Positions 1 to 64,000 of a DNA stretch of 64,000 bases are shown piece after piece. Position numbers and translations under genes: made by a program. This DNA comes from Niastella vici. GTDB taxonomy: Bacteria > Bacteroidota > Bacteroidia > Chitinophagales > Chitinophagaceae. The notes under the pieces were generated by a model. That model was given only the letters and a program-made list of their open reading frames with translations, made no database searches and was not told the origin of the DNA. Where the stretch lies: positions 1-64,000 of the forward strand of contig NZ_LVYD01000064.1 of the NCBI RefSeq assembly GCF_002077945.1. Reading direction: 5' to 3'. Every line of letters begins with the position of its first letter. Position 1 is the stretch's first letter.

Positions 1-78
1 AACAATCCCCCAACTTTTTCACTTGATCCTTATTTGTCTGCTTTTGCGAACAGGTTCGTAACGCCGCCAAATAATAAA

Positions 79-98
79 GCCCCGACTTTCGTCGGGGC
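79..98 (-). terminator. Intrinsic terminator after tRNA-Leu(GAG)
   Basis: An 8-bp perfect GC-rich hairpin (GCCCCGAC, loop of four, GTCGGGGC) is followed on the minus strand by a T-rich stretch. It lies just downstream of the minus-strand tRNA-Leu. Confidence 0.85.
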
Positions 99-103
99 CT
101 TTG

Positions 104-187
104 TGCCCAGGACAAGATTCGAACTTGCACGCCGTTTCCAGCACCACCACCTCAAAGTGGCTTGTCTACCAGTTTCAACACCTGGGC
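104..187 (-). tRNA. tRNA-Leu (anticodon GAG)
   Basis: The minus strand folds as a class II tRNA. The acceptor GCCCAGG pairs with CCTGGGC, a D-arm contains AACTGGTAGA, the anticodon stem CCACT/GGTGG closes the loop TTGAGGT (anticodon GAG), and a variable arm and a T-arm with TTCGAAT follow. CCA is not encoded; the discriminator is A. It decodes CTC/CTT leucine codons. Confidence 0.93.
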
Positions 188-276
188 ACTTGAATTGGGT
201 CGCAAATTTAATTGATTTACCAATATGTTGAGCAAGAAATTTAAAAACTCATCAAATGGTTGCCAAAGCTCACAAT

Positions 277-1425
277 CTATTTAAATACAATCCTGAAGGT
301 TGTTCCCTTACCCGGTTCAGAGTTCTTTACAAACAACTGCCCTTTGTGGTACTGCTCAATTATGCGTTTGGAGAGGCTTAACCCCAGTCCCCAGCCGCGC
401 TTTTTAGTGGTAAATCCGGGTTTGAACACCTTGCTGATATTCTGTTTGGCAATACCCTTGCCTGTGTCGGTGACATCAATATAGGTTTGCCCATCATGTT
501 GCCAAATGTTGAGGGTGATGGTGCCCCTACCTTCCATGGCATCGAGGGCATTTTTAAGCAGATTTTCTATAACCCAGTCGAACAGGGGCGGGGAGATCAT
601 GGTGTAGATCTCGCTGATGTTGCGGGTATTCAGCACAAACTGCACTTTACCGGTTGCCCGTTTACGGATGTATTCTACCATGCTCGATACCTGGGCAACA
701 ATATTATGCTTTTCCAGATGCGGCGTGCTGCCAATTTTTCCAAACCGGTCGCTTACCAGCTTTAACCGGTTCACATCTTTTTCCATCTCATGCACGATCT
801 TTTCGTCCGAATAACTTTCCTTCAACATTTCTACCCAACCCTGTAATGAAGTTAAGGGTGTGCCCAGCTGGTGCGCTGTTTCCTTTGCCATGCCTGCCCA
901 AACCTGGTTTTGCGATGAGCGAAAACTGGTTGTGAGGGCCAGAATGGTAATAATAATGAACATGCTTACAACAAACAGCTGTACCAGGGGGTAATACCGC
1001 ACCTGGTTTAACAACGAGGTATGACCGTAACTGTAATGGTTCTTTTCCGATGGGTTAAGCGGATCAACCCATTCAATAGTGGGGTTCTGCGACCTGAATT
1101 CATTTAATTTTTTTCGTACATATCCTGAATCGTTCGCCACGCTGGCCGAATCGAGATTGACGTGGTCGAGAATATTTCCCTTTTCGTCGGTAACTATAAT
1201 GGGTACCGTCTTATTTTCAGTCATGATAATGCCTACCAGCTTATCACTCAGGCCAGTGGTATCGTGCAGCAGTAACTTGGTGGCTTCTACCCATTCCTCT
1301 ACTTTTTGCCTTTCGTCGAGGGCAATTTTGCGGGCCAGGTATTGCGAATAAAAAATTGTTCCGCTTACAATTGCTATGGCAATCAGGGCTAATCCGGTTC
1401 TCCAGTTAAAAAGCGGTTGAATCAT
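277..1425 (-). CDS. Two-component sensor histidine kinase
   Basis: Membrane sensor kinase of 382 aa. An N-terminal TM helix (about residues 9-30), a periplasmic sensing segment of about 115 residues and a second TM helix (about 148-167) precede a HisKA-type H-box (AHQLGTPLTSL). The HATPase domain shows the N-box (ENLLKNALDAM), G1 (DTGKGI) and G2 (GWGLGLSLSKR). It should autophosphorylate on the H-box histidine and pass phosphate to a response regulator, but none is adjacent, so the partner is unknown. It is transcribed divergently from the glycosyltransferase, and the start at 1425 leaves a normal membrane anchor. Confidence 0.9.
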   Translation of the reverse strand: MIQPLFNWRTGLALIAIAIVSGTIFYSQYLARKIALDERQKVEEWVEATKLLLHDTTGLSDKLVGIIMTENKTVPIIVTDEKGNILDHVNLDSASVANDSGYVRKKLNEFRSQNPTIEWVDPLNPSEKNHYSYGHTSLLNQVRYYPLVQLFVVSMFIIITILALTTSFRSSQNQVWAGMAKETAHQLGTPLTSLQGWVEMLKESYSDEKIVHEMEKDVNRLKLVSDRFGKIGSTPHLEKHNIVAQVSSMVEYIRKRATGKVQFVLNTRNISEIYTMISPPLFDWVIENLLKNALDAMEGRGTITLNIWQHDGQTYIDVTDTGKGIAKQNISKVFKPGFTTKKRGWGLGLSLSKRIIEQYHKGQLFVKNSEPGKGTTFRIVFK

Positions 1426-1489
1426 TCAACTAATTTATAAAAACCGTTCCTTTGCATCCTTTATTTAGCTGAATTATTTTTACATCAGC

Positions 1490-2518
1490 ATGGCAACACC
1501 ACGCGTATCTATAGTGATCCTGAACTGGAACGGACGTAATTACCTGCAACAGTTTTTACCGTCTGTGATGACTACTACCTATAATAATAAGGAAGTGGTG
1601 GTGGTAGATAATGCCTCTACTGACGATTCAGTTACCTGGCTGCAGCAAAACTGGCCAGCGGTACGTATTATTCAGAATAAGGCCAATTATGGATTTGCGC
1701 AGGGGTATAATGAGGGGTTGAAGCAAATTCAGGCTGATTATTACGTATTGCTGAATTCTGATGTGGAGGTAACGCCCAACTGGCTCGAGGCCATGGTGGC
1801 GCTGCTGGAAAGTGATAAAACCATTGGGGCCTGTCAGCCAAAGATCTTGCAGTACGGTCAAAAAGAATTGTTTGAATATGCCGGGGCGGCCGGTGGCTGG
1901 CTCGATTACCTGGGCTATCCCTTTGCCCGGGGCCGCATTTTTGATGTTTGTGAAAAGGATGAGGGGCAGTATGATTCGGCTGAACCTATTTTCTGGGCCA
2001 GCGGTGCGGCCATGTTTGTAAAGGCCAATCTGTACCATGCCCTGGGCGGACTGGATGAATACTTTTTTGCGCACCAGGAAGAGATCGATTTTTGCTGGCG
2101 GTTGCAACTGGCGGGTTACCAGGTGTTTGCCTGTCCGCAATCAGTTGTATATCATCTGGGAGGGGGCACACTGCCCAAGGGAAATGCGAAGAAGGTTTTC
2201 CTGAATTTCAGGAATAACCTGGTGATGATGGCCAAGAATTTACCCCGGTGGGAAGCAATATGGAAGATTAGTTACCGTTTCTTGCTCGATTATATTTCAG
2301 CCTTTAAGTCATTGCTGGCCGGACAGAAGACCTATTACCGGTCGGTGATGAAAGCACACGGCTCTTTTTTGAAATGGTTTTTCATGACGCGGAAGAAAGG
2401 ACTTTTTCCGCCGAAGAAGAAAAATGAGCTGCATGGGTATTTGCATAAAAGCGTGGTGTGTAGCTATTTTATACAAGGCAAAAAGACTTTTACAGAAATT
2501 GTTGATAATAAAAGGTGA
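1490..2518 (+). CDS. Glycosyltransferase family 2
   Basis: GT-A fold transferase of 342 aa. The N-terminus has the family pattern VSIVILNWNGRNYL, the nucleotide-sugar binding VVDNASTDDS follows, and LLNSDVEV (about residue 95) supplies the DxD-like metal site. A later HQEEIDFCWRL is the ED-type motif of rhamnosyl/galactosyl transferase relatives. It probably transfers a sugar in cell-surface polysaccharide or O-antigen assembly at the inner face of the membrane. No other polysaccharide genes are next to it, so the acceptor cannot be named. Confidence 0.88.
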   Translation: MATPRVSIVILNWNGRNYLQQFLPSVMTTTYNNKEVVVVDNASTDDSVTWLQQNWPAVRIIQNKANYGFAQGYNEGLKQIQADYYVLLNSDVEVTPNWLEAMVALLESDKTIGACQPKILQYGQKELFEYAGAAGGWLDYLGYPFARGRIFDVCEKDEGQYDSAEPIFWASGAAMFVKANLYHALGGLDEYFFAHQEEIDFCWRLQLAGYQVFACPQSVVYHLGGGTLPKGNAKKVFLNFRNNLVMMAKNLPRWEAIWKISYRFLLDYISAFKSLLAGQKTYYRSVMKAHGSFLKWFFMTRKKGLFPPKKKNELHGYLHKSVVCSYFIQGKKTFTEIVDNKR

Positions 2519-2536
2519 ATTTTTAGTTTGAACTAT

Positions 2537-2544
2537 TATTTTTG
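2537..2544 (+). promoter_or_regulatory. Bacteroidota -7 promoter element (TATTTTTG)
   Basis: A perfect TAnnTTTG element lies 19 nt before the ATG of the following small membrane protein gene. The -33 box is not clear. Confidence 0.55.
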
Positions 2545-2563
2545 CACTGCAATCAAATGAGTT

Positions 2564-2767
2564 ATGGCACAACTTGAAAAAGATCCCCGCGATAAAGACT
2601 TTAAACGTAGTTGGGTAAATTCATCCGTATTCCTGTTTTACCTGCAAGTATTTTGTATTATGGCATTCGTACTGGGTGGCTGCTACAGCCTGTATACTCA
2701 GCGTTATAAAGGAAAGCCTAAAGTGGAAGTTCCTTCTAATACTTTGTATACGCCGCAGTATAAATAA
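2564..2767 (+). CDS. Small single-pass membrane protein, unknown function
   Basis: 67 aa with a charged N-terminus (about 20 residues), one hydrophobic helix (VFLFYLQVFCIMAFVLGGCY, about 24-43) and a short basic tail. It has its own -7 promoter element. The arrangement suggests a small inner-membrane protein with its N-terminus in the cytoplasm. I do not recognise the family. Confidence 0.7.
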   Translation: MAQLEKDPRDKDFKRSWVNSSVFLFYLQVFCIMAFVLGGCYSLYTQRYKGKPKVEVPSNTLYTPQYK

Positions 2768-2788
2768 AGGATTTTCTGCAAGAAAAAT

Positions 2789-2818
2789 TTTGTGAGTTAG
2801 AAACAATTCCTATCTTTG
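2789..2818 (+). promoter_or_regulatory. Bacteroidota sigma-A promoter for the tRNA-Gly/tRNA-Leu unit
   Basis: TTTG at 2789-2792, an 18-nt spacer, and TATCTTTG at 2811-2818 form a textbook Bacteroidota housekeeping promoter. It lies about 115 nt upstream of tRNA-Gly. Confidence 0.75.
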
Positions 2819-2934
2819 CACTCCCAATAACGAAAACAGCTAATCACAAGAGGGTCAGCTGGTTAGAAAGAAGGAAAACAAGTTCTTTTCAAAATAATTT
2901 AATCGCTTAGGTCTTAAAACTTTGGCGATTACAT

Positions 2935-3007
2935 GCGGAAGTAGCTCAGTTGGTAGAGCGCAACCTTGCCAAGGTTGAGGTCGCGGGTTCGAGCCTCGTC
3001 TTCCGCT
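2935..3007 (+). tRNA. tRNA-Gly (anticodon GCC)
   Basis: 73 nt. The acceptor GCGGAAG/CTTCCGC, D-arm, anticodon stem CAACC/GGTTG with loop TTGCCAA, and T-arm GCGGGTTCGAGCCTCGT are all present. The discriminator is T, with no encoded CCA. It is the first gene of a likely two-tRNA transcript. Confidence 0.96.
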
Positions 3008-3165
3008 CATAAATTCCATCCGAAAGGTGGAATTTTTTGTTTCAATCAGGTCCTAAGGTATTGTGCCGGGATCAGGTATTTGGTGTAGATTTAAAATACA
3101 AAGTTTATCCTGTTCCGGTAGTTGTTAGGAACGAGATGGGTAAACGAAGAGATCAAAGATGGTCT

Positions 3166-3251
3166 ACCCGGGTGGTGGAACTGGTAGACACGCAGGACTT
3201 AAAATCCTGTTGGCAGCAATGCTAGTGTGGGTTCAACTCCCATCCCGGGTA
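3166..3251 (+). tRNA. tRNA-Leu (anticodon TAA); probable attachment site
   Basis: 86-nt class II tRNA. The acceptor ACCCGGG/CCCGGGT, anticodon stem CAGGA/TCCTG with loop CTTAAAA, a long variable arm and T-arm TGGGTTCAACTCCCA are present. A serine recombinase gene converges on it and reads antisense through its 3' half, stopping inside the anticodon loop. This is the pattern expected if the mobile element to the right used this tRNA as its integration site. Confidence 0.95.
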
Positions 3252-4860
3252 CATAAAGGGAATTTTCCATTTTAAACTGGAAGTTCCCTTTTTCTTTTCC
3301 ACTATATCTCTCTGTTAGAGAACTTGTTAGACCGATGAAAGAATTTGTTTTTGCGGTTAGACATTCATGCGTTTTTGCATTGTAGTACACGCCTTCAGGA
3401 AAAAGTGTCTTTTGTATTCTTCTTTTCATATCGAGATTGCTGGAAACCCATATTTCACTGATGTTTTCGAGCTTCTTCAACGAATGAAATAATAATTTTT
3501 CCAGGTTAGACACCCTCGGGATCGCTTCGTTCAATTCCTTGCTTACTTGGCGAATATGTTCGTTCAAATGGGCCATTGTCAGTTCGTATGTTTCCTTGTC
3601 GATCTCCTGCAAACCATGACGAATTTTCAGGTCTCTGATCTTTTTGTCCAATCGTTCCAGTTGCAATTTCAGGTCACTGTCATTTTGTGACTGGCTGTCA
3701 TGAAAGCGGTTAAACAGCTTCGTGAGCTGCGTTTGTATGACGGGGATAACATCACGGGCAATGCTGTATTTCTTCAGCAAATCCACAAACAGGTCGTTAG
3801 CTCCCTTGCGTAATGCCTTCGGGGTTGTAAGCGCATTTACACTTACACCTCTGCAATTCCGACAACGATAGTAATGTAAATTCTTCTTCCGGTTAATGTA
3901 ACCAATCATGTAATGTTTACATTCATCGCATTTAATCAACCGGGTCAAAGGGCGTTGCGCTTCTTCTTTATTATGCTGGTAGCCGGACGGATTATTTTCA
4001 AGCAGGTTTTGAACCTTTATAAAATCGTCATGACTTAGCAGGGCCGGCCAATTGCCCTGAACAGGCATGTCGACCAATTTGTTGATAATGATGCCGCAAT
4101 AGAAAGGGTTACGCCATATTTTACTGATCTTCTGGGCGGTTAGATGCAATCCCCGGACGGCAAGTTTGGCCATGATCTGTGCATCGCTATAAACGCCCGA
4201 TAATTTCCATTGCCATGCCTCGCGCAACAATTCACCGTCTTTGTTGATCTCGATGCGCTGGGTTTTGCTCAAGAACTTTTCATTGGTCACTTTAGGGCCA
4301 TAATGGTCATAGCCCAGCGGGGTAATGCCGAGCCAGTTGCCGTTATTCAGAAATTTTTGCATAGCTGGCACAACCAGTTCGATCTTTTCCAGGTTCTCCT
4401 TATAGGCATGAAACAGGCTTTCATAGATTGCCGCTTTACCGCGCTCGGTTGTTGTCGTCAGGCCGCTGCATACTTCAATCAGGTGTACGCCTAAATCTTC
4501 CACAAGCATATTGACAAGTCCAATGGCGTTTCCCCCTGAGCGGGAGAAACGCGACATTTTATAAACAAGGATCGCATAAGGCTTTTTCCGGCTGGCCCTT
4601 ACCTTGTCGATAAGGCGTTTAAATTCCTTACGCGTAAAATCCGTCTTGGCTGATTCATATGAACCCCCAAAAACATCGGTGATGGTTAAATTATTCTGTT
4701 TCGCATATAATTGATTTGCATCAATTTGGTTATTGAGGCTGTTATTGCTTTCCTGCTGCTTGGAACTGACACGCGTATATGACCACACAAGCAGACTGGA
4801 CTGGTTTTCATTTTCCTTCTTTGAAATGAACTTCTGAAAGTAATTAAGGTTGTTTTTCAT
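3199..4860 (-). CDS. Large serine recombinase (integrase)
   Basis: 553 aa from the M at 4860, which has an AGAAGAAG ribosome site; a longer reading to 4914 is possible. The N-terminal resolvase domain carries the catalytic serine in YTRVSSKQQ and YKMSRFSRSGGNA. A recombinase domain and a zinc ribbon (CDECKHYMIG, then YRCRNCRG) follow, with a coiled coil near residues 390-450. It should catalyse insertion and excision of the element through a phosphoserine intermediate. The last 18 or so residues (after LYVPG) are antisense tRNA-Leu sequence, and the stop is in the anticodon loop. A 62-aa ORF overlaps its start by 17 nt and is probably co-transcribed. Confidence 0.9.
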   Translation of the reverse strand: MKNNLNYFQKFISKKENENQSSLLVWSYTRVSSKQQESNNSLNNQIDANQLYAKQNNLTITDVFGGSYESAKTDFTRKEFKRLIDKVRASRKKPYAILVYKMSRFSRSGGNAIGLVNMLVEDLGVHLIEVCSGLTTTTERGKAAIYESLFHAYKENLEKIELVVPAMQKFLNNGNWLGITPLGYDHYGPKVTNEKFLSKTQRIEINKDGELLREAWQWKLSGVYSDAQIMAKLAVRGLHLTAQKISKIWRNPFYCGIIINKLVDMPVQGNWPALLSHDDFIKVQNLLENNPSGYQHNKEEAQRPLTRLIKCDECKHYMIGYINRKKNLHYYRCRNCRGVSVNALTTPKALRKGANDLFVDLLKKYSIARDVIPVIQTQLTKLFNRFHDSQSQNDSDLKLQLERLDKKIRDLKIRHGLQEIDKETYELTMAHLNEHIRQVSKELNEAIPRVSNLEKLLFHSLKKLENISEIWVSSNLDMKRRIQKTLFPEGVYYNAKTHECLTAKTNSFIGLTSSLTERYSGKEKGNFQFKMENSLYVPGMGVEPTLALLPTGF

Positions 4861-5032
4861 CTTCTTCTGAATAAGAGTTATATAAAAAGAGCGACAGCTC
4901 ATATACGAAATCAATCAATTCCTCTTTTTGCTCTGGCGATAAAGCGCTTACCCATTCTTCGGAACTGATTTCTTCAAGTGTTAGTTTGGGCGATTGTGTG
5001 TTTTTTACCTTATCCTTTTTTGAATTACTCAT
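4844..5032 (-). CDS. Small acidic protein upstream of the integrase
   Basis: 62 aa, rich in Glu and Ser, no membrane segment. Its end overlaps the start of the serine recombinase by 17 nt, so the two are probably translationally coupled. It could be an accessory or directionality factor, but no fold is recognisable and this is only positional inference. Confidence 0.6.
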   Translation of the reverse strand: MSNSKKDKVKNTQSPKLTLEEISSEEWVSALSPEQKEELIDFVYELSLFLYNSYSEEDEKQP

Positions 5033-5060
5033 GGCAAATAAAAGATTTTAAAATTAAGAC

Positions 5061-5348
5061 TTATTTTATTGTGTCCAGTATTCTCTGCCGTGCTGCTGCT
5101 TGGCGGCGCATCAAGGCGGTGAACAGGATGCCATCATTCCACCAATATCTGTAATAGTCTTCACGCAATTTGTTAATGATGGTGAGAATATGCGGCGGCG
5201 CATCGCTGTAGGTGCAATCATGCTGCTCTAAAATTTCTTTTTCAGTAGCTTGAACCGCATCCCACATGGAGGCCCTGTGCCGTTCAAAGCTGTGTACCTG
5301 TCTTTCCTGCTTCAGGATCAGGTCCTGTAATCGTGTATCGTAGTTCAT
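5061..5348 (-). CDS. Tandem coiled-coil paralog 1
   Basis: 95 aa from the M at 5348; an upstream ATG at 5390 is also in frame, but the shorter start aligns with the paralog at 5374. The pattern LxDLxxKQE, then a helix, DAPPHI, REDYYRYWWNDG and a basic helix matches the neighbouring paralogs. Unlike three of them, it ends in ILDTIK rather than a GR tail. Almost entirely helical; unknown function. Confidence 0.65.
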   Translation of the reverse strand: MNYDTRLQDLILKQERQVHSFERHRASMWDAVQATEKEILEQHDCTYSDAPPHILTIINKLREDYYRYWWNDGILFTALMRRQAAARQRILDTIK

Positions 5349-5373
5349 AATTTGATTTTGAAGTGTGTAATAA

Positions 5374-5706
5374 TTATCGGCCCCGGTCATTTTGTTTTTT
5401 CCGGGTTTGCAATTGTTCGGCTATGTTCTGACGCTCAGCCAGTTTTTCCCGTTCCTTGTTGTGTCGTGCCTCCATCAGCGCGGCCAGCCGGCCATCGCTG
5501 CCCCATTCAGCAAAATAATCTTCGCGGGCTTGTGCGATTTTCTGCTGAACACTGGTCGGAGCGCTTTCATAGGCACCGTCATAGGGTGATAAGAGTTCCT
5601 GCTCCATTTTTCGGAACAATTGCCATTCATCATAAACACCGATGGCAAAGTCCTGCCGTTCGGCCTCTTGCTTTTTTAAGAGGTCGGTCATTGTTTTGAT
5701 CGACAT
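5374..5706 (-). CDS. Tandem coiled-coil paralog 2 with RGR tail
   Basis: 110 aa, helical and charged. It shares MTDLLKKQE, a middle SAPTSVQQKI, AREDYFAEWGSDGR and LMEARHNKERE with its tandem relatives. It ends TRKKQNDRGR. The same RGR end is found on the adjacent paralog at 6026 and on the relaxase at 7036. Lying just downstream of the relaxase in the same orientation suggests a role in transfer. Function not known. Confidence 0.72.
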   Translation of the reverse strand: MSIKTMTDLLKKQEAERQDFAIGVYDEWQLFRKMEQELLSPYDGAYESAPTSVQQKIAQAREDYFAEWGSDGRLAALMEARHNKEREKLAERQNIAEQLQTRKKQNDRGR

Positions 5707-5734
5707 GAGAATGATTTTAGGATATCATAAGTGA

Positions 5735-6025
5735 ATGCTTCATGCTCGCACCAGCACAAACGACAATGTGTTTGCCCGGCAACTCTATAGGGATGAGCCG
5801 GAATGCCTGCCGTACATTCCGGCGGCGCGTTACTTAATCGAAAAATATGTATCAGCTTATTGGAAGCACGACAGTACCGACCTGGACTATGTACATATGG
5901 AATTGACGTTATGCAGCCGTATCATGATGGATGCCTTTCCTCGTCATCTGCAACTAAAATGGCTGGCCCGGATTTTAGAAGTTAGCCCTCTGTGCCTTTA
6001 CAACGATCCGAACCTGCCATTTTAA
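5735..6025 (+). CDS. Hypothetical protein on the opposite strand
   Basis: 96 aa, occupying almost the whole gap between two minus-strand paralogs and stopping one base before the next stop codon. It has a mixed helical composition (RYLIEKYVSAYWKHD, LKWLARILEVSPLCLY). No family recognised. It is kept because nothing else explains this gap, but it could be non-coding. Confidence 0.42.
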   Translation: MLHARTSTNDNVFARQLYRDEPECLPYIPAARYLIEKYVSAYWKHDSTDLDYVHMELTLCSRIMMDAFPRHLQLKWLARILEVSPLCLYNDPNLPF

Positions 6026-6355
6026 TTACCGGCCCCGGTCTTTGCTCTTGTCTTTAGCCGAGGTAAGCGAGTCGGCAATACGCTGGCGTTTTTTTTCCTG
6101 CTCCATCAAGAATTCCTTTTCCTGACTTTGTACGTGCACCAGAAGATCATACTCATCCTTCTCCATCTGCTCCCATGTTTCGCGTTGTTTCGTTAGCAGG
6201 GCATCGACAACTTTGCGTGTCTTTTTATTCAGGACAGTATAATTGACCAGTATTTCATTCTGGCTTTTCTGCAACGCCAGCAACCGCCTTGCGCGTTCCT
6301 GTCGATAGTCGTTGGTTTCCTGGTTGTGCTGCTCTAACAGTTTTTCAAGCGTCAT
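6026..6355 (-). CDS. Tandem coiled-coil paralog 3 with RGR tail
   Basis: 109 aa, strongly predicted as coiled coil (long runs of E, K, Q). It keeps MTLEKLLEQH, a central LLTKQRETWEQMEKDEYDLL and a late QEKEFLMEQEKKRQR. The C-terminus SAKDKSKDRGR is nearly the relaxase tail QKSKERGR. It lacks the clear WG-DG motif of the others, so it is a divergent member. Confidence 0.7.
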   Translation of the reverse strand: MTLEKLLEQHNQETNDYRQERARRLLALQKSQNEILVNYTVLNKKTRKVVDALLTKQRETWEQMEKDEYDLLVHVQSQEKEFLMEQEKKRQRIADSLTSAKDKSKDRGR

Positions 6356-6366
6356 AACAAAATATT

Positions 6367-6636
6367 TTATTCAGGATTGGAAAAGAAGGCGTCTAACTCT
6401 TTCTGGTGGATAGCACGCATGGCCTGGATCTTTTGCCCGTCGATGCCCCACAGGGTTTCCCAGGCGGCGCGGTCACGGGCAATCTTATCCCGGATATTTT
6501 GCGGGGCGGTCGCTTCCGTATGCTGACCGAGCAATAACGCTTTATCTGCATTCAGTTGATCGAGGCTTTCCTTATAACCTGCTAGAAAAAGCTTGTAATC
6601 CTTTGCCAGATTTTTACTTAGGTGTTCCCATTTCAT
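6367..6636 (-). CDS. Tandem coiled-coil paralog 4
   Basis: 89 aa from the M at 6636 (MKWEHLSKNL); the longer reading to 6717 starts inside the upstream gene and looks unnatural. TAPQNIRDKIARDRAAWE, LWGIDGQK and AMRAIHQKELDAFF align with paralogs 2 and 5. There is no GR tail; it ends FFSNPE. Probably co-transcribed with its neighbours (28-nt gap to paralog 5). Confidence 0.65.
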   Translation of the reverse strand: MKWEHLSKNLAKDYKLFLAGYKESLDQLNADKALLLGQHTEATAPQNIRDKIARDRAAWETLWGIDGQKIQAMRAIHQKELDAFFSNPE

Positions 6637-6664
6637 AAAAAAATATTTGCTGTGATGAAATTGA

Positions 6665-7012
6665 TTAACGTCCGGCGGATTTGTCTTTCGATTTGTCCTT
6701 TTCGGCAGACTGATCATTATTTATCTCCTGTGCCAGTGCTTCACGCTCAAAGAACTTGGTTAACTCTTTCTGATGGTTGATCCGCATTTCCTTGAAACGC
6801 GTCCCATACATGCCATACTCTTTATCCCAATTTTGTTCATTCAGGTGCAGCATCTCTTTTAATACCGTTGGTAATTCGGCCTCGCTGCATTTTGCCGTTG
6901 ACAGGACAGCCTGTTTACTGGCCTCTAATTGCTCTTTGCTTTTTTTAACGGCTTCAAGGTGATCGCCGTATTCTTTGGTTTGTTTGTCAACTATTTCTTT
7001 CCAAGTATTCAT
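6665..7012 (-). CDS. Tandem coiled-coil paralog 5 with GR tail
   Basis: 115 aa. It shares ELPTVLKEMLHLNEQNWDKE, GMYGTRFKEMR and NHQKELTKFF with paralog 4, then carries an extra charged extension ending KDKSKDKSAGR. It is the first gene after the relaxase (23-nt gap). One Cys (AKCSEAE) is at mid-length. Function unknown. Confidence 0.7.
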   Translation of the reverse strand: MNTWKEIVDKQTKEYGDHLEAVKKSKEQLEASKQAVLSTAKCSEAELPTVLKEMLHLNEQNWDKEYGMYGTRFKEMRINHQKELTKFFEREALAQEINNDQSAEKDKSKDKSAGR

Positions 7013-7035
7013 AAAAATGTTTTTAAGTTTTACGT

Positions 7036-7875
7036 TTAGCGTCCACGCTCTTTTGATTTTTGCATGTCGCGATTAAGGTGTTGTTTCAAGTCATTTGCGA
7101 TTTGATCGCGTGTTTTTCTTTTTCTGCGGCTTCTTTGTCGTTCACGGATTGCATCAATGACCTGCACTTTATCCGGAAGGGTTAAGCCTTTCAAACGGTC
7201 GCGCACCTGCCGGGCTCTTGCACCGTAAATGTTTTTGACCAGTTCTTCTGAATGACCTTTACTGTCAACGATAATAAGGTCACGCCGCCCGGATTGTTTT
7301 GCAATCGTATATCCTGCTTTTGCTGCCGCGGCTACAAACCCTTTGCCGGTCGGCTGGTGCTGCCACCAGTCAGCAAGCAACAGACGCAAGGCAGGACGTT
7401 CGGCATTCGCCTCCGGGGTAAGCTGATGGCCGAATTCTATCTCCATCGCCCTACGGCAATGTTTCAATTCGCGGTTCGAATGCTTATTGCAAATGATCTT
7501 GCCTGTATCATGGCTATAGCGTTCCCATGCGACATGCATGTGCAAGCGGCCCTTTTTTTCGTGCATCACCATCACTCGCTTTTGACCAACAAAACCGCGT
7601 TGCTGTTCAATGATTTCTGCGGCACGAAACCATTGTTCTCTCGTCATCATCCGGGCTTCACCGGGCTTCGGATTTATAACGACGTGATAAAGTCCCTTCG
7701 TTGTGCGGCCTGACAGTTCAACGCTCAGGCTCATTTCAATCAGGGATTTTTTTAAGCTGTCCGGCTGACAAGTACCCCGGATGTCAAAGACCTGGACGAA
7801 TTGGTTATCACCTTTTGTCAAAAGGTAGGTCGCAAGCTGCGCGCCGTTCCCGCGTATGCTACCCCTGAGCACCAT
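7036..7875 (-). CDS. mobA: Relaxase/mobilization nuclease (MobA-like)
   Basis: 279 aa. The start MVLRGSIRGNGAQLATYLL and the three-histidine metal site HEKKGRLHMHVAWER (about residues 105-119) are typical of the MOBP-like relaxase/mobilization nuclease family, which nicks oriT and stays covalently bound to the 5' end. The nucleophile Tyr is not assigned with certainty; LSGRTTKGLYHVV contains a candidate. The C-terminus is strongly basic and ends MQKSKERGR, like the downstream paralogs. The start overlaps the mobC stop by 17 nt. Confidence 0.85.
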   Translation of the reverse strand: MVLRGSIRGNGAQLATYLLTKGDNQFVQVFDIRGTCQPDSLKKSLIEMSLSVELSGRTTKGLYHVVINPKPGEARMMTREQWFRAAEIIEQQRGFVGQKRVMVMHEKKGRLHMHVAWERYSHDTGKIICNKHSNRELKHCRRAMEIEFGHQLTPEANAERPALRLLLADWWQHQPTGKGFVAAAAKAGYTIAKQSGRRDLIIVDSKGHSEELVKNIYGARARQVRDRLKGLTLPDKVQVIDAIRERQRSRRKRKTRDQIANDLKQHLNRDMQKSKERGR

Positions 7876-8236
7876 CCGTCAACAAAGTGATCAGGTGATT
7901 TGAAAGCGCTTTTACACTAGACAATGCACTTTCAATAATTCGATCCGGTACATGATGACCATTGCCAACAATGCGTTCTCTGTGCAGTTCATGCGCTATT
8001 TGGTTTACGTTGGAACCAACTTTGCCTAACTGAGCTAGCGTGCGGATAAACAATTCACGATCCGGTTTGGCTTTTGGCATGACCGGTTTTGAACGAGTAA
8101 TGGTGACACGTACAAAATCACTTAGGCTCAACCCATGTTCTTTGGCCATTTCTGCCATTTGCTTTTTTTCATCCGCTGTGAGACGAATATGCAGCCTTTT
8201 TGTGTGGTGCCATGGTTGGCTATGCTTTCCTTTCAT
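7859..8236 (-). CDS. mobC: MobC-like relaxosome accessory protein
   Basis: 125 aa. A ribbon-helix-helix N-terminal half (RLHIRLTADEKKQMAEMA, LSLSDFVRV) and the MobC signature LGKVGSNVNQIAHELHR (about residues 68-84) are seen. It should bind and open the oriT region for the relaxase encoded next (17-nt overlap). The oriT-like hairpin cluster lies just upstream of its start. Confidence 0.87.
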   Translation of the reverse strand: MKGKHSQPWHHTKRLHIRLTADEKKQMAEMAKEHGLSLSDFVRVTITRSKPVMPKAKPDRELFIRTLAQLGKVGSNVNQIAHELHRERIVGNGHHVPDRIIESALSSVKALSNHLITLLTDGAQG

Positions 8237-8269
8237 ACGCTATGTTGTTTTTATTTCCGTGCGGGAGGG

Positions 8270-8344
8270 CCTGGGAGGTCGCAACACCTCCCGGCAAAGG
8301 CTGGGGTTGGGGAAACATTTGTGCACCCAGCCCACATCCTTTGC
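8270..8344. other. Candidate oriT: clustered inverted repeats
   Basis: The 196-bp gap between mobC and the coupling protein gene contains CCTGGGAGG/CCTCCCGG (8270-8278 and 8287-8294, one bulge). Next come nested arms GCAAAGG/CCTTTGC (8294-8300 and 8338-8344) around GGCTGGG/CCCAGCC (8299-8305 and 8326-8332). Hairpin clusters upstream of mobC are usual at transfer origins. No nic site is proven. Confidence 0.5.
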
Positions 8345-8432
8345 GCGGAAAAGGAAGCGAAGCTGCCCCGCCATTTTTCTCTTTACTGATTTGTTCTTTT
8401 CTGAATTGCTGCGCTGCGATTGCAGCGCCGTT

Positions 8433-10220
8433 CTAATTGTTAATTTCCGGTTTGTAATATGGGTTAGGATCACAATCCAATCCCATTTTGTAATAAGGCA
8501 TTTTCGGAATTAGTGCTGGTGCAAGCTGGTCAATCACTGTGTATATAGTCTTCCCTGATTCCCGGCGCAGCTCATCCGGCGTAACAAGGGGCCGTGGGGA
8601 TGCGCCGGTAATGTTTCCTTTGTCATCATAACTCGGCATCGATGTTGTACCAAAGAGATGTGAAATATAATCGGCGCTAAAATTATCAGAGATATTGAAG
8701 AAATGACGCACAGAACAATTTGCGATAAAATTCTCCCAGTTATCGCCATGAATTTTTTTGATCTGAATAAGACTTTGAAATATTAACCAGACATGTATAC
8801 CTAAACCTGCATACGCACCTAACGCCATATCTATTTCGCTATGGTAACCAAACGCATAAGCCTCATCAATCAGAAAGCAAACATCCTTTTGCGGATTGCG
8901 CACAACGGAACGCATCAACGAGGTAACAACGAGCCGCAGCCATGCGTTGTGAGTTTTCAGACGATCAAACGGAATGCACAGGTAAACCGTTACATTGCCT
9001 GATGCCAGATCAGCAGAGGTAAAGCCGTCCGTTCCTTTCATTGAATCACGCAGAGCCGGTGACTTGATGAAGTCCGTACATTTTTGAGCTGATGACATCA
9101 CCGAGCCATATTCGCGTTCGGACGTTTTCATCAGGCTGGCAATTTCATTCGCACCTGCTTTTACAATGTCGCCAACATGCGGATCATCGTTCAGCATCAT
9201 ATCGGCTAACAACAACGCCCAATCTTTTTGATCCAAGCGCAGCCATTGCCAAAGCGTTCCTAAGTGCCGGTCTTCGACAGGTGCAGCCGTCACCAGGTGC
9301 AACAAAAGCGTTGAAATAAAAGCGCGCGCTCTGTCCTGAAAATGGTCGTCTTCTTTTCCACCGCCCGCCGGTACGATTGACTCGGCCATCATCTGAACAT
9401 CATCGGCTAAGTGAAGCGGGTCGCTTTTTAAAATATCCAGCGGATTATAACCGACACTTGCAAGCGACAATAAATTCCACGGGTTTAAAATAAAAACCTT
9501 TCGCCCGGCCTTGCGTTGCACATTGGCAGAAATTGCAGCCAGTTCGCCTTTCGGGTCGATCACCACGAACGACATATTTTCAAACAGTCCCGGCATCAGG
9601 AGATTTTGGAGCAATAAATTGACCCCCTTACCTGCTCTAGTACCCGCAGTTGTGAGCAAATGACCGGCTTTTCTGTAGAATGTATCGAAGCCGATATAAA
9701 AGCCTTCTGGTTTACGGTATGGCGCTAACTCTTTCTCATTGGCAATACGAGCACTTCCGTAACGCTGCTTTTCGGAAATGTATTTATAAATACCGCCTCG
9801 CCACCGGCTGAACCATAACCATACAATCAGTGTAAAAAGAATATTCACGCCGATAAAAATCGGGATGGCAGAAGGATTGTAATTAACGGCATCACCGCCA
9901 ATCCAAATGATAACGCGCATCATAATCTGCACGGTCAGATAGATAAAGAACCATATCAGAATTGCACCGATAATCATCCCGGTTCTTACAATGGGCGGCA
10001 ATTTAGAAAGCCGCGGCAACTCATTGTTAGGCTCCATGAAAATTCGGAACGCCCTTTTAAAAAATATCAGAGACCCCAATAACGTTACCGGACTTAAAAT
10101 CAATCCGACGAAAATAAGAAGCGCTTTCGTTTTTCCTTCAGGGTTTCCTTTGACGCTGAATAACTCTTTGAGTTCAGCTTGCGAAATATCGAACAAGCCT
10201 TTTGATGTATGCTGTTGCAT
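8433..10220 (-). CDS. traG: Type IV coupling protein, VirD4/TraG family
   Basis: 595 aa. Three or so N-terminal membrane helices (about residues 30-150) precede a P-loop (TAGTRAGKGVNLLL, about 192) and Walker B (VCFLIDEAYAFG). The all-alpha substrate-recognition region sits between them. It is the hexameric inner-membrane ATPase that hands relaxosome DNA-protein to a type IV secretion channel. It lies upstream of mobC and mobA. The element encodes no channel, so the protein would dock on one supplied by a co-resident element. Confidence 0.9.
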   Translation of the reverse strand: MQQHTSKGLFDISQAELKELFSVKGNPEGKTKALLIFVGLILSPVTLLGSLIFFKRAFRIFMEPNNELPRLSKLPPIVRTGMIIGAILIWFFIYLTVQIMMRVIIWIGGDAVNYNPSAIPIFIGVNILFTLIVWLWFSRWRGGIYKYISEKQRYGSARIANEKELAPYRKPEGFYIGFDTFYRKAGHLLTTAGTRAGKGVNLLLQNLLMPGLFENMSFVVIDPKGELAAISANVQRKAGRKVFILNPWNLLSLASVGYNPLDILKSDPLHLADDVQMMAESIVPAGGGKEDDHFQDRARAFISTLLLHLVTAAPVEDRHLGTLWQWLRLDQKDWALLLADMMLNDDPHVGDIVKAGANEIASLMKTSEREYGSVMSSAQKCTDFIKSPALRDSMKGTDGFTSADLASGNVTVYLCIPFDRLKTHNAWLRLVVTSLMRSVVRNPQKDVCFLIDEAYAFGYHSEIDMALGAYAGLGIHVWLIFQSLIQIKKIHGDNWENFIANCSVRHFFNISDNFSADYISHLFGTTSMPSYDDKGNITGASPRPLVTPDELRRESGKTIYTVIDQLAPALIPKMPYYKMGLDCDPNPYYKPEINN

Positions 10221-10342
10221 AATTGAAATATTTTTAACAATGAATGTTTTTAGTATTCAAAAGGGTTGGATTAAAATATTTGGGCGCCCAAAGGTTGAAA
10301 ATACCGGGTGGTGATCAGGCACCCGGTTTATTGTGGAGAATA

Positions 10343-10528
10343 CTACTTCTTCTTAATCGGTGTGCCGATGGTGTGTTGCTTCCAGCTTTTTCCTGGTTCT
10401 CTGTAATACTGACCATCGGTGTAAATGGTGTTACCCGATTTATCCGAATAAGTATTGTTTCCATTGTTGGAATAACCGGCGTTATTTAACGCTCGTTCTA
10501 AATGCGGATCAGTTGATTTTGTACTCAT
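10343..10528 (-). CDS. Small polar hypothetical protein
   Basis: 61 aa from MSTKSTD at 10528 (upstream in-frame M at 10549). Rich in Asn, Ser and Tyr (NNAGYSNNGNNTYSDKSGN) with a lysine-rich end. No fold recognised; it sits upstream of the coupling protein in the same direction. Confidence 0.5.
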   Translation of the reverse strand: MSTKSTDPHLERALNNAGYSNNGNNTYSDKSGNTIYTDGQYYREPGKSWKQHTIGTPIKKK

Positions 10529-10782
10529 TCTTTTTAATTTAAAATTCAAAAATCTGTTTGCTGTTGTTCTGGCCAGAACATGCCGGATGCTTTATGATGG
10601 TGATCCGGCGTTACCATTTCGGTGGTGGGCATTACGCCAGTTATTTCGTTTGGCCGATTGTGTGTTTAGTTTAAAATTTCTTTTCAGAGCAAGGCGCGGC
10701 CAATGCCTGCCTGAATGCAAAGCCGCTTTATTCAATATGTGATTAGAATGATTTGTAAGCGTAAGAGAAAAGAAGCCGCTAT

Positions 10783-11205
10783 TTATGAAATAGCAGGCTT
10801 ATAATCGTTGTACAGGGAAAGATCATCCACCCACCAGAACCCGTTTAATAAAATAAAACGAAATTTATATATCACGAAATTCACTTCGATTTCTCCACTA
10901 CCGTTGGAATGTCCTTTAGGTTTCACGTAATTTTCAGGCCTCAATCCAATCTTAACAATCGCTTCCACGAAATCTGAATTGACCTCTGTTAGCTCAAGGA
11001 TTGCGTAAACAGCCACTTCACGATGAAATAGAAAAACCTCCTGACACTTCTTTTTATGCCGCGGCTCTAAGGTTAAGTTTTTAAAATTCGGTGAGAGCAT
11101 ATTGTATACATCTTCAACATACTCTGGCCGCATGTTGGCATAAAAATCATTAACGGTGGAATTGATTTCTTTATAGTGTTTGCTCTGCTTGTTAATACGG
11201 TTCAT
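10783..11205 (-). CDS. Hypothetical protein, NTF2-like shape possible
   Basis: 140 aa. An N-terminal helical third (YKEINSTVNDFYANMRPEYV) is followed by strands ending in FRFILLNGFWWVDDLSLY. That order resembles small NTF2-like proteins, but no motif makes this secure. No signal peptide. Single gene with intergenic DNA on both sides. Confidence 0.6.
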   Translation of the reverse strand: MNRINKQSKHYKEINSTVNDFYANMRPEYVEDVYNMLSPNFKNLTLEPRHKKKCQEVFLFHREVAVYAILELTEVNSDFVEAIVKIGLRPENYVKPKGHSNGSGEIEVNFVIYKFRFILLNGFWWVDDLSLYNDYKPAIS

Positions 11206-11350
11206 AATTTCTGTTTTTAATAATTATATCAATGGTTTAGTTTCAGACAAAAACCTCCTTCACCTTGCTAAAAGCAAAGTTTTAAGATGATAAATCACTA
11301 AGAGGATTGGTTTTTTGATAAGGCTTGACAGATAAACCTATTCCTGTTAT

Positions 11351-11659
11351 ATGTCAAACATTGATAGGAGAGGATTTATGACACGTCTTAATTCTGACAA
11401 ACCTCTGACTGCTGACACATGGCATGAATATTACAAGGGCGAGTACGAAGACGATTTTCCTCGACTACTCGGCAATATGGATGCCAATGAACAGATTGGG
11501 CTTGCGCTCAAGGAAATCGTTGAAACGACGCCTCGAAAAAAACTTAAAGAGAAGCTTCTGCTTTTTATCCAACAACGATTCGAACTTGTTGAAGACTTTG
11601 ATGACAAATGGATAGAACAACCTGAGAAATTCAACTTGCCACGTATAGGTATACCGTAA
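11351..11659 (+). CDS. Hypothetical protein (cargo)
   Basis: 102 aa, acidic N-terminal half and helical C-terminal half (LKEKLLLFIQQRFELVEDFDD). It is on the plus strand in an otherwise minus-strand transfer region and is followed by the AT-rich gene at 11877. No family recognised. Confidence 0.55.
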   Translation: MSNIDRRGFMTRLNSDKPLTADTWHEYYKGEYEDDFPRLLGNMDANEQIGLALKEIVETTPRKKLKEKLLLFIQQRFELVEDFDDKWIEQPEKFNLPRIGIP

Positions 11660-11809
11660 TATTAGATTTCTTATCAACCTTATTGCCTTCATCGTCCTCA
11701 AAACAAAGGTAGAAGCAAGATTTGAAAAATAACGCTATAAAGCGATAATTATCATCACATTATGGAATAATTATTGTCACAAAAAACAGATCTATCTCTA
11801 TACCCAAAA

Positions 11810-11851
11810 TCACATTTTCACAAAATGTTGCTATCTTTTGTGAAAATGTGA
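11810..11851. promoter_or_regulatory. 16-bp perfect palindrome before the 413-aa cargo gene
   Basis: TCACATTTTCACAAAA (11810-11825) and its exact complement TTTTGTGAAAATGTGA (11836-11851) are separated by 10 nt and end 25 nt before the ATG at 11877. A related GTCACAAAA occurs at 11776. The position suits an operator or a leader hairpin; the regulator is unknown. Confidence 0.65.
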
Positions 11852-11876
11852 TTGTCAATTATCATAACCAAAACCA

Positions 11877-13118
11877 ATGACTGACTCAATAACTTTTGAA
11901 GGTCAAGAATCAATAGATTTTATAGAAATCGTGACGTTTATACTTCTTCGAAGTATGGGAGTTGAGAAACTTGAAAATAAAAATCAACGTAAAACTTTTT
12001 ATAAAAATGCTGCCAAACTTATAGGTGGGGCACCAGGAACGGCCCAAAATAAGTTTTCCAAAAAAAAGATTACCCTTAAGCCTAACGATTTTAAGAATTT
12101 TTATAACCAGGCTACGGTCTTTTTTAAAAAAGAAATTCCAGATGAAGAATTTCAAATAAAACGTGATTTATTTAACCAATGGATTGTTGGAATAAATAAA
12201 TCGCATAAATCAAAATTACCTCATGAATCGATCAATATAAGTAATGATGAAGGACAATCCCCTTTTACTTATACTAATTTAGAAAAAGACATTCATTTTA
12301 TATTAGCTGAATTAAACAGTTTCTACGACAAGTTTCCTAAAACTAGGGAATATTTTATGGAATCGTGGGCATTCGCAAAATGGCGCAATGCTTTAAATGA
12401 TAGATTAAATTTAGAAGAAGTATTTAACAATCATTTCCCAGAAGATTTATTACAAGATCGTTATTTAGGTTCTGAAACTTCTTCCGGATTACAAAATTAT
12501 TTAGAATACCAAAATCATCTTTTTTTGCAAAATAATTGGTTTGAAATTTTTACAAGGGAAAATGAAAAGATAGCATCAAGAAAAATAAATATTGGTACAC
12601 ATACCCATCTCCGCAATTATTATGAATCAGGGTTAAATGGTTCTTATTTTGATGAAGAGATTGAAATCGGCAAAAGGCGTTCGAGTGGAGATTTTTACTA
12701 TGACTTGCGTTCAAGGTTGCTTATTTTTTATAAAAAATTAAATAAATACCATCCCTATAATCTTAAGAAACACAATCCTGCCATAGAAGAAAGCATTATG
12801 GGTTTTGTGTTTATAATCCCTCATGTTATTTCTGATTTTTATAAGGGATATATGATATCTGTTTCACATAGTTCAGAAATTAAATGCACTCTCGCAGTAT
12901 GTAAGGAAATAGAGAATAAAGAGAATAGGTCCTTTAATTACTCTGAGCATAACTTTGATACTTATGACATTTCTTTTAAAATAAAATCATTTTTAAAAGA
13001 AACAGAGAATGATTATCCCAAAGGCTTAATGCCTGAGGATGCAATTATAGCTATTATTAAACTTCTAGGTCTGGCAGGTAAGAAAACCTCCGATCTGAAG
13101 CTAAAATTTAAGCGCTAA
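11877..13118 (+). CDS. AT-rich hypothetical protein of 413 aa
   Basis: Soluble, Asn/Lys/Phe-rich protein without a signal peptide or obvious motif. Codon use is much more AT-rich than that of the flanking transfer genes, it is on the opposite strand, and it has its own palindromic upstream site. This is the profile of recently acquired cargo, such as an anti-phage or addiction gene, but no known domain supports a specific role. A mostly helical structure is likely (SWAFAKWRNALNDRLNLEEVF). Confidence 0.75.
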   Translation: MTDSITFEGQESIDFIEIVTFILLRSMGVEKLENKNQRKTFYKNAAKLIGGAPGTAQNKFSKKKITLKPNDFKNFYNQATVFFKKEIPDEEFQIKRDLFNQWIVGINKSHKSKLPHESINISNDEGQSPFTYTNLEKDIHFILAELNSFYDKFPKTREYFMESWAFAKWRNALNDRLNLEEVFNNHFPEDLLQDRYLGSETSSGLQNYLEYQNHLFLQNNWFEIFTRENEKIASRKINIGTHTHLRNYYESGLNGSYFDEEIEIGKRRSSGDFYYDLRSRLLIFYKKLNKYHPYNLKKHNPAIEESIMGFVFIIPHVISDFYKGYMISVSHSSEIKCTLAVCKEIENKENRSFNYSEHNFDTYDISFKIKSFLKETENDYPKGLMPEDAIIAIIKLLGLAGKKTSDLKLKFKR

Positions 13119-13242
13119 TGTCTTGGACTATAGTCTTTACGCAGCCTTTCTAATTTAATCGAAACATGCTCAAAACTCTGTTAGGGAAGATGTCTGACTG
13201 TTCAGGACATGCGAATAATTAACTTTTGAATTTTAAAATTAA

Positions 13243-13611
13243 CTACTTTATTAACTCGATTGTCACTTCTGTTACTACGGCAAGCCGCTTCATTGCAGCC
13301 AAGATATAGCGGCCATTGTACACCTGAATCACAGCAGGTTTTTCATGTGCATATCGGTTGAAAAGGATATCCAGCCTGTAGCCCTTTAATGTTACTTTTT
13401 GCGACGTAAAGCGAAGGATCACGATACTATGATCTGCCTTTAGCAACAGTTCTACTGATAACAAGAAAGCATAATAAAAAATCATCTTGCGGCCATCCTG
13501 CATGTGCAGGGTCAAGCATTGGGCTGGGTTTGACCCGCTTTTATGAGGCCGCCCTATACGGTTCCATGCCTGTACGTCTTTACTGTTCTCTCTAAATTGG
13601 TTCTGGTGCAT
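13243..13611 (-). CDS. Hypothetical protein after the MobF relaxase
   Basis: 122 aa. Its start overlaps the end of the MobF-type relaxase gene by 20 nt, so it is likely translationally coupled to it. The middle is hydrophobic with mixed strands (MIFYYAFLLSVELLLKADHS). No domain is recognised; an accessory role in transfer is only positional inference. Confidence 0.6.
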   Translation of the reverse strand: MHQNQFRENSKDVQAWNRIGRPHKSGSNPAQCLTLHMQDGRKMIFYYAFLLSVELLLKADHSIVILRFTSQKVTLKGYRLDILFNRYAHEKPAVIQVYNGRYILAAMKRLAVVTEVTIELIK

Positions 13612-16318
13612 AGCGTCTGGTCAGCCTTTGCGATTGTTCGGTTTGTGGTGTTTTGATCTTGGTGTGATGCGCCTGTGATTTATCCATCCGTATTAATTGG
13701 TCGGCAATAGATTGACTGGCTTCATTCGCGCCCATCAGTTCAAGCGCCGACTGCCGGTCGCCCATCTCCGACACGTGTTCCAGCAAAGCAGCTTTGTCGT
13801 CGGTGTAGATATGAACATTATCCCTTGCCCGTGATACCGACACATAGAATTGTTTCAGATTGGATGCGGCGAAGGTGCTAGCGGGCTGTGCAATTAACAC
13901 AATATCCGTTGTACGTCCCTGTGCCGCATGGGACGTGGTTGTATAGTCGTGGCTGATATGGCCGAATCCGGTGCCAATGCGGTATTCAATGCCGCTGGCC
14001 GGGTTTACCAGTACAAGTGTGTCATCATCATCAACCGATGTGACTTTCAGGCTTTGTCCATTATTCAGTCGCTTGCCGCTGCGATCAAAGCTGCCACGAG
14101 TAATGGTGATCGCGTCACCGATTGCCAACGGGATGACAGTTTTCCGGTAAACGGTGAACTGGTAGGCCTTGTCCAATGGCAAGGGCAAAGTGCTGGCATC
14201 AGGCCCGGTAATGGTAACGCTGTCGCCTGATACCTCATTGACCTCCCATATAGCGCCACGGGCAATGCCTTTCAGGTTCTGGTTGAACTGTACGGCCAGA
14301 CCTGGCTGGTACATACGGGTATCAGCCTTTTCAGCCTCGGTGTAGTTCAGGTTAATATACCGGGTGACGCTTATATCCTCCGGCCCGATGCGGCCAGCTT
14401 CGCGCAGGGTCTTTCTCAGTTCAGCGGTAACGGCCTCACCCTGCTGGTGGGTCGGTGACACCACAAGGGCGGTTTTGCCATTGTTAATGGCCGACATATA
14501 ATCGCTTACCAGTAGCGCATTCAGGCTGGCCGTATCGATCTCGGTGATGGCGTTAAACGCTTCCAGCCGTTCAAACGCCGATTGCACATTACCCGATGCA
14601 ATATCTTCTACGGCCTTTCGGTAGCACTCTTGACGCTGACGATAGATAAAATTGATCTCTGCCCTTTTGATGCCGGCAACGGTGTTCAGGATGCGAAGCG
14701 CATCGCCTCTCACGACTGCGCTGTGCTGACGGGTGTCCCCAAAAATTACCAGCCGCGCGTTTTTATCCGTAACCAGTTGCAACACCTCAGCCATTTCCCT
14801 TACGCCCAGCAATCCGCCCTCATCCATAATCAATGCCCCATCCTGCAGAGTGTTTTGCATCTCCGGGTCAATCAGCAACCGGGCAACGGTATCGGCAGCG
14901 GAAAAACCTTCTTCACGCATGACACCACGTGAGGCGTTGGCGGTTGGGGCAACCAATACAGGCGCCACCCCGGCACCATGAATATGCCTGACCAGCTCTT
15001 TCATCAGGGTGGTTTTGCCGGTCCCGGCGCCGCCTTGTACGTTAGATACCCTGTCCGTCGTGGTAAGGACATGGGTTATGGCTGTCGCGTGTTCCCCGAT
15101 AGCGGTCAATTCCGGTACAGTGCTGTACAAAGGAACGCATTGGCCTTTCCCCGCGATGGCAAGTTCGACCATGCGCCGTTCTTCGGCTAGTACCTCATGC
15201 GTAGTACACATAAGTTTCAAGCCATCCTGTATACGGATAATCCGTTTATCCTGCTGAAAAGCGTTGGTAATGGCATCAATGGATATGCCGATACCCAAAC
15301 CATGCCTGTAAGCTGCGGCAAGAATACGTCTTTCATGGGCCACCGATGCGCGTTCCAAACATTGCGAAAGTGCATGGTCAACACATTGTTGCGGCGTAAC
15401 AGTGATGGCGGGTTGTTTTGTTCCGCCGGTTGAATCCCTTTCACTCAAATTCAATTCTGCGATTTGCCGGTGCCAGCCCTGTTTCAGTTCAACCAGTGAA
15501 ATATCTTTTTTCTTTTTGGCGCGTGTCTGCGCGCCGAGTTGGTCAAGCTCGGCGGCATCGGTGATATTGTTTTCCTTCGCAATCCGGTTGACCTCCTGAT
15601 TTCGTTTAGAAAATAGGTTAATGACTGGTTGCGCTATGCCTTCAATTTCAAACGCCGTCGCGGTTCTGCGGATGCTGTAACCCAATGCCATGAGTTTATC
15701 GGCCAGCCGCTTGTGGTAGCGTGCCTGATAATAGGGCATGTCGCGTTTAATGTCCTTGAACTGGACGGCTTTAAAAATTTGTTCGGCTTCATCCCATGTC
15801 GCGTTGAAGGTGGTACAATGACAATGCAAATGTGGGTCGGGGTTTGTGTCATCTACCGGCCTTGCCGTTAAGTGCACAAAATCAGAATAAAGTAATTCAC
15901 CGGTAAGACGGTTTTCATCCCGTTTGTTTTTTCGGACACGGGTTTGCGCGTCGGCCTCCATATCCCGCATGGTTTCCTGTACGCTGGCCTGAAACGCTGC
16001 AAGGATGCGTTCATCGCCATAAATCAAATACGCAAGCGTAACTGATTTGGGGCAATGATAGTTTATATCATAGTAAACCGTTCGGTTTTCAGTGGTGCGC
16101 TGTGTCAGCGGCTGGCCGGTGACAGGGTTTAAATTCCAGCACAACGAATGAAACACGTCCTTTGTCGCCGGGCCAGCTATACCCAACCGCTCGGCAACCT
16201 TGCCCCTGAACTGTCCGGGGCTTTCCTGCTCGTTGATATAATAACCGGCCTGTAAAAACGCCTCGTTGAAATAATCCTCCGCATGGGCTGCGGATTTGAT
16301 CTGGATCATGCGAATCAT
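13592..16318 (-). CDS. traI: MobF relaxase-helicase (TrwC/TraI type)
   Basis: 908 aa. The N-terminal TrwC relaxase domain (to about residue 300) has its tyrosine near YDINYHCPKSVT and the HxHxH metal motif DPHLHCHCTTF (about 163-173). The C-terminal RecD-like helicase has Walker A (GGAGTGKTTL, about 440), Walker B (ALIMDEGG) and a late motif (YTTTSHAAQGRT). It would nick and unwind transferred DNA 5' to 3'. It is the second relaxase in the element. Length is near the TrwC norm. Confidence 0.9.
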   Translation of the reverse strand: MIRMIQIKSAAHAEDYFNEAFLQAGYYINEQESPGQFRGKVAERLGIAGPATKDVFHSLCWNLNPVTGQPLTQRTTENRTVYYDINYHCPKSVTLAYLIYGDERILAAFQASVQETMRDMEADAQTRVRKNKRDENRLTGELLYSDFVHLTARPVDDTNPDPHLHCHCTTFNATWDEAEQIFKAVQFKDIKRDMPYYQARYHKRLADKLMALGYSIRRTATAFEIEGIAQPVINLFSKRNQEVNRIAKENNITDAAELDQLGAQTRAKKKKDISLVELKQGWHRQIAELNLSERDSTGGTKQPAITVTPQQCVDHALSQCLERASVAHERRILAAAYRHGLGIGISIDAITNAFQQDKRIIRIQDGLKLMCTTHEVLAEERRMVELAIAGKGQCVPLYSTVPELTAIGEHATAITHVLTTTDRVSNVQGGAGTGKTTLMKELVRHIHGAGVAPVLVAPTANASRGVMREEGFSAADTVARLLIDPEMQNTLQDGALIMDEGGLLGVREMAEVLQLVTDKNARLVIFGDTRQHSAVVRGDALRILNTVAGIKRAEINFIYRQRQECYRKAVEDIASGNVQSAFERLEAFNAITEIDTASLNALLVSDYMSAINNGKTALVVSPTHQQGEAVTAELRKTLREAGRIGPEDISVTRYINLNYTEAEKADTRMYQPGLAVQFNQNLKGIARGAIWEVNEVSGDSVTITGPDASTLPLPLDKAYQFTVYRKTVIPLAIGDAITITRGSFDRSGKRLNNGQSLKVTSVDDDDTLVLVNPASGIEYRIGTGFGHISHDYTTTSHAAQGRTTDIVLIAQPASTFAASNLKQFYVSVSRARDNVHIYTDDKAALLEHVSEMGDRQSALELMGANEASQSIADQLIRMDKSQAHHTKIKTPQTEQSQRLTRRYAPEPI

Positions 16319-16354
16319 AATTTTTTTTCTTATCCGGAAGTTACAAACAGAAAG

Positions 16355-16378
16355 GCAACGCCCCTTTCGAGGCGTTGC
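16355..16378 (-). terminator. Hairpin terminator after the DUF2958 gene
   Basis: GCAACGCC/GGCGTTGC, 8 bp with an 8-nt loop, lies between the DUF2958 gene end and the MobF gene start; a T-rich run follows on the minus strand. Confidence 0.65.
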
Positions 16379-16393
16379 AGGATGACCTAATTA

Positions 16394-16780
16394 TTAGGAT
16401 GGCTTTTTACCGGGGGGCTTTTGCTTTACGTACAATGAAAGAACAGCATCATCTTCCGTAATTTGTTCGCAAGAACGCGCAGCATCCGCATAGACGCTGA
16501 TCGGGTATTTACCTGCGAAGTGCAAATCACGTTCTACTCCGCCCCAACGGGTTTTAACGCTGGAGATTTCCTCGAGCGAAACATAACCAAGCTCGGGGAA
16601 TCCCATGCCGAGATCGCACAGGCCAAATGCAAGGCTAGGCTCATCAGGATCAAGTTCGGTAATCAGCCATGTATGGGCTGTACCGGGCATGAATAATTTG
16701 ATGACAGGATAATGGTCTTTGCCTCTATTTTGGCCGTTTTTGATAAGCTGGTCGAATTGAGGCTTCGTATAAAGTTTCAT
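16394..16780 (-). CDS. DUF2958 family protein
   Basis: 128 aa. The family core is visible: PVIKLFMPGTAHTWLITELDP, a cysteine-containing CDLGMGFPELGYVSLEEI, and LHFAGKYPISVYADAA near the end. This family is common on mobile elements and plasmids, but its biochemical role is not established. A terminator follows it. Confidence 0.85.
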   Translation of the reverse strand: MKLYTKPQFDQLIKNGQNRGKDHYPVIKLFMPGTAHTWLITELDPDEPSLAFGLCDLGMGFPELGYVSLEEISSVKTRWGGVERDLHFAGKYPISVYADAARSCEQITEDDAVLSLYVKQKPPGKKPS

Positions 16781-16981
16781 TAGTATTCCTTTCTTGTGGG
16801 TGTTGGATACAAGGCGGGATCAACCGAAAGGTCAGGGACTGTTCGGCAAAGCATTTATACGAAGGCTATTTATTGATCAGAGAAAATGGTGCGGCATTTA
16901 ACGGTTTTGCTGCAAAAAGATGGGAACCGGTTTGCGCTCTCTTAATCTTATCCTATCACCCGTAAAAAACTGGACATTAAA

Positions 16982-17005
16982 AAAGCACCCGGTCAGGAGT
17001 GCTTT
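16982..17005 (-). terminator. Hairpin terminator after the primase-like gene
   Basis: AAAGCAC/GTGCTTT with a 10-nt loop, followed on the minus strand by five T residues, just after the stop at 17031. Confidence 0.65.
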
Positions 17006-17030
17006 CCGAAATTAAAATCGGTATTAGCTA

Positions 17031-17948
17031 TTATCCAGGTGACGCGTTCCGATTTTGCCACCACGCGTTCAGCGTTTCATGTGGCGAGGGATACATGCTA
17101 TTCATAGGTCGGTGAATTAAATTCACTTCACGCCTGAATATTTCCGTCAACGCCTGTTTGGCGTTTTGACCGTCTGGCGTATTCGGCATGTAGGTAAAGG
17201 CGACGCGGTAACCATATTTGTAGAAATAACCATTGCATTGAGGCAAGCAAGAATAGTCATTCAGGATAAGCGCATCGCTTTTCAGTACCGAAACCTTTTG
17301 ATGTTCCAAAAGCGAAAAGTAGTCCCATCTATCCTTGAACACATGAATATAGGGTTGGCCAGTTATTTCCCCTCGAATGAAAGATACCCAAGGCTGGCTT
17401 TCCAGATATTCACGGAAATATTTATTTTCTACCAGATAGCCGTCATCATCATTGGGAAAACTGAACGCAATGAAGTGCGATTTTTTCTCCCGGTCATAGA
17501 TATTCACTTCCTGCATATACTTCTGGGCCAGCTTTAGCGAAATTCCTTTCGCTTCAACTTCTCCAATAAGCGCAGGATCTTCGATCTTTTTCGTGTTGCT
17601 AATCGAATAGCGCGGCTGGCTTTGGGTTGGCTCGGTTGATACGGTGATTGAATAGGCCGATACTTTACCCATCGTACTTTCAATAAAGGCCAGTGCGTCT
17701 GATACGGTGTGCGGCCTACTATTGTGTTCAAGGTGCGCCATTGCAAAGTCAATGATCGTTCCCCCTTTTTTAAGCCGATAGTCATACCAGACATTGTCTT
17801 TGAGGTTCACATGCAAGTTTGGTTTCTTGCCTTTCTTCTTTTCGGGATAGTGGTAATACGCATCCTTTTGTGTTTTCCTTCCGGGTTTAAAACCCAGCTT
17901 GTCCAAAATTTCAAAAAGTGATATGGTTTTCGCCTGTTCAGCATTCAT
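17031..17948 (-). CDS. CHC2/TOPRIM primase-like protein
   Basis: 305 aa from MNAEQAKT at 17948, which has a GAGGAT ribosome site six bases upstream; a 20-aa longer reading exists. The N-terminus follows the DnaG zinc-finger layout (LGFKPG, NLHVNLKDNVWYDYRLKKGGTIIDF), but the zinc cysteines are absent. The C-terminal half reads as TOPRIM-like (VSVLKSDALILNDYSCL, GYRVAFTYMPNTPDGQNAKQAL), with weak acidic residues. It is probably an element-encoded replication or conjugation primase relative with uncertain activity. Confidence 0.75.
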   Translation of the reverse strand: MNAEQAKTISLFEILDKLGFKPGRKTQKDAYYHYPEKKKGKKPNLHVNLKDNVWYDYRLKKGGTIIDFAMAHLEHNSRPHTVSDALAFIESTMGKVSAYSITVSTEPTQSQPRYSISNTKKIEDPALIGEVEAKGISLKLAQKYMQEVNIYDREKKSHFIAFSFPNDDDGYLVENKYFREYLESQPWVSFIRGEITGQPYIHVFKDRWDYFSLLEHQKVSVLKSDALILNDYSCLPQCNGYFYKYGYRVAFTYMPNTPDGQNAKQALTEIFRREVNLIHRPMNSMYPSPHETLNAWWQNRNASPG

Positions 17949-18020
17949 TGTATCCTCACGATGGAATAATGTTTCAAAGGGCAGAGGGGAAAGAAAGTTC
18001 TGATACAACTTTCTTTCCCT

Positions 18021-18224
18021 TTATGTTTTAGGCTTTAGTCGTCGCTCCCTGTATTCTTCAAGAACCGATTGCCAATAATAGACGCGGCCGTTTTCCTCCT
18101 TTTGTGGTTTGAAGTCATACCGCTTGGTACTGTCATAGACTGCAAGTGTACCAACTGCATGCTTGACAAAAGAGGCGGCATGTTTGCGGTATATTTTTTT
18201 ATCCCCTGTAATGGGTAATTGCAT
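18021..18224 (-). CDS. Small hypothetical protein
   Basis: 67 aa, basic, containing a compact strand-rich middle (VGTLAVYDSTKRYDF, NGRVYYWQSVLEEYRERR). It precedes the primase-like gene by about 70 nt in the same direction. No family recognised. Confidence 0.55.
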   Translation of the reverse strand: MQLPITGDKKIYRKHAASFVKHAVGTLAVYDSTKRYDFKPQKEENGRVYYWQSVLEEYRERRLKPKT

Positions 18225-18252
18225 TGAAACTCCTTATTGTGATGTGGTATTG

Positions 18253-18276
18253 GCGCTTTTGGATTTTCAAAAGCGC
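18253..18276. promoter_or_regulatory. 9-bp perfect inverted repeat upstream of the 67-aa gene
   Basis: GCGCTTTTG, 6-nt loop, CAAAAGCGC. It lies about 30 nt before the start of the minus-strand small gene, so it is in its 5' leader or promoter. Confidence 0.5.
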
Positions 18277-18323
18277 ACGGCATAAAACAGCGTTTTTGTG
18301 AAAAGTCAATAAACGGCACATTG

Positions 18324-18836
18324 ATTTAAAGGTTTTTCTAGCGTTTATTTCAGATCAGTTACAATTGTATGTGCCAACCATCAGATAAAACTGCACGGCA
18401 AGGCCGAACCTTTAAATGATAAGACGCTTTTCAATCCCGTGCATTGGCTATGGCATGTTGCCCGCCTTTTTTCATTTCGTTAGGGGTTTACTATGGCTAC
18501 TGTGCAGGAAATCGAACACGTATTGAAATTGGCTGCAAAGGTTGTGGCGCTATATGGCGAAACTTACTTGCCAACGTTTCAACGTGTATATCGGGAATTG
18601 CAAATGGCTAAGAACAATCAAGATCAAAAAACACTTGCTTTGGAAATTGCGATGCAGTATGGTGAATGAAGCAATGGTTGTTATCACACATGTTGTCACA
18701 CAAAAATGGTGCATGTAGGATGTAGCTATTGCGCAATTTCAACCAGATAGATTCACTCATTTTGGTTGAAACGCGCCCTTCGCCCGCTCCAATTTATATC
18801 TCCCCGGTATATCAAAAGCGAAGCAAACCTTTAAAT
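18324..18836. repeat. Three copies of ATTTAAAGGTT
   Basis: The 11-mer occurs at 18324-18334 in plus orientation and at 18407-18417 and 18826-18836 in minus orientation. They bracket a small gene and end about 90 nt before the tyrosine recombinase. They may be recombinase arm-type or regulator sites. Confidence 0.5.
18493..18669 (+). CDS. Small hypothetical protein (58 aa)
   Basis: Open frame from ATG at 18493 to TGA at 18669, with GGGG six bases upstream. The product is a short helical protein (EIEHVLKLAAKVVALYGE, TFQRVYRELQMAKNN). It lies between copies of the ATTTAAAGGTT repeat and upstream of the tyrosine recombinase. Its size and place would suit an excisionase or regulator, but the sequence does not show a DNA-binding motif. 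Confidence 0.5.
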   Translation: MATVQEIEHVLKLAAKVVALYGETYLPTFQRVYRELQMAKNNQDQKTLALEIAMQYGE

Positions 18837-18928
18837 CGCAAGCGTAATTCTCATTATGCCTGCCAATGTGGTTAGTGTCCGGCCCGTTTCAATCCTGAAT
18901 CTGTCACCCAGAGAGGAATGCAAGGGTC

Positions 18929-20215
18929 ATGTCACATGTGCTGTGCCGCAATGGTAACTACTATTTCAATCGCAGAGTCCCAAGAGAATTTAAAGAATAC
19001 GATCCCCGAACCAATATTCGGGTATCTCTTAATACCGACAGCAAGAAAATTGCTATCCGTTTAGCCAATGAAAAGAACAACCAGCTTGAGGCTTATTGGG
19101 CCTCCCTGCTTAAAACCGGGGAAAAGTATACCGAATCAAAATACAAGGCTCTGATTGATCGAGCCCAAACATTGGGATTTACCTATTATTATAACCAGTT
19201 TTTAGCAGAGCTTCCCTTTAATGAAATTTCAGCTCGGTATCTGTTTCTTGAAAAGCAGAATTTTAATGAAAAACAGGTTGAAGCGGTTCTGGGTGCCGAA
19301 GAAAAGCCTGTTATCCAGCTTAAAGATGCTCTGCGTTTATTTTGGGATTTGTCGAAAGACAAAATCATTGACAAATCTGAATATCAGATCAGAAAGTGGG
19401 AAAATCCACGGGAAAGAGCCTTCAACAATTTCCTCCTGTGCGTTGGCAATAAACCAATAGTTGAAATTACCAGAAATGATGTTGTAAACTTTAGAAACTG
19501 GTGGATTGAACGATTAAATAGTGGCGAATATGTTTCTAATACTGCCAATAAAGAACTCGTCAACGTAAAGACGATCATTACAACAGTCGCAGATCATTAC
19601 AATCTTGGCCTTGATGATACACGTATATTTAAGAAAATACAGATCAAGCGGGATGATGCAGGTAAGCGCCCTGCATTTACGACCGCTTTTCTTCTTGAAA
19701 CTTTCCTAAAGCCCGAAAATCTTGCAGGGTTGAACGAACAAGCAAGGAACGCTTTGTATGCGTTTTCTGAAACGGGCGCAGGTATTTCCGAGCTTGTTAG
19801 CCTGTTACCCGAAGATATACGGCTGCAAGCTGAAATCCCGCATATTGTAATCGTATCACGAAAAGGCAGCTCGCAAAAAACTAAATATCGTAGACGTGAA
19901 ATCCCGCTTGTCGGATATGCGCTCGATGCTTTTGAGGCATGTCCTAATGGGTTTACTCACTATGCGGGTAATCCTGATAACCTTACTGCTGTTTTGAACA
20001 AATACTTGGGCGAAAATAACCTATTCCCCAGTGAAGAACATACCGTTTATTCCCTGCGGCACAGTTTTCAGGATAGGTTGTTAGCTATAAAGGCACTCGA
20101 TAGGGAGCAAGCTGATTTAATGGGCCACAAGTTTGAACGTCCAGATTATGGTGTAGGAGTTACACTCGGACAAAAATTGGAATGTTTAAAAAAAATCCAG
20201 TTAAAACCCCTTTAA
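18929..20215 (+). CDS. Tyrosine recombinase with DUF6538-like N-terminus
   Basis: 428 aa. The N-terminus (NYYFNRRVPREF, RVSLNTDSKKIAIRLANE) is the arm-binding type seen in DUF6538 integrases of Proteobacteria. The catalytic half has SLRHSFQDRL, MGHKFERPDYGVG (His and probable nucleophile Tyr) and a lysine in SRKGSSQKTKYRRREIPL. The first catalytic Arg, normally in TGxRxxEL, is Gly here (ETGAGISEL). It may be impaired or use another Arg. It starts 67 bp before the ABC-3C genes in the same direction and probably travelled with them. Confidence 0.85.
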   Translation: MSHVLCRNGNYYFNRRVPREFKEYDPRTNIRVSLNTDSKKIAIRLANEKNNQLEAYWASLLKTGEKYTESKYKALIDRAQTLGFTYYYNQFLAELPFNEISARYLFLEKQNFNEKQVEAVLGAEEKPVIQLKDALRLFWDLSKDKIIDKSEYQIRKWENPRERAFNNFLLCVGNKPIVEITRNDVVNFRNWWIERLNSGEYVSNTANKELVNVKTIITTVADHYNLGLDDTRIFKKIQIKRDDAGKRPAFTTAFLLETFLKPENLAGLNEQARNALYAFSETGAGISELVSLLPEDIRLQAEIPHIVIVSRKGSSQKTKYRRREIPLVGYALDAFEACPNGFTHYAGNPDNLTAVLNKYLGENNLFPSEEHTVYSLRHSFQDRLLAIKALDREQADLMGHKFERPDYGVGVTLGQKLECLKKIQLKPL

Positions 20216-20282
20216 ATGCTTTTATTTAAATAAAAAATTTGTTATATATTAGACTATTAAACTTGGCCGTTAGATAACGTTT

Positions 20283-21380
20283 ATGCCTGATTTGACAACC
20301 CCTACGTTTACCGATCTGCCAGACCCTAAACCTACGGGCTCTGCGACAGCGCATCATGTCACTTACGGTAAGTTAATGATACCACAACAACAAATTCTGA
20401 CATATTCATCCGACGAATGGGAGCGTTTTATTGAAGAGTGGGCGGATAGTCAAAAATCATCTTATAAAAGGGTCGCACGATTTTCTGGCCCTGATGATAT
20501 GGGCATCGACGTTGCTGGTTTCACTGACGAAAAAGAGATTTATGGCGTCTGGGATAACTTTCAATGCAAACACTATAAAGACCCGTTAGGCCCGTCGAAA
20601 GCAGCATTAGAAGTAGGAAAAATTCTGTATCATAGTTATCAAGATCATTTTGCAATTCCAAGAAAATCTTATTTCATAGCCCCTAAAGATTGTAGTATTG
20701 CTTTGAAGAAGTTGTTGGGTGATCCTATACAACTTAAAAAGTATGTATTTAATAACTGGGACAATATATGCGCAGAAAAAATTACTTCCACTGCTAAAGT
20801 AGAGTTGGTTGACGATTTTAAGGACTACGCTGAGAAATTTGACTATTCAATTTTTACATCCAAGTCTACTCTTGAGATAATCGGAGAACATCGAAAAACG
20901 GCTTGGTTTGCCGTGCGTTTTGGAGGTGGTCTTCCCGAACGCCCAAAAGTAATACCTCCTCCTGATGAAGTTCAAATATCTGAAAGTCGATATGTTGAGC
21001 AGCTATTTGAGGCTTACAGCGATCATAAGAAGGCTTCCTTGAAGCAAGCCAGCGACTTGAGTGCTTGGCAAGAATTGACTGATCACTATAACAGGCAAAG
21101 AGAATTATTCTTTAATGCTGAGGCATTACGAAATTTTGCACGTGATAAGGTACCACCTGGAACATTTGATGAACTACAAAATGAGATATTCCATGGCGTG
21201 ATAGACATTGAAGCCGGTTTTCATGCGGACGCATTGATAAGACTAAATGCTGTTACATTTGCCGCTGCTAATCTACCTTTGACATCAAACCCGTTGATTA
21301 GCGCGGTGACAATCCAAGATAAAAAAGGTGTTTGTCACCAGCTTGCTAATGTAAATCGCTTAATTTGGAAAAAGCCATGA
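20283..21380 (+). CDS. ABC-3C effector: predicted nuclease component
   Basis: 365 aa. The N-terminal half has a restriction-endonuclease-like layout: helix with EWERFIEEWADSQ, then GPDDMGIDVAGF and WDNFQCKHYK (the D ... QxK catalytic pattern of Mrr-type enzymes). The C-terminal half matches the accessory domain style of ABC-three-component effectors. It overlaps the middle component by ATGA. In known ABC-3C systems the effector is held by the ATPase complex and released on invasion. Assignment is by gene order plus motifs. Confidence 0.78.
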   Translation: MPDLTTPTFTDLPDPKPTGSATAHHVTYGKLMIPQQQILTYSSDEWERFIEEWADSQKSSYKRVARFSGPDDMGIDVAGFTDEKEIYGVWDNFQCKHYKDPLGPSKAALEVGKILYHSYQDHFAIPRKSYFIAPKDCSIALKKLLGDPIQLKKYVFNNWDNICAEKITSTAKVELVDDFKDYAEKFDYSIFTSKSTLEIIGEHRKTAWFAVRFGGGLPERPKVIPPPDEVQISESRYVEQLFEAYSDHKKASLKQASDLSAWQELTDHYNRQRELFFNAEALRNFARDKVPPGTFDELQNEIFHGVIDIEAGFHADALIRLNAVTFAAANLPLTSNPLISAVTIQDKKGVCHQLANVNRLIWKKP

Positions 21381-21862
21381 ATTCACAAACTATAACTTTC
21401 AATAGTCCATTGGAATCTGGCCTTCGCTTGGTTGGATTACTTACAAAAGCGTACCCTATCACCTATGACATACAAAGGCTTGTTATTTTGGATTACTTTG
21501 TTGTTCATACTGGTGATTTGGGAGGGCCTGAAAGCTTACATGCAGCGTTGCCAATGAGATCAAAAGAGTTGCTTGTCAGAAGGAAACTTATTGAGAGTGG
21601 ATTGCTGCTTATGATGAGCAGAAATCTAATTGAGCGAATTGTATCCCCCGAAGGCATTTCGTATGCAGCAGGTGAAATGTCTGAGACTTTTCTAAACGCT
21701 TTAACAAGTCCATACTTGCAGAGATTGCTTGAAAGGGCTCAATGGGTTGTAGACAATTTTGGGATTATGAATGACGAATTGTTAAAAAGTACAACACGCA
21801 AATTTTTCGATGATTGGGTTGAAGAATTTCATACCATTCAACAAAGTTTAGGTGTTCAATGA
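21377..21862 (+). CDS. ABC-3C middle component
   Basis: 161 aa from ATG at 21377, which overlaps the upstream stop (ATGA); a TTG start 12 nt earlier is also open. Helical protein with ESGLRLVGLLTKAYPITYDI, LVILDYFVVHTGDLGGPESLH and SKELLVRRKLIESGLLLM, as in winged-helix middle components of ABC-3C systems. It should bridge effector and ATPase. Confidence 0.78.
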   Translation: MNSQTITFNSPLESGLRLVGLLTKAYPITYDIQRLVILDYFVVHTGDLGGPESLHAALPMRSKELLVRRKLIESGLLLMMSRNLIERIVSPEGISYAAGEMSETFLNALTSPYLQRLLERAQWVVDNFGIMNDELLKSTTRKFFDDWVEEFHTIQQSLGVQ

Positions 21863-23730
21863 ATGAGAATGCTATCATAATAAGGTCGCTTTGCTTTACT
21901 GGAAATAATAAACCAGATGCCCTACTAAATTTCGATAGGGGGTTAAACATCTTATATGGCGCTTCTGAGACAGGAAAATCATTTGTATTGGAAGCTATAG
22001 ATTATATGTTTGGCGCTTCCACCGAATTGCGTGATATACCAGAAAGAAATGGTTATGATAGGGTTTTTTTAGGCTTCGAAACACTCCAAGGTGAACAATT
22101 TACTTTAATGCGTTCAACTCAAGGTGGAAACTTTTTGCTTTTTACCGGACTTCATCAGAATCTACCCAACGATCAGCAAGGCGTCACCCTCGGAGCACGG
22201 CATAGTCCGAATAACGAGAACAATGTTTCAGGGTTTTTATTACAAAAATTAGGGTTGCAAGGAAAGCAGCTAAAAAGAAACGCAAAGGGTGAAACAAGGG
22301 CACTTAGTTTTAGAGATTTAGCTCATTTGTGCATAATTGATGAAACTGATATTCAAAAGAAAGGCTCGCCAATTGAAACCGGACAACATCTTTCAAAAAC
22401 ACTGGAATTTTCACTTTTTAAGCTATTACTAACAGGAGTAGATGATAGTTCATATGTTGCAATACTTGAAGAACAGGTTTCAGTTAAACCTCCTGATCCC
22501 AAAATTGAACTAATTGATGAACTAATAGTTTCAATCACCGGAAAATTATCACGCGAAGGAAACATTGAGGCAGATTTAAGGGCGCAATTAGCAAGGTTAG
22601 AGACAACTATTGCTGATAGACAAAATACCCTTCGCGAAAGTGAAAGGACTTACAGTACTCTCTTAAATTCATCATTGGATTTAAGAAAACGTATTCAAGA
22701 GGGTGAAAGCCGCCGATCTGAAATCAGCGAATTAATAGCAAGATTCAGACTTCTTGATGAGCATTATAAATCTGATCTTGAACGATTAGCGGCTATTAAG
22801 GAAGCGGGGTCATTACTTTCCGCTTTACCTCCAACTAGTTGCCCATTATGCGGAGCTTTACCAGATCACCAACATCCAGAAGAAGATGTTGATATGAACA
22901 CTGACAATATTATTCAGGCTACCACTGCAGAAAGTTTAAAAATACAAATGTTACAAAAAGAGTTGCAGGACACTATAACCGAGCTAAGCAGAGAGGGTGA
23001 GAATTTTGATAGAATTATTCCAACCTTGCAACGCCAAGAAAATGAAATTGCACAAAGGCTAAATACCTTCAATAGAAACTTGCTTTCGGATCGAGACGAT
23101 TTTGCCGCTTTACTAGAAAAGAAATTAGAAATTCGTTCGTCGATATCTATATTTGACCAAATAAATGAATTAAATCAACGAAAGGATGCTTTGTCCATTT
23201 CGGTTGGAACAAGTGCAGTACAACCTATTGAAACTACTCCTTCTCAAGTCATAGAACTTTCAACCTCAATTTTGGATGATTTTGCTATTCTGATCGAAAA
23301 AATTCTTAAAGACTGGAATTTTCCTGATGCTGAAAGAGTGCAATTTGATTCTACTTCAAGAGACTTGATAATTTCTGGCAAAAAGCGTGGCAGTCGAGGA
23401 AAAGGTATGAGATCAATTACTCATGCTGCGTTTTTGATAGGAGTTCTTGAATTTTGTAAGAATAAAAATTATTCTCATCCCGGCTTTCTGGTTTTAGACT
23501 CTCCGCTTCTTGCGTATCGTGAACCAGAAAATGACGAAGACGATCTATCAGGCACAGATGTCCAAGAGAAGTTTTACGAATATTTATCAGCTTGGACTGA
23601 TAGGCAGATTATAATCATCGAAAATATTACTCCACCAGATACAATTCTGCAATCATCCGCAAAAACGACGATGTTCAGTAAAAATGATCGGCAGGGGCGA
23701 TACGGATTCTTCCCACAAGACACTAAATAA
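21859..23730 (+). CDS. ABC-3C ATPase (SMC/Rad50-like)
   Basis: 623 aa. Walker A is LYGASETGKSFVLEAIDYMFG (residues about 32-52). A long coiled coil (about 220-420) is interrupted by a zinc-hook-like CPLCGALPDH, and Walker B (FLVLDSPLLAYREP) is near residue 545. This is the DNA-sensing ATPase of an ABC-3C anti-invader system. It overlaps the middle component by ATGA, so all three genes are translationally coupled. Base composition is AT-rich. Confidence 0.85.
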   Translation: MNENAIIIRSLCFTGNNKPDALLNFDRGLNILYGASETGKSFVLEAIDYMFGASTELRDIPERNGYDRVFLGFETLQGEQFTLMRSTQGGNFLLFTGLHQNLPNDQQGVTLGARHSPNNENNVSGFLLQKLGLQGKQLKRNAKGETRALSFRDLAHLCIIDETDIQKKGSPIETGQHLSKTLEFSLFKLLLTGVDDSSYVAILEEQVSVKPPDPKIELIDELIVSITGKLSREGNIEADLRAQLARLETTIADRQNTLRESERTYSTLLNSSLDLRKRIQEGESRRSEISELIARFRLLDEHYKSDLERLAAIKEAGSLLSALPPTSCPLCGALPDHQHPEEDVDMNTDNIIQATTAESLKIQMLQKELQDTITELSREGENFDRIIPTLQRQENEIAQRLNTFNRNLLSDRDDFAALLEKKLEIRSSISIFDQINELNQRKDALSISVGTSAVQPIETTPSQVIELSTSILDDFAILIEKILKDWNFPDAERVQFDSTSRDLIISGKKRGSRGKGMRSITHAAFLIGVLEFCKNKNYSHPGFLVLDSPLLAYREPENDEDDLSGTDVQEKFYEYLSAWTDRQIIIIENITPPDTILQSSAKTTMFSKNDRQGRYGFFPQDTK

Positions 23731-23787
23731 TTTTTGTACATGCAGTCCTAATTCTTCTTGTTAGACTTATGTTAGACTTTAACAAAA

Positions 23788-23818
23788 AAGCGACTATGAA
23801 TTTTGTTCATAATCGCTT
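23788..23818. terminator. Hairpin terminator between ABC-3C and tRNA scar
   Basis: AAGCGACTATGAA/TTCATAATCGCTT, 13 bp with one G-T, 5-nt loop. Six A on the left side and TTTTC on the right make it usable in both directions: for ABC-3C on plus and for the former tRNA on minus. Confidence 0.75.
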
Positions 23819-23829
23819 GATTTTCTTCG

Positions 23830-23859
23830 TGGTGTGGGGCGGGATCGAACCGCCGACAC
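23830..23859 (-). other. tRNA 3'-end fragment (attachment-site scar)
   Basis: On the minus strand GGCGG-TTCGATC-CCGCC is a perfect T-arm followed by CCACACC and A, i.e. acceptor 3' strand and discriminator. The matching 5' strand GGTGTGG and a D-arm are not found upstream. An intrinsic terminator follows. This is what remains at one end when an element integrates into a tRNA gene; the intact tRNA is not in the window. Confidence 0.55.
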
Positions 23860-23926
23860 GTTGACACTGATTTTGCTAATATCAGGACCAGCCGATCCGT
23901 CTTGTCATCCGTAACATAAACGAAAA

Positions 23927-23959
23927 GCCGCCCCTGAGCTCTGACACAACAGGGGCGGC
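23927..23959 (-). terminator. Intrinsic terminator after the outer-membrane protein gene
   Basis: GCCGCCCCTG/CAGGGGCGGC, 10 bp, followed on the minus strand by TTTTCG. It lies 30 nt after the stop of the porin-like gene. Confidence 0.8.
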
Positions 23960-23989
23960 GTGGCGATGAGGGTACGGCTTAAACTCTTG

Positions 23990-24631
23990 TCACGGCTTGG
24001 CTGGCTTCTTGCCAAACCGGAAATATAGCCCTGCCTGAATAGCGTTTATGGTGATGCGCTGGTTTGATGGGAATGTCAAAAGGCTTGCGCCTTTATCAGA
24101 GGCACGATTGCTCAGACCAAACACATAGCGCACGTCAATCCCAAAGCGGTATTTGAACGTCCATTCCAGCCCACCTACGGCGGATACTCCGGCCTTTGTA
24201 TAGCTGCTATCCGTCAAATTCAGGTTTTTCTGTTTTTGCTCATACGCATCATAATAATGCTGTTCGGCTTTCAGTAACACGTCCAGTTGCGGCCCGGCGT
24301 AAAAAGCTATCTTCCCGACATGGAGCTTGGCAAGAACAGGAATGGCAAGCTGGTGAAGCTGTTCAAACGCCGTCACGTTCTCCTTAACCGAATGGCCGAC
24401 ATAGAAAAACTCCGGCTGCAAGCTAAAATGCTTGTTAAACCGAACTTCGACCTGTCCCCCGGCATAGAAGTAATTGTCATCATTAACGCTTTGCAAGGGC
24501 GGTGCGATAACGGATGCGTTGAAATGCGGAAAGTTGAATCCGGCCTTGATGCCAAAGCGAACTTTACTTTGTGCATGGGCGCTTGTGAACATTCCCATAA
24601 AGGCTAACGGCAGCAATAGTTTTGGTGTCAT
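23990..24631 (-). CDS. Outer-membrane beta-barrel protein
   Basis: 213 aa. Signal peptide (LLPLAFMGMFTSAHAQ, cleaved near residue 20), then alternating strands (KVRFGIKAGFNFPHF, FYAGGQVEVRFNKHFSLQPEF) ending GLYFRFGKK. It matches small Bacteroidota OMP_b-brl_2/PorT-like barrels of unknown substrate. It is grouped with a lipoprotein and a resolvase in one direction, as cargo of the element. Confidence 0.8.
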   Translation of the reverse strand: MTPKLLLPLAFMGMFTSAHAQSKVRFGIKAGFNFPHFNASVIAPPLQSVNDDNYFYAGGQVEVRFNKHFSLQPEFFYVGHSVKENVTAFEQLHQLAIPVLAKLHVGKIAFYAGPQLDVLLKAEQHYYDAYEQKQKNLNLTDSSYTKAGVSAVGGLEWTFKYRFGIDVRYVFGLSNRASDKGASLLTFPSNQRITINAIQAGLYFRFGKKPAKP

Positions 24632-24662
24632 AGATCATGTTTAAAAGTGAAATGAATTTAGG

Positions 24663-25064
24663 TTATTGAAGCTGGATGTTTTTGCATTGGCTCTGCTCAC
24701 AGGGCACAGTGATGGTTCCCGTCCAGGTCTTTCCCGAGCAAGTCGCCTTATACGTGTAGGTTTTGCCCATATACAAATCGAAGGTGGCAAAGCGCCCATA
24801 ATTGACATTGTTGCATTGTGGCGGTGTGGGTGACGTGTAGGAAATCACTGCCTGATAGGGGCCAACGATTTTTCCGCTGGCGTCCTTCACTTCAACGGTG
24901 ATGCTGCCGCAAGAAAAATCATGATCGATCCAAAAAATGTAAGTGTTAGGTGGAACAACGCCGCTATAAGAGCCGCATGGATTACCGCCATCATCTTTCT
25001 TCTTACAGGCGGATAGAATTGAAATCGCGCATAGTATCGCTGTAAGCCATTGTTTCTTCATCAT
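24663..25064 (-). CDS. Lipoprotein with repeated cysteines
   Basis: 133 aa. The lipobox is AISILSACKKKDDGG, with cleavage before Cys20. The mature part is beta-rich with six further Cys (NPCGSY, DFSCGS, PQCNNV, KATCSG, VPCEQSQCKN), probably disulphide-bonded in the periplasm. It is encoded 31 nt upstream of the barrel protein and likely works with it. No family named. Confidence 0.75.
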   Translation of the reverse strand: MMKKQWLTAILCAISILSACKKKDDGGNPCGSYSGVVPPNTYIFWIDHDFSCGSITVEVKDASGKIVGPYQAVISYTSPTPPQCNNVNYGRFATFDLYMGKTYTYKATCSGKTWTGTITVPCEQSQCKNIQLQ

Positions 25065-25066
25065 CG

Positions 25067-25744
25067 TTATTTAGTTTTTGTTGTTAATTCATGTAACAGG
25101 TTATGCACTGTGCTGGCATGCCAGCCTGTTTTCTTATGATAGGTGCGGATTTTTCGGCGGTTGAGTTCTCCTAATATGCCCCTTTGCGTTGTAATGCCCC
25201 GTCGTTGCATCTTCTGAATGATGGGCCGCATCTTTTTTAAAAAAGCCTTCTTCTTCCGCCGCATTGTCTTTCTTCTCTTTTTACTGTTGCCACCCAGCTT
25301 TACGCCCTTATTTCTCGCTGATACCAAAGCATTTTTCGTGTTGCGGCTAATATCATCCCCTGCGAGATCGTCCATGAGCGCTTGAAACAGTTTTGAACGC
25401 TTGTCGGCTGTAGGATTGTCAACACTTTTAAAATCTAGGCCACTGTCAATCAGGTCATAAACAAATCCGAGGTTTCGGGCAATTCGGCTTTGATTAGCTG
25501 CATACAAGGACAAATTGTTTTTGCGGCAATAGTCGATTGTCTTTTTTAGTTTGGGACGCAGGCGGGGTCTGCCGCTGCCGATTTCAATAAATTCCTTGAC
25601 CAGTTGAATATTGTTAGCCTTGAAATAATAAGCGATAAGGCGTCTTTGTGCTGCCAGTCCTAATCCGCTTTTCCCTTGACGGCGTGTTGATACACGAAGG
25701 TGACTGACTCCTTTTTTAATTTGTTTGGTTGGTGTTCTGCTCAT
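25067..25744 (-). CDS. Small serine recombinase/resolvase
   Basis: 225 aa. The resolvase N-domain has the catalytic serine in HLRVSTRRQGKSGLGLAAQ, and the usual LDRLSR motif is altered to NQSRIARNLGFVYDL. A very basic linker (KKRRKTMRRKKKAFLKK) leads to a short helix-turn-helix region (RGITTQRGILGELNRR). It is probably a DNA invertase or resolvase of the element. Two bases separate it from the lipoprotein gene. Confidence 0.75.
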   Translation of the reverse strand: MSRTPTKQIKKGVSHLRVSTRRQGKSGLGLAAQRRLIAYYFKANNIQLVKEFIEIGSGRPRLRPKLKKTIDYCRKNNLSLYAANQSRIARNLGFVYDLIDSGLDFKSVDNPTADKRSKLFQALMDDLAGDDISRNTKNALVSARNKGVKLGGNSKKRRKTMRRKKKAFLKKMRPIIQKMQRRGITTQRGILGELNRRKIRTYHKKTGWHASTVHNLLHELTTKTK

Positions 25745-25976
25745 TTTATCCCAAGCATTAACTTGAGCAAAATTTTTAGAAATATTTCAAGATGGCATTG
25801 CGGCTGAAACGCAATACTATCCTATGTTTTATTGGATATCCGTTCTCAGACAATGAATGCAATTTCTGCTCATTTGTAACGTTCATATTCATCCGAACAA
25901 ATTATATTTGCTGTACGGTTATACTGCTCCGATTAGCTGCACTTAAAACATTCATTCCTCATTTAAACTTCCTCTC

Positions 25977-26345
25977 ATGAAAAATGTTTTGATGCAAGTG
26001 TGTCGAGCTACGCACCGTTACAACGAAAGACAAATCGCCGCCAAACTCGGCATGACACCCGAAGAATACATTGACCTGGAAACCGGCACCACCGTCATGA
26101 CGCCAAGGCAGGCCGAACAACTTTCCGATGTATATAACATAGAACGCGAATACTTTCTTGAATCATCCCAACAACTGGATTTATTGCTCGCTCGCGCCAA
26201 CGTGATATTGCACCATCAAGCGGAAATTGAACGGCTTAAAAAATTCGTGGTCGTCACAAAGACGCTGCTTCATGACAGCAACGCAGGGAATGAAATTACT
26301 GTGAACGAAAATGCTGGTTATGGACAAGAAACTGCACATCAATGA
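25977..26345 (+). CDS. HTH transcriptional regulator, Xre-like
   Basis: 122 aa. A helix-turn-helix at residues 10-55 (NERQIAAKLGMTPEEYIDLETG, then TPRQAEQLSDVYNIEREYF) resembles Cro/C1 repressors. A helical tail follows. Its end overlaps the next gene by 26 nt, so the regulator and the sigma-like protein are made from one transcript. Confidence 0.72.
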   Translation: MKNVLMQVCRATHRYNERQIAAKLGMTPEEYIDLETGTTVMTPRQAEQLSDVYNIEREYFLESSQQLDLLLARANVILHHQAEIERLKKFVVVTKTLLHDSNAGNEITVNENAGYGQETAHQ

Positions 26346-26832
26346 ACAGTTGCTCGTCGATTTACTGTATGCCAATAACAGACAGGCGTTTTCATTCGTC
26401 TATGATACGTTTTCGCCTGCATTGCATGGCAGTCTTATTGACCTGATTGAAACCGACAAAGAACGAGCGGTTCATGTCATGGAAGATGCGTTTACAGCCG
26501 TCGGACAAGCGCTTCAATCTTACGATGAAGGCCAACAAAAACTGTTTACCTGGCTGCTGCATATGATGCACCAGTTAGCCATCGTCGCTTTGCGGCAACT
26601 CAATAAATGCCCGCAAGCGGATGAACTGGAACGCCTGTCCATCGGCTTGCGCCAGAAACTTCTGACCATGAACCGTGGCCAGCGCTGTGTGATTGAACTC
26701 ATTTATTATAAGGGATATTCCAAAACGCGGATTTCTCAGGCGCTTCATATTTCAGTCGAAAAGGTAGATCAACTTCTACAGGCTGGGTTGCAGCATTTAA
26801 AACAGTATATCAATTACTGCTTCCAGGAGTGA
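26320..26832 (+). CDS. Sigma-70 family-like protein
   Basis: 170 aa from ATG at 26320 (an ATG nine bases earlier is equivalent). The C-terminus is sigma region 4-like: LLTMNRGQRCVIELIYYKGYSKTRISQALHI then SVEKVDQLLQAGLQHL. The N-terminal part is compatible with region 2 but weak (NNRQAFSFVYDTFSPALHGSL). It could direct RNA polymerase to element promoters. No anti-sigma factor is adjacent. Confidence 0.65.
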   Translation: MDKKLHINEQLLVDLLYANNRQAFSFVYDTFSPALHGSLIDLIETDKERAVHVMEDAFTAVGQALQSYDEGQQKLFTWLLHMMHQLAIVALRQLNKCPQADELERLSIGLRQKLLTMNRGQRCVIELIYYKGYSKTRISQALHISVEKVDQLLQAGLQHLKQYINYCFQE

Positions 26833-26864
26833 TTTGATCGTATATCCCTTAAATACAAACAGGC

Positions 26865-27338
26865 ATGCAAGTCTATACTGAATATTTCGCAAACGAAAAG
26901 GCTTTATTCAAACGTGTCAATACCATCCTGAAGAAAAACGGCATATATGATATCACAGGGCGGAAGGGGCAGTTTACCATTGCTTATACGTTCAGCAAAA
27001 ATTGTCGAATTGCTTACACTGTTCTGAAAGGAAGAGACGACAAGGGATTTAAACTTACAATTGGCGGTAAGGAAACACCCAGACAAGTGATGTATCTTAA
27101 AAAAGGAGATATTCTGTACTTACATTATCAGAGGAAAAAAAAGGCATGCTTTTATTGTCCCAAAGCACTCATAGGAAAACGCGAATTTAGAATGGAAGCG
27201 AGCATCGGTTACGCTTGGTATGGCACACTGGAAAACATGATGGAAGAAGGATTAATTAAAAACAACTTGAACTGTGATATAAGTACCTATTTTTCTCAAT
27301 TATTAAATCAAGACTATGGAAGCATTTGTTCTCGATGA
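26865..27338 (+). CDS. Hypothetical protein upstream of symE-like gene
   Basis: 157 aa, mixed alpha/beta, no signal peptide. Basic middle with KKGDILYLHYQRKKKACFY. It overlaps the SymE-like gene by 23 nt. It might be a partner or antidote of that protein, but this is positional only. Confidence 0.6.
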   Translation: MQVYTEYFANEKALFKRVNTILKKNGIYDITGRKGQFTIAYTFSKNCRIAYTVLKGRDDKGFKLTIGGKETPRQVMYLKKGDILYLHYQRKKKACFYCPKALIGKREFRMEASIGYAWYGTLENMMEEGLIKNNLNCDISTYFSQLLNQDYGSICSR

Positions 27339-27669
27339 AAAGATCACGGAAGATTATTTAGACGTTAATGAGCGCTCGGAAGCGCGTGCGAAACGGGTAT
27401 TTAACCAAATGAACCGTGCTTTGACCAATATTACCCACCTCTCGAAATACCTAAGCCAACGGGATGCTGCCGGCATCCGAACCCTCAAAATCACGGAAAT
27501 CTCTTTCGTGAATTATTCCGGCAAATATTACCACTACCCCCATATCCGGTTGGCTGGGCGGTGGCTAGAACGGGCCGGGTTTAACCTTGGCGACACTGTT
27601 CAGGTCATTACGATCCATGGCATGGTGCTGATTGTACCAATGCAGCCGCCGAAAGTGTGTTTGAAATAA
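27316..27669 (+). CDS. SymE-like toxin-family protein
   Basis: 117 aa. The C-terminal half has the SymE/AbrB-like barrel pattern: HIRLAGRWLERAGFNLGDTVQV followed by HGMVLIVPMQPP. SymE in Escherichia coli is an SOS-induced toxin limited by an antisense RNA. The N-terminal 50 residues are extra and helical. No antisense RNA could be identified by eye. Confidence 0.75.
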   Translation: MEAFVLDEKITEDYLDVNERSEARAKRVFNQMNRALTNITHLSKYLSQRDAAGIRTLKITEISFVNYSGKYYHYPHIRLAGRWLERAGFNLGDTVQVITIHGMVLIVPMQPPKVCLK

Positions 27670-27684
27670 GAGCGCCAATAAAAA

Positions 27685-27704
27685 AGCCTCCCGGAGGGGA
27701 GGCT
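27685..27704. terminator. Hairpin terminator after the SymE-like gene
   Basis: AGCCTCCC/GGGAGGCT, 8 bp with a 4-nt loop, 15 nt after the stop. The A-run on the left makes it strong for minus-strand transcription; on plus it lacks a T-run. Confidence 0.55.
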
Positions 27705-27918
27705 GCACTAATCAAATACCATTAACCATTAAACCTTATCCTAGACCTGAATGTAGGAAGAAAAAAACATATGTAAAAATCAGTGCAGCAATTTTCCAAC
27801 GCGCTACAGGAATACCCGAAACGCGGGGTATACGGTTTTATCAGTATGCTTCTGCAGCCATTCACAAATTGACCGAAACACTATTCGGCATGATGTAAAT
27901 TGCATCCCTAGATTCCCC

Positions 27919-28191
27919 ATGACCTTTCAGATCACCATAGACTACCACAAGCGCAAAATCCGGCTGTCCGTCGAGCAACTTTTCATTAATGAGCGTTTAG
28001 AGCGGTACAGGGTGACCGCCAGTAACGGCACGATCGAGATTGAATCCAACCGCCCGTTGTTTCGCTCCCGGGGACTGAAACAACGCCCCGGAAACTGGAT
28101 ACAAACCGCGGGCAAACCGTTGGGCGACCATGCGCTCCAATTAATCGCCGAAGCTATCCAAAGCCATGTTGAACAGAAAAGCAGTCAATAA
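27919..28191 (+). CDS. Hypothetical protein (90 aa)
   Basis: Beta-rich N-terminus (MTFQITIDYHKRKIRLSVEQ) and a basic middle (RGLKQRPGNWIQTAGKPLGD) before a helix. Small proteins of this look are frequent in Bacteroidota mobile regions; no function is known. Nine bases before the next gene, so probably one operon. Confidence 0.6.
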   Translation: MTFQITIDYHKRKIRLSVEQLFINERLERYRVTASNGTIEIESNRPLFRSRGLKQRPGNWIQTAGKPLGDHALQLIAEAIQSHVEQKSSQ

Positions 28192-28206
28192 TTCTTAAAT
28201 TTGGTG

Positions 28207-28950
28207 ATGGCACAGAATCAGGATGATAAGACAATAGAATATATTACTACCACTTTTCAGGACTTTGCTCTTGCTGATATAAAGTATAATAAAGATCGTC
28301 CCATTGCAGCGGCATTGCTTTCCGGCTGCTTGCTGGATCAAATAAGTGGTTTCTTTTTTGACAAAGGAAAATCTACAGATAAGGCAAGATTGTTTGTAAA
28401 AAAATATATGCCAGAATATGCTAATATTGGGATATACGATATTCTGCGTAGCCCATTAGTACACAATTATTCCCTGCCAGCAGGCTATTCTGTAACCAGC
28501 GATTCTGCATTGGCTGGTATGGGCATGGCGATCCTTCCTAATGGCATCATATACATTCCGTTTTTTATTCAGGATTTAGAAGTGGCTGTTAATCAAGCTA
28601 TAAAAGATTTGAAAGAGGATAAGGAAATCCGAAAACATGCTTTAAAATGGGAAAAATTGCATCCTGTTCTTAAAATGAATAAAACGGATATGGGCGTTTA
28701 TTCTGATGATGAAATCAAACGGCTGGAGGCCTATTTCATACCCAAAATACAACAACATCCCATTATTAAATCGGAGCCTCTTGAATGGCGCATGCTAACC
28801 CAGGAGCTTTCGAATAAGAAATTTCATGCTTTCATTGAAATAAAACAGCTAACGGGCAAAAAAGAAATCAACCAGTATTCACTAGAAAAATTTGTGCAGG
28901 CAATCGGAATGGAATCACCCGTTGATTATCTCGAATCTAATCCCTTATAA
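28207..28950 (+). CDS. Hypothetical protein (about 248 aa)
   Basis: Soluble helical protein from MAQNQDD at 28207 (an upstream GTG/ATG pair is nearly equivalent). The segment PIAAALLSGCLLDQISGFFF, then RLFVKKYMPEYANIGIYDIL, resembles an N-terminal all-alpha domain of unknown function seen in Bacteroidota. The C-terminal third is charged. It is the last conventional gene before the permuted tRNA-like unit. Confidence 0.65.
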   Translation: MAQNQDDKTIEYITTTFQDFALADIKYNKDRPIAAALLSGCLLDQISGFFFDKGKSTDKARLFVKKYMPEYANIGIYDILRSPLVHNYSLPAGYSVTSDSALAGMGMAILPNGIIYIPFFIQDLEVAVNQAIKDLKEDKEIRKHALKWEKLHPVLKMNKTDMGVYSDDEIKRLEAYFIPKIQQHPIIKSEPLEWRMLTQELSNKKFHAFIEIKQLTGKKEINQYSLEKFVQAIGMESPVDYLESNPL

Positions 28951-29011
28951 TGTTCTGATAATCAAATTTTTATTGCTGCTCATGAAATATAAATATTTTT
29001 TGTAACTTTAC

Positions 29012-29096
29012 GTCGAAGTGAACTAAACTTAATGCCCGTCTGAATAAGAGTGCGGGTTCGAGTCCCGTCCTCCGAACACCAAATGTTCACTTCGAC
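29012..29096 (+). repeat. 12-bp perfect inverted repeat woven into the permuted tRNA
   Basis: GTCGAAGTGAAC (29012-29023) and GTTCACTTCGAC (29085-29096) are exact complements. The left arm is just upstream of the tRNA 3' half, the right arm is in the linker. Pairing them crosses the acceptor and anticodon stems, so the RNA would be either a pseudoknot or a two-state switch. Confidence 0.85.
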
Positions 29097-29130
29097 ATTC
29101 GGAGGTGACGAAATTGGCAGACGTAGGGCA
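29033..29130 (+). tRNA. Circularly permuted tRNA-Leu-type gene (3' half first)
   Basis: The 3' half comes first: anticodon-stem strand TGCCC (29033-29037), variable arm with TCT/AGA (29038-29050), T-arm GCGGG-TTCGAGT-CCCGT (29052-29068), acceptor CCTCCGA and discriminator A (29069-29076). After a 22-nt linker comes the 5' half: acceptor TCGGAGG (29099-29105), TG, D-arm ACG-AAATTGGCAGA-CGT (29108-29124), A, and anticodon-stem strand GGGCA (29126-29130). Acceptor 7/7 and anticodon stem 5/5 pair perfectly. A promoter-like AT-rich stretch precedes it and a terminator follows. The anticodon loop is the open end. It is not a tmRNA: a full D-arm and anticodon stem are present. Confidence 0.75.
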
Positions 29131-29140
29131 CTTGCATTTG

Positions 29141-29167
29141 AAAAGCCGCAAAATTTGCGGCTTTTTT
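29141..29167 (+). terminator. Intrinsic terminator of the permuted tRNA unit
   Basis: AAAAGCCGC, loop AAAATTT, GCGGCTTTTTT: a classic plus-strand terminator 11 nt after the tRNA 5' half. It defines the 3' end of the small transcript. Confidence 0.85.
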
Positions 29168-29196
29168 GTTTATGTCTGTAAACAAATAATATCTAT

Positions 29197-29403
29197 ATGG
29201 TTCTTGATCAAAATGGAAAACAGCTCTCGCCTTGCATTGTTGCCAAGGTCAGGCATGCTTTGGGTCTTACAAATAAGCGCCCAACAAATAATAAGCGGTG
29301 TCATCCCGATTATTGGGAAAGAACTTGCGGTGAAATTGGTAAAGGACAACCGCAAGAAGAAATCCAACGGGTTATCGACCTGTACCTTGAATACATGAAT
29401 TAA
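29197..29403 (+). CDS. Small hypothetical protein
   Basis: 68 aa, basic, two Cys (SPCIVAKVRHALGL, RTCGEIGKGQ), acidic helical end. It starts 30 nt after the terminator of the permuted tRNA. No family recognised. A longer frame overlapping its start is probably a shadow. Confidence 0.5.
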   Translation: MVLDQNGKQLSPCIVAKVRHALGLTNKRPTNNKRCHPDYWERTCGEIGKGQPQEEIQRVIDLYLEYMN

Positions 29404-29518
29404 ACACCTGACCCGTCGAATTGTCACTCTGGCAGTTCGCTAAAGGCGATCAAATCGATCAATATTTGGTTCGACAATTCTATCTCTTTGGGTACAAAGG
29501 TTCAACCTTGGCAAAATT

Positions 29519-29550
29519 AAAGGGCTTTCCGATGCATCGGGAGGCCCTTT
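29519..29550 (+). terminator. Long hairpin terminator
   Basis: AAAGGGC ... CCGATGCATCGG ... GCCCTTT folds as an interrupted stem and is followed by TACTTTTG. It is about 115 nt after the 68-aa gene. The 276-nt gap to the next gene holds this and an 8-bp repeat (GAATTGTC/GACAATTC) but no gene that I can support. Confidence 0.65.
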
Positions 29551-29679
29551 TACTTTTGTACAAGCGACTAAAAAAGGTTAATTTTTATAACCGGATACAT
29601 TAGAATTCTTTCTTCCCAAAAAAAGAAGTTCATAACGGGTCGACAAAAAAAAATACGATCACTTATAAAATTTTTAGAA

Positions 29680-30237
29680 ATGAAAAAGCTCGTTTGGATT
29701 TTATCAGCGTTGATCAGTTTGTTGTTTTGTTATTTCCCTTCTTCAGCCCAGCAGGGACAGTCGCAGGTAAAAAAAATAATAATTATCCGTCATGGCGAAA
29801 AATCGAATGAAGGTGATAATCTTTCCTGTCAGGGATTCAATCGTGCTTTGCAGTTAGCCAATGTATTAAATAAAAAGTTTGGAAAGACTGATTATATTTT
29901 CGTTCCCACTATTAATACAGGAAAGAAAACCAGTACGGCAAGAATGTACCAGACCGTTGTTCCTTATGCTATAAAATACGATCTCGGTATCAATACCAAA
30001 TATGATGTGGAGGATGCAAAAGGTTTGGCGCAGGATGTTTTAAAAAGGAACGGAACCGTTTTAGTGGTTTGGGAACATAAGCATATCGACAATATTTTGA
30101 AAGCTTTTGGAATTGATAATAAAGAAAAATGGCCCGATGAAGATTTTGATTCCATCTGGATCATCAATTTTCAAAAGGGAAAGCCTGTGATTGCAAAAGA
30201 TAAGGAAGGTATTAGTCCGGCTGCAGATTGCAAATAA
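29680..30237 (+). CDS. Secreted histidine phosphatase family protein
   Basis: 185 aa. Signal peptide (MKKLVWILSALISLLFCYF ... SSAQ), then the catalytic IIIIRHGEKSNEGDNLSCQG, an arginine/threonine helix (TGKKTSTARMYQT), and the second catalytic histidine in VVWEHKHIDNIL. It is a periplasmic or secreted phosphohydrolase of the phosphoglycerate-mutase fold; substrate unknown. It is the first clearly chromosomal gene to the right of the element. Confidence 0.85.
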   Translation: MKKLVWILSALISLLFCYFPSSAQQGQSQVKKIIIIRHGEKSNEGDNLSCQGFNRALQLANVLNKKFGKTDYIFVPTINTGKKTSTARMYQTVVPYAIKYDLGINTKYDVEDAKGLAQDVLKRNGTVLVVWEHKHIDNILKAFGIDNKEKWPDEDFDSIWIINFQKGKPVIAKDKEGISPAADCK

Positions 30238-30274
30238 AATAAAAGCTTCTTATTTTACAGGCAATCTTACAATT

Positions 30275-30703
30275 ATGGACACTCTCCGGTACTTATTCCC
30301 TTTTGTTTTTGTTGGCATGTGGATCCTGGTAACTTTCATACTCTCAAAGAAGGGCTGGGCTGATCTGGTCGCCTCCTATGAAACCAATGCTCATTTTTCA
30401 GGGGAAAGAGTAGGTGTAATATCAGCAACAATCAATAATGCTAATTATAAAAATTCGCTTGTTTTAAAGTATAATGAAGAGGGTCTTTATTTAAGACCTA
30501 TTTTTTTATTCCGCTTATTTCATAAACCAATATTAATTCCCTGGAAAGAAATTAAAGAAGTAAGAAGCAAAAAAATTCTCCTTTTCCCTTACAAAGAGCT
30601 CATCATAGGGCATCCTTTTGTTGCTGCTGTCAGTATAAATAATAGCGTATTTAATAAAATAGAGAATAGTATCAATACATATTCCATTCCACCCGCCAAT
30701 TAA
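30275..30703 (+). CDS. Membrane-anchored hypothetical protein with PH-like domain
   Basis: 142 aa from MDTLRYLF at 30275. One N-terminal TM helix (YLFPFVFVGMWILVTFIL) precedes a beta-rich domain (LVLKYNEEGLYLRPIF, ILIPWKEIKEVRSKKI), the pattern of bacterial PH-like domains. Unknown function. A terminator-like hairpin follows. Confidence 0.65.
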   Translation: MDTLRYLFPFVFVGMWILVTFILSKKGWADLVASYETNAHFSGERVGVISATINNANYKNSLVLKYNEEGLYLRPIFLFRLFHKPILIPWKEIKEVRSKKILLFPYKELIIGHPFVAAVSINNSVFNKIENSINTYSIPPAN

Positions 30704-30812
30704 TCGCGTACTGTCTCATCACCCCTTATGTGCAAATATCATAGGCGCCAAATATGCTAAACGCGCACTACCTATTGTATTTTAGACAATTTTTCCCCGG
30801 TACTAAGTAATA

Positions 30813-30843
30813 AAGCCTTGTAAATTAAAAATTTACGAGGCTT
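30813..30843 (+). terminator. Hairpin terminator-like repeat
   Basis: AAGCCTTGTAAATT/AATTTACGAGGCTT, 14 bp with one mismatch and a 3-nt loop, about 110 nt after the previous stop and followed by TAAAG. Confidence 0.55.
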
Positions 30844-30950
30844 TAAAGTTCGTACACCAGTCAGCGTTCCATGCAACCTGAAATTATTATATATCTTGTA
30901 CGCGAAACCTTCAAAACAACCAAAAACTTTATCGTAAACCCTTCAACCCC

Positions 30951-33900
30951 ATGAACAGGCAATTAAACCTGGGCGCTTTTTCCCGGACTTTTATCCTTTT
31001 ATCTTTTTCGAACAAAAAATCAATCCCTTTCTTTTTTTCACTGGCATTACTACTGTTATTTCAGACTGGTCATGCACAAAGTTTGATCTGGGCTAAAGGC
31101 TTTGGCGACCCCAGTTCCTTAGGTGGTAAAATTGTTGGCACCGGTATTAAAGCCGATGCAGCAGGGAACACCTATGTAACTGGTTACTTTTATGCAACTG
31201 CCGATCTTGACCCGGGTACGGGCATTGCGAATGTAACCAGTATCGGCGGCGCTGATATTTTTATTGCCAAATACGATGTATCGGGCAATTATGTGTGGGC
31301 TAAAAGCATCGGCGGAACTGCCGATGATGATAGCAGCAGCATCACCATAGATGGCAGCGGTAATGTTTATGTGACGGGTTATTTCAGGGGAACTGCTGAT
31401 TTTGACCCCGGCACAGGCACGGCTAATTTAACAAGTGCAGGTGGTGCAGATATTTTTCTGGCTAAATATGATGGTTCCGGAAATTATCTATGGGCAAAGA
31501 ATATGGGCGGAGCCGCTGATGATATCAGCACCGGCATTGTAGTAGATGCTTCCTCCCACATTTATATAACAGGATCATTTAACGGTTCAGGCGATTTTGA
31601 TGCAGGCGCCGGTACTGCCAATCTTACAAGTACGGGCGGGACCGATATCTTTCTCTCAGCCTACGATGGCGCTGGTAATTATCTGTGGGCAAAAAATATG
31701 GGTGGAACCGGAACGGATAGCGCACTGGCTGTTTCACTGGATGCCAGCGGCAATATATACATTACCGGCTCTTTTTCCGGTACAGCCGATTTGGATGGCG
31801 ATGCACCGGCGGTCAGTTATACCAGTGTTGGCAATGCCGATATCTTTTGGGCAAAATATGATGTTTCTGGCACATTCGCCTGGGCAAAAACTATAGGTGG
31901 TACAGGTGATGACATTGGCCGTGGTATTAACGTGGATATTGCCGGTAATGTATTTCTCACTGGTTCTTTTTCAGGCACCGTTGATTTTGATGCCGGCGTT
32001 GGCACCGCAAATTATTCAAGCTATGGGGGTACCGACTTCTATTTAGCCAAATACGATGCTTCGGGTAATTATGCAGGGGCCGTTACTGCGGGCGATACAG
32101 GAGACGATTTTGGACGAAGTATTACATCTGATGCGGGCGGTAATATTTATATGATAGTTACATATTCCTCTAATAACAATGATATAGAAATTATCAAGTT
32201 CGATGTGACGGGGAACCCAGAATGGATAAACGATATCACAGGCGCCGGTGACGACAACGGCAACTGCATAACCGTAGATGGTAATGGAAATTCCTATAGT
32301 ACCGGTTATTTTAGTGGGACAACGTCTTTCTTCGGCGGCGGCACCCTTACCAATGCCACTTTAACGAATGCATTTGTAGCAAAACAAAAGAGCGATGGCT
32401 CTTATGGTTGGGCAAGCCAGTTAGGGCGATATGAAACCGTGGTATCATCAGTTGCAACGGGAAAAAAAGTTGCCCTGGATGGTAGTGGCAATGTGTATGT
32501 AACCGGTTATTTTAATGGTAGTGTCGATTTGGATGCAGGCCCGGGAACTGCCACATTTACAAGTGCCGGTAGTAACGATATCTTCATTGCCAAATACGAT
32601 GGCAATGGTAATTACCTCTGGGGAAAACAGATTGGCGGCTCAGGTGCTGATGCAGGCATTGCGATTGCTGTAGATGCTACCGGTAATGCCTACGTAACCG
32701 GAACATTTAATGGTATCGTAGATTTTGATGCAGGTACAGGCACCGCGAACCAGGGTCTTTCTGGATGGTTCAGTACATTTCTAACAAAGTATGATGCTGC
32801 AGGCAATTTTGTATGGGCAAAGGGTTTTTCACCGGTAACTTCGGGAAACTCCCTGCCATATGGTATTGCGATAGATGGAAGTGGAAATGTGTTTGTGACC
32901 GGATCTCTTTCTGGAACTGTTGATTTTGATGCAAGTGCGGCAACGGCTAACCTCACGAGTAATGGTTCTTTTGATGTATTTTTTGTGCGTTATGATGCAG
33001 CCGGCAATTTTGGCTGGGCAAACCGCATAGGCGGCACAGGCCTTGAAAACGTCAGTGGTATTACTACAGATGCCAGTGGTAATGTGTATATAAGCGGAGC
33101 ATTTAACGGAACGGTAGATTTTGATGCCGGGGCTGGTTCGGCAACCCTGACAAGCAATGGCGGCAGTGATATTTTCATAACCAGGTACGATGCATCGGGT
33201 AATTATACCTGGGCCAAAAATATAGGTAACCCAGGCACCGACAATTCGCTTGGTATTGCCACAGATCAAACTAACTATTTGTATATAACGGGTTACTATT
33301 ACGGTACCGTTGATTTTGATCCCGGCGCCAGTGTTAGTTCTTTGACAGCTTCGGGCGGTTCAGATGTGTATGTTGCTAAATATGATCTCTCAGGCAATTA
33401 TGTATGGTCGAAAAGCATGGGTGGCAGCGGAAATGACGTGAGCAGTAATATTACAGTCAATGGTAACGGTGATGTGTATATCTCCGGTTATTTCGCCGGT
33501 ACTGCCGACTTTGATCCTTCAACTGCCACAGCGAATGTTACCGCTTCCGGCACAAGCGATTATTTTCTCGCCCGCTACAATGCGTCGGGTAATTACATAG
33601 CTGCAAAAAGTATGGAGGCTACTACGGTTAAAAATATCAGTGGCCTTGTTGTTGATGCGGGCGGCAATGTATTTACAACCGGTTATTTTAAGGGTACGGT
33701 CGATTTTGATCCGGATGCGCCTGTTTACAACCTGGTAAGCATGAATAGTTCTTCTGACATTTTCCTTGCTAAATACAATCTGGCCGCAACGCCTCTACCA
33801 GTAACCCTGCTCGACTTTGATGCTAAATCTCAGCAATCGAATGTACATGTTACCTTTACAACCACCGAAGAACTCAATAACAATTATTTTGAAGTGCTGC

Positions 33901-34355
33901 GGAGTAACGATGGCGTGCATTTTGAAACCATCGGAAAGGTAAATGGTTGTGGTAATTGCTCAGCAGGAATGCAATACAGCTTCGATGATGGGCATCCTTA
34001 CGCCGGAACCTCCTACTATCGTCTTAAACAGGTTGACAATAATGGCGGATATAGTTTAAGTAAAATAGTCACCGTTAAATTCAGCAACCAAACGATAGCA
34101 GATGTGTCAATGTATCCTAATCCGGCTAATGGCCACTTTTTATTGAAAATACAAAACAGCGGTAACAGCAGGCAAATACAGGTAAGTATCAGTAATGCTT
34201 CCGGTTATGTGGTGCAGCAATTACATCCGGTTATTGTACAAACTGAAAATAAGATCCCGGTCGACTTGAGCAAGCAACCGGCCGGTATCTATTTTATTCA
34301 GGTCATCGATGCTGTTGGCGGCGAACCAACAACGCTGAAGGTGATAAAATATTAA
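30951..34355 (+). CDS. SBBP-type beta-propeller repeat protein, T9SS exported
   Basis: 1134 aa. A signal region (LLLLFQTGHAQ) precedes about 18 repeats of about 50 residues, each with SGNYxWAK, a GG/D segment, SGNxYxTGxFxGTxDFD and DIFxAKYD. These are SBBP repeats of propeller blades. The end has a domain with EELNNNYFEVLRSNDGVHFE, then the type IX sorting domain VSMYPNPANGHF ... GIYFIQVI. The protein should be exported and attached to, or released from, the cell surface. Ligand unknown. A terminator follows. Confidence 0.9.
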   Translation: MNRQLNLGAFSRTFILLSFSNKKSIPFFFSLALLLLFQTGHAQSLIWAKGFGDPSSLGGKIVGTGIKADAAGNTYVTGYFYATADLDPGTGIANVTSIGGADIFIAKYDVSGNYVWAKSIGGTADDDSSSITIDGSGNVYVTGYFRGTADFDPGTGTANLTSAGGADIFLAKYDGSGNYLWAKNMGGAADDISTGIVVDASSHIYITGSFNGSGDFDAGAGTANLTSTGGTDIFLSAYDGAGNYLWAKNMGGTGTDSALAVSLDASGNIYITGSFSGTADLDGDAPAVSYTSVGNADIFWAKYDVSGTFAWAKTIGGTGDDIGRGINVDIAGNVFLTGSFSGTVDFDAGVGTANYSSYGGTDFYLAKYDASGNYAGAVTAGDTGDDFGRSITSDAGGNIYMIVTYSSNNNDIEIIKFDVTGNPEWINDITGAGDDNGNCITVDGNGNSYSTGYFSGTTSFFGGGTLTNATLTNAFVAKQKSDGSYGWASQLGRYETVVSSVATGKKVALDGSGNVYVTGYFNGSVDLDAGPGTATFTSAGSNDIFIAKYDGNGNYLWGKQIGGSGADAGIAIAVDATGNAYVTGTFNGIVDFDAGTGTANQGLSGWFSTFLTKYDAAGNFVWAKGFSPVTSGNSLPYGIAIDGSGNVFVTGSLSGTVDFDASAATANLTSNGSFDVFFVRYDAAGNFGWANRIGGTGLENVSGITTDASGNVYISGAFNGTVDFDAGAGSATLTSNGGSDIFITRYDASGNYTWAKNIGNPGTDNSLGIATDQTNYLYITGYYYGTVDFDPGASVSSLTASGGSDVYVAKYDLSGNYVWSKSMGGSGNDVSSNITVNGNGDVYISGYFAGTADFDPSTATANVTASGTSDYFLARYNASGNYIAAKSMEATTVKNISGLVVDAGGNVFTTGYFKGTVDFDPDAPVYNLVSMNSSSDIFLAKYNLAATPLPVTLLDFDAKSQQSNVHVTFTTTEELNNNYFEVLRSNDGVHFETIGKVNGCGNCSAGMQYSFDDGHPYAGTSYYRLKQVDNNGGYSLSKIVTVKFSNQTIADVSMYPNPANGHFLLKIQNSGNSRQIQVSISNASGYVVQQLHPVIVQTENKIPVDLSKQPAGIYFIQVIDAVGGEPTTLKVIKY

Positions 34356-34377
34356 TAGATCATTCATTGCATAAAAT

Positions 34378-34410
34378 GGGCCGTTCGCCAATTGGCGAGC
34401 GGCCCATTTT
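34378..34410 (+). terminator. Strong intrinsic terminator
   Basis: GGGCCGTTCGCCA/GGCGAGCGGCCC with ATT loop and T-run (ATTTTTG) 22 nt after the propeller-protein stop. Confidence 0.88.
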
Positions 34411-34462
34411 TGTTATTTTGAGCCCGTTTTTATAGTTTTAATGCGCTTTTTAAAACCAGCCT

Positions 34463-35506
34463 ATGTTCAAAAAATTGTTTCAAAGCCTTTCGTCAACCGG
34501 CAAATTATATGAGAATATCCGGAACGATAACTACAGGAATTGGGAATCCCATTTCGAAAATTTCAACAGCACCAACGCTAAAAAAGCTGATCCGGTTCAA
34601 TTACAATCACTTGGGTTGGAGATCTATGAACATTATCTGAAGGAGGTCATTCAGGATTATGCAATCACCGATGGGGAGAAAGAGATCCTGACCAGAATAA
34701 AAGAGTATTTCCAGCTGCCCGATTCGGCTATTAATTCTATTAAAGGTAAATACGCAAAAAACGCCCTGAATAATTTGTCAAAACAGATGCTGGCCGATAA
34801 CCAGTTAACTGCAGATGAAATAAAAGAAATGGGGCTGTTTGCCCAAGAGTTAAATATTTCTGCGGAAGAAGTGAACCGGGTAAATAAGCTAAACGCTTCT
34901 GAATTATATGAGAGCGCAGTAAAGCAGGTGCTTTCCGATAAAATGGTAACTGTTGAAGAACAACAGTCGTTGAAAATGCTGGCCCAACAACTGGGCATCA
35001 ATATGCGGGAGGCCTCAATTGATATGAAACTGCGGGAAGAATATTATTTTCTCACCCTGTTAAATGCGCTGAACCAGGGGTATTTGCCTGAAGTAAAACC
35101 ACCTGCTATTGAAACCCAACAGGATGAAGTGGCGTGCTGGGAAATAAGTTCAAACCTGGTGGCCGCCAGAACGCTTAATTCAGGACCTTATAACAGCGAA
35201 GGCGTACGTATCAGAGTGGAAAAAGGCGCTTCGTACCAATTGGGTTCAAGCAGGAATACGCCTATGATAGGCGAAGTAAGCGCCAACCACCAGGGCGTAT
35301 TTGTTATAACCAGTAAGCGGGTGGTATTTGCTGCCAGTCAGCAATCGTTTTCAATACCATTTACGCAACTGCATTCTTTTGATGCGTATGCCGACGGTAT
35401 AGGTTTGCAAAAGGATGATACAGAGCTGCTGCTGCAATTCTATGACAAACAAATGTCTGAGGTGGTATTCAAGGTGCTTACCAACGCCATCAATAAAGAT
35501 CACTGA
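34463..35506 (+). CDS. TerB-like protein with PH-like C-terminal domain
   Basis: 347 aa. The N-terminal two thirds are three TerB/EF-hand-like helical repeats (YAITDGEKEILTRIKEYF, DNQLTADEIKEMGLFAQEL, DKMVTVEEQQSLKMLAQQL), each an acidic turn followed by a helix pair. The C-terminal part is beta-rich (GVFVITSKRVVFAASQQSF), like SHOCT/PH domains of bacterial membrane sensors. It is probably cytoplasmic and membrane-associated. Exact role unknown. Confidence 0.78.
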   Translation: MFKKLFQSLSSTGKLYENIRNDNYRNWESHFENFNSTNAKKADPVQLQSLGLEIYEHYLKEVIQDYAITDGEKEILTRIKEYFQLPDSAINSIKGKYAKNALNNLSKQMLADNQLTADEIKEMGLFAQELNISAEEVNRVNKLNASELYESAVKQVLSDKMVTVEEQQSLKMLAQQLGINMREASIDMKLREEYYFLTLLNALNQGYLPEVKPPAIETQQDEVACWEISSNLVAARTLNSGPYNSEGVRIRVEKGASYQLGSSRNTPMIGEVSANHQGVFVITSKRVVFAASQQSFSIPFTQLHSFDAYADGIGLQKDDTELLLQFYDKQMSEVVFKVLTNAINKDH

Positions 35507-35584
35507 ACCAGCCGTTGCCATTCATAAAAGAAGCCATGGCAATCTTTCATAATTGTTGTAACTTATATACATAAATTATCTGTT

Positions 35585-35746
35585 ATGAAAAGAGCTGTGG
35601 TGATCATTACGCTTCTGGCCTTTATAGGGCTTGTTGCATTTGCAAGTTTCAGCAGGATGAACAGGATAAGAAATGAAAAAGCTCCGGTAAAACAGGAACA
35701 AAAGATGGAGAAAAAAGAACGCAGGCATCATTGCATGTTCTCCTGA
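35585..35746 (+). CDS. Small membrane-anchored basic protein (53 aa)
   Basis: ATG at 35585 to TGA at 35746. One N-terminal hydrophobic helix (VVIITLLAFIGLVAFASF) then a very basic tail with a final HHCMFS. It is followed at once by a terminator, which supports it as a real gene. No known family. Confidence 0.55.
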   Translation: MKRAVVIITLLAFIGLVAFASFSRMNRIRNEKAPVKQEQKMEKKERRHHCMFS

Positions 35747-35764
35747 CAAAAGGCAATAAAAAAA

Positions 35765-35797
35765 GCAGGACTCAGAATTTTAATTCTGATGTCCTGC
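35765..35797. terminator. Terminator between the 53-aa gene and the RND pump
   Basis: GCAGGAC ... TCAGAAT/ATTCTGA ... GTCCTGC; A-run on the left serves the minus-strand pump operon, and the hairpin follows the plus-strand gene by 18 nt. Confidence 0.75.
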
Positions 35798-35849
35798 CAC
35801 CCTTCTAAAAACTACTCCTTTCTGTTGAACTATTCCTGCCTGCCTTTTC

Positions 35850-38800
35850 CTAAACAACATGAACAGGTGTAAATCCGTCCTCGCTTGCAGCGGGGATAAA
35901 TTCTTCAATCATCAATTCTTCTATTGTTTGTTTTTGCTTTTTACTTTTCCTGCGTTCGATCCAGTGATCGAAAATGGCATAAATAACCGGTACAATGATC
36001 AGGGTGAGGAACAGGGAACTTATCAAACCACCGATGATCACCCACGCCAAACCATTCTTCCAGGTAGCACCGGGGCCCGATGCAATCGCAATGGGCAGCA
36101 TGCCAAACACCATCGCAATGGTTGTCATCAGGATCGGGCGAAGCCGGGCATGGTTAGCCTGTATCAGCGCTTTGAAAGTAGATTCGCCGGCCGCTTTACG
36201 GTGATTGGTGAAGTCAACCAGCATGATGGCGTTTTTACAAACCAACCCGATCAGCATGATGATACCCAGAATGGTGAATATGTTCAACGAGTTATTGGTT
36301 AAGGCCAACGCCAGCAATGCGCCAATAAATGACAGCGGCACCGAGAACAATACTACCAGCGGATATACAAAGCTGTCGTACAACAACACCATCACCAGGT
36401 ACACCAGTAAGATGGCTGCTAACAAGGCTACGCCAAGGGTACCAAATCCTTCTGTCTGGTTTTCCATATCACCACCCCATACATAGCTCACGCCGGTAGG
36501 CTTTCTCAGTTTTTCAAAAGCTTTCTGCCATTCGCCGGCCACTGTACCCGATGGGCGGCCTACTGTTTGCCCCTGGATAGTTACAGAGGGGCTTTTATCT
36601 CTTCTCTCCAACTGGCTGGGGCCTGATGATTCTATGATGTTAGCGAACTGTGATAATTTGATCCGCTGTCCCTGGTCATTTGTAAATTCCAGATCCCGTA
36701 CATCGTCAATATTCGATCTGTTGAAACTGTTATAGCGTATATTGATGTCGTATTCGTATTCACCCGCTCTGAACTTGCCATTGGTATTACCATTGAAGGC
36801 GGTTTGCATGGTAGTACCAACTGTTTGAAGCGTTAAACCCAGACTGGCCATTTTATCCCGGTCAACCTGTACATTGATCTCGGGGTTACCGGCTTCAACG
36901 GTGAGCTTGGTTTCAGTGGCGCCTTTTATTTTTTTCAACTCCTCATGCGCTGCATTGGCGAACGCCATGGCACTATCGAGGTCAGGCGCCATAACAACCA
37001 ATGCCAGGGGAGCATTATCGGCTGTACCTAACATCCCTACCGGGGTTGTTTTAACTTTGGTGCCTACCAGCTCATTCTGCAATTCTCTTTTTATTTTGGC
37101 CGCATAAACATAGGAGTCATCTGTGCGGTGCTTTTCATCAACCAGCTTTACCCTGATCTCCGATTTGTAAGCGGTAGACTGGCTACCGGCCATACCATCG
37201 CTGGTTTGCCCTACGGTAGTGATCATGTCCACTACTTCCGGTTTTTTGCGCAAATAAGCTTCTGCTTTTTGTGTTACCTGGTTGGTTTGTTCAATAGACG
37301 CATCTTTTGGCAATTCCATTTGCACCAGGAATTCGCCTCTGTCGCTTTTGGCGAAAAATTCACCCCCTATAAAACCACCTGCGAGCATGTACAATGAGCT
37401 TACAAAAAGCACTACTACAATGGCCAGTGTTATCCGTTTATGTTTCAGCGACCAGCCCAGGATATTGCTGATCCAGTGAGTGAAAGCCGTAAGTCCTTTT
37501 TCAAAACCAAGGATTATTCTTCCGAATACGGTTTTGGGTGTAAGATGCTCCAGTTTTCCAAACCGCGAAGAAAGCCAGGGAACAATAGTGAACGATGATA
37601 ACAACGATAACAAAGTAGCAATGATAACGGTTACGCAAAACTGCTTGATGATGTTCGACACCAGACCGGTACTCATGGCGATGGGTAAGAACACCACCAC
37701 AATTACCATGGTAATGGCGGTAACCGTAAACCCGATCTCCCTGGTAGCGTCGAAGGCTGCGCGCACGCGGTTCTTACCCATTTCCATATGCCGGTAAATA
37801 TTCTCCAGCACCACAATGGCATCGTCGACCAGGATACCCACCACCAGCGAAAGACCCAGCAAGCTCATCAGGTTCAACGTATAACCCAACAATGCCATCC
37901 CGATAAATGTGGCGATCAGCGATGCGGGGATACTCACCATTACGATCAACGAATTTCTAATGCTGTGCAGGAAGAACAGCATTACAAAAGCCACCAGCAC
38001 TACGGCCAGCAAAAGGTCATGTACTACGGAGTCTGCTGCTTCCAGCGTGAATACGGTGCTGTCGTTCGCAATTTCCAGCTTTAAGTTACTGCCGGCATAT
38101 TGCTGCTCCAGCGAAGCGATCTTCTTTTTGATATCTTCTGCCACAGCTACGGCATTGGCATCTGATTGTTTGATGATCTGTAACGCGATAGAGTTCTTTT
38201 GGTTTACGCGCGAGATCTTTTCCACTTCTTTTTGGCCGTCCTGTACATCGGCAACATCTGACAACCGCACAGCAATTCCATTGTGCGAGGTGATCACCAG
38301 GTTACGCAGTTCATTTACGTTTTTGTATTTGCCCGATAACCGCACCAGGATGCTTTGCTCACGGGTTTGTACATTACCGGTAGGGAAGTCGAGGTTTGAA
38401 CCGAGAATGATCTGCTGCACCTGTGGAACTGATAAACCGTAACCTTTCAGTTTTTCAGCATCGAGGCTTACCTGTATCTCTCTTTCCTGACCGCCCACCA
38501 GGTTTACCTGCGCCACACCGTTCACCCGGGAAAGGGCCGGATTGATCCGCTTATCGACCAGGTCATAAAATGAGGATTCGTCCATTTTGGCAGAGGCCGA
38601 CAAGGTGAGAATGGGAAGATCACTCAGCGAAAATTTAACCAGCGATGGTGGGTCCACATCATCGGGCAGGTCTTTTAAAATAGCATTGATCTTGCGTTGC
38701 GCATCGTTCAAAGCATAATCGGCATCGGCGCCGCTGTTCAGGTTGAGCGTAACCAATGAAATATTTTCCATTGATTTCGACTCCAGCTTTTTGATATTTT

Positions 38801-39023
38801 CCACCGCGGCTACCGCATCTTCAATTTTCTTGGTTACTGTATTCTCCACTTCCGACGGTGATGCACCCGGATAAACCGTAGTAATTGTTACCGCATTACT
38901 GTCGAATTTCGGGATCAGTTCATACCCAAGTAAAGTGTAACAGAACAAACCGCCCAGCGTAAGGATCGTGAACAGCACGATCACGAAGGAGGGCCGTTTT
39001 ATGGATATTTCAGCTAATTTCAT
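35850..39023 (-). CDS. RND efflux pump, AcrB/HAE1 family
   Basis: 1057 aa. Start MKLAEISIKRPSFVIVLFTIL; twelve TM helices expected with two large periplasmic loops. Typical motifs are GASPSEVENTVTKKIEDA, VNLVGGQEREIQV, GILVDDAIVVLENIYRH (TM4 proton relay with DD), GEFFAKSDRGEF and the repeat-side LIGLVCKNAIMLVDF. It exports drugs or other toxic compounds with proton influx. It is the last gene of the tetR-tolC-adaptor-pump operon; a 17-bp perfect inverted repeat lies in the 137-nt gap before it. Confidence 0.95.
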   Translation of the reverse strand: MKLAEISIKRPSFVIVLFTILTLGGLFCYTLLGYELIPKFDSNAVTITTVYPGASPSEVENTVTKKIEDAVAAVENIKKLESKSMENISLVTLNLNSGADADYALNDAQRKINAILKDLPDDVDPPSLVKFSLSDLPILTLSASAKMDESSFYDLVDKRINPALSRVNGVAQVNLVGGQEREIQVSLDAEKLKGYGLSVPQVQQIILGSNLDFPTGNVQTREQSILVRLSGKYKNVNELRNLVITSHNGIAVRLSDVADVQDGQKEVEKISRVNQKNSIALQIIKQSDANAVAVAEDIKKKIASLEQQYAGSNLKLEIANDSTVFTLEAADSVVHDLLLAVVLVAFVMLFFLHSIRNSLIVMVSIPASLIATFIGMALLGYTLNLMSLLGLSLVVGILVDDAIVVLENIYRHMEMGKNRVRAAFDATREIGFTVTAITMVIVVVFLPIAMSTGLVSNIIKQFCVTVIIATLLSLLSSFTIVPWLSSRFGKLEHLTPKTVFGRIILGFEKGLTAFTHWISNILGWSLKHKRITLAIVVVLFVSSLYMLAGGFIGGEFFAKSDRGEFLVQMELPKDASIEQTNQVTQKAEAYLRKKPEVVDMITTVGQTSDGMAGSQSTAYKSEIRVKLVDEKHRTDDSYVYAAKIKRELQNELVGTKVKTTPVGMLGTADNAPLALVVMAPDLDSAMAFANAAHEELKKIKGATETKLTVEAGNPEINVQVDRDKMASLGLTLQTVGTTMQTAFNGNTNGKFRAGEYEYDINIRYNSFNRSNIDDVRDLEFTNDQGQRIKLSQFANIIESSGPSQLERRDKSPSVTIQGQTVGRPSGTVAGEWQKAFEKLRKPTGVSYVWGGDMENQTEGFGTLGVALLAAILLVYLVMVLLYDSFVYPLVVLFSVPLSFIGALLALALTNNSLNIFTILGIIMLIGLVCKNAIMLVDFTNHRKAAGESTFKALIQANHARLRPILMTTIAMVFGMLPIAIASGPGATWKNGLAWVIIGGLISSLFLTLIIVPVIYAIFDHWIERRKSKKQKQTIEELMIEEFIPAASEDGFTPVHVV

Positions 39024-39067
39024 CCGTAATATTTTTTAATTTTTGTTTTGGCCGGATGGAACTCAGT

Positions 39068-39113
39068 ATGAAAAAGTTTTCATTGCTTTAATTGGTAATG
39101 AAAACTTTTTCAT
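39068..39113. repeat. 17-bp perfect inverted repeat between adaptor and pump genes
   Basis: ATGAAAAAGTTTTCATT (39068-39084) and its exact complement (39097-39113), loop of 12. Each arm contains a shorter palindromic core. Located inside the efflux operon, so it may set the ratio of pump to adaptor by mRNA processing or attenuation, or bind a regulator. Confidence 0.7.
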
Positions 39114-39160
39114 TCCTCGTTTCATTTTAAATATTTTTACTATAAAGTTTGTTCCGGCAC

Positions 39161-40228
39161 TTATTGAATAACGCTCACCGGGGTACCGTCAACAAGATTG
39201 ATCTGTCCACTGATGATAGCAATGGCGCCTTCGGTTAAACCGTCGAGCACTTCTACCTTTTCTCCCATTACACGGCCGGGTGTTACGGTTTTCAAACGAG
39301 CCACGCCGTTATCGGCCACAAATACCTGTTTGCTGTTCACACTGCCTACGAATGCTGTGCGGGGTATCATAATTACTGCCGACTGGTTGGGGAAATCGAA
39401 AACAGCGGTTCCATACATCCCTGCCTTCAACTGGTTGGCGGCGTTATTGGTGATCGTGATCTCAACGGGGAAGTTCAATGCTTCATCGGCTTTGGGAGCT
39501 ATGAAGTTGATCTTGCCTGAGAATGTTTTGTCGGGGAAAACACTGGCCTTTACCTGTACTTGTTTACCCAACTTCAGGTAAGGGATCTGTGCTTCGTTCA
39601 CGGTAACTTTCAGTTTGAGTGTTGATACGTTCACAATATCAAATAAAGCGGTACCGGCCGAAACCACACTGCCCGGTTCAATATGCCGTTTGTTTACGAT
39701 GCCGCTGATGGTAGCGCGAATGCTGGCATCGCCCAGGTTAATGCGCGACTGATCGAGTTTGGTCTTTGCATTGTTCACGCTCTGGCGGGCATTGTCGAGC
39801 TGCTGTTGCGTTACCCCGCCTGTTTTGAATGCATTCTCATATCGTTCAAGATCGGTACGGGCCGTTTGGTAATTGGTTTCGGCATTTTGCAGGTCAACTG
39901 ATAACTGGTCAACGCGAATGGTAGCTACAGTTTGTCCTTTTTGTACAAAGCTGCCTTCATCAACCAGTACGTTTACAATGCGGCCAGCTTTTTCTGCGGC
40001 GAGGCTCAATTCCTGTGCCGGTGCAAAATTGCCATTGGCAATTACATCCAGATCGGGTACTGCGCGGGTAACGGTGTCAATTCGAACGGCCACGGTTGCA
40101 TTGGTTTGAGCTACGATCTGTGTTTTTTCTTCCGATTTCTTTTTGTTGTTCGAAAGCACTTTGGCAATAGCTCCAATAGAGATTATGATTACTACGATTG
40201 TTACAATGATCCTGATGATCTTCTTCAT
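39161..40228 (-). CDS. RND periplasmic adaptor subunit (MFP family)
   Basis: 355 aa. N-terminal anchor helix (IIRIIVTIVVIIISIGAIA), barrel-sandwich hybrid with ELSLAAEKAGRIVNVLVDEGSFVQKGQ, helical hairpin (about residues 105-160), then IRATISGIVNKRHIEPGSVV and a beta-barrel with MIPRTAFV. It links the inner-membrane pump to the TolC-like channel. Six bases from the channel gene. Confidence 0.93.
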   Translation of the reverse strand: MKKIIRIIVTIVVIIISIGAIAKVLSNNKKKSEEKTQIVAQTNATVAVRIDTVTRAVPDLDVIANGNFAPAQELSLAAEKAGRIVNVLVDEGSFVQKGQTVATIRVDQLSVDLQNAETNYQTARTDLERYENAFKTGGVTQQQLDNARQSVNNAKTKLDQSRINLGDASIRATISGIVNKRHIEPGSVVSAGTALFDIVNVSTLKLKVTVNEAQIPYLKLGKQVQVKASVFPDKTFSGKINFIAPKADEALNFPVEITITNNAANQLKAGMYGTAVFDFPNQSAVIMIPRTAFVGSVNSKQVFVADNGVARLKTVTPGRVMGEKVEVLDGLTEGAIAIISGQINLVDGTPVSVIQ

Positions 40229-40234
40229 TGTATG

Positions 40235-41599
40235 TTAGTTTAAGAGTGATTTTAAATTTCCCTGCGCTTTTATCAATTGGATCTCTGCCAACCGGTAATC
40301 GAGCAAAGCTGAGGTAAAATTATTTTGTGCGGTGGTCAGCGAATTTTCAGCATCCAGCATATCTGTCAATGGCGCCAGCCCCTGCGCATAGTTGTTTTGT
40401 GTATTGGTATATACTTCTGCAGCCAGCGCTACGTTTACTTTCTGATTATTCAACGTGATGATGCTGTTGCCAAGCTGTGTTCTGGCATTCTGATAAGTAA
40501 GGCTCAACGACAACTCCGTATTCCTGATGTCTGCCTGCAATTTCCTGATGTCAACATCTGCCTGCCGTACTTTTGAGCGGGTTGAGAAGCCGTTGAAGAT
40601 GGGAATTTTCAGGTTTAATCCAACTGAGGCATAGTCGAACCAGTTTGCGGCCTTGTTTGTAGGAAAGGAATTGCTTATCCCCTGGTAACCATAGTTGCCC
40701 GAAAGCGACAGGGAAGGATAATAACCTGCTTTGGTGGCTTCTTTTTGCAATACCAGCAGTTCTTCCTGTTTCTTCAGTACCTGGTAATCAGATAATTTCT
40801 TTACATCTGGCGTATTATCCATCATGGCCAGTTTCGGTTGAATGCTATCCAGTGCCGAAGCGGGAATGGTGATGGGGGTTTCAATGGGAATGCCCATATA
40901 AAACTTCAGCGTGTTTTCCTGCAGCTGCACGGTATTGATCAACTGTTGGCGTTGCGCTTCCAGGTTCGAAAGGTTCACGGTGCTTCTGTCGAGATCAATT
41001 TTTTTCGCCAGTCCATTTTTATATTGTCCTTCAATTACATTTTTTACTCTTGTGGTGGTGGCAATATTGCTGTCAACAACCACCAGCTTTTGACGTTGCA
41101 CCAGTACCTGGTAGTATTGGGTGGCAACATTTTCTATTACCTGCTCATCGGTTAAACCCCTCACAAGTTCATAATATTGTTTTGTTGTTTTCGCCGCCTT
41201 CAACCCGGTAAATACTGATTGGTCGAACAGGGTTTGCGACAAGGATACCGACGTGTTGCTGTTCCATTTTTGTCCGAACGCAACCATCAGGGTTTTACCT
41301 GGTGTGCCCGCCAGTTCGCCGGGTATGGCGCTTAACTGTAAAATAGGATTATAGGTAAGGCTGCTGGTGGCGTTTACCTGTGGCAGTGCCAGCGACCGGG
41401 CCTGATCAATTTTATACTGGCCGTTTTCTTCGTCGAGCCTGGCTTTAATGGCTTCCGATTTATTCTTCAATGCCTGTTGTAATGCTTCTTTCAGGGACAG
41501 CGGGGTTGTTTGCGCATTTGCTAGCGACAAAATGCATACCCCGGCCACAAGCAATACCAGACGTTGAGCAACAATTCGAAGCGATTGGTTGTGTTTCAT
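40235..41599 (-). CDS. TolC-family outer-membrane efflux channel
   Basis: 454 aa. Signal peptide (LVLLVAGVCILSLANAQ), then two TolC halves each with long helices (LKEALQQALKNKSEAIKARL, ENSLTTAQNNFTSALLDYRL). It forms the trimeric exit duct for the neighbouring pump. Preceded by the TetR gene (33-nt gap) and followed by the adaptor. Confidence 0.93.
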   Translation of the reverse strand: MKHNQSLRIVAQRLVLLVAGVCILSLANAQTTPLSLKEALQQALKNKSEAIKARLDEENGQYKIDQARSLALPQVNATSSLTYNPILQLSAIPGELAGTPGKTLMVAFGQKWNSNTSVSLSQTLFDQSVFTGLKAAKTTKQYYELVRGLTDEQVIENVATQYYQVLVQRQKLVVVDSNIATTTRVKNVIEGQYKNGLAKKIDLDRSTVNLSNLEAQRQQLINTVQLQENTLKFYMGIPIETPITIPASALDSIQPKLAMMDNTPDVKKLSDYQVLKKQEELLVLQKEATKAGYYPSLSLSGNYGYQGISNSFPTNKAANWFDYASVGLNLKIPIFNGFSTRSKVRQADVDIRKLQADIRNTELSLSLTYQNARTQLGNSIITLNNQKVNVALAAEVYTNTQNNYAQGLAPLTDMLDAENSLTTAQNNFTSALLDYRLAEIQLIKAQGNLKSLLN

Positions 41600-41632
41600 T
41601 AAAAGATGTATTTAGTTGAGCGGTTTACTTTT

Positions 41633-42295
41633 TTAAAAGGTTTCGTTCTTTTCAGTATGTTCAAGCCTGTTAGCAAGACTGTATTTACTCAATTCAATTT
41701 CCAGTTGTGGAATGGCTTCAGCGGCAATAATGCCGTACAGGAACAGGTACTGGGCCTGGCGAAAAACTTCTTCTTTTGAATAGTCGTTCACCAGCTCGGC
41801 CGCGAACTCGAAATCTTTTTTTAGGTGCTGTTGTATAAGGGAAACTATCAATCTGGGGTGCAGGCTTCCGCGGAATACACCTTCCACAATTCCCTGTTCC
41901 AGTACTTTCAGTAACCGCGGTTCAATGACGCTATCGAGTTTATCTGTAAGCGCTACATTTTCAGCCGGGTAATGTTTTTGCAGGTCTGTAAAAAAGGCCG
42001 GACTGGTTTTTTTGCAGAACTCAACATTGACTGCCATATAGGCCAGTATCCGTCGCAGGTTGCCTTCACCGGTTTTGTCTGCTTCTTCCATATCCTGGTG
42101 GTAATCAGCTGCCACCTGTTTGCATACCTGCTGAACGAGATCATGGCGCGAAGTGAAAAAACGGTACAGGGTCTTCTTTGAGATCGCCAGCTGCGACGCA
42201 ATATCATCCATGGTATACGCCTGAATGCCATGCGTGGTGAAGAGGCGAAACGCTGTGTGAAGTATGATGTGTTCGTTCATTAAATTTTCGACCAT
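41633..42295 (-). CDS. TetR-family repressor of the efflux operon
   Basis: 220 aa (internal start MNEHIILH at 42280 also possible). The HTH at residues 10-55 includes YTMDDIASQLAISKKTLYRFF. The C-terminal ligand domain is helical and variable. It is first in the operon with channel, adaptor and pump, and a 10-bp perfect inverted repeat sits just upstream, so it most likely represses its own operon until a substrate binds. Confidence 0.9.
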   Translation of the reverse strand: MVENLMNEHIILHTAFRLFTTHGIQAYTMDDIASQLAISKKTLYRFFTSRHDLVQQVCKQVAADYHQDMEEADKTGEGNLRRILAYMAVNVEFCKKTSPAFFTDLQKHYPAENVALTDKLDSVIEPRLLKVLEQGIVEGVFRGSLHPRLIVSLIQQHLKKDFEFAAELVNDYSKEEVFRQAQYLFLYGIIAAEAIPQLEIELSKYSLANRLEHTEKNETF

Positions 42296-42324
42296 TTTGG
42301 TTGGTTGGTCAAAAGTAATATGAC

Positions 42325-42355
42325 TTTTCGACTAATTTGTAATAATAGTCGAAAA
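42325..42355. promoter_or_regulatory. Probable TetR operator
   Basis: TTTTCGACTA and TAGTCGAAAA (10-bp perfect arms, 11-nt spacer) lie 30 nt upstream of the efflux TetR start. Related GTCGA half-sites recur at 42499 and beside the start of the second tetR gene at 42548, which suggests both genes are under the same control. Confidence 0.68.
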
Positions 42356-42521
42356 TAACTGTTAAAGGAATGTGAAAGCAGTTGGGATTAATGGGAGAAA
42401 TAAAGTTCTAATAGTCGCCTCGGAATAATATATATACTTGATAATTAATTGATTTTATATTTACACGGCTGAAACGATCCATATGTCGGTTGTTTCTGGT
42501 CGAAGGATACTGGGGATTCAG

Positions 42522-42529
42522 TATATTTG
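42522..42529 (+). promoter_or_regulatory. -7 promoter element (TATATTTG) of the second tetR
   Basis: Perfect TAnnTTTG, 27 nt before the ATG at 42557. The upstream -33 box is not clear. Confidence 0.55.
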
Positions 42530-42556
42530 TACATATACCAATAAAATCGACCAAAA

Positions 42557-43156
42557 ATGTCGAATAGTCAAGATTTGAAAGATCCCATCAGGGATGAAAT
42601 ACTTACCGGAGCCCGGGATCTGTTTGAACGGTTCGGTTTCAAAAAGACCACCATGGAAGACATTGCCCGGCAAATAGGCAAGTCGAAAAGCGCGCTGTAT
42701 TATTATTACAAAACCAAGGAAGAGATCTTTGAGGCGGTTGTCATCAATGAAATTGCATCTACTCAGAACAAAACTGCGGAGCTCATAAAAACGGAAGAAT
42801 CAGCCATTAAAAAATTCAAACTCCTGTTCACCAGCACGATGCAGGAAGTAAAAGAAAAGGCCAACAAATTCTCGATATTCAAGTCAGACATGTACGAGAA
42901 TCATTTCATGTTCGAAAACATTGTCAGGAAGCGCGATTCGTATATTGAAGAAATGCTAAAAGATATTCTTATCCTGGGCATCAGTCAGCATGAAATAAAA
43001 ATGATGAACAATGCCGAAATGACCTTATGGGCAAAAATGGTAAACCTGATGATGCGGTCTATATCGAACAAAATTTTTCTGGAAGATGAATTCCATTTGT
43101 ACGGTTCTCAATTTGAATTTATAGCCGATTCGTTGTTAAATGGCGTAACGGTTTAA
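42557..43156 (+). CDS. TetR-family transcriptional regulator
   Basis: 199 aa. HTH near residues 15-55 (LFERFGFKKTTMEDIARQIG, KSKSALYYYYKTKEEIFEAV). The C-terminus is helical with LWAKMVNLMMRSISNKIF. It is divergent from the efflux operon, so it could also act there, or on a distant target. Confidence 0.88.
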   Translation: MSNSQDLKDPIRDEILTGARDLFERFGFKKTTMEDIARQIGKSKSALYYYYKTKEEIFEAVVINEIASTQNKTAELIKTEESAIKKFKLLFTSTMQEVKEKANKFSIFKSDMYENHFMFENIVRKRDSYIEEMLKDILILGISQHEIKMMNNAEMTLWAKMVNLMMRSISNKIFLEDEFHLYGSQFEFIADSLLNGVTV

Positions 43157-43217
43157 CAGTTGCGGCAAGGTGCGAATGCATCCTGAGGTGCTGGAACCAT
43201 TGGTGGAAGAGAAGTAG

Positions 43218-43850
43218 TTACTGTATCGTGAATTCGATGGGATTTACTTTTAAAGGTGGATACCCTTCTATCACAGCCTGAATATTGGTAAAGGTGACCT
43301 TTTCGCCAGATTGCAGCTCATTCATGAGCCGAATTGATGGTTCATTGAACCGGTTCCCTGTGTTTACCTGGTATTGAATAGTGCCATCGCTTTTATGAAA
43401 AATAATTGTATAAGTTTTAATGGGAATAGGGTCTGTATGATCTTCCCTGGTCCTGTACATCCCAATTAGCCCACCTATGGCGATTAGCTCCCGTTTGTTG
43501 ATAGCACCCCCGTATTTCACCCCAACAAGCGCTTCGGCTTTATTATTTTCATAAACCATCACATTAATGGAATCGTATGGGATTAATTTATTCTTTTGTT
43601 GTTGATATATCCTGATAATTGTATTACCAGGCCGCATAGGTTTGAAGATCAAAAATGCGAATTGGGCGGGTTCAATTTTCCCATTATCAGTTTTGAAAAC
43701 CAATGATGACGCCTTGCTGTCTTTTACGAGATAACGAACATAATTTTCCATATTCGTATAAAAAGCTTCCTTGCGTTCGTAAAAAATCACTTTTTGTGAA
43801 AAAAGGGAATGGGTCCACAGGCTCAACAGGATGCAAATAAGAGATTTCAT
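43218..43850 (-). CDS. Secreted GldM-C-like hypothetical protein
   Basis: 210 aa from MKSLICIL at 43850; the longer frame starts in unrelated sequence. Signal peptide (SLICILLSLWTHSLFSQ), then beta-rich domains (VRYLVKDSKASSLVFKTDNG, IYQQQKNKLIPYDSINVMVYE). The second half resembles the GldM C-terminal immunoglobulin-like repeats of Bacteroidota. Role not established. Confidence 0.65.
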   Translation of the reverse strand: MKSLICILLSLWTHSLFSQKVIFYERKEAFYTNMENYVRYLVKDSKASSLVFKTDNGKIEPAQFAFLIFKPMRPGNTIIRIYQQQKNKLIPYDSINVMVYENNKAEALVGVKYGGAINKRELIAIGGLIGMYRTREDHTDPIPIKTYTIIFHKSDGTIQYQVNTGNRFNEPSIRLMNELQSGEKVTFTNIQAVIEGYPPLKVNPIEFTIQ

Positions 43851-43885
43851 ATGTTCATAAAAGTAAGGATAGCCAACCGTTTTTA

Positions 43886-44170
43886 CTATCGACGCCCAAA
43901 AACAGCGCCCCGGAGGAGTGCAACAATTAGGGTAAACAGGGCAGAACCGACGACTGACCAAACGATGGGAAATGTTTTTCCACCCACATGAATGGCAAAT
44001 ATTTCGGGCAGTCCGAGTTTATGGGCCAGCCACATGCCTATATAAGCGCCAATGAACCCAACAATAATGGATACAAAGCAGCCACCCAGGTCGTATCCGG
44101 CCAGGGATTGGCCCACTGCGCCGCAAATGGCGGCAATTATCAGTAAGATCAATAACTCGGTGAGTGTCAT
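43886..44170 (-). CDS. GlsB/YeaQ/YmgE-family membrane protein
   Basis: 94 aa. Three hydrophobic segments (LTELLILLIIAAICGAVGQ, GGCFVSIIVGFIGAYIGMWLA, IVWSVVGSALFTLIVALL) with glycine-rich turns, the standard layout of this transglycosylase-associated, stress-linked family. Its biochemical activity is not known. Its end overlaps the longer reading of the neighbouring gene, which favours the internal start chosen there. Confidence 0.85.
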   Translation of the reverse strand: MTLTELLILLIIAAICGAVGQSLAGYDLGGCFVSIIVGFIGAYIGMWLAHKLGLPEIFAIHVGGKTFPIVWSVVGSALFTLIVALLRGAVFGRR

Positions 44171-44311
44171 ATGAAAACGTTTTATTCAATTAGTACCGTT
44201 GCAATTTGAGTGCCGCAGTATTGTTTTAAAAACTACGAAATAAAACTAAAAGGTTTGCTATATTCGACGTTAGTCTGATGTTAAATTAGTAATTCTACTC
44301 AAAACCGGCGA

Positions 44312-46453
44312 TTGTTTCATATGTCACACAAAGCTTCGGCCCGAAGGGCCGCCTTCTTTTTCCCTGTATTGCTTTTACAAACTTGTATCTCATTTGCACA
44401 AAAACCAGCGGCGCCTCAACCTGATTTTCTCACAGCGCCTACCTGGACTGCCGACAATGGCAACGGTACCTTCACGAATCCGCTTTTTTTCGATGAGTTC
44501 TCTGATCCCGATATGATCAGGGTAGGGGATGATTATTACCTCACCGGAACCACCATGCATGCCATGCCCGGTTTGCCGGTGCTTCATTCGCGCGACCTGG
44601 TGAACTGGGAGTTCCTGACCTATGCTGTTGACCGCCTTGATCTGGGGCCTGAATTCCGTTTGGAAAATGGCGGTAATATCTACGGTCAGGGCATTTGGGC
44701 CCCCTGTTTCCGTTACCATAATGGTAAATATTACATTTTTAGTAACGTTAACCGCCGTAATACCCAGTTATTTACGGCCGATAATCCCAAAGGACCCTGG
44801 AAGCATGGTGAATTACGCAAAAGTTTTCACGACCTCTCTGTTTTGTTTGATGACGATGGCAAAACTTATGTGATCTGGGGATATGATGAAGTGCACCTGG
44901 CCGAACTGAATGATTCGTTGACAGATGTAGTGCCCGGTAGTGAGCAGGTGATTGTGCCAAAAGGAAGCGGCGCCGGCGAAGGGTCTCACTTTTATAAGAT
45001 CGATGGAAAATATTATATAACCAATACCAATTATGACCCGGTTTGCTACCAGGTATGTTTGCGGGCCAATAAACCCCGCGGTCCTTATGAGATCACGGTA
45101 ATGAGCGCAAAGGAAAGTTTTGGTTTTGGCACCGGCTGGCGGCACACCGATCTTCGTAATGGACCGCCATTCAAATTGACGCCACCCGTTCCCAATTTCC
45201 TGGGCGCCATGCCCATTCACCAGGGCGGTATTGTACAAATACAATCGGGTGAATGGTGGGGCTGGTCAATGATGGATGGTAATTCTGTGGGCCGGTTGAT
45301 CTGTCTTTCACCTGTTACCTGGCAAAACGGCTGGCCATACTTTGGCCTTCCGGGAAACCTTACCCGCAGTCCGCAAACCTGGGTAAAACCCAATACCGGT
45401 TTTGTTTCCACTCCGCATGCGCCTTACCGCAGAAGCGATGATTTTGCAATGCCCACCTTACAACCCGTGTGGCAATGGAACCATGTACCGGTTGATAAAA
45501 AATGGTCGCTGACCGCAAGAAAAGGTTACCTGCGTTTGAATGCCCTGCCGGCAAAGGACCTGTGGACGGCAAAGAATACGCTTACCCAACGGGCTATTGG
45601 TCCCGAGTCAGTTGTTACTACAGAAACTGACCTCTCGAAGCTGAAGAATGGGGATGTGGCCGGGCTCGCCCTGCTTAATTTACCGTATGCCTGGATTGGC
45701 GTTGCAAAAAAAGCCGATGGATTGGAGATACAGCAATATGATCAACAATCGGGCAAACCGGTAACAGCCAAAATTAACGGCACACAGGTATGGTTACGCG
45801 TGAGCTGTAATTTTGAAACGGAAAAAGCTTTCTTTAGCTATAGCACCGATGGCAGCAATTATACGCCACTGGGTACTGAATTTATTATGGCATTTCAGTT
45901 ACGCACTTTCCAGGGCGTGCGCTATGGCCTGTTTAACTTCAATACATTGGACGCAGAAGGCGGCTACGCCGATTTCAATACGTTTGTTGTGAATGAACCC
46001 CGGCCACGCGGTTTAACTAAGCCAATACCTTATGGCTGGTTGATTACCCTGACCAGCATGGCTGATAGTACTGTGTTAGTTAACTGGAAAGGATTTGTAC
46101 GGCCTGTGAGGGCCGGTGATAAGTTGGCGCAGAACAATGCGCGCCTGTTCAGGGTGATTGACAAAGGCAATGGACGGGTGGCTTTGCAATCTGTAGTAGA
46201 TAACGGTTTTGTAACAGTAAAGGGTATAGGTGTAATGGCGGAAGTGCGGATAGAAAAAGAAGAGAAAGGAGAAGCATCTCAATTTCAGTGGCAGGATATG
46301 TATCATGGCGAACTGATGCTGCATTCGCTGTATACACACCGCTATCTGTTTGCCGATCCGCATGCAGGGAGTCTTTGTTCTGCCGATGCCCCCGGTACGC
46401 AACCTGACCGTAAAGACGGCGCCTGTTTTTCCTGGACAATTGTTGAACAATAA
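44312..46453 (+). CDS. Glycoside hydrolase family 43 (xylosidase/arabinosidase type)
   Basis: 713 aa. Signal peptide (FFFPVLLLQTCISFAQ), GH43 five-blade propeller with the catalytic base region FDEFSDPDMIRVGDDYYLTG, a pKa-modulating Asp region DLSVLFDDDGKTYVIWGY, and the general acid Glu in GAGEGSHFYKIDGKYYI. A C-terminal beta-sandwich (about residues 370-560) and an extra C-terminal fascin/ricin-like domain follow. It should cleave beta-xylosides or arabinosides in the periplasm. No SusC/D genes are adjacent. Confidence 0.9.
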   Translation: MFHMSHKASARRAAFFFPVLLLQTCISFAQKPAAPQPDFLTAPTWTADNGNGTFTNPLFFDEFSDPDMIRVGDDYYLTGTTMHAMPGLPVLHSRDLVNWEFLTYAVDRLDLGPEFRLENGGNIYGQGIWAPCFRYHNGKYYIFSNVNRRNTQLFTADNPKGPWKHGELRKSFHDLSVLFDDDGKTYVIWGYDEVHLAELNDSLTDVVPGSEQVIVPKGSGAGEGSHFYKIDGKYYITNTNYDPVCYQVCLRANKPRGPYEITVMSAKESFGFGTGWRHTDLRNGPPFKLTPPVPNFLGAMPIHQGGIVQIQSGEWWGWSMMDGNSVGRLICLSPVTWQNGWPYFGLPGNLTRSPQTWVKPNTGFVSTPHAPYRRSDDFAMPTLQPVWQWNHVPVDKKWSLTARKGYLRLNALPAKDLWTAKNTLTQRAIGPESVVTTETDLSKLKNGDVAGLALLNLPYAWIGVAKKADGLEIQQYDQQSGKPVTAKINGTQVWLRVSCNFETEKAFFSYSTDGSNYTPLGTEFIMAFQLRTFQGVRYGLFNFNTLDAEGGYADFNTFVVNEPRPRGLTKPIPYGWLITLTSMADSTVLVNWKGFVRPVRAGDKLAQNNARLFRVIDKGNGRVALQSVVDNGFVTVKGIGVMAEVRIEKEEKGEASQFQWQDMYHGELMLHSLYTHRYLFADPHAGSLCSADAPGTQPDRKDGACFSWTIVEQ

Positions 46454-46459
46454 ATTTAA

Positions 46460-46492
46460 AAAGACTGTCCCAGCTGAACCGGGACAGTCTTT
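46460..46492 (+). terminator. Strong intrinsic terminator
   Basis: AAAGACTGTCCC/GGGACAGTCTTT, 12 bp with a 9-nt loop and T-run, just after the GH43 stop; usable on both strands. Confidence 0.88.
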
Positions 46493-46508
46493 TTTCTATC
46501 AACATAAT

Positions 46509-47249
46509 TTATTTACCGAGTTGCGCTTTCAGTTTGTAATAGGTTTGAAATAGGGTGATCCTTCTTTTTAATTCATACTCCATGGTGGCGCCTTCATAGC
46601 CCGGCACAATTAGATTATAATATTTCCAGGCTTCATCAAAATTTAGCGTCAGCAGGTTTAAATGGCTCAGGTTATAGTAAATGGTTTCTTTCACCCCTTT
46701 ATCAATTCTGGGCTCATTGCTTTGTAATACTTTTTCCAGAGTGGGTTTTATGCCCTGGCAAATTGTTTTACAGGCTTCAAAGTTACCATTGTGCATAGAG
46801 TCCAATGCAATCTTGTAATGAGCCACCGCACTATCCAGATCGCTGTAATCATAAGGCCGGTTCTTGAGTTTTACAAAACCATAACCGTACACTTCTCTAT
46901 ATGAATTAACGCTGTTGTACATATAACCAATGTAGGTTGCCATGCGCCCGAATACCTGTTTGCCCACTTTTTCTTCCAGCTTCCGTTGGATCGTCGATTT
47001 GTTGAAAGATTCGAAGTCAGTCAGGGAAAGCTCAGAGAAGAACGGGTTCACCGGCATCTCCGTTGCTGACAGAAAATCTTTATGCAGGGTGATGGTGAAC
47101 ACTTCTTTATCGCTGGCTACTTCAACGGTTTGAAGCACTTCGCCGGTTGGTTTCTTTACAATCAGTTTCAGGGGGAAATTACAGGTATAATCCCCGAGCA
47201 ACCCATTTACTTCCCGGGGTACTCCATTGGGGCTTTTGAACCGGTAAGC
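46509..47249 (-). CDS. Second half of a frameshifted secreted protein
   Basis: This frame is open from the slippery site at 47249 to 46509 (246 codons). It has no ATG before residue 60 or so; the only candidate start is a TTG at 47201. Read from the shift it starts AYRFKSPNGVPREVNGLLGD and continues as a beta domain and then TPR-like helices (YDYSDLDSAVAHYKIALDS, NLSHLNLLTLNFDEAWKYYN). It is best explained as the C-terminal half of the upstream ORF's protein. Confidence 0.7.
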   Translation of the reverse strand, partial: AYRFKSPNGVPREVNGLLGDYTCNFPLKLIVKKPTGEVLQTVEVASDKEVFTITLHKDFLSATEMPVNPFFSELSLTDFESFNKSTIQRKLEEKVGKQVFGRMATYIGYMYNSVNSYREVYGYGFVKLKNRPYDYSDLDSAVAHYKIALDSMHNGNFEACKTICQGIKPTLEKVLQSNEPRIDKGVKETIYYNLSHLNLLTLNFDEAWKYYNLIVPGYEGATMEYELKRRITLFQTYYKLKAQLGK

Positions 47250-47893
47250 TTTTTTTCAACCTGTCCAACCAGTACATTATCCTGGAAGATATTATATACA
47301 GTCGTATACTGCATATTACCAAGTATTATCTCTGAACCTTTTGAATCTACTTTTAAATTTAGCGGTTGTTTTTTATCGCGCTCCAGGGGCTCCATAATGC
47401 GGTCTTTGTTCTCCTTCTCGAACTTGCGAACATAGAGCGAATCATCTATAAAATCAAAATTGTTCTTTTTGATGAACTCTTCAACGGCTTGCACATTTAA
47501 GGCTTCGCCCTGTATCAGGCTGGGCGTGCTGTCTTTGAATAAGTAGCCAACGAGGTCTCTTTCAAGCGGACGGTTATTATACGGAAAATGAAAGTTCATT
47601 TTCTTCTCCGGATTATCCAGAAAGGTTATTTCAGCCCAGCGAACCGCATCTTTGCGTAAGGGATTTTTAAATTCGCACCATTTTTCTTTAATGGAAATTA
47701 ATGGCTTCTGTGCTGGCGTGCTTACGGTAAGATCAAAGAAGCGAAGCAAACCGCCTTTCCCATCATACGTTGCAATGATGTTTTTATCAATTGAAACTTT
47801 TCCTTTTTTTACATCATAGTTCTGGGCAAAAGTGAGTGAAGGAATTGCAGCAATAGCTACAAGAAAAGTTTTACTTTTCAAGGGTTTGATCAT
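47207..47893 (-). CDS. Secreted hypothetical protein, first half of a frameshifted pair
   Basis: 228 aa in the zero frame. Signal peptide (LVAIAAIPSLTFAQ), then a beta-rich domain. After VGQVEKK the zero frame adds only 13 residues before TAA. At that point A-AAA-AAG allows a -1 shift into the following frame, giving a 461-aa product. Function unknown. Confidence 0.75.
   Translation of the reverse strand: MIKPLKSKTFLVAIAAIPSLTFAQNYDVKKGKVSIDKNIIATYDGKGGLLRFFDLTVSTPAQKPLISIKEKWCEFKNPLRKDAVRWAEITFLDNPEKKMNFHFPYNNRPLERDLVGYLFKDSTPSLIQGEALNVQAVEEFIKKNNFDFIDDSLYVRKFEKENKDRIMEPLERDKKQPLNLKVDSKGSEIILGNMQYTTVYNIFQDNVLVGQVEKKLTGSKAPMEYPGK
47249..47255 (-). other. Slippery heptamer A-AAA-AAG joining the two ORFs
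   Basis: On the minus strand GAA-AAA-AAG-C places the heptamer in the exact phase used for -1 frameshifting (as in dnaX). The -1 frame downstream has no stop for 246 codons. A short CCCCG/CGGGG stem can form about 35 nt downstream. A homopolymer sequencing error would look the same. Confidence 0.6.
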
Positions 47894-47923
47894 ATAAGGC
47901 TGTTTAATTATGAGTAGTGCTAA

Positions 47924-48373
47924 TATCTAGCAGAAAACTTATATGCCGTGCATTCCATCAGGTATCAACAATTGGAACACCATTTCTATGTATTTGCCGT
48001 ACGGGAGCACGATCGCTGGCTTGGTTGGGAAGAAGTGCAATTCTACGCAGCCATGCTCGATCTGCCAACGGTTCCGCAAATAGAAATAGAAAGCACGCCG
48101 GGCAATCAGGCTTTGTTCGAGCAAAAGATAATGAACATAGTTACAACGGCCGGTGCATTTGAACCGGTTGATACCGCCACCGGGAAACCCTGTACGCTGG
48201 AAGGCATGGTGAGCAGGAATGCTGATGGATTTTACATCGATGCTTTCGCGCACAACGTATTCAAGTGGGTTCGTAAGGGACATGTAAAAACAAATGAACA
48301 CTGGACCCGGAACTGGAAGCGGGCACGGCTAAAACACGAAGGAGGGAATTATGTGGACTTTAACAACCAATAA
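47924..48373 (+). pseudogene. RNA ligase, 5'-truncated
   Basis: The frame resembles the second half of Rnl-type RNA ligases: AENLYAVHSIRY, RWLGWEEVQFYAAMLDLP, motif IV (CTLEGMVSRNADG) and motif V (FKWVRKGHVKTNEHWTRNWK). The first 90 or so residues, with the nucleotidyl-lysine motif KxDGEN, are missing, and a TAA at 47921 cuts the frame. Translation could restart at GTG 47948, giving 141 aa that cannot form ligase-AMP. It overlaps HD-Pnk by 23 nt, as in intact end-healing and sealing operons. Confidence 0.78.
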
Positions 48374-49460
48374 AGAATGGGCGCATCTTCGTGATCAATT
48401 CGATTGGGTACGCGATATGGACGATGTTCCGCAAGATGCGGTGCATCATGCCGAAGGCAACGTGGCAGTGCATACGCGTATGGTGACAGAAGCCTTGCTG
48501 CAGCTGGAAGGCTACAAACAACTGCCGGCACAGCAACAGGAAATTGTATGGGCCGCCGCCTTGCTGCATGACGTGGAGAAGCGGTCTACCACCGTGCAGG
48601 AACCGGATGGAAGCATCACTTCAAAAGGTCATTCGAAAAAGGGCGCCCTAACGGCCCGGCAAATATTATATACCCAGGTACCAACGCCATTTGCCATTCG
48701 CGAACAGATCGTGGAACTGGTGCGTTTTCATGGCCGGCCCATCTGGGCTATTGAAAAAAGGGACGTGGCCAGAACCATAATTGAGACCAGTTTAATGGTA
48801 GATACCCAGTTGCTCGCGCTACTGGCAACAGCAGATGCCCTGGGTCGACTATGCAATGATCAGGCTGATCTTTTATACCGCATCGATCTGTTTGAGGCCC
48901 TTTGCCAGGAACATGATTGCTGGGGTAAACCAAAGGCGTTTCAAACGCCGCATGCGCAATTCCGGTATTTTCAAAAGCCTGATGGCTCGCCCGATTTTGT
49001 ACCTTTTGATGAGTTTGGTTCAACGGTGATTATGCTATGCGGATTACCGGGCGCCGGCAAGGATACTTATGTGCAACAACATTATAAAGACTGGCCGGTT
49101 ATTAACCTTGACCAAATACGGCGGCAGAATAGGATTGCGCCAACCGATAAAAGCGGTAATGGCACGGTTGTACAGCTGGCCAAAGAACAGGCAAGAGAAC
49201 ATTTACGCAAAAAGCGACATTTTGTGTGGAATGCCACCAACATAACCCGGCAAATGCGGTCGCAATTGATTGAATTGTTTGTTACCTACAAGGCGTATGT
49301 GAAAACAGTGTATATAGAAGTGCCTTACAACAGGCTGCATGTACAGAACAAAGGACGCGAGGCAGTGGTGCCGCAAAAGGCGGTAGATAAACTGATTGCA
49401 AAACTGGAAGTACCGGCACCCTGGGAAGGCCATGAGGTTGTATACGCCATTAAAGATTGA
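48351..49460 (+). CDS. HD-Pnk: RNA/DNA end-healing phosphatase-kinase
   Basis: 369 aa. The N-terminal HD phosphohydrolase domain has HAEGNVAVHTRMVTEAL and AAALLHDVEKRST (about residues 27-80). The C-terminal P-loop 5'-OH polynucleotide kinase has LCGLPGAGKDTYVQQHY (about 232) and later NATNITRQMRSQ. This is the domain order of the characterised Runella slithyformis HD-Pnk, which heals 2',3'-phosphate and 5'-OH ends. The sealing partner here is the truncated ligase. Confidence 0.88.
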   Translation: MWTLTTNKEWAHLRDQFDWVRDMDDVPQDAVHHAEGNVAVHTRMVTEALLQLEGYKQLPAQQQEIVWAAALLHDVEKRSTTVQEPDGSITSKGHSKKGALTARQILYTQVPTPFAIREQIVELVRFHGRPIWAIEKRDVARTIIETSLMVDTQLLALLATADALGRLCNDQADLLYRIDLFEALCQEHDCWGKPKAFQTPHAQFRYFQKPDGSPDFVPFDEFGSTVIMLCGLPGAGKDTYVQQHYKDWPVINLDQIRRQNRIAPTDKSGNGTVVQLAKEQAREHLRKKRHFVWNATNITRQMRSQLIELFVTYKAYVKTVYIEVPYNRLHVQNKGREAVVPQKAVDKLIAKLEVPAPWEGHEVVYAIKD

Positions 49461-49469
49461 TCCTTATAG

Positions 49470-49499
49470 AACGGCTCCCTAACGGGCCGTTCTTTTTTT
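49470..49499 (+). terminator. Intrinsic terminator after HD-Pnk
   Basis: AACGG/CCGTT-type hairpin with a short loop followed by a run of seven T, 9 nt after the stop. Confidence 0.78.
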
Positions 49500-49503
49500 A
49501 GCT

Positions 49504-49989
49504 TTATCTTACTATTTCTTTTTGCACAGGAACAAACTCATTGCCATTAGGCAAACGAACTCTTTCCACAACAAAAATATAGTTGAAATGCCTGAACGGA
49601 ACCCACAGGTCTTCATAACCAGGATCGGGGTTATAACTGCGAAGGCAAAGGAGGGGAGAAGCGGAACCGGTTGCTGCGTTATCAGCTGTTTTGATAGCAC
49701 AGGCGCTTTTCAGTAAACAGAATTGTTCGCCTGTATAATCAATTATAAAAACAGCCGGCCGGTGCAGGGGAACATCCTGAATGCTGTTTATTGTCAACAA
49801 CCGGCCCAGCACCAGGCTGCCCGCAGGGATCGATTGGGCAGTTCCATCATTCATGCTATTACCCTGGTTGGGGAACCAGTAATATTGTTCACCAGGTATT
49901 TTATCTTCTGCGTCAATGTATGACCTGGGCTTACCCAAAACGGCTTCCAGGTCTTTCAATCCTTTTTGATTAGGGCTTTCCATACGCAC
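49504..49989 (-). CDS. Hypothetical protein, S24-peptidase-like shape
   Basis: 161 aa. GLKDLEAVLGKPRSYIDAED at the start, then IPAGSLVLGRLLTINSIQDV and HRPAVFIIDYTGEQFCLLKSA, which recall the C-terminal beta domain of LexA/C1-type proteins. A catalytic Ser/Lys pair cannot be assigned. Cytoplasmic. The similarity is weak and by eye. Confidence 0.55.
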   Translation of the reverse strand: MRMESPNQKGLKDLEAVLGKPRSYIDAEDKIPGEQYYWFPNQGNSMNDGTAQSIPAGSLVLGRLLTINSIQDVPLHRPAVFIIDYTGEQFCLLKSACAIKTADNAATGSASPLLCLRSYNPDPGYEDLWVPFRHFNYIFVVERVRLPNGNEFVPVQKEIVR

Positions 49990-50021
49990 CTGTTTGAGAT
50001 ATAAAGGTACGACTGGCGTAT

Positions 50022-50768
50022 TTAAAATAGCGTTGAACCGGTGAGCTTAAAAATCATAAAATATATAACAACCAATAAAGCCAGTAAATTTATCCATCTG
50101 ATCCTTTTTGTTCTGTAATCGACGTTTTTACTTTTCTGTATTCTGATAAAATTAAAAATGGAAAGACCTATACAAAGAATTCCGGCTACGGCAACAATGA
50201 TCTTGTTATCGAAATTGAACACACATAACATTAACACCAGGGCGGCCAGGTTTAACAGGGCCTGCGCTCTTAATTGATTGGCTGCTTTGCCCTTTGTGGC
50301 TATCGGTTTTATTTGGTCCAGTACCACTTCCAATTGCTCCCGGTTTTCAATTTGTTTAGGGACCATGATTAGGTCATTGGCCCTGGCGCCTTTGATGATG
50401 TAGCTGCCGTTCTTGTGCCGGATTATTTCCTGCACCTCGCTTAAATAAATGGAAACAGTAGGCGTATTCAGTTGTTCGCGGGAGATCAGCTTATCCGTGA
50501 TCAACAATTCATAACTGTCAAACATTTTTTTTACCCTTGCCAGTGAACGGTATACCCCAAACGCGATGACCGCAATAAAAACCAGCACAGGGATCAACAT
50601 TGTCAAATAGAATGATGCCGGTAGGCTAACGGTGTTCCTGCTGCTGATATTTAACCAGCTGGATATATTTGCCACAAAAAAAACTATCAATGCAGCCGGA
50701 AGACTCAGGAGCAGTATTTTCTTTCTGACCTGCTTATACCCATCGGGGCTTATTTTAAATGAATGCAT
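50022..50768 (-). CDS. Membrane protein with PH-like middle domain
   Basis: 248 aa. Two TM helices at about 17-35 and 50-70, a cytoplasmic beta-rich domain (YELLITDKLISREQLNTPTV, DLIMVPKQIENREQLEVVLD), and three more hydrophobic helices near the end. Unknown function, single gene. Confidence 0.65.
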   Translation of the reverse strand: MHSFKISPDGYKQVRKKILLLSLPAALIVFFVANISSWLNISSRNTVSLPASFYLTMLIPVLVFIAVIAFGVYRSLARVKKMFDSYELLITDKLISREQLNTPTVSIYLSEVQEIIRHKNGSYIIKGARANDLIMVPKQIENREQLEVVLDQIKPIATKGKAANQLRAQALLNLAALVLMLCVFNFDNKIIVAVAGILCIGLSIFNFIRIQKSKNVDYRTKRIRWINLLALLVVIYFMIFKLTGSTLF

Positions 50769-50985
50769 AATACAGTTGGGTTTTTGGTAAGGACGAATAT
50801 AATTGATATTTATAAAATATTATAATTCAGGGAAAATGAAAAGCCGGGACCGCTAAACAGGTTCCTATGAAACTGCTTATATATAACTGCAATGTATCTA
50901 CATGAAAAAATAGTACATCAACACAATAAGATATTCCATTTTTATGGTACTATTATTGTTCTAATCCACACTCAATTGCACAGAT

Positions 50986-51390
50986 ATGGTTAAAAAGGCG
51001 CTGATCATGGCTTTCCTGATGGCAAACTCCTGTTGGCTGGTTTTCGCACAAAACAATTCACTGGCGCAAAGTATGAAGCGCGGACAGGAAGTGTTCAATG
51101 CCACCTGTATTGTATGTCATAAAGAAAACGGGCAGGGACAGCCGGGCGTTTACCCGCCATTGGCTAATTCCGATTTTTTACTCAAAGACAGCAAGCGCGC
51201 TATTGGTATTGTACTAAACGGGTTGAATGGAGAAATAACCGTGAATGGAAAAATATATAATCTCGATATGCCTGCACAAAAACAACTCACCGATCAACAG
51301 GTAACCGATGTGTTGAATTTTGTACGAAATAGTTGGGGAAATAAAAGCAAACCAGTGAATGTGAAACAGGTTATAGCTGCCAGGAAATAA
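50986..51390 (+). CDS. Class I cytochrome c
   Basis: 134 aa. Signal peptide (ALIMAFLMANSCWLVFAQ), then the haem site NATCIVCHKENGQGQPGVYP (CxxCH) and an axial Met region YNLDMPAQKQ. A small periplasmic electron carrier. It lies near the molybdenum hydroxylase genes and may accept their electrons, as cytochromes do for isoquinoline/aldehyde oxidoreductases with Tat signals. Confidence 0.88.
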   Translation: MVKKALIMAFLMANSCWLVFAQNNSLAQSMKRGQEVFNATCIVCHKENGQGQPGVYPPLANSDFLLKDSKRAIGIVLNGLNGEITVNGKIYNLDMPAQKQLTDQQVTDVLNFVRNSWGNKSKPVNVKQVIAARK

Positions 51391-51400
51391 GGGATTTTTA

Positions 51401-52147
51401 TTATCCCCGTTCCAGTCTGAACTGAATAACGACCTGTACTTTTGATTTCACCTTTTTACCATCCTTTTCAGCCGGCAAAAATTCTGGTTGAAATAACTTA
51501 ACAACCCGCAGTGCTTCTTCATCCAGGGCTGGAAAAATACTTTCCGGAATGGTGTAATCAATGGCATCCCCATTTTCATCTACCGTTACTTCTACAAATA
51601 CTTTTCCCATTTTATTTTTATCAATTGCCTTCTGAGGATACCGCAGGGTTCTGTTGAGAAAAGATTGCCATTCATAGGTTGAACGAAGCCAAACCGGGTC
51701 GCGGTCTGCCTTGCCTATTTGCCATTCGCCATTTGATGACTGGTATGAATAATCAAACGCATTCTGGGGCTTGTTAACAAAGGAGTCTGTGTTGAAATCA
51801 TATTGCCAGTCAGGTGTTCCGTCGTTTTTATAAAATATCCAGGCACCTGTTTTTTTATTTTCAGCATACATTTTACTCGATAGAACCAACCCTTTTGTAC
51901 TGAACCGTTGCCAAACACTGTCTTTTTTGCCCAACTTATAAAAACCACTGGTAGCTAAATTATAATTAAAGTAATACTTATAGGGCCCGTGTTTTATAGT
52001 AGGGTTATCAATTAAAGCATCGTATTTCAAATTTACTATACCATAATATCTATCACCTGATTCGTCATTAACTTCTTTAGTTTCCTGTGCCAGGGACTTA
52101 ATGGCAATAAACAGCAATATTAGCAATGGTGTAAGGGACAATTTCAT
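51401..52147 (-). CDS. TonB C-terminal domain protein
   Basis: 248 aa. Signal peptide (LTPLLILLFIAIKSLAQ), a MORN-like toxin-antitoxin-style repeat region (GPYKYYFNYNLATSGFYKLG, KKTGAWIFYKNDGTPDWQYD), then a TonB C-terminal domain (YPQKAIDKNKMGKVFVEVTV, VVKLFQPEFLPAEKDGK). It could energise an outer-membrane receptor, but it lacks the usual TM-proline linker, so a structural role is possible. Confidence 0.8.
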   Translation of the reverse strand: MKLSLTPLLILLFIAIKSLAQETKEVNDESGDRYYGIVNLKYDALIDNPTIKHGPYKYYFNYNLATSGFYKLGKKDSVWQRFSTKGLVLSSKMYAENKKTGAWIFYKNDGTPDWQYDFNTDSFVNKPQNAFDYSYQSSNGEWQIGKADRDPVWLRSTYEWQSFLNRTLRYPQKAIDKNKMGKVFVEVTVDENGDAIDYTIPESIFPALDEEALRVVKLFQPEFLPAEKDGKKVKSKVQVVIQFRLERG

Positions 52148-52208
52148 GAAAAAGGTTTTGGTGGGCGCAATATAATAAAAAAGCCCACCAACTTACATAG
52201 CCCCCACA

Positions 52209-54371
52209 CTAAATTTCGTTCATGTTAAAGGGTAACTTTCTAATACGTTTGCCCGTAAGATCAAAGATCGCATTGCACAAGGCCGGGGCAAAAGGCGGTA
52301 AGCCCGGTTCGCCCACACCACCGGGTTTTTCCTCATTCTCCATAATGTACACTTCAATCTCCGGCACATCGTTTATGCGTGGCATCTGGTATTGATGGAA
52401 GTTTGTTTCAACAGCCTTGCCATCGGTAAAATGTGTTTCATGAATGGTTGCGGCGCCCAGTGCCATCACAATGCTTCCTTCCACCTGCGCTTTAATGATA
52501 TCGGGGTTCACATACCAGCCGCAATCCATCACGGCTACAATCCGGTCAATTGTCAACCTGCCTGCTGCATTGCGCGATACTTTCACCGCTTCACCCACCA
52601 CGCTTTTAAAACATTCGGTAATGGCAACGCCCCAGCCACTGCTTTTGCCGCGCGATTTCCAACCCGTTTTTTCTTCCAGCATATCGATCAACGCCCCATA
52701 GCGTTCTTCGCGCAAATGCTGCCGGCGAAAATCGAGGGGGTCTTTTTCTGCAGCCACCGCCAGCTCATCCATAAAACTTTCGTAAGCAAAACCATTGGTC
52801 GATGAATATACCGACCGCCACCACATTACCGGCACCGGCGATTCAGTGGGCACGTCGCAAAAACTGTAATGATCGATGCCATTTATAAAAGCTTCTGCCA
52901 GGCCTTCGGTGGTGCTGTTGTTAAAGCTGGTTTTATCGGCATGTGGCCATTGATGGTCCATATTCTGCGCCGCCATCTTGGTTTGGTAAGCGGTAATGCG
53001 GCCATTGTTCAAACCGGCTTTGCATTCATATACGGCGCCGGGGCGAAAAGGCCCCTGGGTCATATCGTCTTCGCGCGTCCACACCACCTGCACGGGGGCT
53101 TTTATTTCCTTTGAAATGAGCGCTGCTTCTGCGGTATAATCGGTAAATGCTTTCCTCCCAAAACCACCGCCTAAAAAAGTCATGTGTACAGTTATGTTGT
53201 CTATGGGCATATTCAGGCGGTCGGCCAGGTCGCGTTGTATCCAGTCGGGCCCTTGTATGGGTCCCCAGATCTCGCATTTGTCGTTTTGTACATAAGCGGT
53301 GCAATTCAACGGTTCCATACAGGCATGCGCTTCATAGGGCGTTTCATAAACGGCTTCCAGCTTTTTGGCGGCTTTTCCATACGCTGCTTCAAAATTGCCG
53401 CCGGTGCGTTGCGACAGGCCGGGTTTTTTCAGGTCTTCTTTCATGCGGTTGTACAAGCCGGTTGTATCCAGGTGTTCGAACCCGCTTGTATCCCATTCTA
53501 CTTTTAAGGCTTTGCGGGCCTGCATGGCGGCCCAGGTGTTATCGGCAATAATGGCTATACCTTCCCTTGTGGTGTCGAACACCGGCATTTGTACCTTAAT
53601 GACGTATTTTACGCCGGGCATGGCTTTCACGGCGCTGTCGTCATAACTTTTTATTTTTCCCAAAAAGTGCGGACTGCGTTCAACTACGGCATACAACAGA
53701 CCGGGCAATTTTTTATCAATCCCAAATTCGGCTTTGCCATTCACTTTAAGCGGCGTATCCTGCCGCGGTAATGGCTGGCCAATGATGGTGTAATCTTTTC
53801 TTTCCTTGAGGGGTACATTTTTGGGTGGCGTTATCTTTGACGCTTCTTCTACCAGTTCGCCATAACCGAGCTTTTTGCTGCTGGGCCGGTGAATGACTTC
53901 ACCGTTCTTTGCGTAACATTCAGTGGCTGGCACATTCCATTTTTTAGCGGCGGCTTCCACCAACATTTCGCGGGCGGTAGCGCCGGTTCTCAACAAATGC
54001 TTATAAGCGCCGCGAACGGTGGAACTGCCGCCCGTGATCTGGCTGCCATATTTATTCTGATGACCCGGTGCAAAAGAGATCGACACCTGGTCGAGCGATA
54101 CTTCCAGTTCTTCGGCAATCATTTGCGGAACTGCCTGAAAAGAACCCTGGCCCATTTCAGAACGGTGGTTTAAAATGGAAACCTTCCCGGTTTTGTCGAT
54201 AGAAATAAATGCATTCAGGGCAATGCCGAGCGTATCGGCCGTTTCAGCAGTAACAATAGCAACACCTTCTTCGGCCAGTGCCGGAAAATAAAATCCTATA
54301 GTGAGCGCAGCGCCGGTAAAACCTGATAATTTCAAAAAGGCGCGGCGGTTAATGGAGTTAGCGGTTGGCAT
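52209..54371 (-). CDS. Molybdenum hydroxylase large subunit (IorB/xanthine dehydrogenase family)
   Basis: 720 aa. A twin-arginine signal (INRRAFLKLSGFTGAALTIG) sends it folded to the periplasm. Moco-binding motifs are NHRSEMGQGSFQAVPQMIAE, TFLGGGFGRKAFTDYT and the active-site glutamate in PGGVGEPGLPPFAPALCNAI. It oxidises aldehydes or N-heterocycles with water-derived oxygen. It forms a complex with the 2Fe-2S subunit 18 nt upstream; the following genes supply its cofactor. Confidence 0.93.
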   Translation of the reverse strand: MPTANSINRRAFLKLSGFTGAALTIGFYFPALAEEGVAIVTAETADTLGIALNAFISIDKTGKVSILNHRSEMGQGSFQAVPQMIAEELEVSLDQVSISFAPGHQNKYGSQITGGSSTVRGAYKHLLRTGATAREMLVEAAAKKWNVPATECYAKNGEVIHRPSSKKLGYGELVEEASKITPPKNVPLKERKDYTIIGQPLPRQDTPLKVNGKAEFGIDKKLPGLLYAVVERSPHFLGKIKSYDDSAVKAMPGVKYVIKVQMPVFDTTREGIAIIADNTWAAMQARKALKVEWDTSGFEHLDTTGLYNRMKEDLKKPGLSQRTGGNFEAAYGKAAKKLEAVYETPYEAHACMEPLNCTAYVQNDKCEIWGPIQGPDWIQRDLADRLNMPIDNITVHMTFLGGGFGRKAFTDYTAEAALISKEIKAPVQVVWTREDDMTQGPFRPGAVYECKAGLNNGRITAYQTKMAAQNMDHQWPHADKTSFNNSTTEGLAEAFINGIDHYSFCDVPTESPVPVMWWRSVYSSTNGFAYESFMDELAVAAEKDPLDFRRQHLREERYGALIDMLEEKTGWKSRGKSSGWGVAITECFKSVVGEAVKVSRNAAGRLTIDRIVAVMDCGWYVNPDIIKAQVEGSIVMALGAATIHETHFTDGKAVETNFHQYQMPRINDVPEIEVYIMENEEKPGGVGEPGLPPFAPALCNAIFDLTGKRIRKLPFNMNEI

Positions 54372-54389
54372 AATACAGTAATTATTGGG

Positions 54390-54872
54390 TTAAAAACTTT
54401 TTGCCGGCGGCTGTTTCATCATGGCCGCTGCCTTGTGAATGGCTTTACGAATGCGGGGATAGGTGCCGCACCGGCAAATATTTCCCTGCATAGCCATATC
54501 GATATCCCGGTCGGTAGGGTTGGCATTGCGTTTCAGCAAAGCCACGGCCGACATAATTTGTCCGGTTTGGCAATAACCGCATTGCGGAACCTGTTCGGCG
54601 ATCCAGGCCTGTTGCACAACATGTGAATTATCTGAACTTATTCCTTCAATAGTGGTTATTTTTTGATTGCCTACGGCCGATATGGGCATTGAACAGGACC
54701 TGATGGCATTGCCATTCAAATGCACGGTGCAGGCGCCGCATTGCGCCATACCACAGCCATATTTTGTACCGGTAAGGTTCAGCAGGTCGCGCAACACCCA
54801 CAGCAGGGGCATTTTGGGATCAGCTTCTACGGCATAGCTGCCGCCGTTGATACTGAGTTTGTACGAAGCCAT
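54390..54872 (-). CDS. 2Fe-2S subunit of the molybdenum hydroxylase (IorA type)
   Basis: 160 aa. The plant-type cluster is in [18 protein letters not shown] and the second cluster in [17 protein letters not shown] and [18 protein letters not shown]. It transfers electrons from the Moco subunit to an outside acceptor, perhaps the cytochrome c at 50986. No signal of its own, so it is exported with the large subunit. Confidence 0.93.
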
Positions 54873-55070
54873 AAACAGGTTGTTTTATGTACAGAAAGGT
54901 ACGATGGGGAAGGGGCGGGTTCCCAATTTATTATACTAATGGTAAGTGGAATTTGCCCAACGCCGTTGGTCGAATTTGTTTCAAATTATGTGTCGCAACT
55001 GTTGTAACTTTAAATTCAGGAGTTATGTATTTAAATATATAACGCTCCTGAAAACAAATAAAAGCGACAA

Positions 55071-56231
55071 ATGAAAGAAATACAGGCCATTATACAGGCC
55101 TTTGAGGCGGCAGATAAGCAGGGAAGGCAAACGGCGCTGGCCACCGTGGTGCATGTACAGGGATCATCGTACCGCCGGCCGGGCGCCCGCATGTTAATTA
55201 CCCAGGACGGACAGTTGACCGGCGCCATCAGCGGTGGCTGCCTCGAAGGCGATGCCCTGCGCAAGGCCCTGCTGGTGATGGAACGGCAGCAACCCATGCT
55301 GGTCACCTACGACACTACTGATGAGGACGACGCCAAACTTGGCGTTGGGCTGGGCTGCGAAGGCATTATTCATATTGTAATTGAACCAATATTACCCGGC
55401 CAACCTGATAATCCCATTCAATTATTAAAGAGCATCAGCGCGCAACGGCAGCATGCAGTGCTGGTGATGCTGTTTTCGTTGAACGATCGGCGCGAGGTGC
55501 AGCCCGGCACCTGTTTATTGCAATTGCCGGGGCAAACCATTACGGCCCGTGTGGGAAATGAGGCGCTGCAACAGGCGATCACCACCGACGCCAAAACCGC
55601 CTTTATTAACCAGGTGTCGGCAACAAAAACTTATTTGGCTGAAGGAAAACAATTCACTGCATTTATTGAATTAATAAAACCAGCTGTATCTGTGGTGATC
55701 ATCGGGGCGGGCAATGATGCCATGCCGGTGGCGCAAATGGCAAATTTGCTCGGCTGGCAGGTAACCGTAGCCGATGGCCGGCCGGCTTATGCAACAGCAG
55801 CCCGGTTCCCCACGGCCAACCAGGTACTGGTAACCAAACCCGATCAGGTGATTGGACAGGTGGCTATTGACGCGCAAACGGTTTTTGTGCTCATGACCCA
55901 TAACTATAATTATGATCTGAAAGTGTTGCGGCAGTTGCTTGGCCAACGCGTTACCTACATCGGTATGCTGGGGCCGCGCAAAAAACTGGTGCGCATGCTC
56001 GATGAATTAAAAGCAGAAGGCATTGAGCCTACGGCAGAACAGCTTGCCTCCGTATATGGACCAGTGGGTTTGAATCTTGGCGCAGAGAATGCCGAAGAGA
56101 TCGCGTTATCAATTGTTGCCGAAATAAAAGCCATTATTGCGGGCAGGTCCGGAGAGTCGTTGCGCAATAGCGTTGATACTATTCATCCGCGGGTAGAGAA
56201 GGAGATTGAGGAGGTGAAGGTAGGTTCATAG
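55071..56231 (+). CDS. XdhC/CoxI-family molybdenum hydroxylase maturation factor
   Basis: 386 aa. N-terminal XdhC domain with TALATVVHVQGSSYRRPGAR and LTGAISGGCLEGD, and a C-terminal Rossmann domain with VVIIGAGNDAMPVAQMANLL, VFVLMTHNYNYDLKVLRQLL and YIGMLGPRKK. It inserts sulfurated Moco into the hydroxylase encoded divergently next to it. Confidence 0.92.
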   Translation: MKEIQAIIQAFEAADKQGRQTALATVVHVQGSSYRRPGARMLITQDGQLTGAISGGCLEGDALRKALLVMERQQPMLVTYDTTDEDDAKLGVGLGCEGIIHIVIEPILPGQPDNPIQLLKSISAQRQHAVLVMLFSLNDRREVQPGTCLLQLPGQTITARVGNEALQQAITTDAKTAFINQVSATKTYLAEGKQFTAFIELIKPAVSVVIIGAGNDAMPVAQMANLLGWQVTVADGRPAYATAARFPTANQVLVTKPDQVIGQVAIDAQTVFVLMTHNYNYDLKVLRQLLGQRVTYIGMLGPRKKLVRMLDELKAEGIEPTAEQLASVYGPVGLNLGAENAEEIALSIVAEIKAIIAGRSGESLRNSVDTIHPRVEKEIEEVKVGS

Positions 56232-56249
56232 ATTATTCGGTGCGCCTGG

Positions 56250-56564
56250 CGGGTTTGAGCGGCTGTATTTCGGTTTTATATGATTGCATGGCGGGTTTTA
56301 CTCTCTGCAATTCGTTTTTATAAGTTTGCACCGCGAGTTTGGTTCTTTGCAAACCAGTCTCTTCCGTTGACATTGTGAGTTTGAGTCTCTGCAAGCCGGT
56401 TTATGCCTTTTGCATTTTGGTTAAAGCTACACCCATGCCGTTTAAAGGGTTTTATATTCTTGTTTATGAGGTACGCATTTCTGTATAAGTAATTTGCATT
56501 ACTGTTTAAGTAATTCGCATTACGGTTTAAGCTGTTTGCATGCTTGTTTTCCTTGTCAGCATGC
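56250..56564. repeat. 15 degenerate tandem repeats of exactly 21 bp
   Basis: Units start every 21 bp from 56250 (56271, 56292, 56313 and so on to 56544). Approximate consensus is C-G/T-GTTTaag, six variable bases, TTGCAT. 21 bp is seven codons and also two turns of B-DNA. A facing tract with the same period continues at 56586-56846. Confidence 0.82.
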
Positions 56565-56566
56565 AT
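56318..56566 (-). CDS. Asn-rich heptad-repeat ORF
   Basis: 82 aa read from the 21-bp repeat tract on the minus strand as seven-residue units such as RNANYLN, SNANYLY and RNAYLIN. It starts 19 nt from the facing plus-strand heptad ORF. It may be a real repeat protein or the by-product of a DNA repeat; nothing else supports expression. Confidence 0.35.
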   Translation of the reverse strand: MHADKENKHANSLNRNANYLNSNANYLYRNAYLINKNIKPFKRHGCSFNQNAKGINRLAETQTHNVNGRDWFAKNQTRGANL

Positions 56567-56585
56567 GTTTTAATAAAAAAAAGCA

Positions 56586-56849
56586 ATGTTTTTACTGAAA
56601 ACCGGAATGTTGACGGAGCAAAATGATAAATTGGTAGCCAAAACTGCTAAGCTGACAAATCAAGACGACAAACCGGTGGCTAAAATTGCTAATCTGATTG
56701 ACCAAAAAGACAAACCGGTAATCAAAACCGCTAAGTTGATTTTCGAAAACGCCAAACAGGTTATTGAAATTCGAAAATGTATGACACAATTCAGCAAACC
56801 GGATATCAAACTCGCCAAACTGATTATTAAAGTTGAAAAATCGATCTGA
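56586..56849 (+). CDS. Lys-rich heptad-repeat ORF
   Basis: 87 aa made of about 12 seven-residue units (KLVAKTA, KLTNQDD, KPVAKIA, NLIDQKD, KPVIKTA, KLIFENA, KPDIKLA, KLIIKVE). The pattern alternates KxxxKxA and xLIxxxx over 14 residues and would form an amphipathic coiled coil or beta-solenoid. It sits 34 nt before mocA. Maintained reading frame and 14-residue pattern favour a protein. Confidence 0.5.
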   Translation: MFLLKTGMLTEQNDKLVAKTAKLTNQDDKPVAKIANLIDQKDKPVIKTAKLIFENAKQVIEIRKCMTQFSKPDIKLAKLIIKVEKSI

Positions 56850-56883
56850 AAAGCTGATTTAATGAATATCAAAAGCCATAGCC

Positions 56884-57489
56884 ATGACAATCTACCACAC
56901 CGACATAATAATCCTCGCCGCAGGCGCATCCACCCGACTGGGCCGGCCTAAACAATTATTGCCCTGGCAGGGTAAAACGCTGTTACAACATGCTGTTCAA
57001 TGTGCACTCACCATTACAACACAACCGGTGGTGGTTATGGGGTCCAATGCCGATCAGCTGGCGGCGGGTTTGAACCATAGCCAGGTGCAAATTGTATTTA
57101 ACCCCGAATGGGAGCAGGGTATTGCCTCTTCCATCCGCTACGGGCTGCAGGCCCTGCTGAACCGCACCCCGGCGCCCGACCAGGTGATCTTTATGGTTTG
57201 CGACCAGCCCTTTGTAACAGCCGGATTGTTGCTGGAACTGGTAAACGAACGGCAAAATACCCGCAAACCCATCGTAGCCAGCGCTTATGGTGGAACCTTG
57301 GGAATTCCCGCCCTTTTTGAAAAGTCACTGTTTCCGCAACTGCTTGATTTGCAGGGCGACACAGGGGCCCGAAAGCTTATTCAGCAACATACGGATGAGG
57401 TGGCGGCTGTTCCCTTTCCCAAAGGTGAGTTTGATATTGATACAGTGGTGGAGTATGAGGAACTGGTTAACAGCACGGGAAAAAGTTGA
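56884..57489 (+). CDS. mocA: Molybdenum cofactor cytidylyltransferase, MocA/MobA-like
   Basis: 201 aa. NTP-binding N-terminus IIILAAGASTRLGRPKQLLPW, then VFNPEWEQGIASSIRYGLQA and MVCDQPFVTAGLL. It adds CMP (or GMP) to Mo-molybdopterin. With XdhC and a IorAB-type enzyme in the locus, the cytosine form is the likely product. Confidence 0.92.
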   Translation: MTIYHTDIIILAAGASTRLGRPKQLLPWQGKTLLQHAVQCALTITTQPVVVMGSNADQLAAGLNHSQVQIVFNPEWEQGIASSIRYGLQALLNRTPAPDQVIFMVCDQPFVTAGLLLELVNERQNTRKPIVASAYGGTLGIPALFEKSLFPQLLDLQGDTGARKLIQQHTDEVAAVPFPKGEFDIDTVVEYEELVNSTGKS

Positions 57490-57578
57490 CAGATAAACTT
57501 ATCACCCCCCTCAGTTGGTAAAGACTATCAACTTCCACCATTTTAAAGTAATTTTACCCCTACAACTTATAGCAGGAA

Positions 57579-58559
57579 ATGATAATTGATCAGTTTAACA
57601 GGGTGCACGATTATTTGAGGATCTCATTGACCGACAATTGTAATTTTCGTTGCTTTTATTGTATGCCCGAAGAGGAATACGAATTCACGCCCGCATCAAA
57701 ACTGATGCAGGCCGGTGAAATAGAAGCGATCGCGAAAACCTTTGTTGACCTGGGTGTAAAAAAGATCCGGCTTACCGGTGGCGAACCGCTGGTACGGAAA
57801 GATGCCGCCGAAATTATACTGGCCCTGTCGAAACTGCCGGTTACGCTAACGCTGACCACCAATGGCGCCCGCCTGCATGAATTTCTACCCACTTTAAAAC
57901 AGGCCGGTATCACTTCGCTCAATGTAAGTTTGGATACCCTGCAGGCCGACAAATTTCAACTCATCACCCGCCGCGATCAGTTTCAACGGGTTTATGATAA
58001 TATACACCTCCTCCTTGAAAACGACATTCGCGCCAAAGTGAATGTGGTGGTGATGAAAGATTTCAATGACCATGAGTTAAAGGATTTTGTTGCCTGGACA
58101 AAAAACACCCCGGTGCATGTGCGCTTTATTGAGTTCATGCCATTTCAGGGCAACCGATGGACGAGCAACAAAGTGATTACCTGGCAACAGATCTTGCAGG
58201 AAATTGAAACGGAGTATTCATTCCTTCCCCTGAAAGGCGAAGCGAACGATACCGCAAAAAAATATATAGTGCCGGGCCATGCCGGAACCTTTGCCATTAT
58301 CAGCACCATGAGCGCGCCGTTTTGCAGCACCTGCAACCGCATGCGCCTGACCGCAGATGGCAAAATGAAGAATTGCCTTTTTGGAAAAGACGAAACCGAT
58401 CTGCTCGCCACGCTGCGCAATGGCGGCGATATTATTCCTTTGATCCGCCAGAGTATTCATGCCAAGGCTAAAGAACTGGGCGGACAATTCAATACCGATT
58501 TTGAACACCTGGAAGCAATTGCTATCCAGAACCGCAGTATGATCACCATCGGCGGTTAA
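57579..58559 (+). CDS. moaA: GTP 3',8-cyclase
   Basis: 326 aa. Radical-SAM cluster in LTDNCNFRCFYCMPEEE, LTGGEPLVRKD, and the C-terminal second cluster in APFCSTCNRMRLTADGKMKN ... CLF. It ends in GG as MoaA must. First step of Moco synthesis with MoaC. It is 90 nt after mocA and 11 nt before moeA. Confidence 0.96.
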   Translation: MIIDQFNRVHDYLRISLTDNCNFRCFYCMPEEEYEFTPASKLMQAGEIEAIAKTFVDLGVKKIRLTGGEPLVRKDAAEIILALSKLPVTLTLTTNGARLHEFLPTLKQAGITSLNVSLDTLQADKFQLITRRDQFQRVYDNIHLLLENDIRAKVNVVVMKDFNDHELKDFVAWTKNTPVHVRFIEFMPFQGNRWTSNKVITWQQILQEIETEYSFLPLKGEANDTAKKYIVPGHAGTFAIISTMSAPFCSTCNRMRLTADGKMKNCLFGKDETDLLATLRNGGDIIPLIRQSIHAKAKELGGQFNTDFEHLEAIAIQNRSMITIGG

Positions 58560-58569
58560 TACCTTCAAC

Positions 58570-59751
58570 ATGATCTCTGTAACTGAAGCTAAGAATATGA
58601 TCCGCGCCAATGCCACTGCATTGACGCCCGCCATCGTTCCATTGGAACAAGCCGTAGGCCGTGTGCTCGCGGCCGACGTATTTGCCCAAACAGATATCCC
58701 CGCATTCGATCAGTCGGCTATGGACGGTTATGCTTTATCGTTTGCCGGCTTTCAATTACACAATACCTTAACGATACATGGCGAAGTGCCCGCCGGTGCG
58801 CCTGAACAATTTACGTTGCAGGCCAACCAGTCCATGCGCATTTTTACCGGGGCGCCAGTACCTGCCGGCGCCAATACGGTGGTGATGCAGGAAAAAGTGG
58901 AAGTCATAGATGGTAAACTCATCATTAAGGATGAACAGCTGCGGGCTGGTTTAAATGTACGGCCCAAAGGTTCTGAAATAAAGACCGGTGAGCTGGCCTT
59001 AACGAAGGGACAGCCACTAACGCCGGCGGCTGTGGGCTTTTTGGCCACCACCGGTGTGTCGGAAGTGCCGGTTTATCCTGCTCCCGTAATGAGTATTATT
59101 GTTACCGGCAATGAGCTGCAGCAACCGGGCAGGGAATTGAGGTACGGGCAGGTATATGAGTGCAACAGCTATCAGTTGCGGGCGGCGCTGCAATTATTGC
59201 AGATAGAAGAAGTGCCGGTGTTTGAAGCAAAAGACGATCCCCACACCCTGAAGGGAATTTTACAAAATGCATTAGACGATAGTGATGTGGTTTTATTAAC
59301 AGGCGGTGTAAGCGCGGGCAATTATGATTTTGTGCCCGAAGCGGCCGCAGCCTGTGGCGTAACCACCTTGTTCCATAAATTAAAGCAACGCCCCGGCAAG
59401 CCATTGTATGTAGGGCAGAAAGGAGATAAATGGGTGTTTGGTTTACCGGGCAATCCATCTTCAGTGCTCACCTGTTTTTATGAATATGTGATAACGGCTT
59501 TGGAACAGCTGATGCAGTTAAAGCCAGTGCTGAAAACGATAAAAGCGCCATTGGCGAAAGCGTATTCAAAAACGGCGGTGCTCACTTTTTTCCTGAAAGG
59601 ATATTACGACGGGCAAACCGTGGTGCCGCTCGATTCGCAGGAATCGTACCGGCTCAGGTCCTTTGCCATGGCCAATTGCCTGTTGTGTTTGCCTGAAGAG
59701 AAAATGGAGTTTGCAGCAGGAGAGGAGGTAGAGGTGCATTTGATACCCTGA
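58570..59751 (+). CDS. moeA: Molybdopterin molybdenumtransferase
   Basis: 393 aa. Motifs DIPAFDQSAMDGYALSF, IFTGAPVPAGANTVVMQEKV, LLTGGVSAGNYDFVPEAA and VFGLPGNPSSVLTCFYEYV are those of MoeA. It inserts molybdenum into adenylated molybdopterin. Full length for the family. Confidence 0.96.
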   Translation: MISVTEAKNMIRANATALTPAIVPLEQAVGRVLAADVFAQTDIPAFDQSAMDGYALSFAGFQLHNTLTIHGEVPAGAPEQFTLQANQSMRIFTGAPVPAGANTVVMQEKVEVIDGKLIIKDEQLRAGLNVRPKGSEIKTGELALTKGQPLTPAAVGFLATTGVSEVPVYPAPVMSIIVTGNELQQPGRELRYGQVYECNSYQLRAALQLLQIEEVPVFEAKDDPHTLKGILQNALDDSDVVLLTGGVSAGNYDFVPEAAAACGVTTLFHKLKQRPGKPLYVGQKGDKWVFGLPGNPSSVLTCFYEYVITALEQLMQLKPVLKTIKAPLAKAYSKTAVLTFFLKGYYDGQTVVPLDSQESYRLRSFAMANCLLCLPEEKMEFAAGEEVEVHLIP

Positions 59752-59753
59752 TT

Positions 59754-59866
59754 GCTGATTTTGGGATTTAGAAGTGATCGGGTGGCTTGCATTTAATGAA
59801 ATCTCAAAATCCCGAAATCCCGAAATCCCGAAATCTCAAAATCCCGAAATCCCTAAATCAGAAATA
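59754..59866. repeat. AAATCCCG tandem repeat with inverted flank
   Basis: A 9-base type repeat (AAATCCCGA with variants AAATCTCAA and AAATCCCTA) runs from about 59800 to 59866; its reverse complement flanks it at 59757. The same family recurs at 62604-62694. Intergenic, no coding potential. Confidence 0.78.
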
Positions 59867-59936
59867 GATGGACCACCGTAACCCGACAGGTTCACCTGTA
59901 AAGAATTAAGTATTTTTGTAGAATTGAGTTAAATAA

Positions 59937-60176
59937 ATGATTATGCCGGTACAGGTAATTGTGTTTGGACAGCTAACAGATATAATGGGCAACAATCCTG
60001 TTATGGTTGAGCATGCGGCTGATACCAGCGAATTGATCGAGCAATTGAATCAACGCTATCCCGCGCTGGTGAATAAGCCGTACATTATTGCTGTTGATAA
60101 GCAAATAGTGACCGGGCATACAGCTTTATCCGGGAACAATACCGTGGCATTGTTGCCGCCGTTTGCCGGTGGATAG
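59937..60176 (+). CDS. moaD: Molybdopterin synthase sulfur carrier subunit
   Basis: 79 aa, ubiquitin-like fold, ending VALLPPFAGG. The terminal GG is thiocarboxylated and donates sulfur in molybdopterin synthase with MoaE. A second start (M3) is possible. Confidence 0.95.
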   Translation: MIMPVQVIVFGQLTDIMGNNPVMVEHAADTSELIEQLNQRYPALVNKPYIIAVDKQIVTGHTALSGNNTVALLPPFAGG

Positions 60177-60193
60177 CAAGCCCCCGAATGTCC

Positions 60194-60240
60194 TGAGCGA
60201 AGTCGAAGGAGCGAAGGGACGCGTGTTGAGCGAAGTCGAA
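60194..60240. repeat. Direct repeat TGAGCGAAGTCGAA (two copies)
   Basis: Copies at 60194-60207 and 60227-60240 in the moaD-moaE gap, 19 nt apart. This looks like a fragment of a dispersed intergenic repeat seen in many Bacteroidota. Confidence 0.65.
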
Positions 60241-60266
60241 ACGCCATCATCACCAAAAACGACATC

Positions 60267-60713
60267 ATGATCACAGAACGCAAGCCAAAGAACATTTTTA
60301 CGCAGGGGCCAATAGCAGCCACCTTTATTGCCGATAGCATTCAAAAGCATGCGACAAAAACGAATATTGGCGGTCACAGCATTTTTTTAGGGCAGGTGCG
60401 TGCCGATGACATCAATGGCAATAAAGTAGCGGCAATAGAATATACCGCCTATGAAGAAATGGCGCTTGAAAAAATGCACCAGATCCGCGAAGATATTTTT
60501 GCCAAATATCCGTTGGTATGTATGCACGTACATCATAGCCTGGGTAAAATTGCGGCCGGCGAAGTATGCCTGTTTGTGTTTACCTCGAGTGCCCACCGCA
60601 AGGCAGCCATTGACGCCTGTACCGAAATAGTAGAAAGACTAAAGGCGGAACTGCCGATCTGGGGGAAGGAGGTATTTGAAGATGAAAGCTATCAATGGAA
60701 AGAGAATAAATAA
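60267..60713 (+). CDS. moaE: Molybdopterin synthase catalytic subunit
   Basis: 148 aa. The MoaE core AAIEYTAYEEMALEKMHQIRE, VHHSLGKIAAGEVCLFVFTS and SAHRKAAIDACTEIVERLK, with the lysines needed for catalysis (ELPIWGKEVFEDES), is complete. It converts cyclic pyranopterin to molybdopterin with MoaD. Confidence 0.95.
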   Translation: MITERKPKNIFTQGPIAATFIADSIQKHATKTNIGGHSIFLGQVRADDINGNKVAAIEYTAYEEMALEKMHQIREDIFAKYPLVCMHVHHSLGKIAAGEVCLFVFTSSAHRKAAIDACTEIVERLKAELPIWGKEVFEDESYQWKENK

Positions 60714-60770
60714 TATTGAAGCGAGTGGTAAAATTCGCGAACCCATTGACCATTCACCATTTAATCACGA

Positions 60771-61682
60771 ATGATAAACATTACCCACAAAGGAACCACC
60801 TTACGCCAGGCCATCGCCACTGCCATTGTTAAAGTATCAAAACAGGAAACCATCGATGCCATACAGCAACGCAAGGTACCTAAGGGCGATGTGTTTGAGT
60901 TCAGCCGCGCAGCAGGCTTGCTGGCCATCAAAAAAACAAGTGATGTTATTCCCGATTGTCATCCTTTGCCCGTTGAATTTGCTGCCATTACGCACGCCAT
61001 CGAAGGATTGAACATTATTGTAACGGTTGAAGTGCATACTATTTATAAAACCGGGGTAGAAGTGGAGGCCATGCATGGCGCATCTGTAACGGCCCTTACC
61101 ATGTACGATATGCTGAAACCCATCGATAAAGCGATTGAGATCAGCACCATTAAGCTCGAAAATAAAAAGGGCGGCAAATCCGATTTCAAAGACCAGTTTA
61201 AAAAAAGCCTGCGTTGCGCCGTAATTGTGTGCAGCGACAGCATTGCTGCCGGCGATAAAGAAGACCGGGCCGGCAAAGTGATCCTCGAAAAGCTGAAACA
61301 AAATACCCTTACTACCAGTTTGTACAAGGTGATCCCCGATGAAGTGGATGCCATTCAATCAACCATAAAACAACTGGTGGGCGAACAATACAACCTCGTT
61401 TTATTTACCGGCGGTACGGGCCTGTCACCACGCGATGTTACACCCGAAGCCATTGAGCCACTGCTCGACCGCACCATTCCCGGTATTATGGAAGCTGCCC
61501 GCCAGTATGGGCAACAACGTACGCCCTACGCCATGTTGTCACGCGGGGTGGCCGGCTTTATTCAAAATACCCTGGTGCTTACGCTGCCCGGTTCTACCAA
61601 AGGCGCTGAGGAAACCATGGACGCCCTCTTCCCTTATATTTTACACATCTTCAGAGTTGCTGAAGGAATGCGGCACGATTAG
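60771..61682 (+). CDS. moaCB: Bifunctional MoaC-MogA/MoaB fusion
   Basis: 303 aa. MoaC half (residues 1 to about 150): VPKGDVFEFSRAAGLLAIKK, DCHPLPVEF and GVEVEAMHGASVTALTMYDM. MogA/MoaB half (from about 150): CAVIVCSDSIAAGDKEDRAG, LVLFTGGTGLSPRDVTPEA and LTLPGSTKGAEETMDALF. One protein therefore carries cPMP synthase and molybdopterin adenylyltransferase, completing the route with MoaA, D, E and MoeA. The moeB-type activator is not in the window. Confidence 0.93.
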   Translation: MINITHKGTTLRQAIATAIVKVSKQETIDAIQQRKVPKGDVFEFSRAAGLLAIKKTSDVIPDCHPLPVEFAAITHAIEGLNIIVTVEVHTIYKTGVEVEAMHGASVTALTMYDMLKPIDKAIEISTIKLENKKGGKSDFKDQFKKSLRCAVIVCSDSIAAGDKEDRAGKVILEKLKQNTLTTSLYKVIPDEVDAIQSTIKQLVGEQYNLVLFTGGTGLSPRDVTPEAIEPLLDRTIPGIMEAARQYGQQRTPYAMLSRGVAGFIQNTLVLTLPGSTKGAEETMDALFPYILHIFRVAEGMRHD

Positions 61683-61700
61683 AAGAGAAGCAAGAGGTAA

Positions 61701-61786
61701 GAAGTAGGAAGTAAGAAAAGTCTTAAATTCCAGTCTTCTCAGAGTCTTCAGCTTCCGGCTTCGTCTTACTTCATACTTCCTACTTC
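61701..61786. repeat. Imperfect inverted repeat GAAGTAGGAAGTAAG
   Basis: GAAGTAGGAAGTAAG (61701-61715) faces GTCTTACTTCATACTTCCTACTTC (61763-61786). Purine-rich arm, about 50-nt loop with further CTTC-type repeats. An intergenic repeat of the Bacteroidota type; nothing coding. Confidence 0.65.
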
Positions 61787-61923
61787 GGCTTTATTGTAGA
61801 AAAAAGGCCACAATTCCACCTCATAGGTAATATTCGTAACGATTGATCCTTGCGTAAGGTTGGTATAGTATTTTGATATTTAATGCTGTTCTTCAATACT
61901 ATCCACTTTAAAAATTATACCTT

Positions 61924-62601
61924 ATGCACAGTAACCGCGACAAATTAATGAGCGCAGCCAGTGGTCAGCGCCTGGCTTCTGTAGTTGGGGGAATCCTGTT
62001 GATCGGCAGTGCATTCAACAGAAATTCTTCCCGGCGTTTTTTAAAAGCAACCGTTGGCTGTTACCTTGCCTATAAAGGAATTGCCGGTAAACGGTCGTTC
62101 AGCGAAGTATACCATTCCATCGAAAAAGTAGCCCATGGCCGCTCCCTCAATATCAGGGTGTCGATGGTCATCAATAAACCGCGCGAAGAAGTATATGCCA
62201 TGTGGCGGAACCTCAGCAACCTGCCGCTGTTCATGAAACATTTGAAACAGGTAGAAGAACAGGATGAATTGTTCTCGAACTGGGTGATGGAGATCCCCGG
62301 AAAGTTCGGCACGCTGCAATGGCATGCAGAGATCGTAAAAGAAAGATATGGTGAAATGATCGCATGGCAAAGCCTGCCCGGCTCATCGATCGACAATGCC
62401 GGTAAGGTAGGATTTCGTGATTCATTGGGCGGACAGGGAACTACTGTTGATGTAATACTCACTTATCATGCCCCGTTAGGAAAAGCGGGTGAACAGATAG
62501 CCCGGTTATTTACACCGGTTTTCAAAAGAATGATCGAAGAAGAGATCAGGGATTTCAAGGATTTTGTAGAAACACATCAAACAGTATTAATTCCCAGATA
62601 A
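61924..62601 (+). CDS. SRPBCC-family protein (polyketide cyclase/coenzyme Q-binding-like)
   Basis: 225 aa. Two short N-terminal hydrophobic segments (LASVVGGILLIGSAF, FLKATVGCYLAYKGIAG) are followed by a START-like SRPBCC domain: SMVINKPREEVYAMWRNLSN, LPLFMKHLKQVEEQDE and FKRMIEEEIRDFKDFVET. It probably binds a hydrophobic ligand at the membrane. Unknown partner. Confidence 0.82.
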   Translation: MHSNRDKLMSAASGQRLASVVGGILLIGSAFNRNSSRRFLKATVGCYLAYKGIAGKRSFSEVYHSIEKVAHGRSLNIRVSMVINKPREEVYAMWRNLSNLPLFMKHLKQVEEQDELFSNWVMEIPGKFGTLQWHAEIVKERYGEMIAWQSLPGSSIDNAGKVGFRDSLGGQGTTVDVILTYHAPLGKAGEQIARLFTPVFKRMIEEEIRDFKDFVETHQTVLIPR

Positions 62602-62603
62602 AT

Positions 62604-62694
62604 GATTTTCGATTTTGAGATTTAGGGATTTTGAGATTAATTATTGCGAAATCCCTAAATCCCGAAATCTCTAAATCCCGAAATCAGAAATTTC
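62604..62694. repeat. Second AAATCCCG-family repeat
   Basis: GATTTTGAGATTTAGGGATTTTGAGATT then GAAATCCCTAAATCCCGAAATC repeats. Same units and inverted flank as the copy at 59754-59866, about 2.8 kb away, also intergenic. Confidence 0.72.
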
Positions 62695-63192
62695 CTAATT
62701 GGGAATATATTCTTTCAGGTGCACTTCTTCTTCAAAGAAAGAAGTCAGGATCAGGATATCTTCAGCACCGCATAATTTCATTCGGTTGGCATCGAACACC
62801 GGGGCTACCACAACAGGTGGCATTGCCACGGGTAACAGGCTATGCAGGTTTTCTAATAATTTTTTCTCACTAAGCGCATGGGTAGTGGCTGGCTGCGCAG
62901 GTTGCGGCCAAATAGTTGAATATACTTCTTCTTCATATGTTTTGCCACTCAGGAAAAGTATAGGCACCAGCTTGTTCACCTGTCTTATCTTGCGCGCCAA
63001 TAACAAATTGGTGTGTGCCGACTGCGCATTATCAAGCAAAACCAGGTCGGGGTTTTTATCGGCGTAATATTGCCACGCCTCTGAAGTATCCATACAATAC
63101 CAAACACGATAGCCAGCTTGTTGCAAAACCCTTTTTACAAAAAGGCCCAATACCAGATTATCCTCAGCAAGTAATATAGTCACAGGTTTCAT
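62695..63192 (-). CDS. Response regulator receiver domain protein
   Basis: 165 aa, CheY-like: acidic pair in LLAEDNLVLGLF, phosphoacceptor Asp in LVLLDNAQ, Ser/Thr in LFLSGKT. The usual KP loop is not clear; ATTHALSEKKLLENL is in its place. No output domain, so a stand-alone receiver. Its kinase is not adjacent. Confidence 0.8.
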   Translation of the reverse strand: MKPVTILLAEDNLVLGLFVKRVLQQAGYRVWYCMDTSEAWQYYADKNPDLVLLDNAQSAHTNLLLARKIRQVNKLVPILFLSGKTYEEEVYSTIWPQPAQPATTHALSEKKLLENLHSLLPVAMPPVVVAPVFDANRMKLCGAEDILILTSFFEEEVHLKEYIPN

Positions 63193-63247
63193 AAAAATGT
63201 ATTAATGACATTTTCGTTGAATAATTGTGTTTACTAACAATTATTTT

Positions 63248-63286
63248 AGCTACAGGTTCCCTGTTATAGAGGGAAACCTGTAGCTA
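63248..63286 (-). terminator. Intrinsic terminator after the 195-aa gene
   Basis: AGCTACAGGTT-CCCT/GAGGGAAACCTGTAGCT folds as a long stem just after the stop of the minus-strand gene at 63293. Confidence 0.75.
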
Positions 63287-63292
63287 TGCTTT

Positions 63293-63880
63293 TTATTTAA
63301 CATTACTATAAGAAAGATCCTTGAAAAAGGTGACCAGTCCTTCCATGTTTACCTGCAGCACGATCTTTTTATTATTGTTCGATAATTCTACAAAATAATT
63401 GTCTTCATCTTCAAAATGATTACCATATAACATCATGTCTGTGTCATTGTATTCATTGTCATCGAACAAAATAACCTGTTGGGTAGTGTAGTCCTTATAA
63501 TGTTTTTCAATATATTTTCTGGCTATCTCCGGCATATCGAAATAGCTTACTTCCGAAGTGGTGCCTACAAGCTCATTATTATAATCATAAAATGCTTTCA
63601 TCTCTTTTCCGTTCAGGGTAAACAGGGCTTCTTCAAATCCGTTTATCTTCCAGCTTACATTGGTGGCTCCGGGGAAATCGGTCAAAAAATGTTGTTCGGT
63701 TGTATAGTTAGGTTCGGTAACAGCTTTCTCTTTTCGTATAGTCCGGTTCTCTTCTTTTTGCGCTTTGCTGAGCTTGTGTGAGGTAACATGGTTGATGTCA
63801 TTATATGCCAGTTCATCCTGTGCAAATGAGTTTGCAGCGGTGAATAACAGCAAACTGCCGATGATAATTATATTTTTCAT
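63293..63880 (-). CDS. Secreted hypothetical protein, PepSY-like repeats
   Basis: 195 aa. Signal peptide (IIIIGSLLLFTAANSFAQ), then a domain with LTDFPGATNVSWKINGFEEA, LFTLNGKEMKAFYDYNNELV and YIEKHYKDYTTQQVILFDD. This matches beta-alpha units of PepSY-like BLIP-type proteins in Bacteroidota. Acidic C-terminal region. Unknown role in the periplasm. Confidence 0.78.
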   Translation of the reverse strand: MKNIIIIGSLLLFTAANSFAQDELAYNDINHVTSHKLSKAQKEENRTIRKEKAVTEPNYTTEQHFLTDFPGATNVSWKINGFEEALFTLNGKEMKAFYDYNNELVGTTSEVSYFDMPEIARKYIEKHYKDYTTQQVILFDDNEYNDTDMMLYGNHFEDEDNYFVELSNNNKKIVLQVNMEGLVTFFKDLSYSNVK

Positions 63881-64000
63881 AAAAATATTTTTTGCGTTAA
63901 TGTTGCTTATAACATCGATATGACGGCAGAAAAATGCGGTGATTGCTGTAGGATGTGGTGCTTAACAGGGGCTTAACCGACGTTAATGAGATAAAAAAAA

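Follow-up and report, generated by a model that had tools for sequence, protein, structure and literature searches.

Circularly permuted tRNA genes are recorded for archaea and algae, and the parts of a 2014 review available to us, which describe bacterial tRNA genes as structurally uniform, record none for bacteria (PMC4033280). A bacterial permuted tRNA gene was likewise not announced in the titles or abstract openings of the literature searched, a body of work that lies mostly outside subscription journals. According to the accessible text on the Cyanidioschyzon merolae and Thermofilum pendens genes, both halves share a strand, the 3' half being upstream and a short spacer separating it from the 5' half, as in the unit described here; in the examples given there the break falls at T-loop positions 59/60, whereas our unit is broken in the anticodon loop (PMC3218864). 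Permuted order and base-paired pieces are also shared by two-piece tmRNA, which the consulted portion of the source describes as probably processed by RNase P and tRNase Z (PMC3985003). Among tRNA-like RNAs, the excerpts seen report that the YrlA Y RNA can be superposed on tRNA if the order of its parts is circularly permuted (PMC11472068), and that its tRNA-like domain might, as one suggested possibility, be a competitive inhibitor of an anticodon nuclease (PMC7790460).

A stretch of 64,000 nt from Niastella vici (contig NZ_LVYD01000064.1, positions 1 to 64,000), hereafter the window, was analysed, and all unprefixed coordinates refer to it. It carries a unit in which two tRNA-Leu halves stand in swapped order. 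We propose, with a probability of about 0.4, that the unit, part of an integrated mobile region, is a candidate gene for a small non-coding RNA that mimics tRNA-Leu in circularly permuted form and does not decode. The first-pass annotation knew of no established bacterial class of permuted tRNAs. For tRNA genes this agrees with the review text available (PMC4033280); for tRNA-like RNAs it does not, given YrlA, as described in the excerpts seen (PMC11472068), and three YrlA-like RNAs in the N. vici genome itself.

Architecture of the unit

Both halves lie on the plus strand. The 3' half (29033–29076) comes first, and consists of the anticodon-stem 3' strand TGCCC (29033–29037; tRNA positions 39–43), a class II variable arm, GTCTGAATAAGAGT, with a 3-bp stem (29038–29051), the T arm GCGGG-TTCGAGT-CCCGT (29052–29068), and the acceptor 3' strand CCTCCGA with the discriminator A73 (29069–29076), immediately 3' of which no CCA is encoded. 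A linker of 22 nt (29077–29098), holding an arm at 29085–29096, separates the acceptor 3' strand from the 5' strand. The 5' half (29099–29130) is formed by the acceptor 5' strand TCGGAGG (29099–29105), a D arm of the Leu type, ACG-AAATTGGCAGA-CGT (29108–29124), and the anticodon-stem 5' strand GGGCA (29126–29130), followed by CTT and then by unrelated sequence. The acceptor strands form 7/7 pairs (29099–29105 with 29069–29075) and the anticodon-stem strands 5/5 (29126–29130 with 29033–29037); the D stem (3/3), the T stem (5/5, one of them G-U) and the variable arm (3/3) are likewise fully paired, each pair having been checked. The first-pass annotation had placed the halves and the linker exactly, and its counts for the acceptor, anticodon and D stems hold pair by pair.

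In tRNA order, the halves display U8, the Leu-type D arm, the short class II variable arm and a standard T arm. The break points of both fall inside the 7-nt anticodon loop, and the missing piece is the anticodon itself. ARAGORN called no tRNA at the unit in its native order, with introns allowed or not; given the normal order and a hypothetical loop, it calls an 83-nt cloverleaf. Among 22 tRNAs of the N. vici genome that were compared, the re-ordered unit aligns best to the five tRNA-Leu.

Covariance scores and tandem tRNA pairs

A covariance model, R1, was derived from six ordinary tRNA-Leu that had been permuted in silico, with the window left out. The search with such a model, proposed in the first-pass annotation, found the unit at 73.1 bits (E 4.6e-22 on the window, 7.2e-20 over the whole genome), a score that by itself is shared by tandem pairs. 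Together, the stems and this independent model confirm the swapped tRNA-Leu halves, and a chance origin in random sequence is excluded. R1 also scores ordinary tandem tRNA pairs, with a maximum of 84.3 bits in the case of a Leu-Leu pair, because their inner halves stand in identical order. Since tandem pairs equal the score, the swapped order by itself is no proof of function; the R1 score shows two well-kept tRNA-Leu halves, not a gene permuted by design. The features that go beyond the score are the undetected outer halves, the breaks in the anticodon loop, a 12-bp complementarity between leader and linker, and a terminator.

The frequency of tandem pairs with a Leu member, and their equal R1 score, favour a close rival of the mimic at this single locus. 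The unit may possibly, though this is not the reading that we prefer, be a non-functional relic: a mobile element would have brought in a tandem tRNA-Leu pair, of which the inner halves alone were left after deletion of the outer ones or, as another example, after integration events at the anticodon loops. Anticodon loops are crossover sites of tRNA-targeting integrases, which fits such a route. The relic demands, however, two losses of an outer half with both breaks in one 7-nt loop, and searches of the genome detected neither outer half. A DNA search of the N. vici genome (E up to 0.001) returned only the unit itself and its terminator in inverted orientation, RF00005 gave zero matches in 20000–40000 at E up to 5, and outer halves were not detected by the R1 search of the genome (21 matches, the weak ones inspected in part). 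Neither an intact copy of the parent tRNA nor an outer half was thus found in this genome, an outcome that lost halves would equally produce. An ordinary tRNA-Leu with the acceptor of the unit was not found by the patterns tried, which also counts against the relic.

The anticodon loop

The first-pass annotation described the unit as a circularly permuted tRNA gene. The permuted tRNA-Leu architecture agrees with that term, which is not supported in its algal and archaeal sense. The two edges allow eight 7-nt loops, with Lys, Thr or Ala anticodons and none for Leu (0/8), and no bulge-helix-bulge was found, helices located within 5 nt of the anticodon stem reaching at most 3 bp. A permuted tRNA gene of the algal or archaeal type is therefore unlikely, and the unit differs in both respects from the C. 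merolae and T. pendens genes.

It is, accordingly, highly improbable that the unit is a permuted tRNA gene in the strict sense, with a transcript that is made into a decoding tRNA through circularisation or ligation, for instance by RtcB. The cloverleaf is complete once re-ordered and an RtcB gene is present in the genome, both of which speak for it. Bacterial LeuRS is not known to require the anticodon for charging; a product charged with Leu that reads Lys, Thr or Ala codons would misread, and rejoining therefore looks unlikely despite the RtcB gene. The absence of a bulge-helix-bulge helix also counts against a decoding product, as do the five ordinary class II tRNA-Leu (taa, tag, caa, cag and gag) that the genome already holds. 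The acceptor of the unit occurs neither in these five nor in two shorter tRNAs, labelled Leu by ARAGORN, that sit in a divergent array of the same genome (seven tRNAs, from the examined part of 66 tRNA matches). A divergent tRNA gene array is located ~4 kb from the RtcB RNA ligase gene (L054 and L182, G000:C1:149.9–156.0k, where G000 is the N. vici genome).

Comparison with YrlA and tmRNA

YrlA (RF02553; PDB 6CU1) resembles the unit in the circular permutation of the tRNA order, with T arm, acceptor and D arm following each other in one RNA. The N. vici genome has a tandem row of three YrlA-like RNAs, the tRNA-like domains of which are permuted (L052 3470–3970; G000:C48:158.47–158.97k), directly preceded by a TROVE/Ro60 gene (L052 1897–3456). 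Their scores against RF02553, 37.2, 37.0 and 26.4 bits, are all below the gathering score of 69, and the basal stem is clear in two of them (15 and 10 bp) and measures 7 bp in the third. These neighbours of TROVE, the shared order of arms, and sub-threshold YrlA matches in arrays upstream of Band_7 genes in two other genomes (G440 and G997) would fit a divergent YrlA-type Y RNA that has lost its basal stem, which we nevertheless consider quite improbable for the unit. RF02553 does not match it at E up to 5 (20 kb) or even up to 10 (241 nt). In YrlA, a basal stem between the 5' and 3' ends binds Rsr/Ro60; the best leader-tail helix of the unit is 5 bp before the terminator and 7 bp with it, against the 15, 10 and 7 bp of the YrlA-like RNAs, and no TROVE domain was found in nine neighbouring proteins scanned (18929–28947). 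The unit also possesses an anticodon stem and, as variable arm, one of class II, which, with the 22-nt linker, distinguish it from YrlA. Because it lacks an RF02553 match, a basal stem and, as far as the neighbouring proteins were scanned, a TROVE gene next to it, the unit is not classed as YrlA. Compared with two-piece tmRNA, the unit has a Leu-type cloverleaf and is far shorter than the length of a tmRNA, and RF00023 yields just 7.2 bits over 15 nt of it.

Transcription signals and predicted folding

A weak -7-like promoter element, TAACTTTA (29003–29010, plus strand), can be read by eye upstream of the unit, and we take it to be a putative form of the Bacteroidota-type -7 consensus TAnnTTTG. 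No good -33 box was seen by eye near 29003–29010, and a sigma-70 scan gave no site there. The intrinsic terminator reported in the first-pass annotation is present: a 12-bp hairpin with a T run (29140–29166, plus strand) begins 10 nt past the 5' half. The prediction that the unit is its own transcription unit is plausible.

The leader contains an arm (29012–29023, plus strand) that, in a repeat search, is a perfect 12-bp complement of the linker arm at 29085–29096. This complementarity was reached by 0/20,000 shuffles of leader and linker, with a shuffle maximum of 10, and it is left unexplained by a relic.

The fold of 29011–29167, terminator included, is better than those of shuffled sequences (z -3.3; 1/200 as good). 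The unconstrained minimum-energy fold, at -53.1 kcal/mol, contains neither the cloverleaf nor the leader-linker hairpin; when enforced, the cloverleaf reaches -45.6 kcal/mol and the leader-linker helix -49.6 kcal/mol, so that predicted folding energies do not favour the cloverleaf. The two would together form a pseudoknot and may be mutually exclusive. Co-folding of the trimmed pieces keeps the acceptor, T and anticodon stems, with the D stem replaced by pairing between D loop and variable arm; the untrimmed pieces retain the acceptor and T stems alone.

Proposed processing and function

We infer transcription, processing and function of the mimic from the layout described above. A transcript of ~150 nt (~29012–29167) would fold into a tRNA-Leu cloverleaf, with the linker joining the acceptor ends and the anticodon loop open, a process that the 12-bp helix between leader and linker would hold or time. 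RNase P and RNase Z could remove the linker, as the accessible text proposes for permuted tmRNA genes (PMC3985003), and would leave a two-piece tRNA-like RNA that is held by the acceptor and anticodon stems and receives an added CCA. Such a product would not read codons and would act through its recognition as tRNA. It would either serve as a tRNA-like handle of the kind found in YrlA or engage, as decoy or competitor, an enzyme directed at tRNA, such as LeuRS or an anticodon nuclease. The mimic is favoured by permuted tRNA-like RNAs elsewhere in the same genome, and probably in two relatives also; against it stand the missing homologue, the equal scores of tandem pairs, the fold energies, the pseudoknot and the weak promoter.

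A more specific form of the proposal, which we regard as unlikely, is a stand-alone mobile permuted tRNA-Leu gene that gives a two-piece, anticodon-less tRNA-Leu, recognised as tRNA, perhaps leucylated and without decoding, serving as a nuclease decoy or as a leucyl donor outside translation. If it were true, the unit would represent a bacterial class distinct from both YrlA and permuted tmRNA. A permuted tRNA-Leu with all recognition arms and no anticodon would also be a natural test of mimic function without decoding. The interpretation given in the first-pass annotation stands as regards the permuted tRNA-Leu architecture and the terminator, and not as regards a tRNA gene of the algal or archaeal type or, for tRNA-like RNAs, the want of a bacterial class.

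Genomic context

The gene for tRNA-Leu(UAA) (3166–3252) adjoins a large recombinase-like gene, named from its sequence, on the minus strand (3199–4914). In the relative G001, the gene that starts at ~34.4 kb in the window sits 64 bp after tRNA-Leu(UAA). About 31 kb (3253 to ~34400) is therefore inserted in the window, with the unit inside. The unit had been assigned to the edge of a mobile element; the mobile region is borne out, and the unit lies within the insert (~3253–34400) rather than at its edge. This location in an integrated region beside tRNA-Leu(UAA) and a recombinase-like gene favours the relic. The inserted region contains genes that read as relaxase-like and coupling-protein-like, together with an integrase-like protein, a resolvase and an ABC-three-component protein. 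Genes of the ABC-three-component type, with a CTD6 domain and an ATPase-like protein, occupy 20283–23730 of the insert and are possibly involved in defence. The tRNA-Leu(UAA) region was considered as an attachment site and set aside, as its matches elsewhere in the window are of at most 15 nt and mark no ends of the element.

An ORF for an uncharacterised protein without a Pfam match (28219–28947) ends ~60 nt before the leader of the unit. An R-x4-H-N motif, of the kind present in HEPN ribonucleases, is kept in 7/7 sequences of this protein (the window and six homologues), and the AlphaFold model built from the single sequence is poor (mean pLDDT 57.9). A pair of HEPN toxin and RNA antitoxin was rejected: a tRNA was called at 0/6 of the homologous loci, where the sole R1 match scores 7.7 bits. 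Past the terminator lies a 68-aa ORF (29197–29400), to which a similar stretch is present in 2/293 other genomes searched; the copy in G352 is within a 287-aa open frame.

Search for homologues and related arrays

Patterns specific for the permuted acceptor gave 0 matches in genome contigs and 0 in viral contigs, collections from which the N. vici genome and very near ones were possibly excluded; three copies of one chance arrangement matching such a pattern in viral contigs were discarded. The 5'-half pattern, TCGGAGG with the Leu D arm in its AATTGG form, had one match in genome contigs, located outside any called tRNA, and 0 in viral contigs. The combination of TCGGAGG with the Leu D arm was thus not seen as a tRNA, which fits a separate evolution with pairing preserved. 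In BLAST against plasmids and phages, none of the matches listed extended over more than 28% of the 186-nt query, and the records that were opened carried ordinary tRNA parts and were dismissed as homologues.

R1 was further run, with stricter Infernal filters, on overlapping, evenly drawn samples of 394 genomes from the family, 395 from the class and 396 from the order. The family survey (E up to 1e-8) matched 126 genomes, and 18/19 of the new loci inspected overlap a tRNA called by ARAGORN, the exception being L075. The class survey (E up to 1e-12) gave 42 rows, 12 of them without a locus, with such an overlap at 28/28 new loci inspected; for the order (E up to 1e-12; 30 rows) it was 24/25, L175 being the exception. 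The inspected loci are mostly Leu-Leu pairs, with several Gly-Leu pairs. Six of them (L074, L076, L079, L081, L086 and L139) have a single called tRNA and were taken by eye as pairs of which one member is degraded or cut; decayed partial duplicates of tRNA-Leu in relatives, so judged, again support the relic. The first-pass annotation had suggested looking for the same order in relatives. The architecture of the unit is absent among the inspected matches from the three overlapping samples, and these include no permuted homologue. As no homologue was found, the unit has neither covariation nor conservation evidence.

L075 and L175, the sole inspected R1 matches free of an ARAGORN tRNA, led to arrays of tRNA-like units upstream of Band_7 (slipin-like) genes in G997 (L181 190–430) and G440 (L180 ~5800–6010, minus strand). 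By eye, the array units can be read as permuted, their acceptor hairpins being closed, and a Leu-type D arm is present in one unit of each array. RF00005 also matches part of the G440 array, at 47.2 bits and thus over the cut-off, as a tRNA in normal order without an anticodon arm, and the unit order is therefore ambiguous in that part. The array units resemble the window unit in being read as permuted and in the one Leu-type D arm per array, and differ from it in acceptor loops of 3–5 nt, a tandem organization and the Band_7 gene downstream. Their Leu units keep the full anticodon arm, and the break point is therefore elsewhere than in the window unit. These arrays point to a recurrence of permuted tRNA-like RNAs in this group, and not to kinship with the window unit. 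The window unit, taken with the Y-RNA-like RNAs and these arrays, hints at several kinds of permuted tRNA mimic in this bacterial group.

Odd tRNA-like RNAs were also noted at two further places, L064 (G000:C1 ~420.6–421.0k, two in tandem) and L009 (G133:C24:46.5k). Neither has an Rfam match over the cut-off, and L009 is without an ARAGORN call. These RNAs display a Leu-like D arm, a hairpin of the GCCCTC..GAGGGT type and a long variable region.
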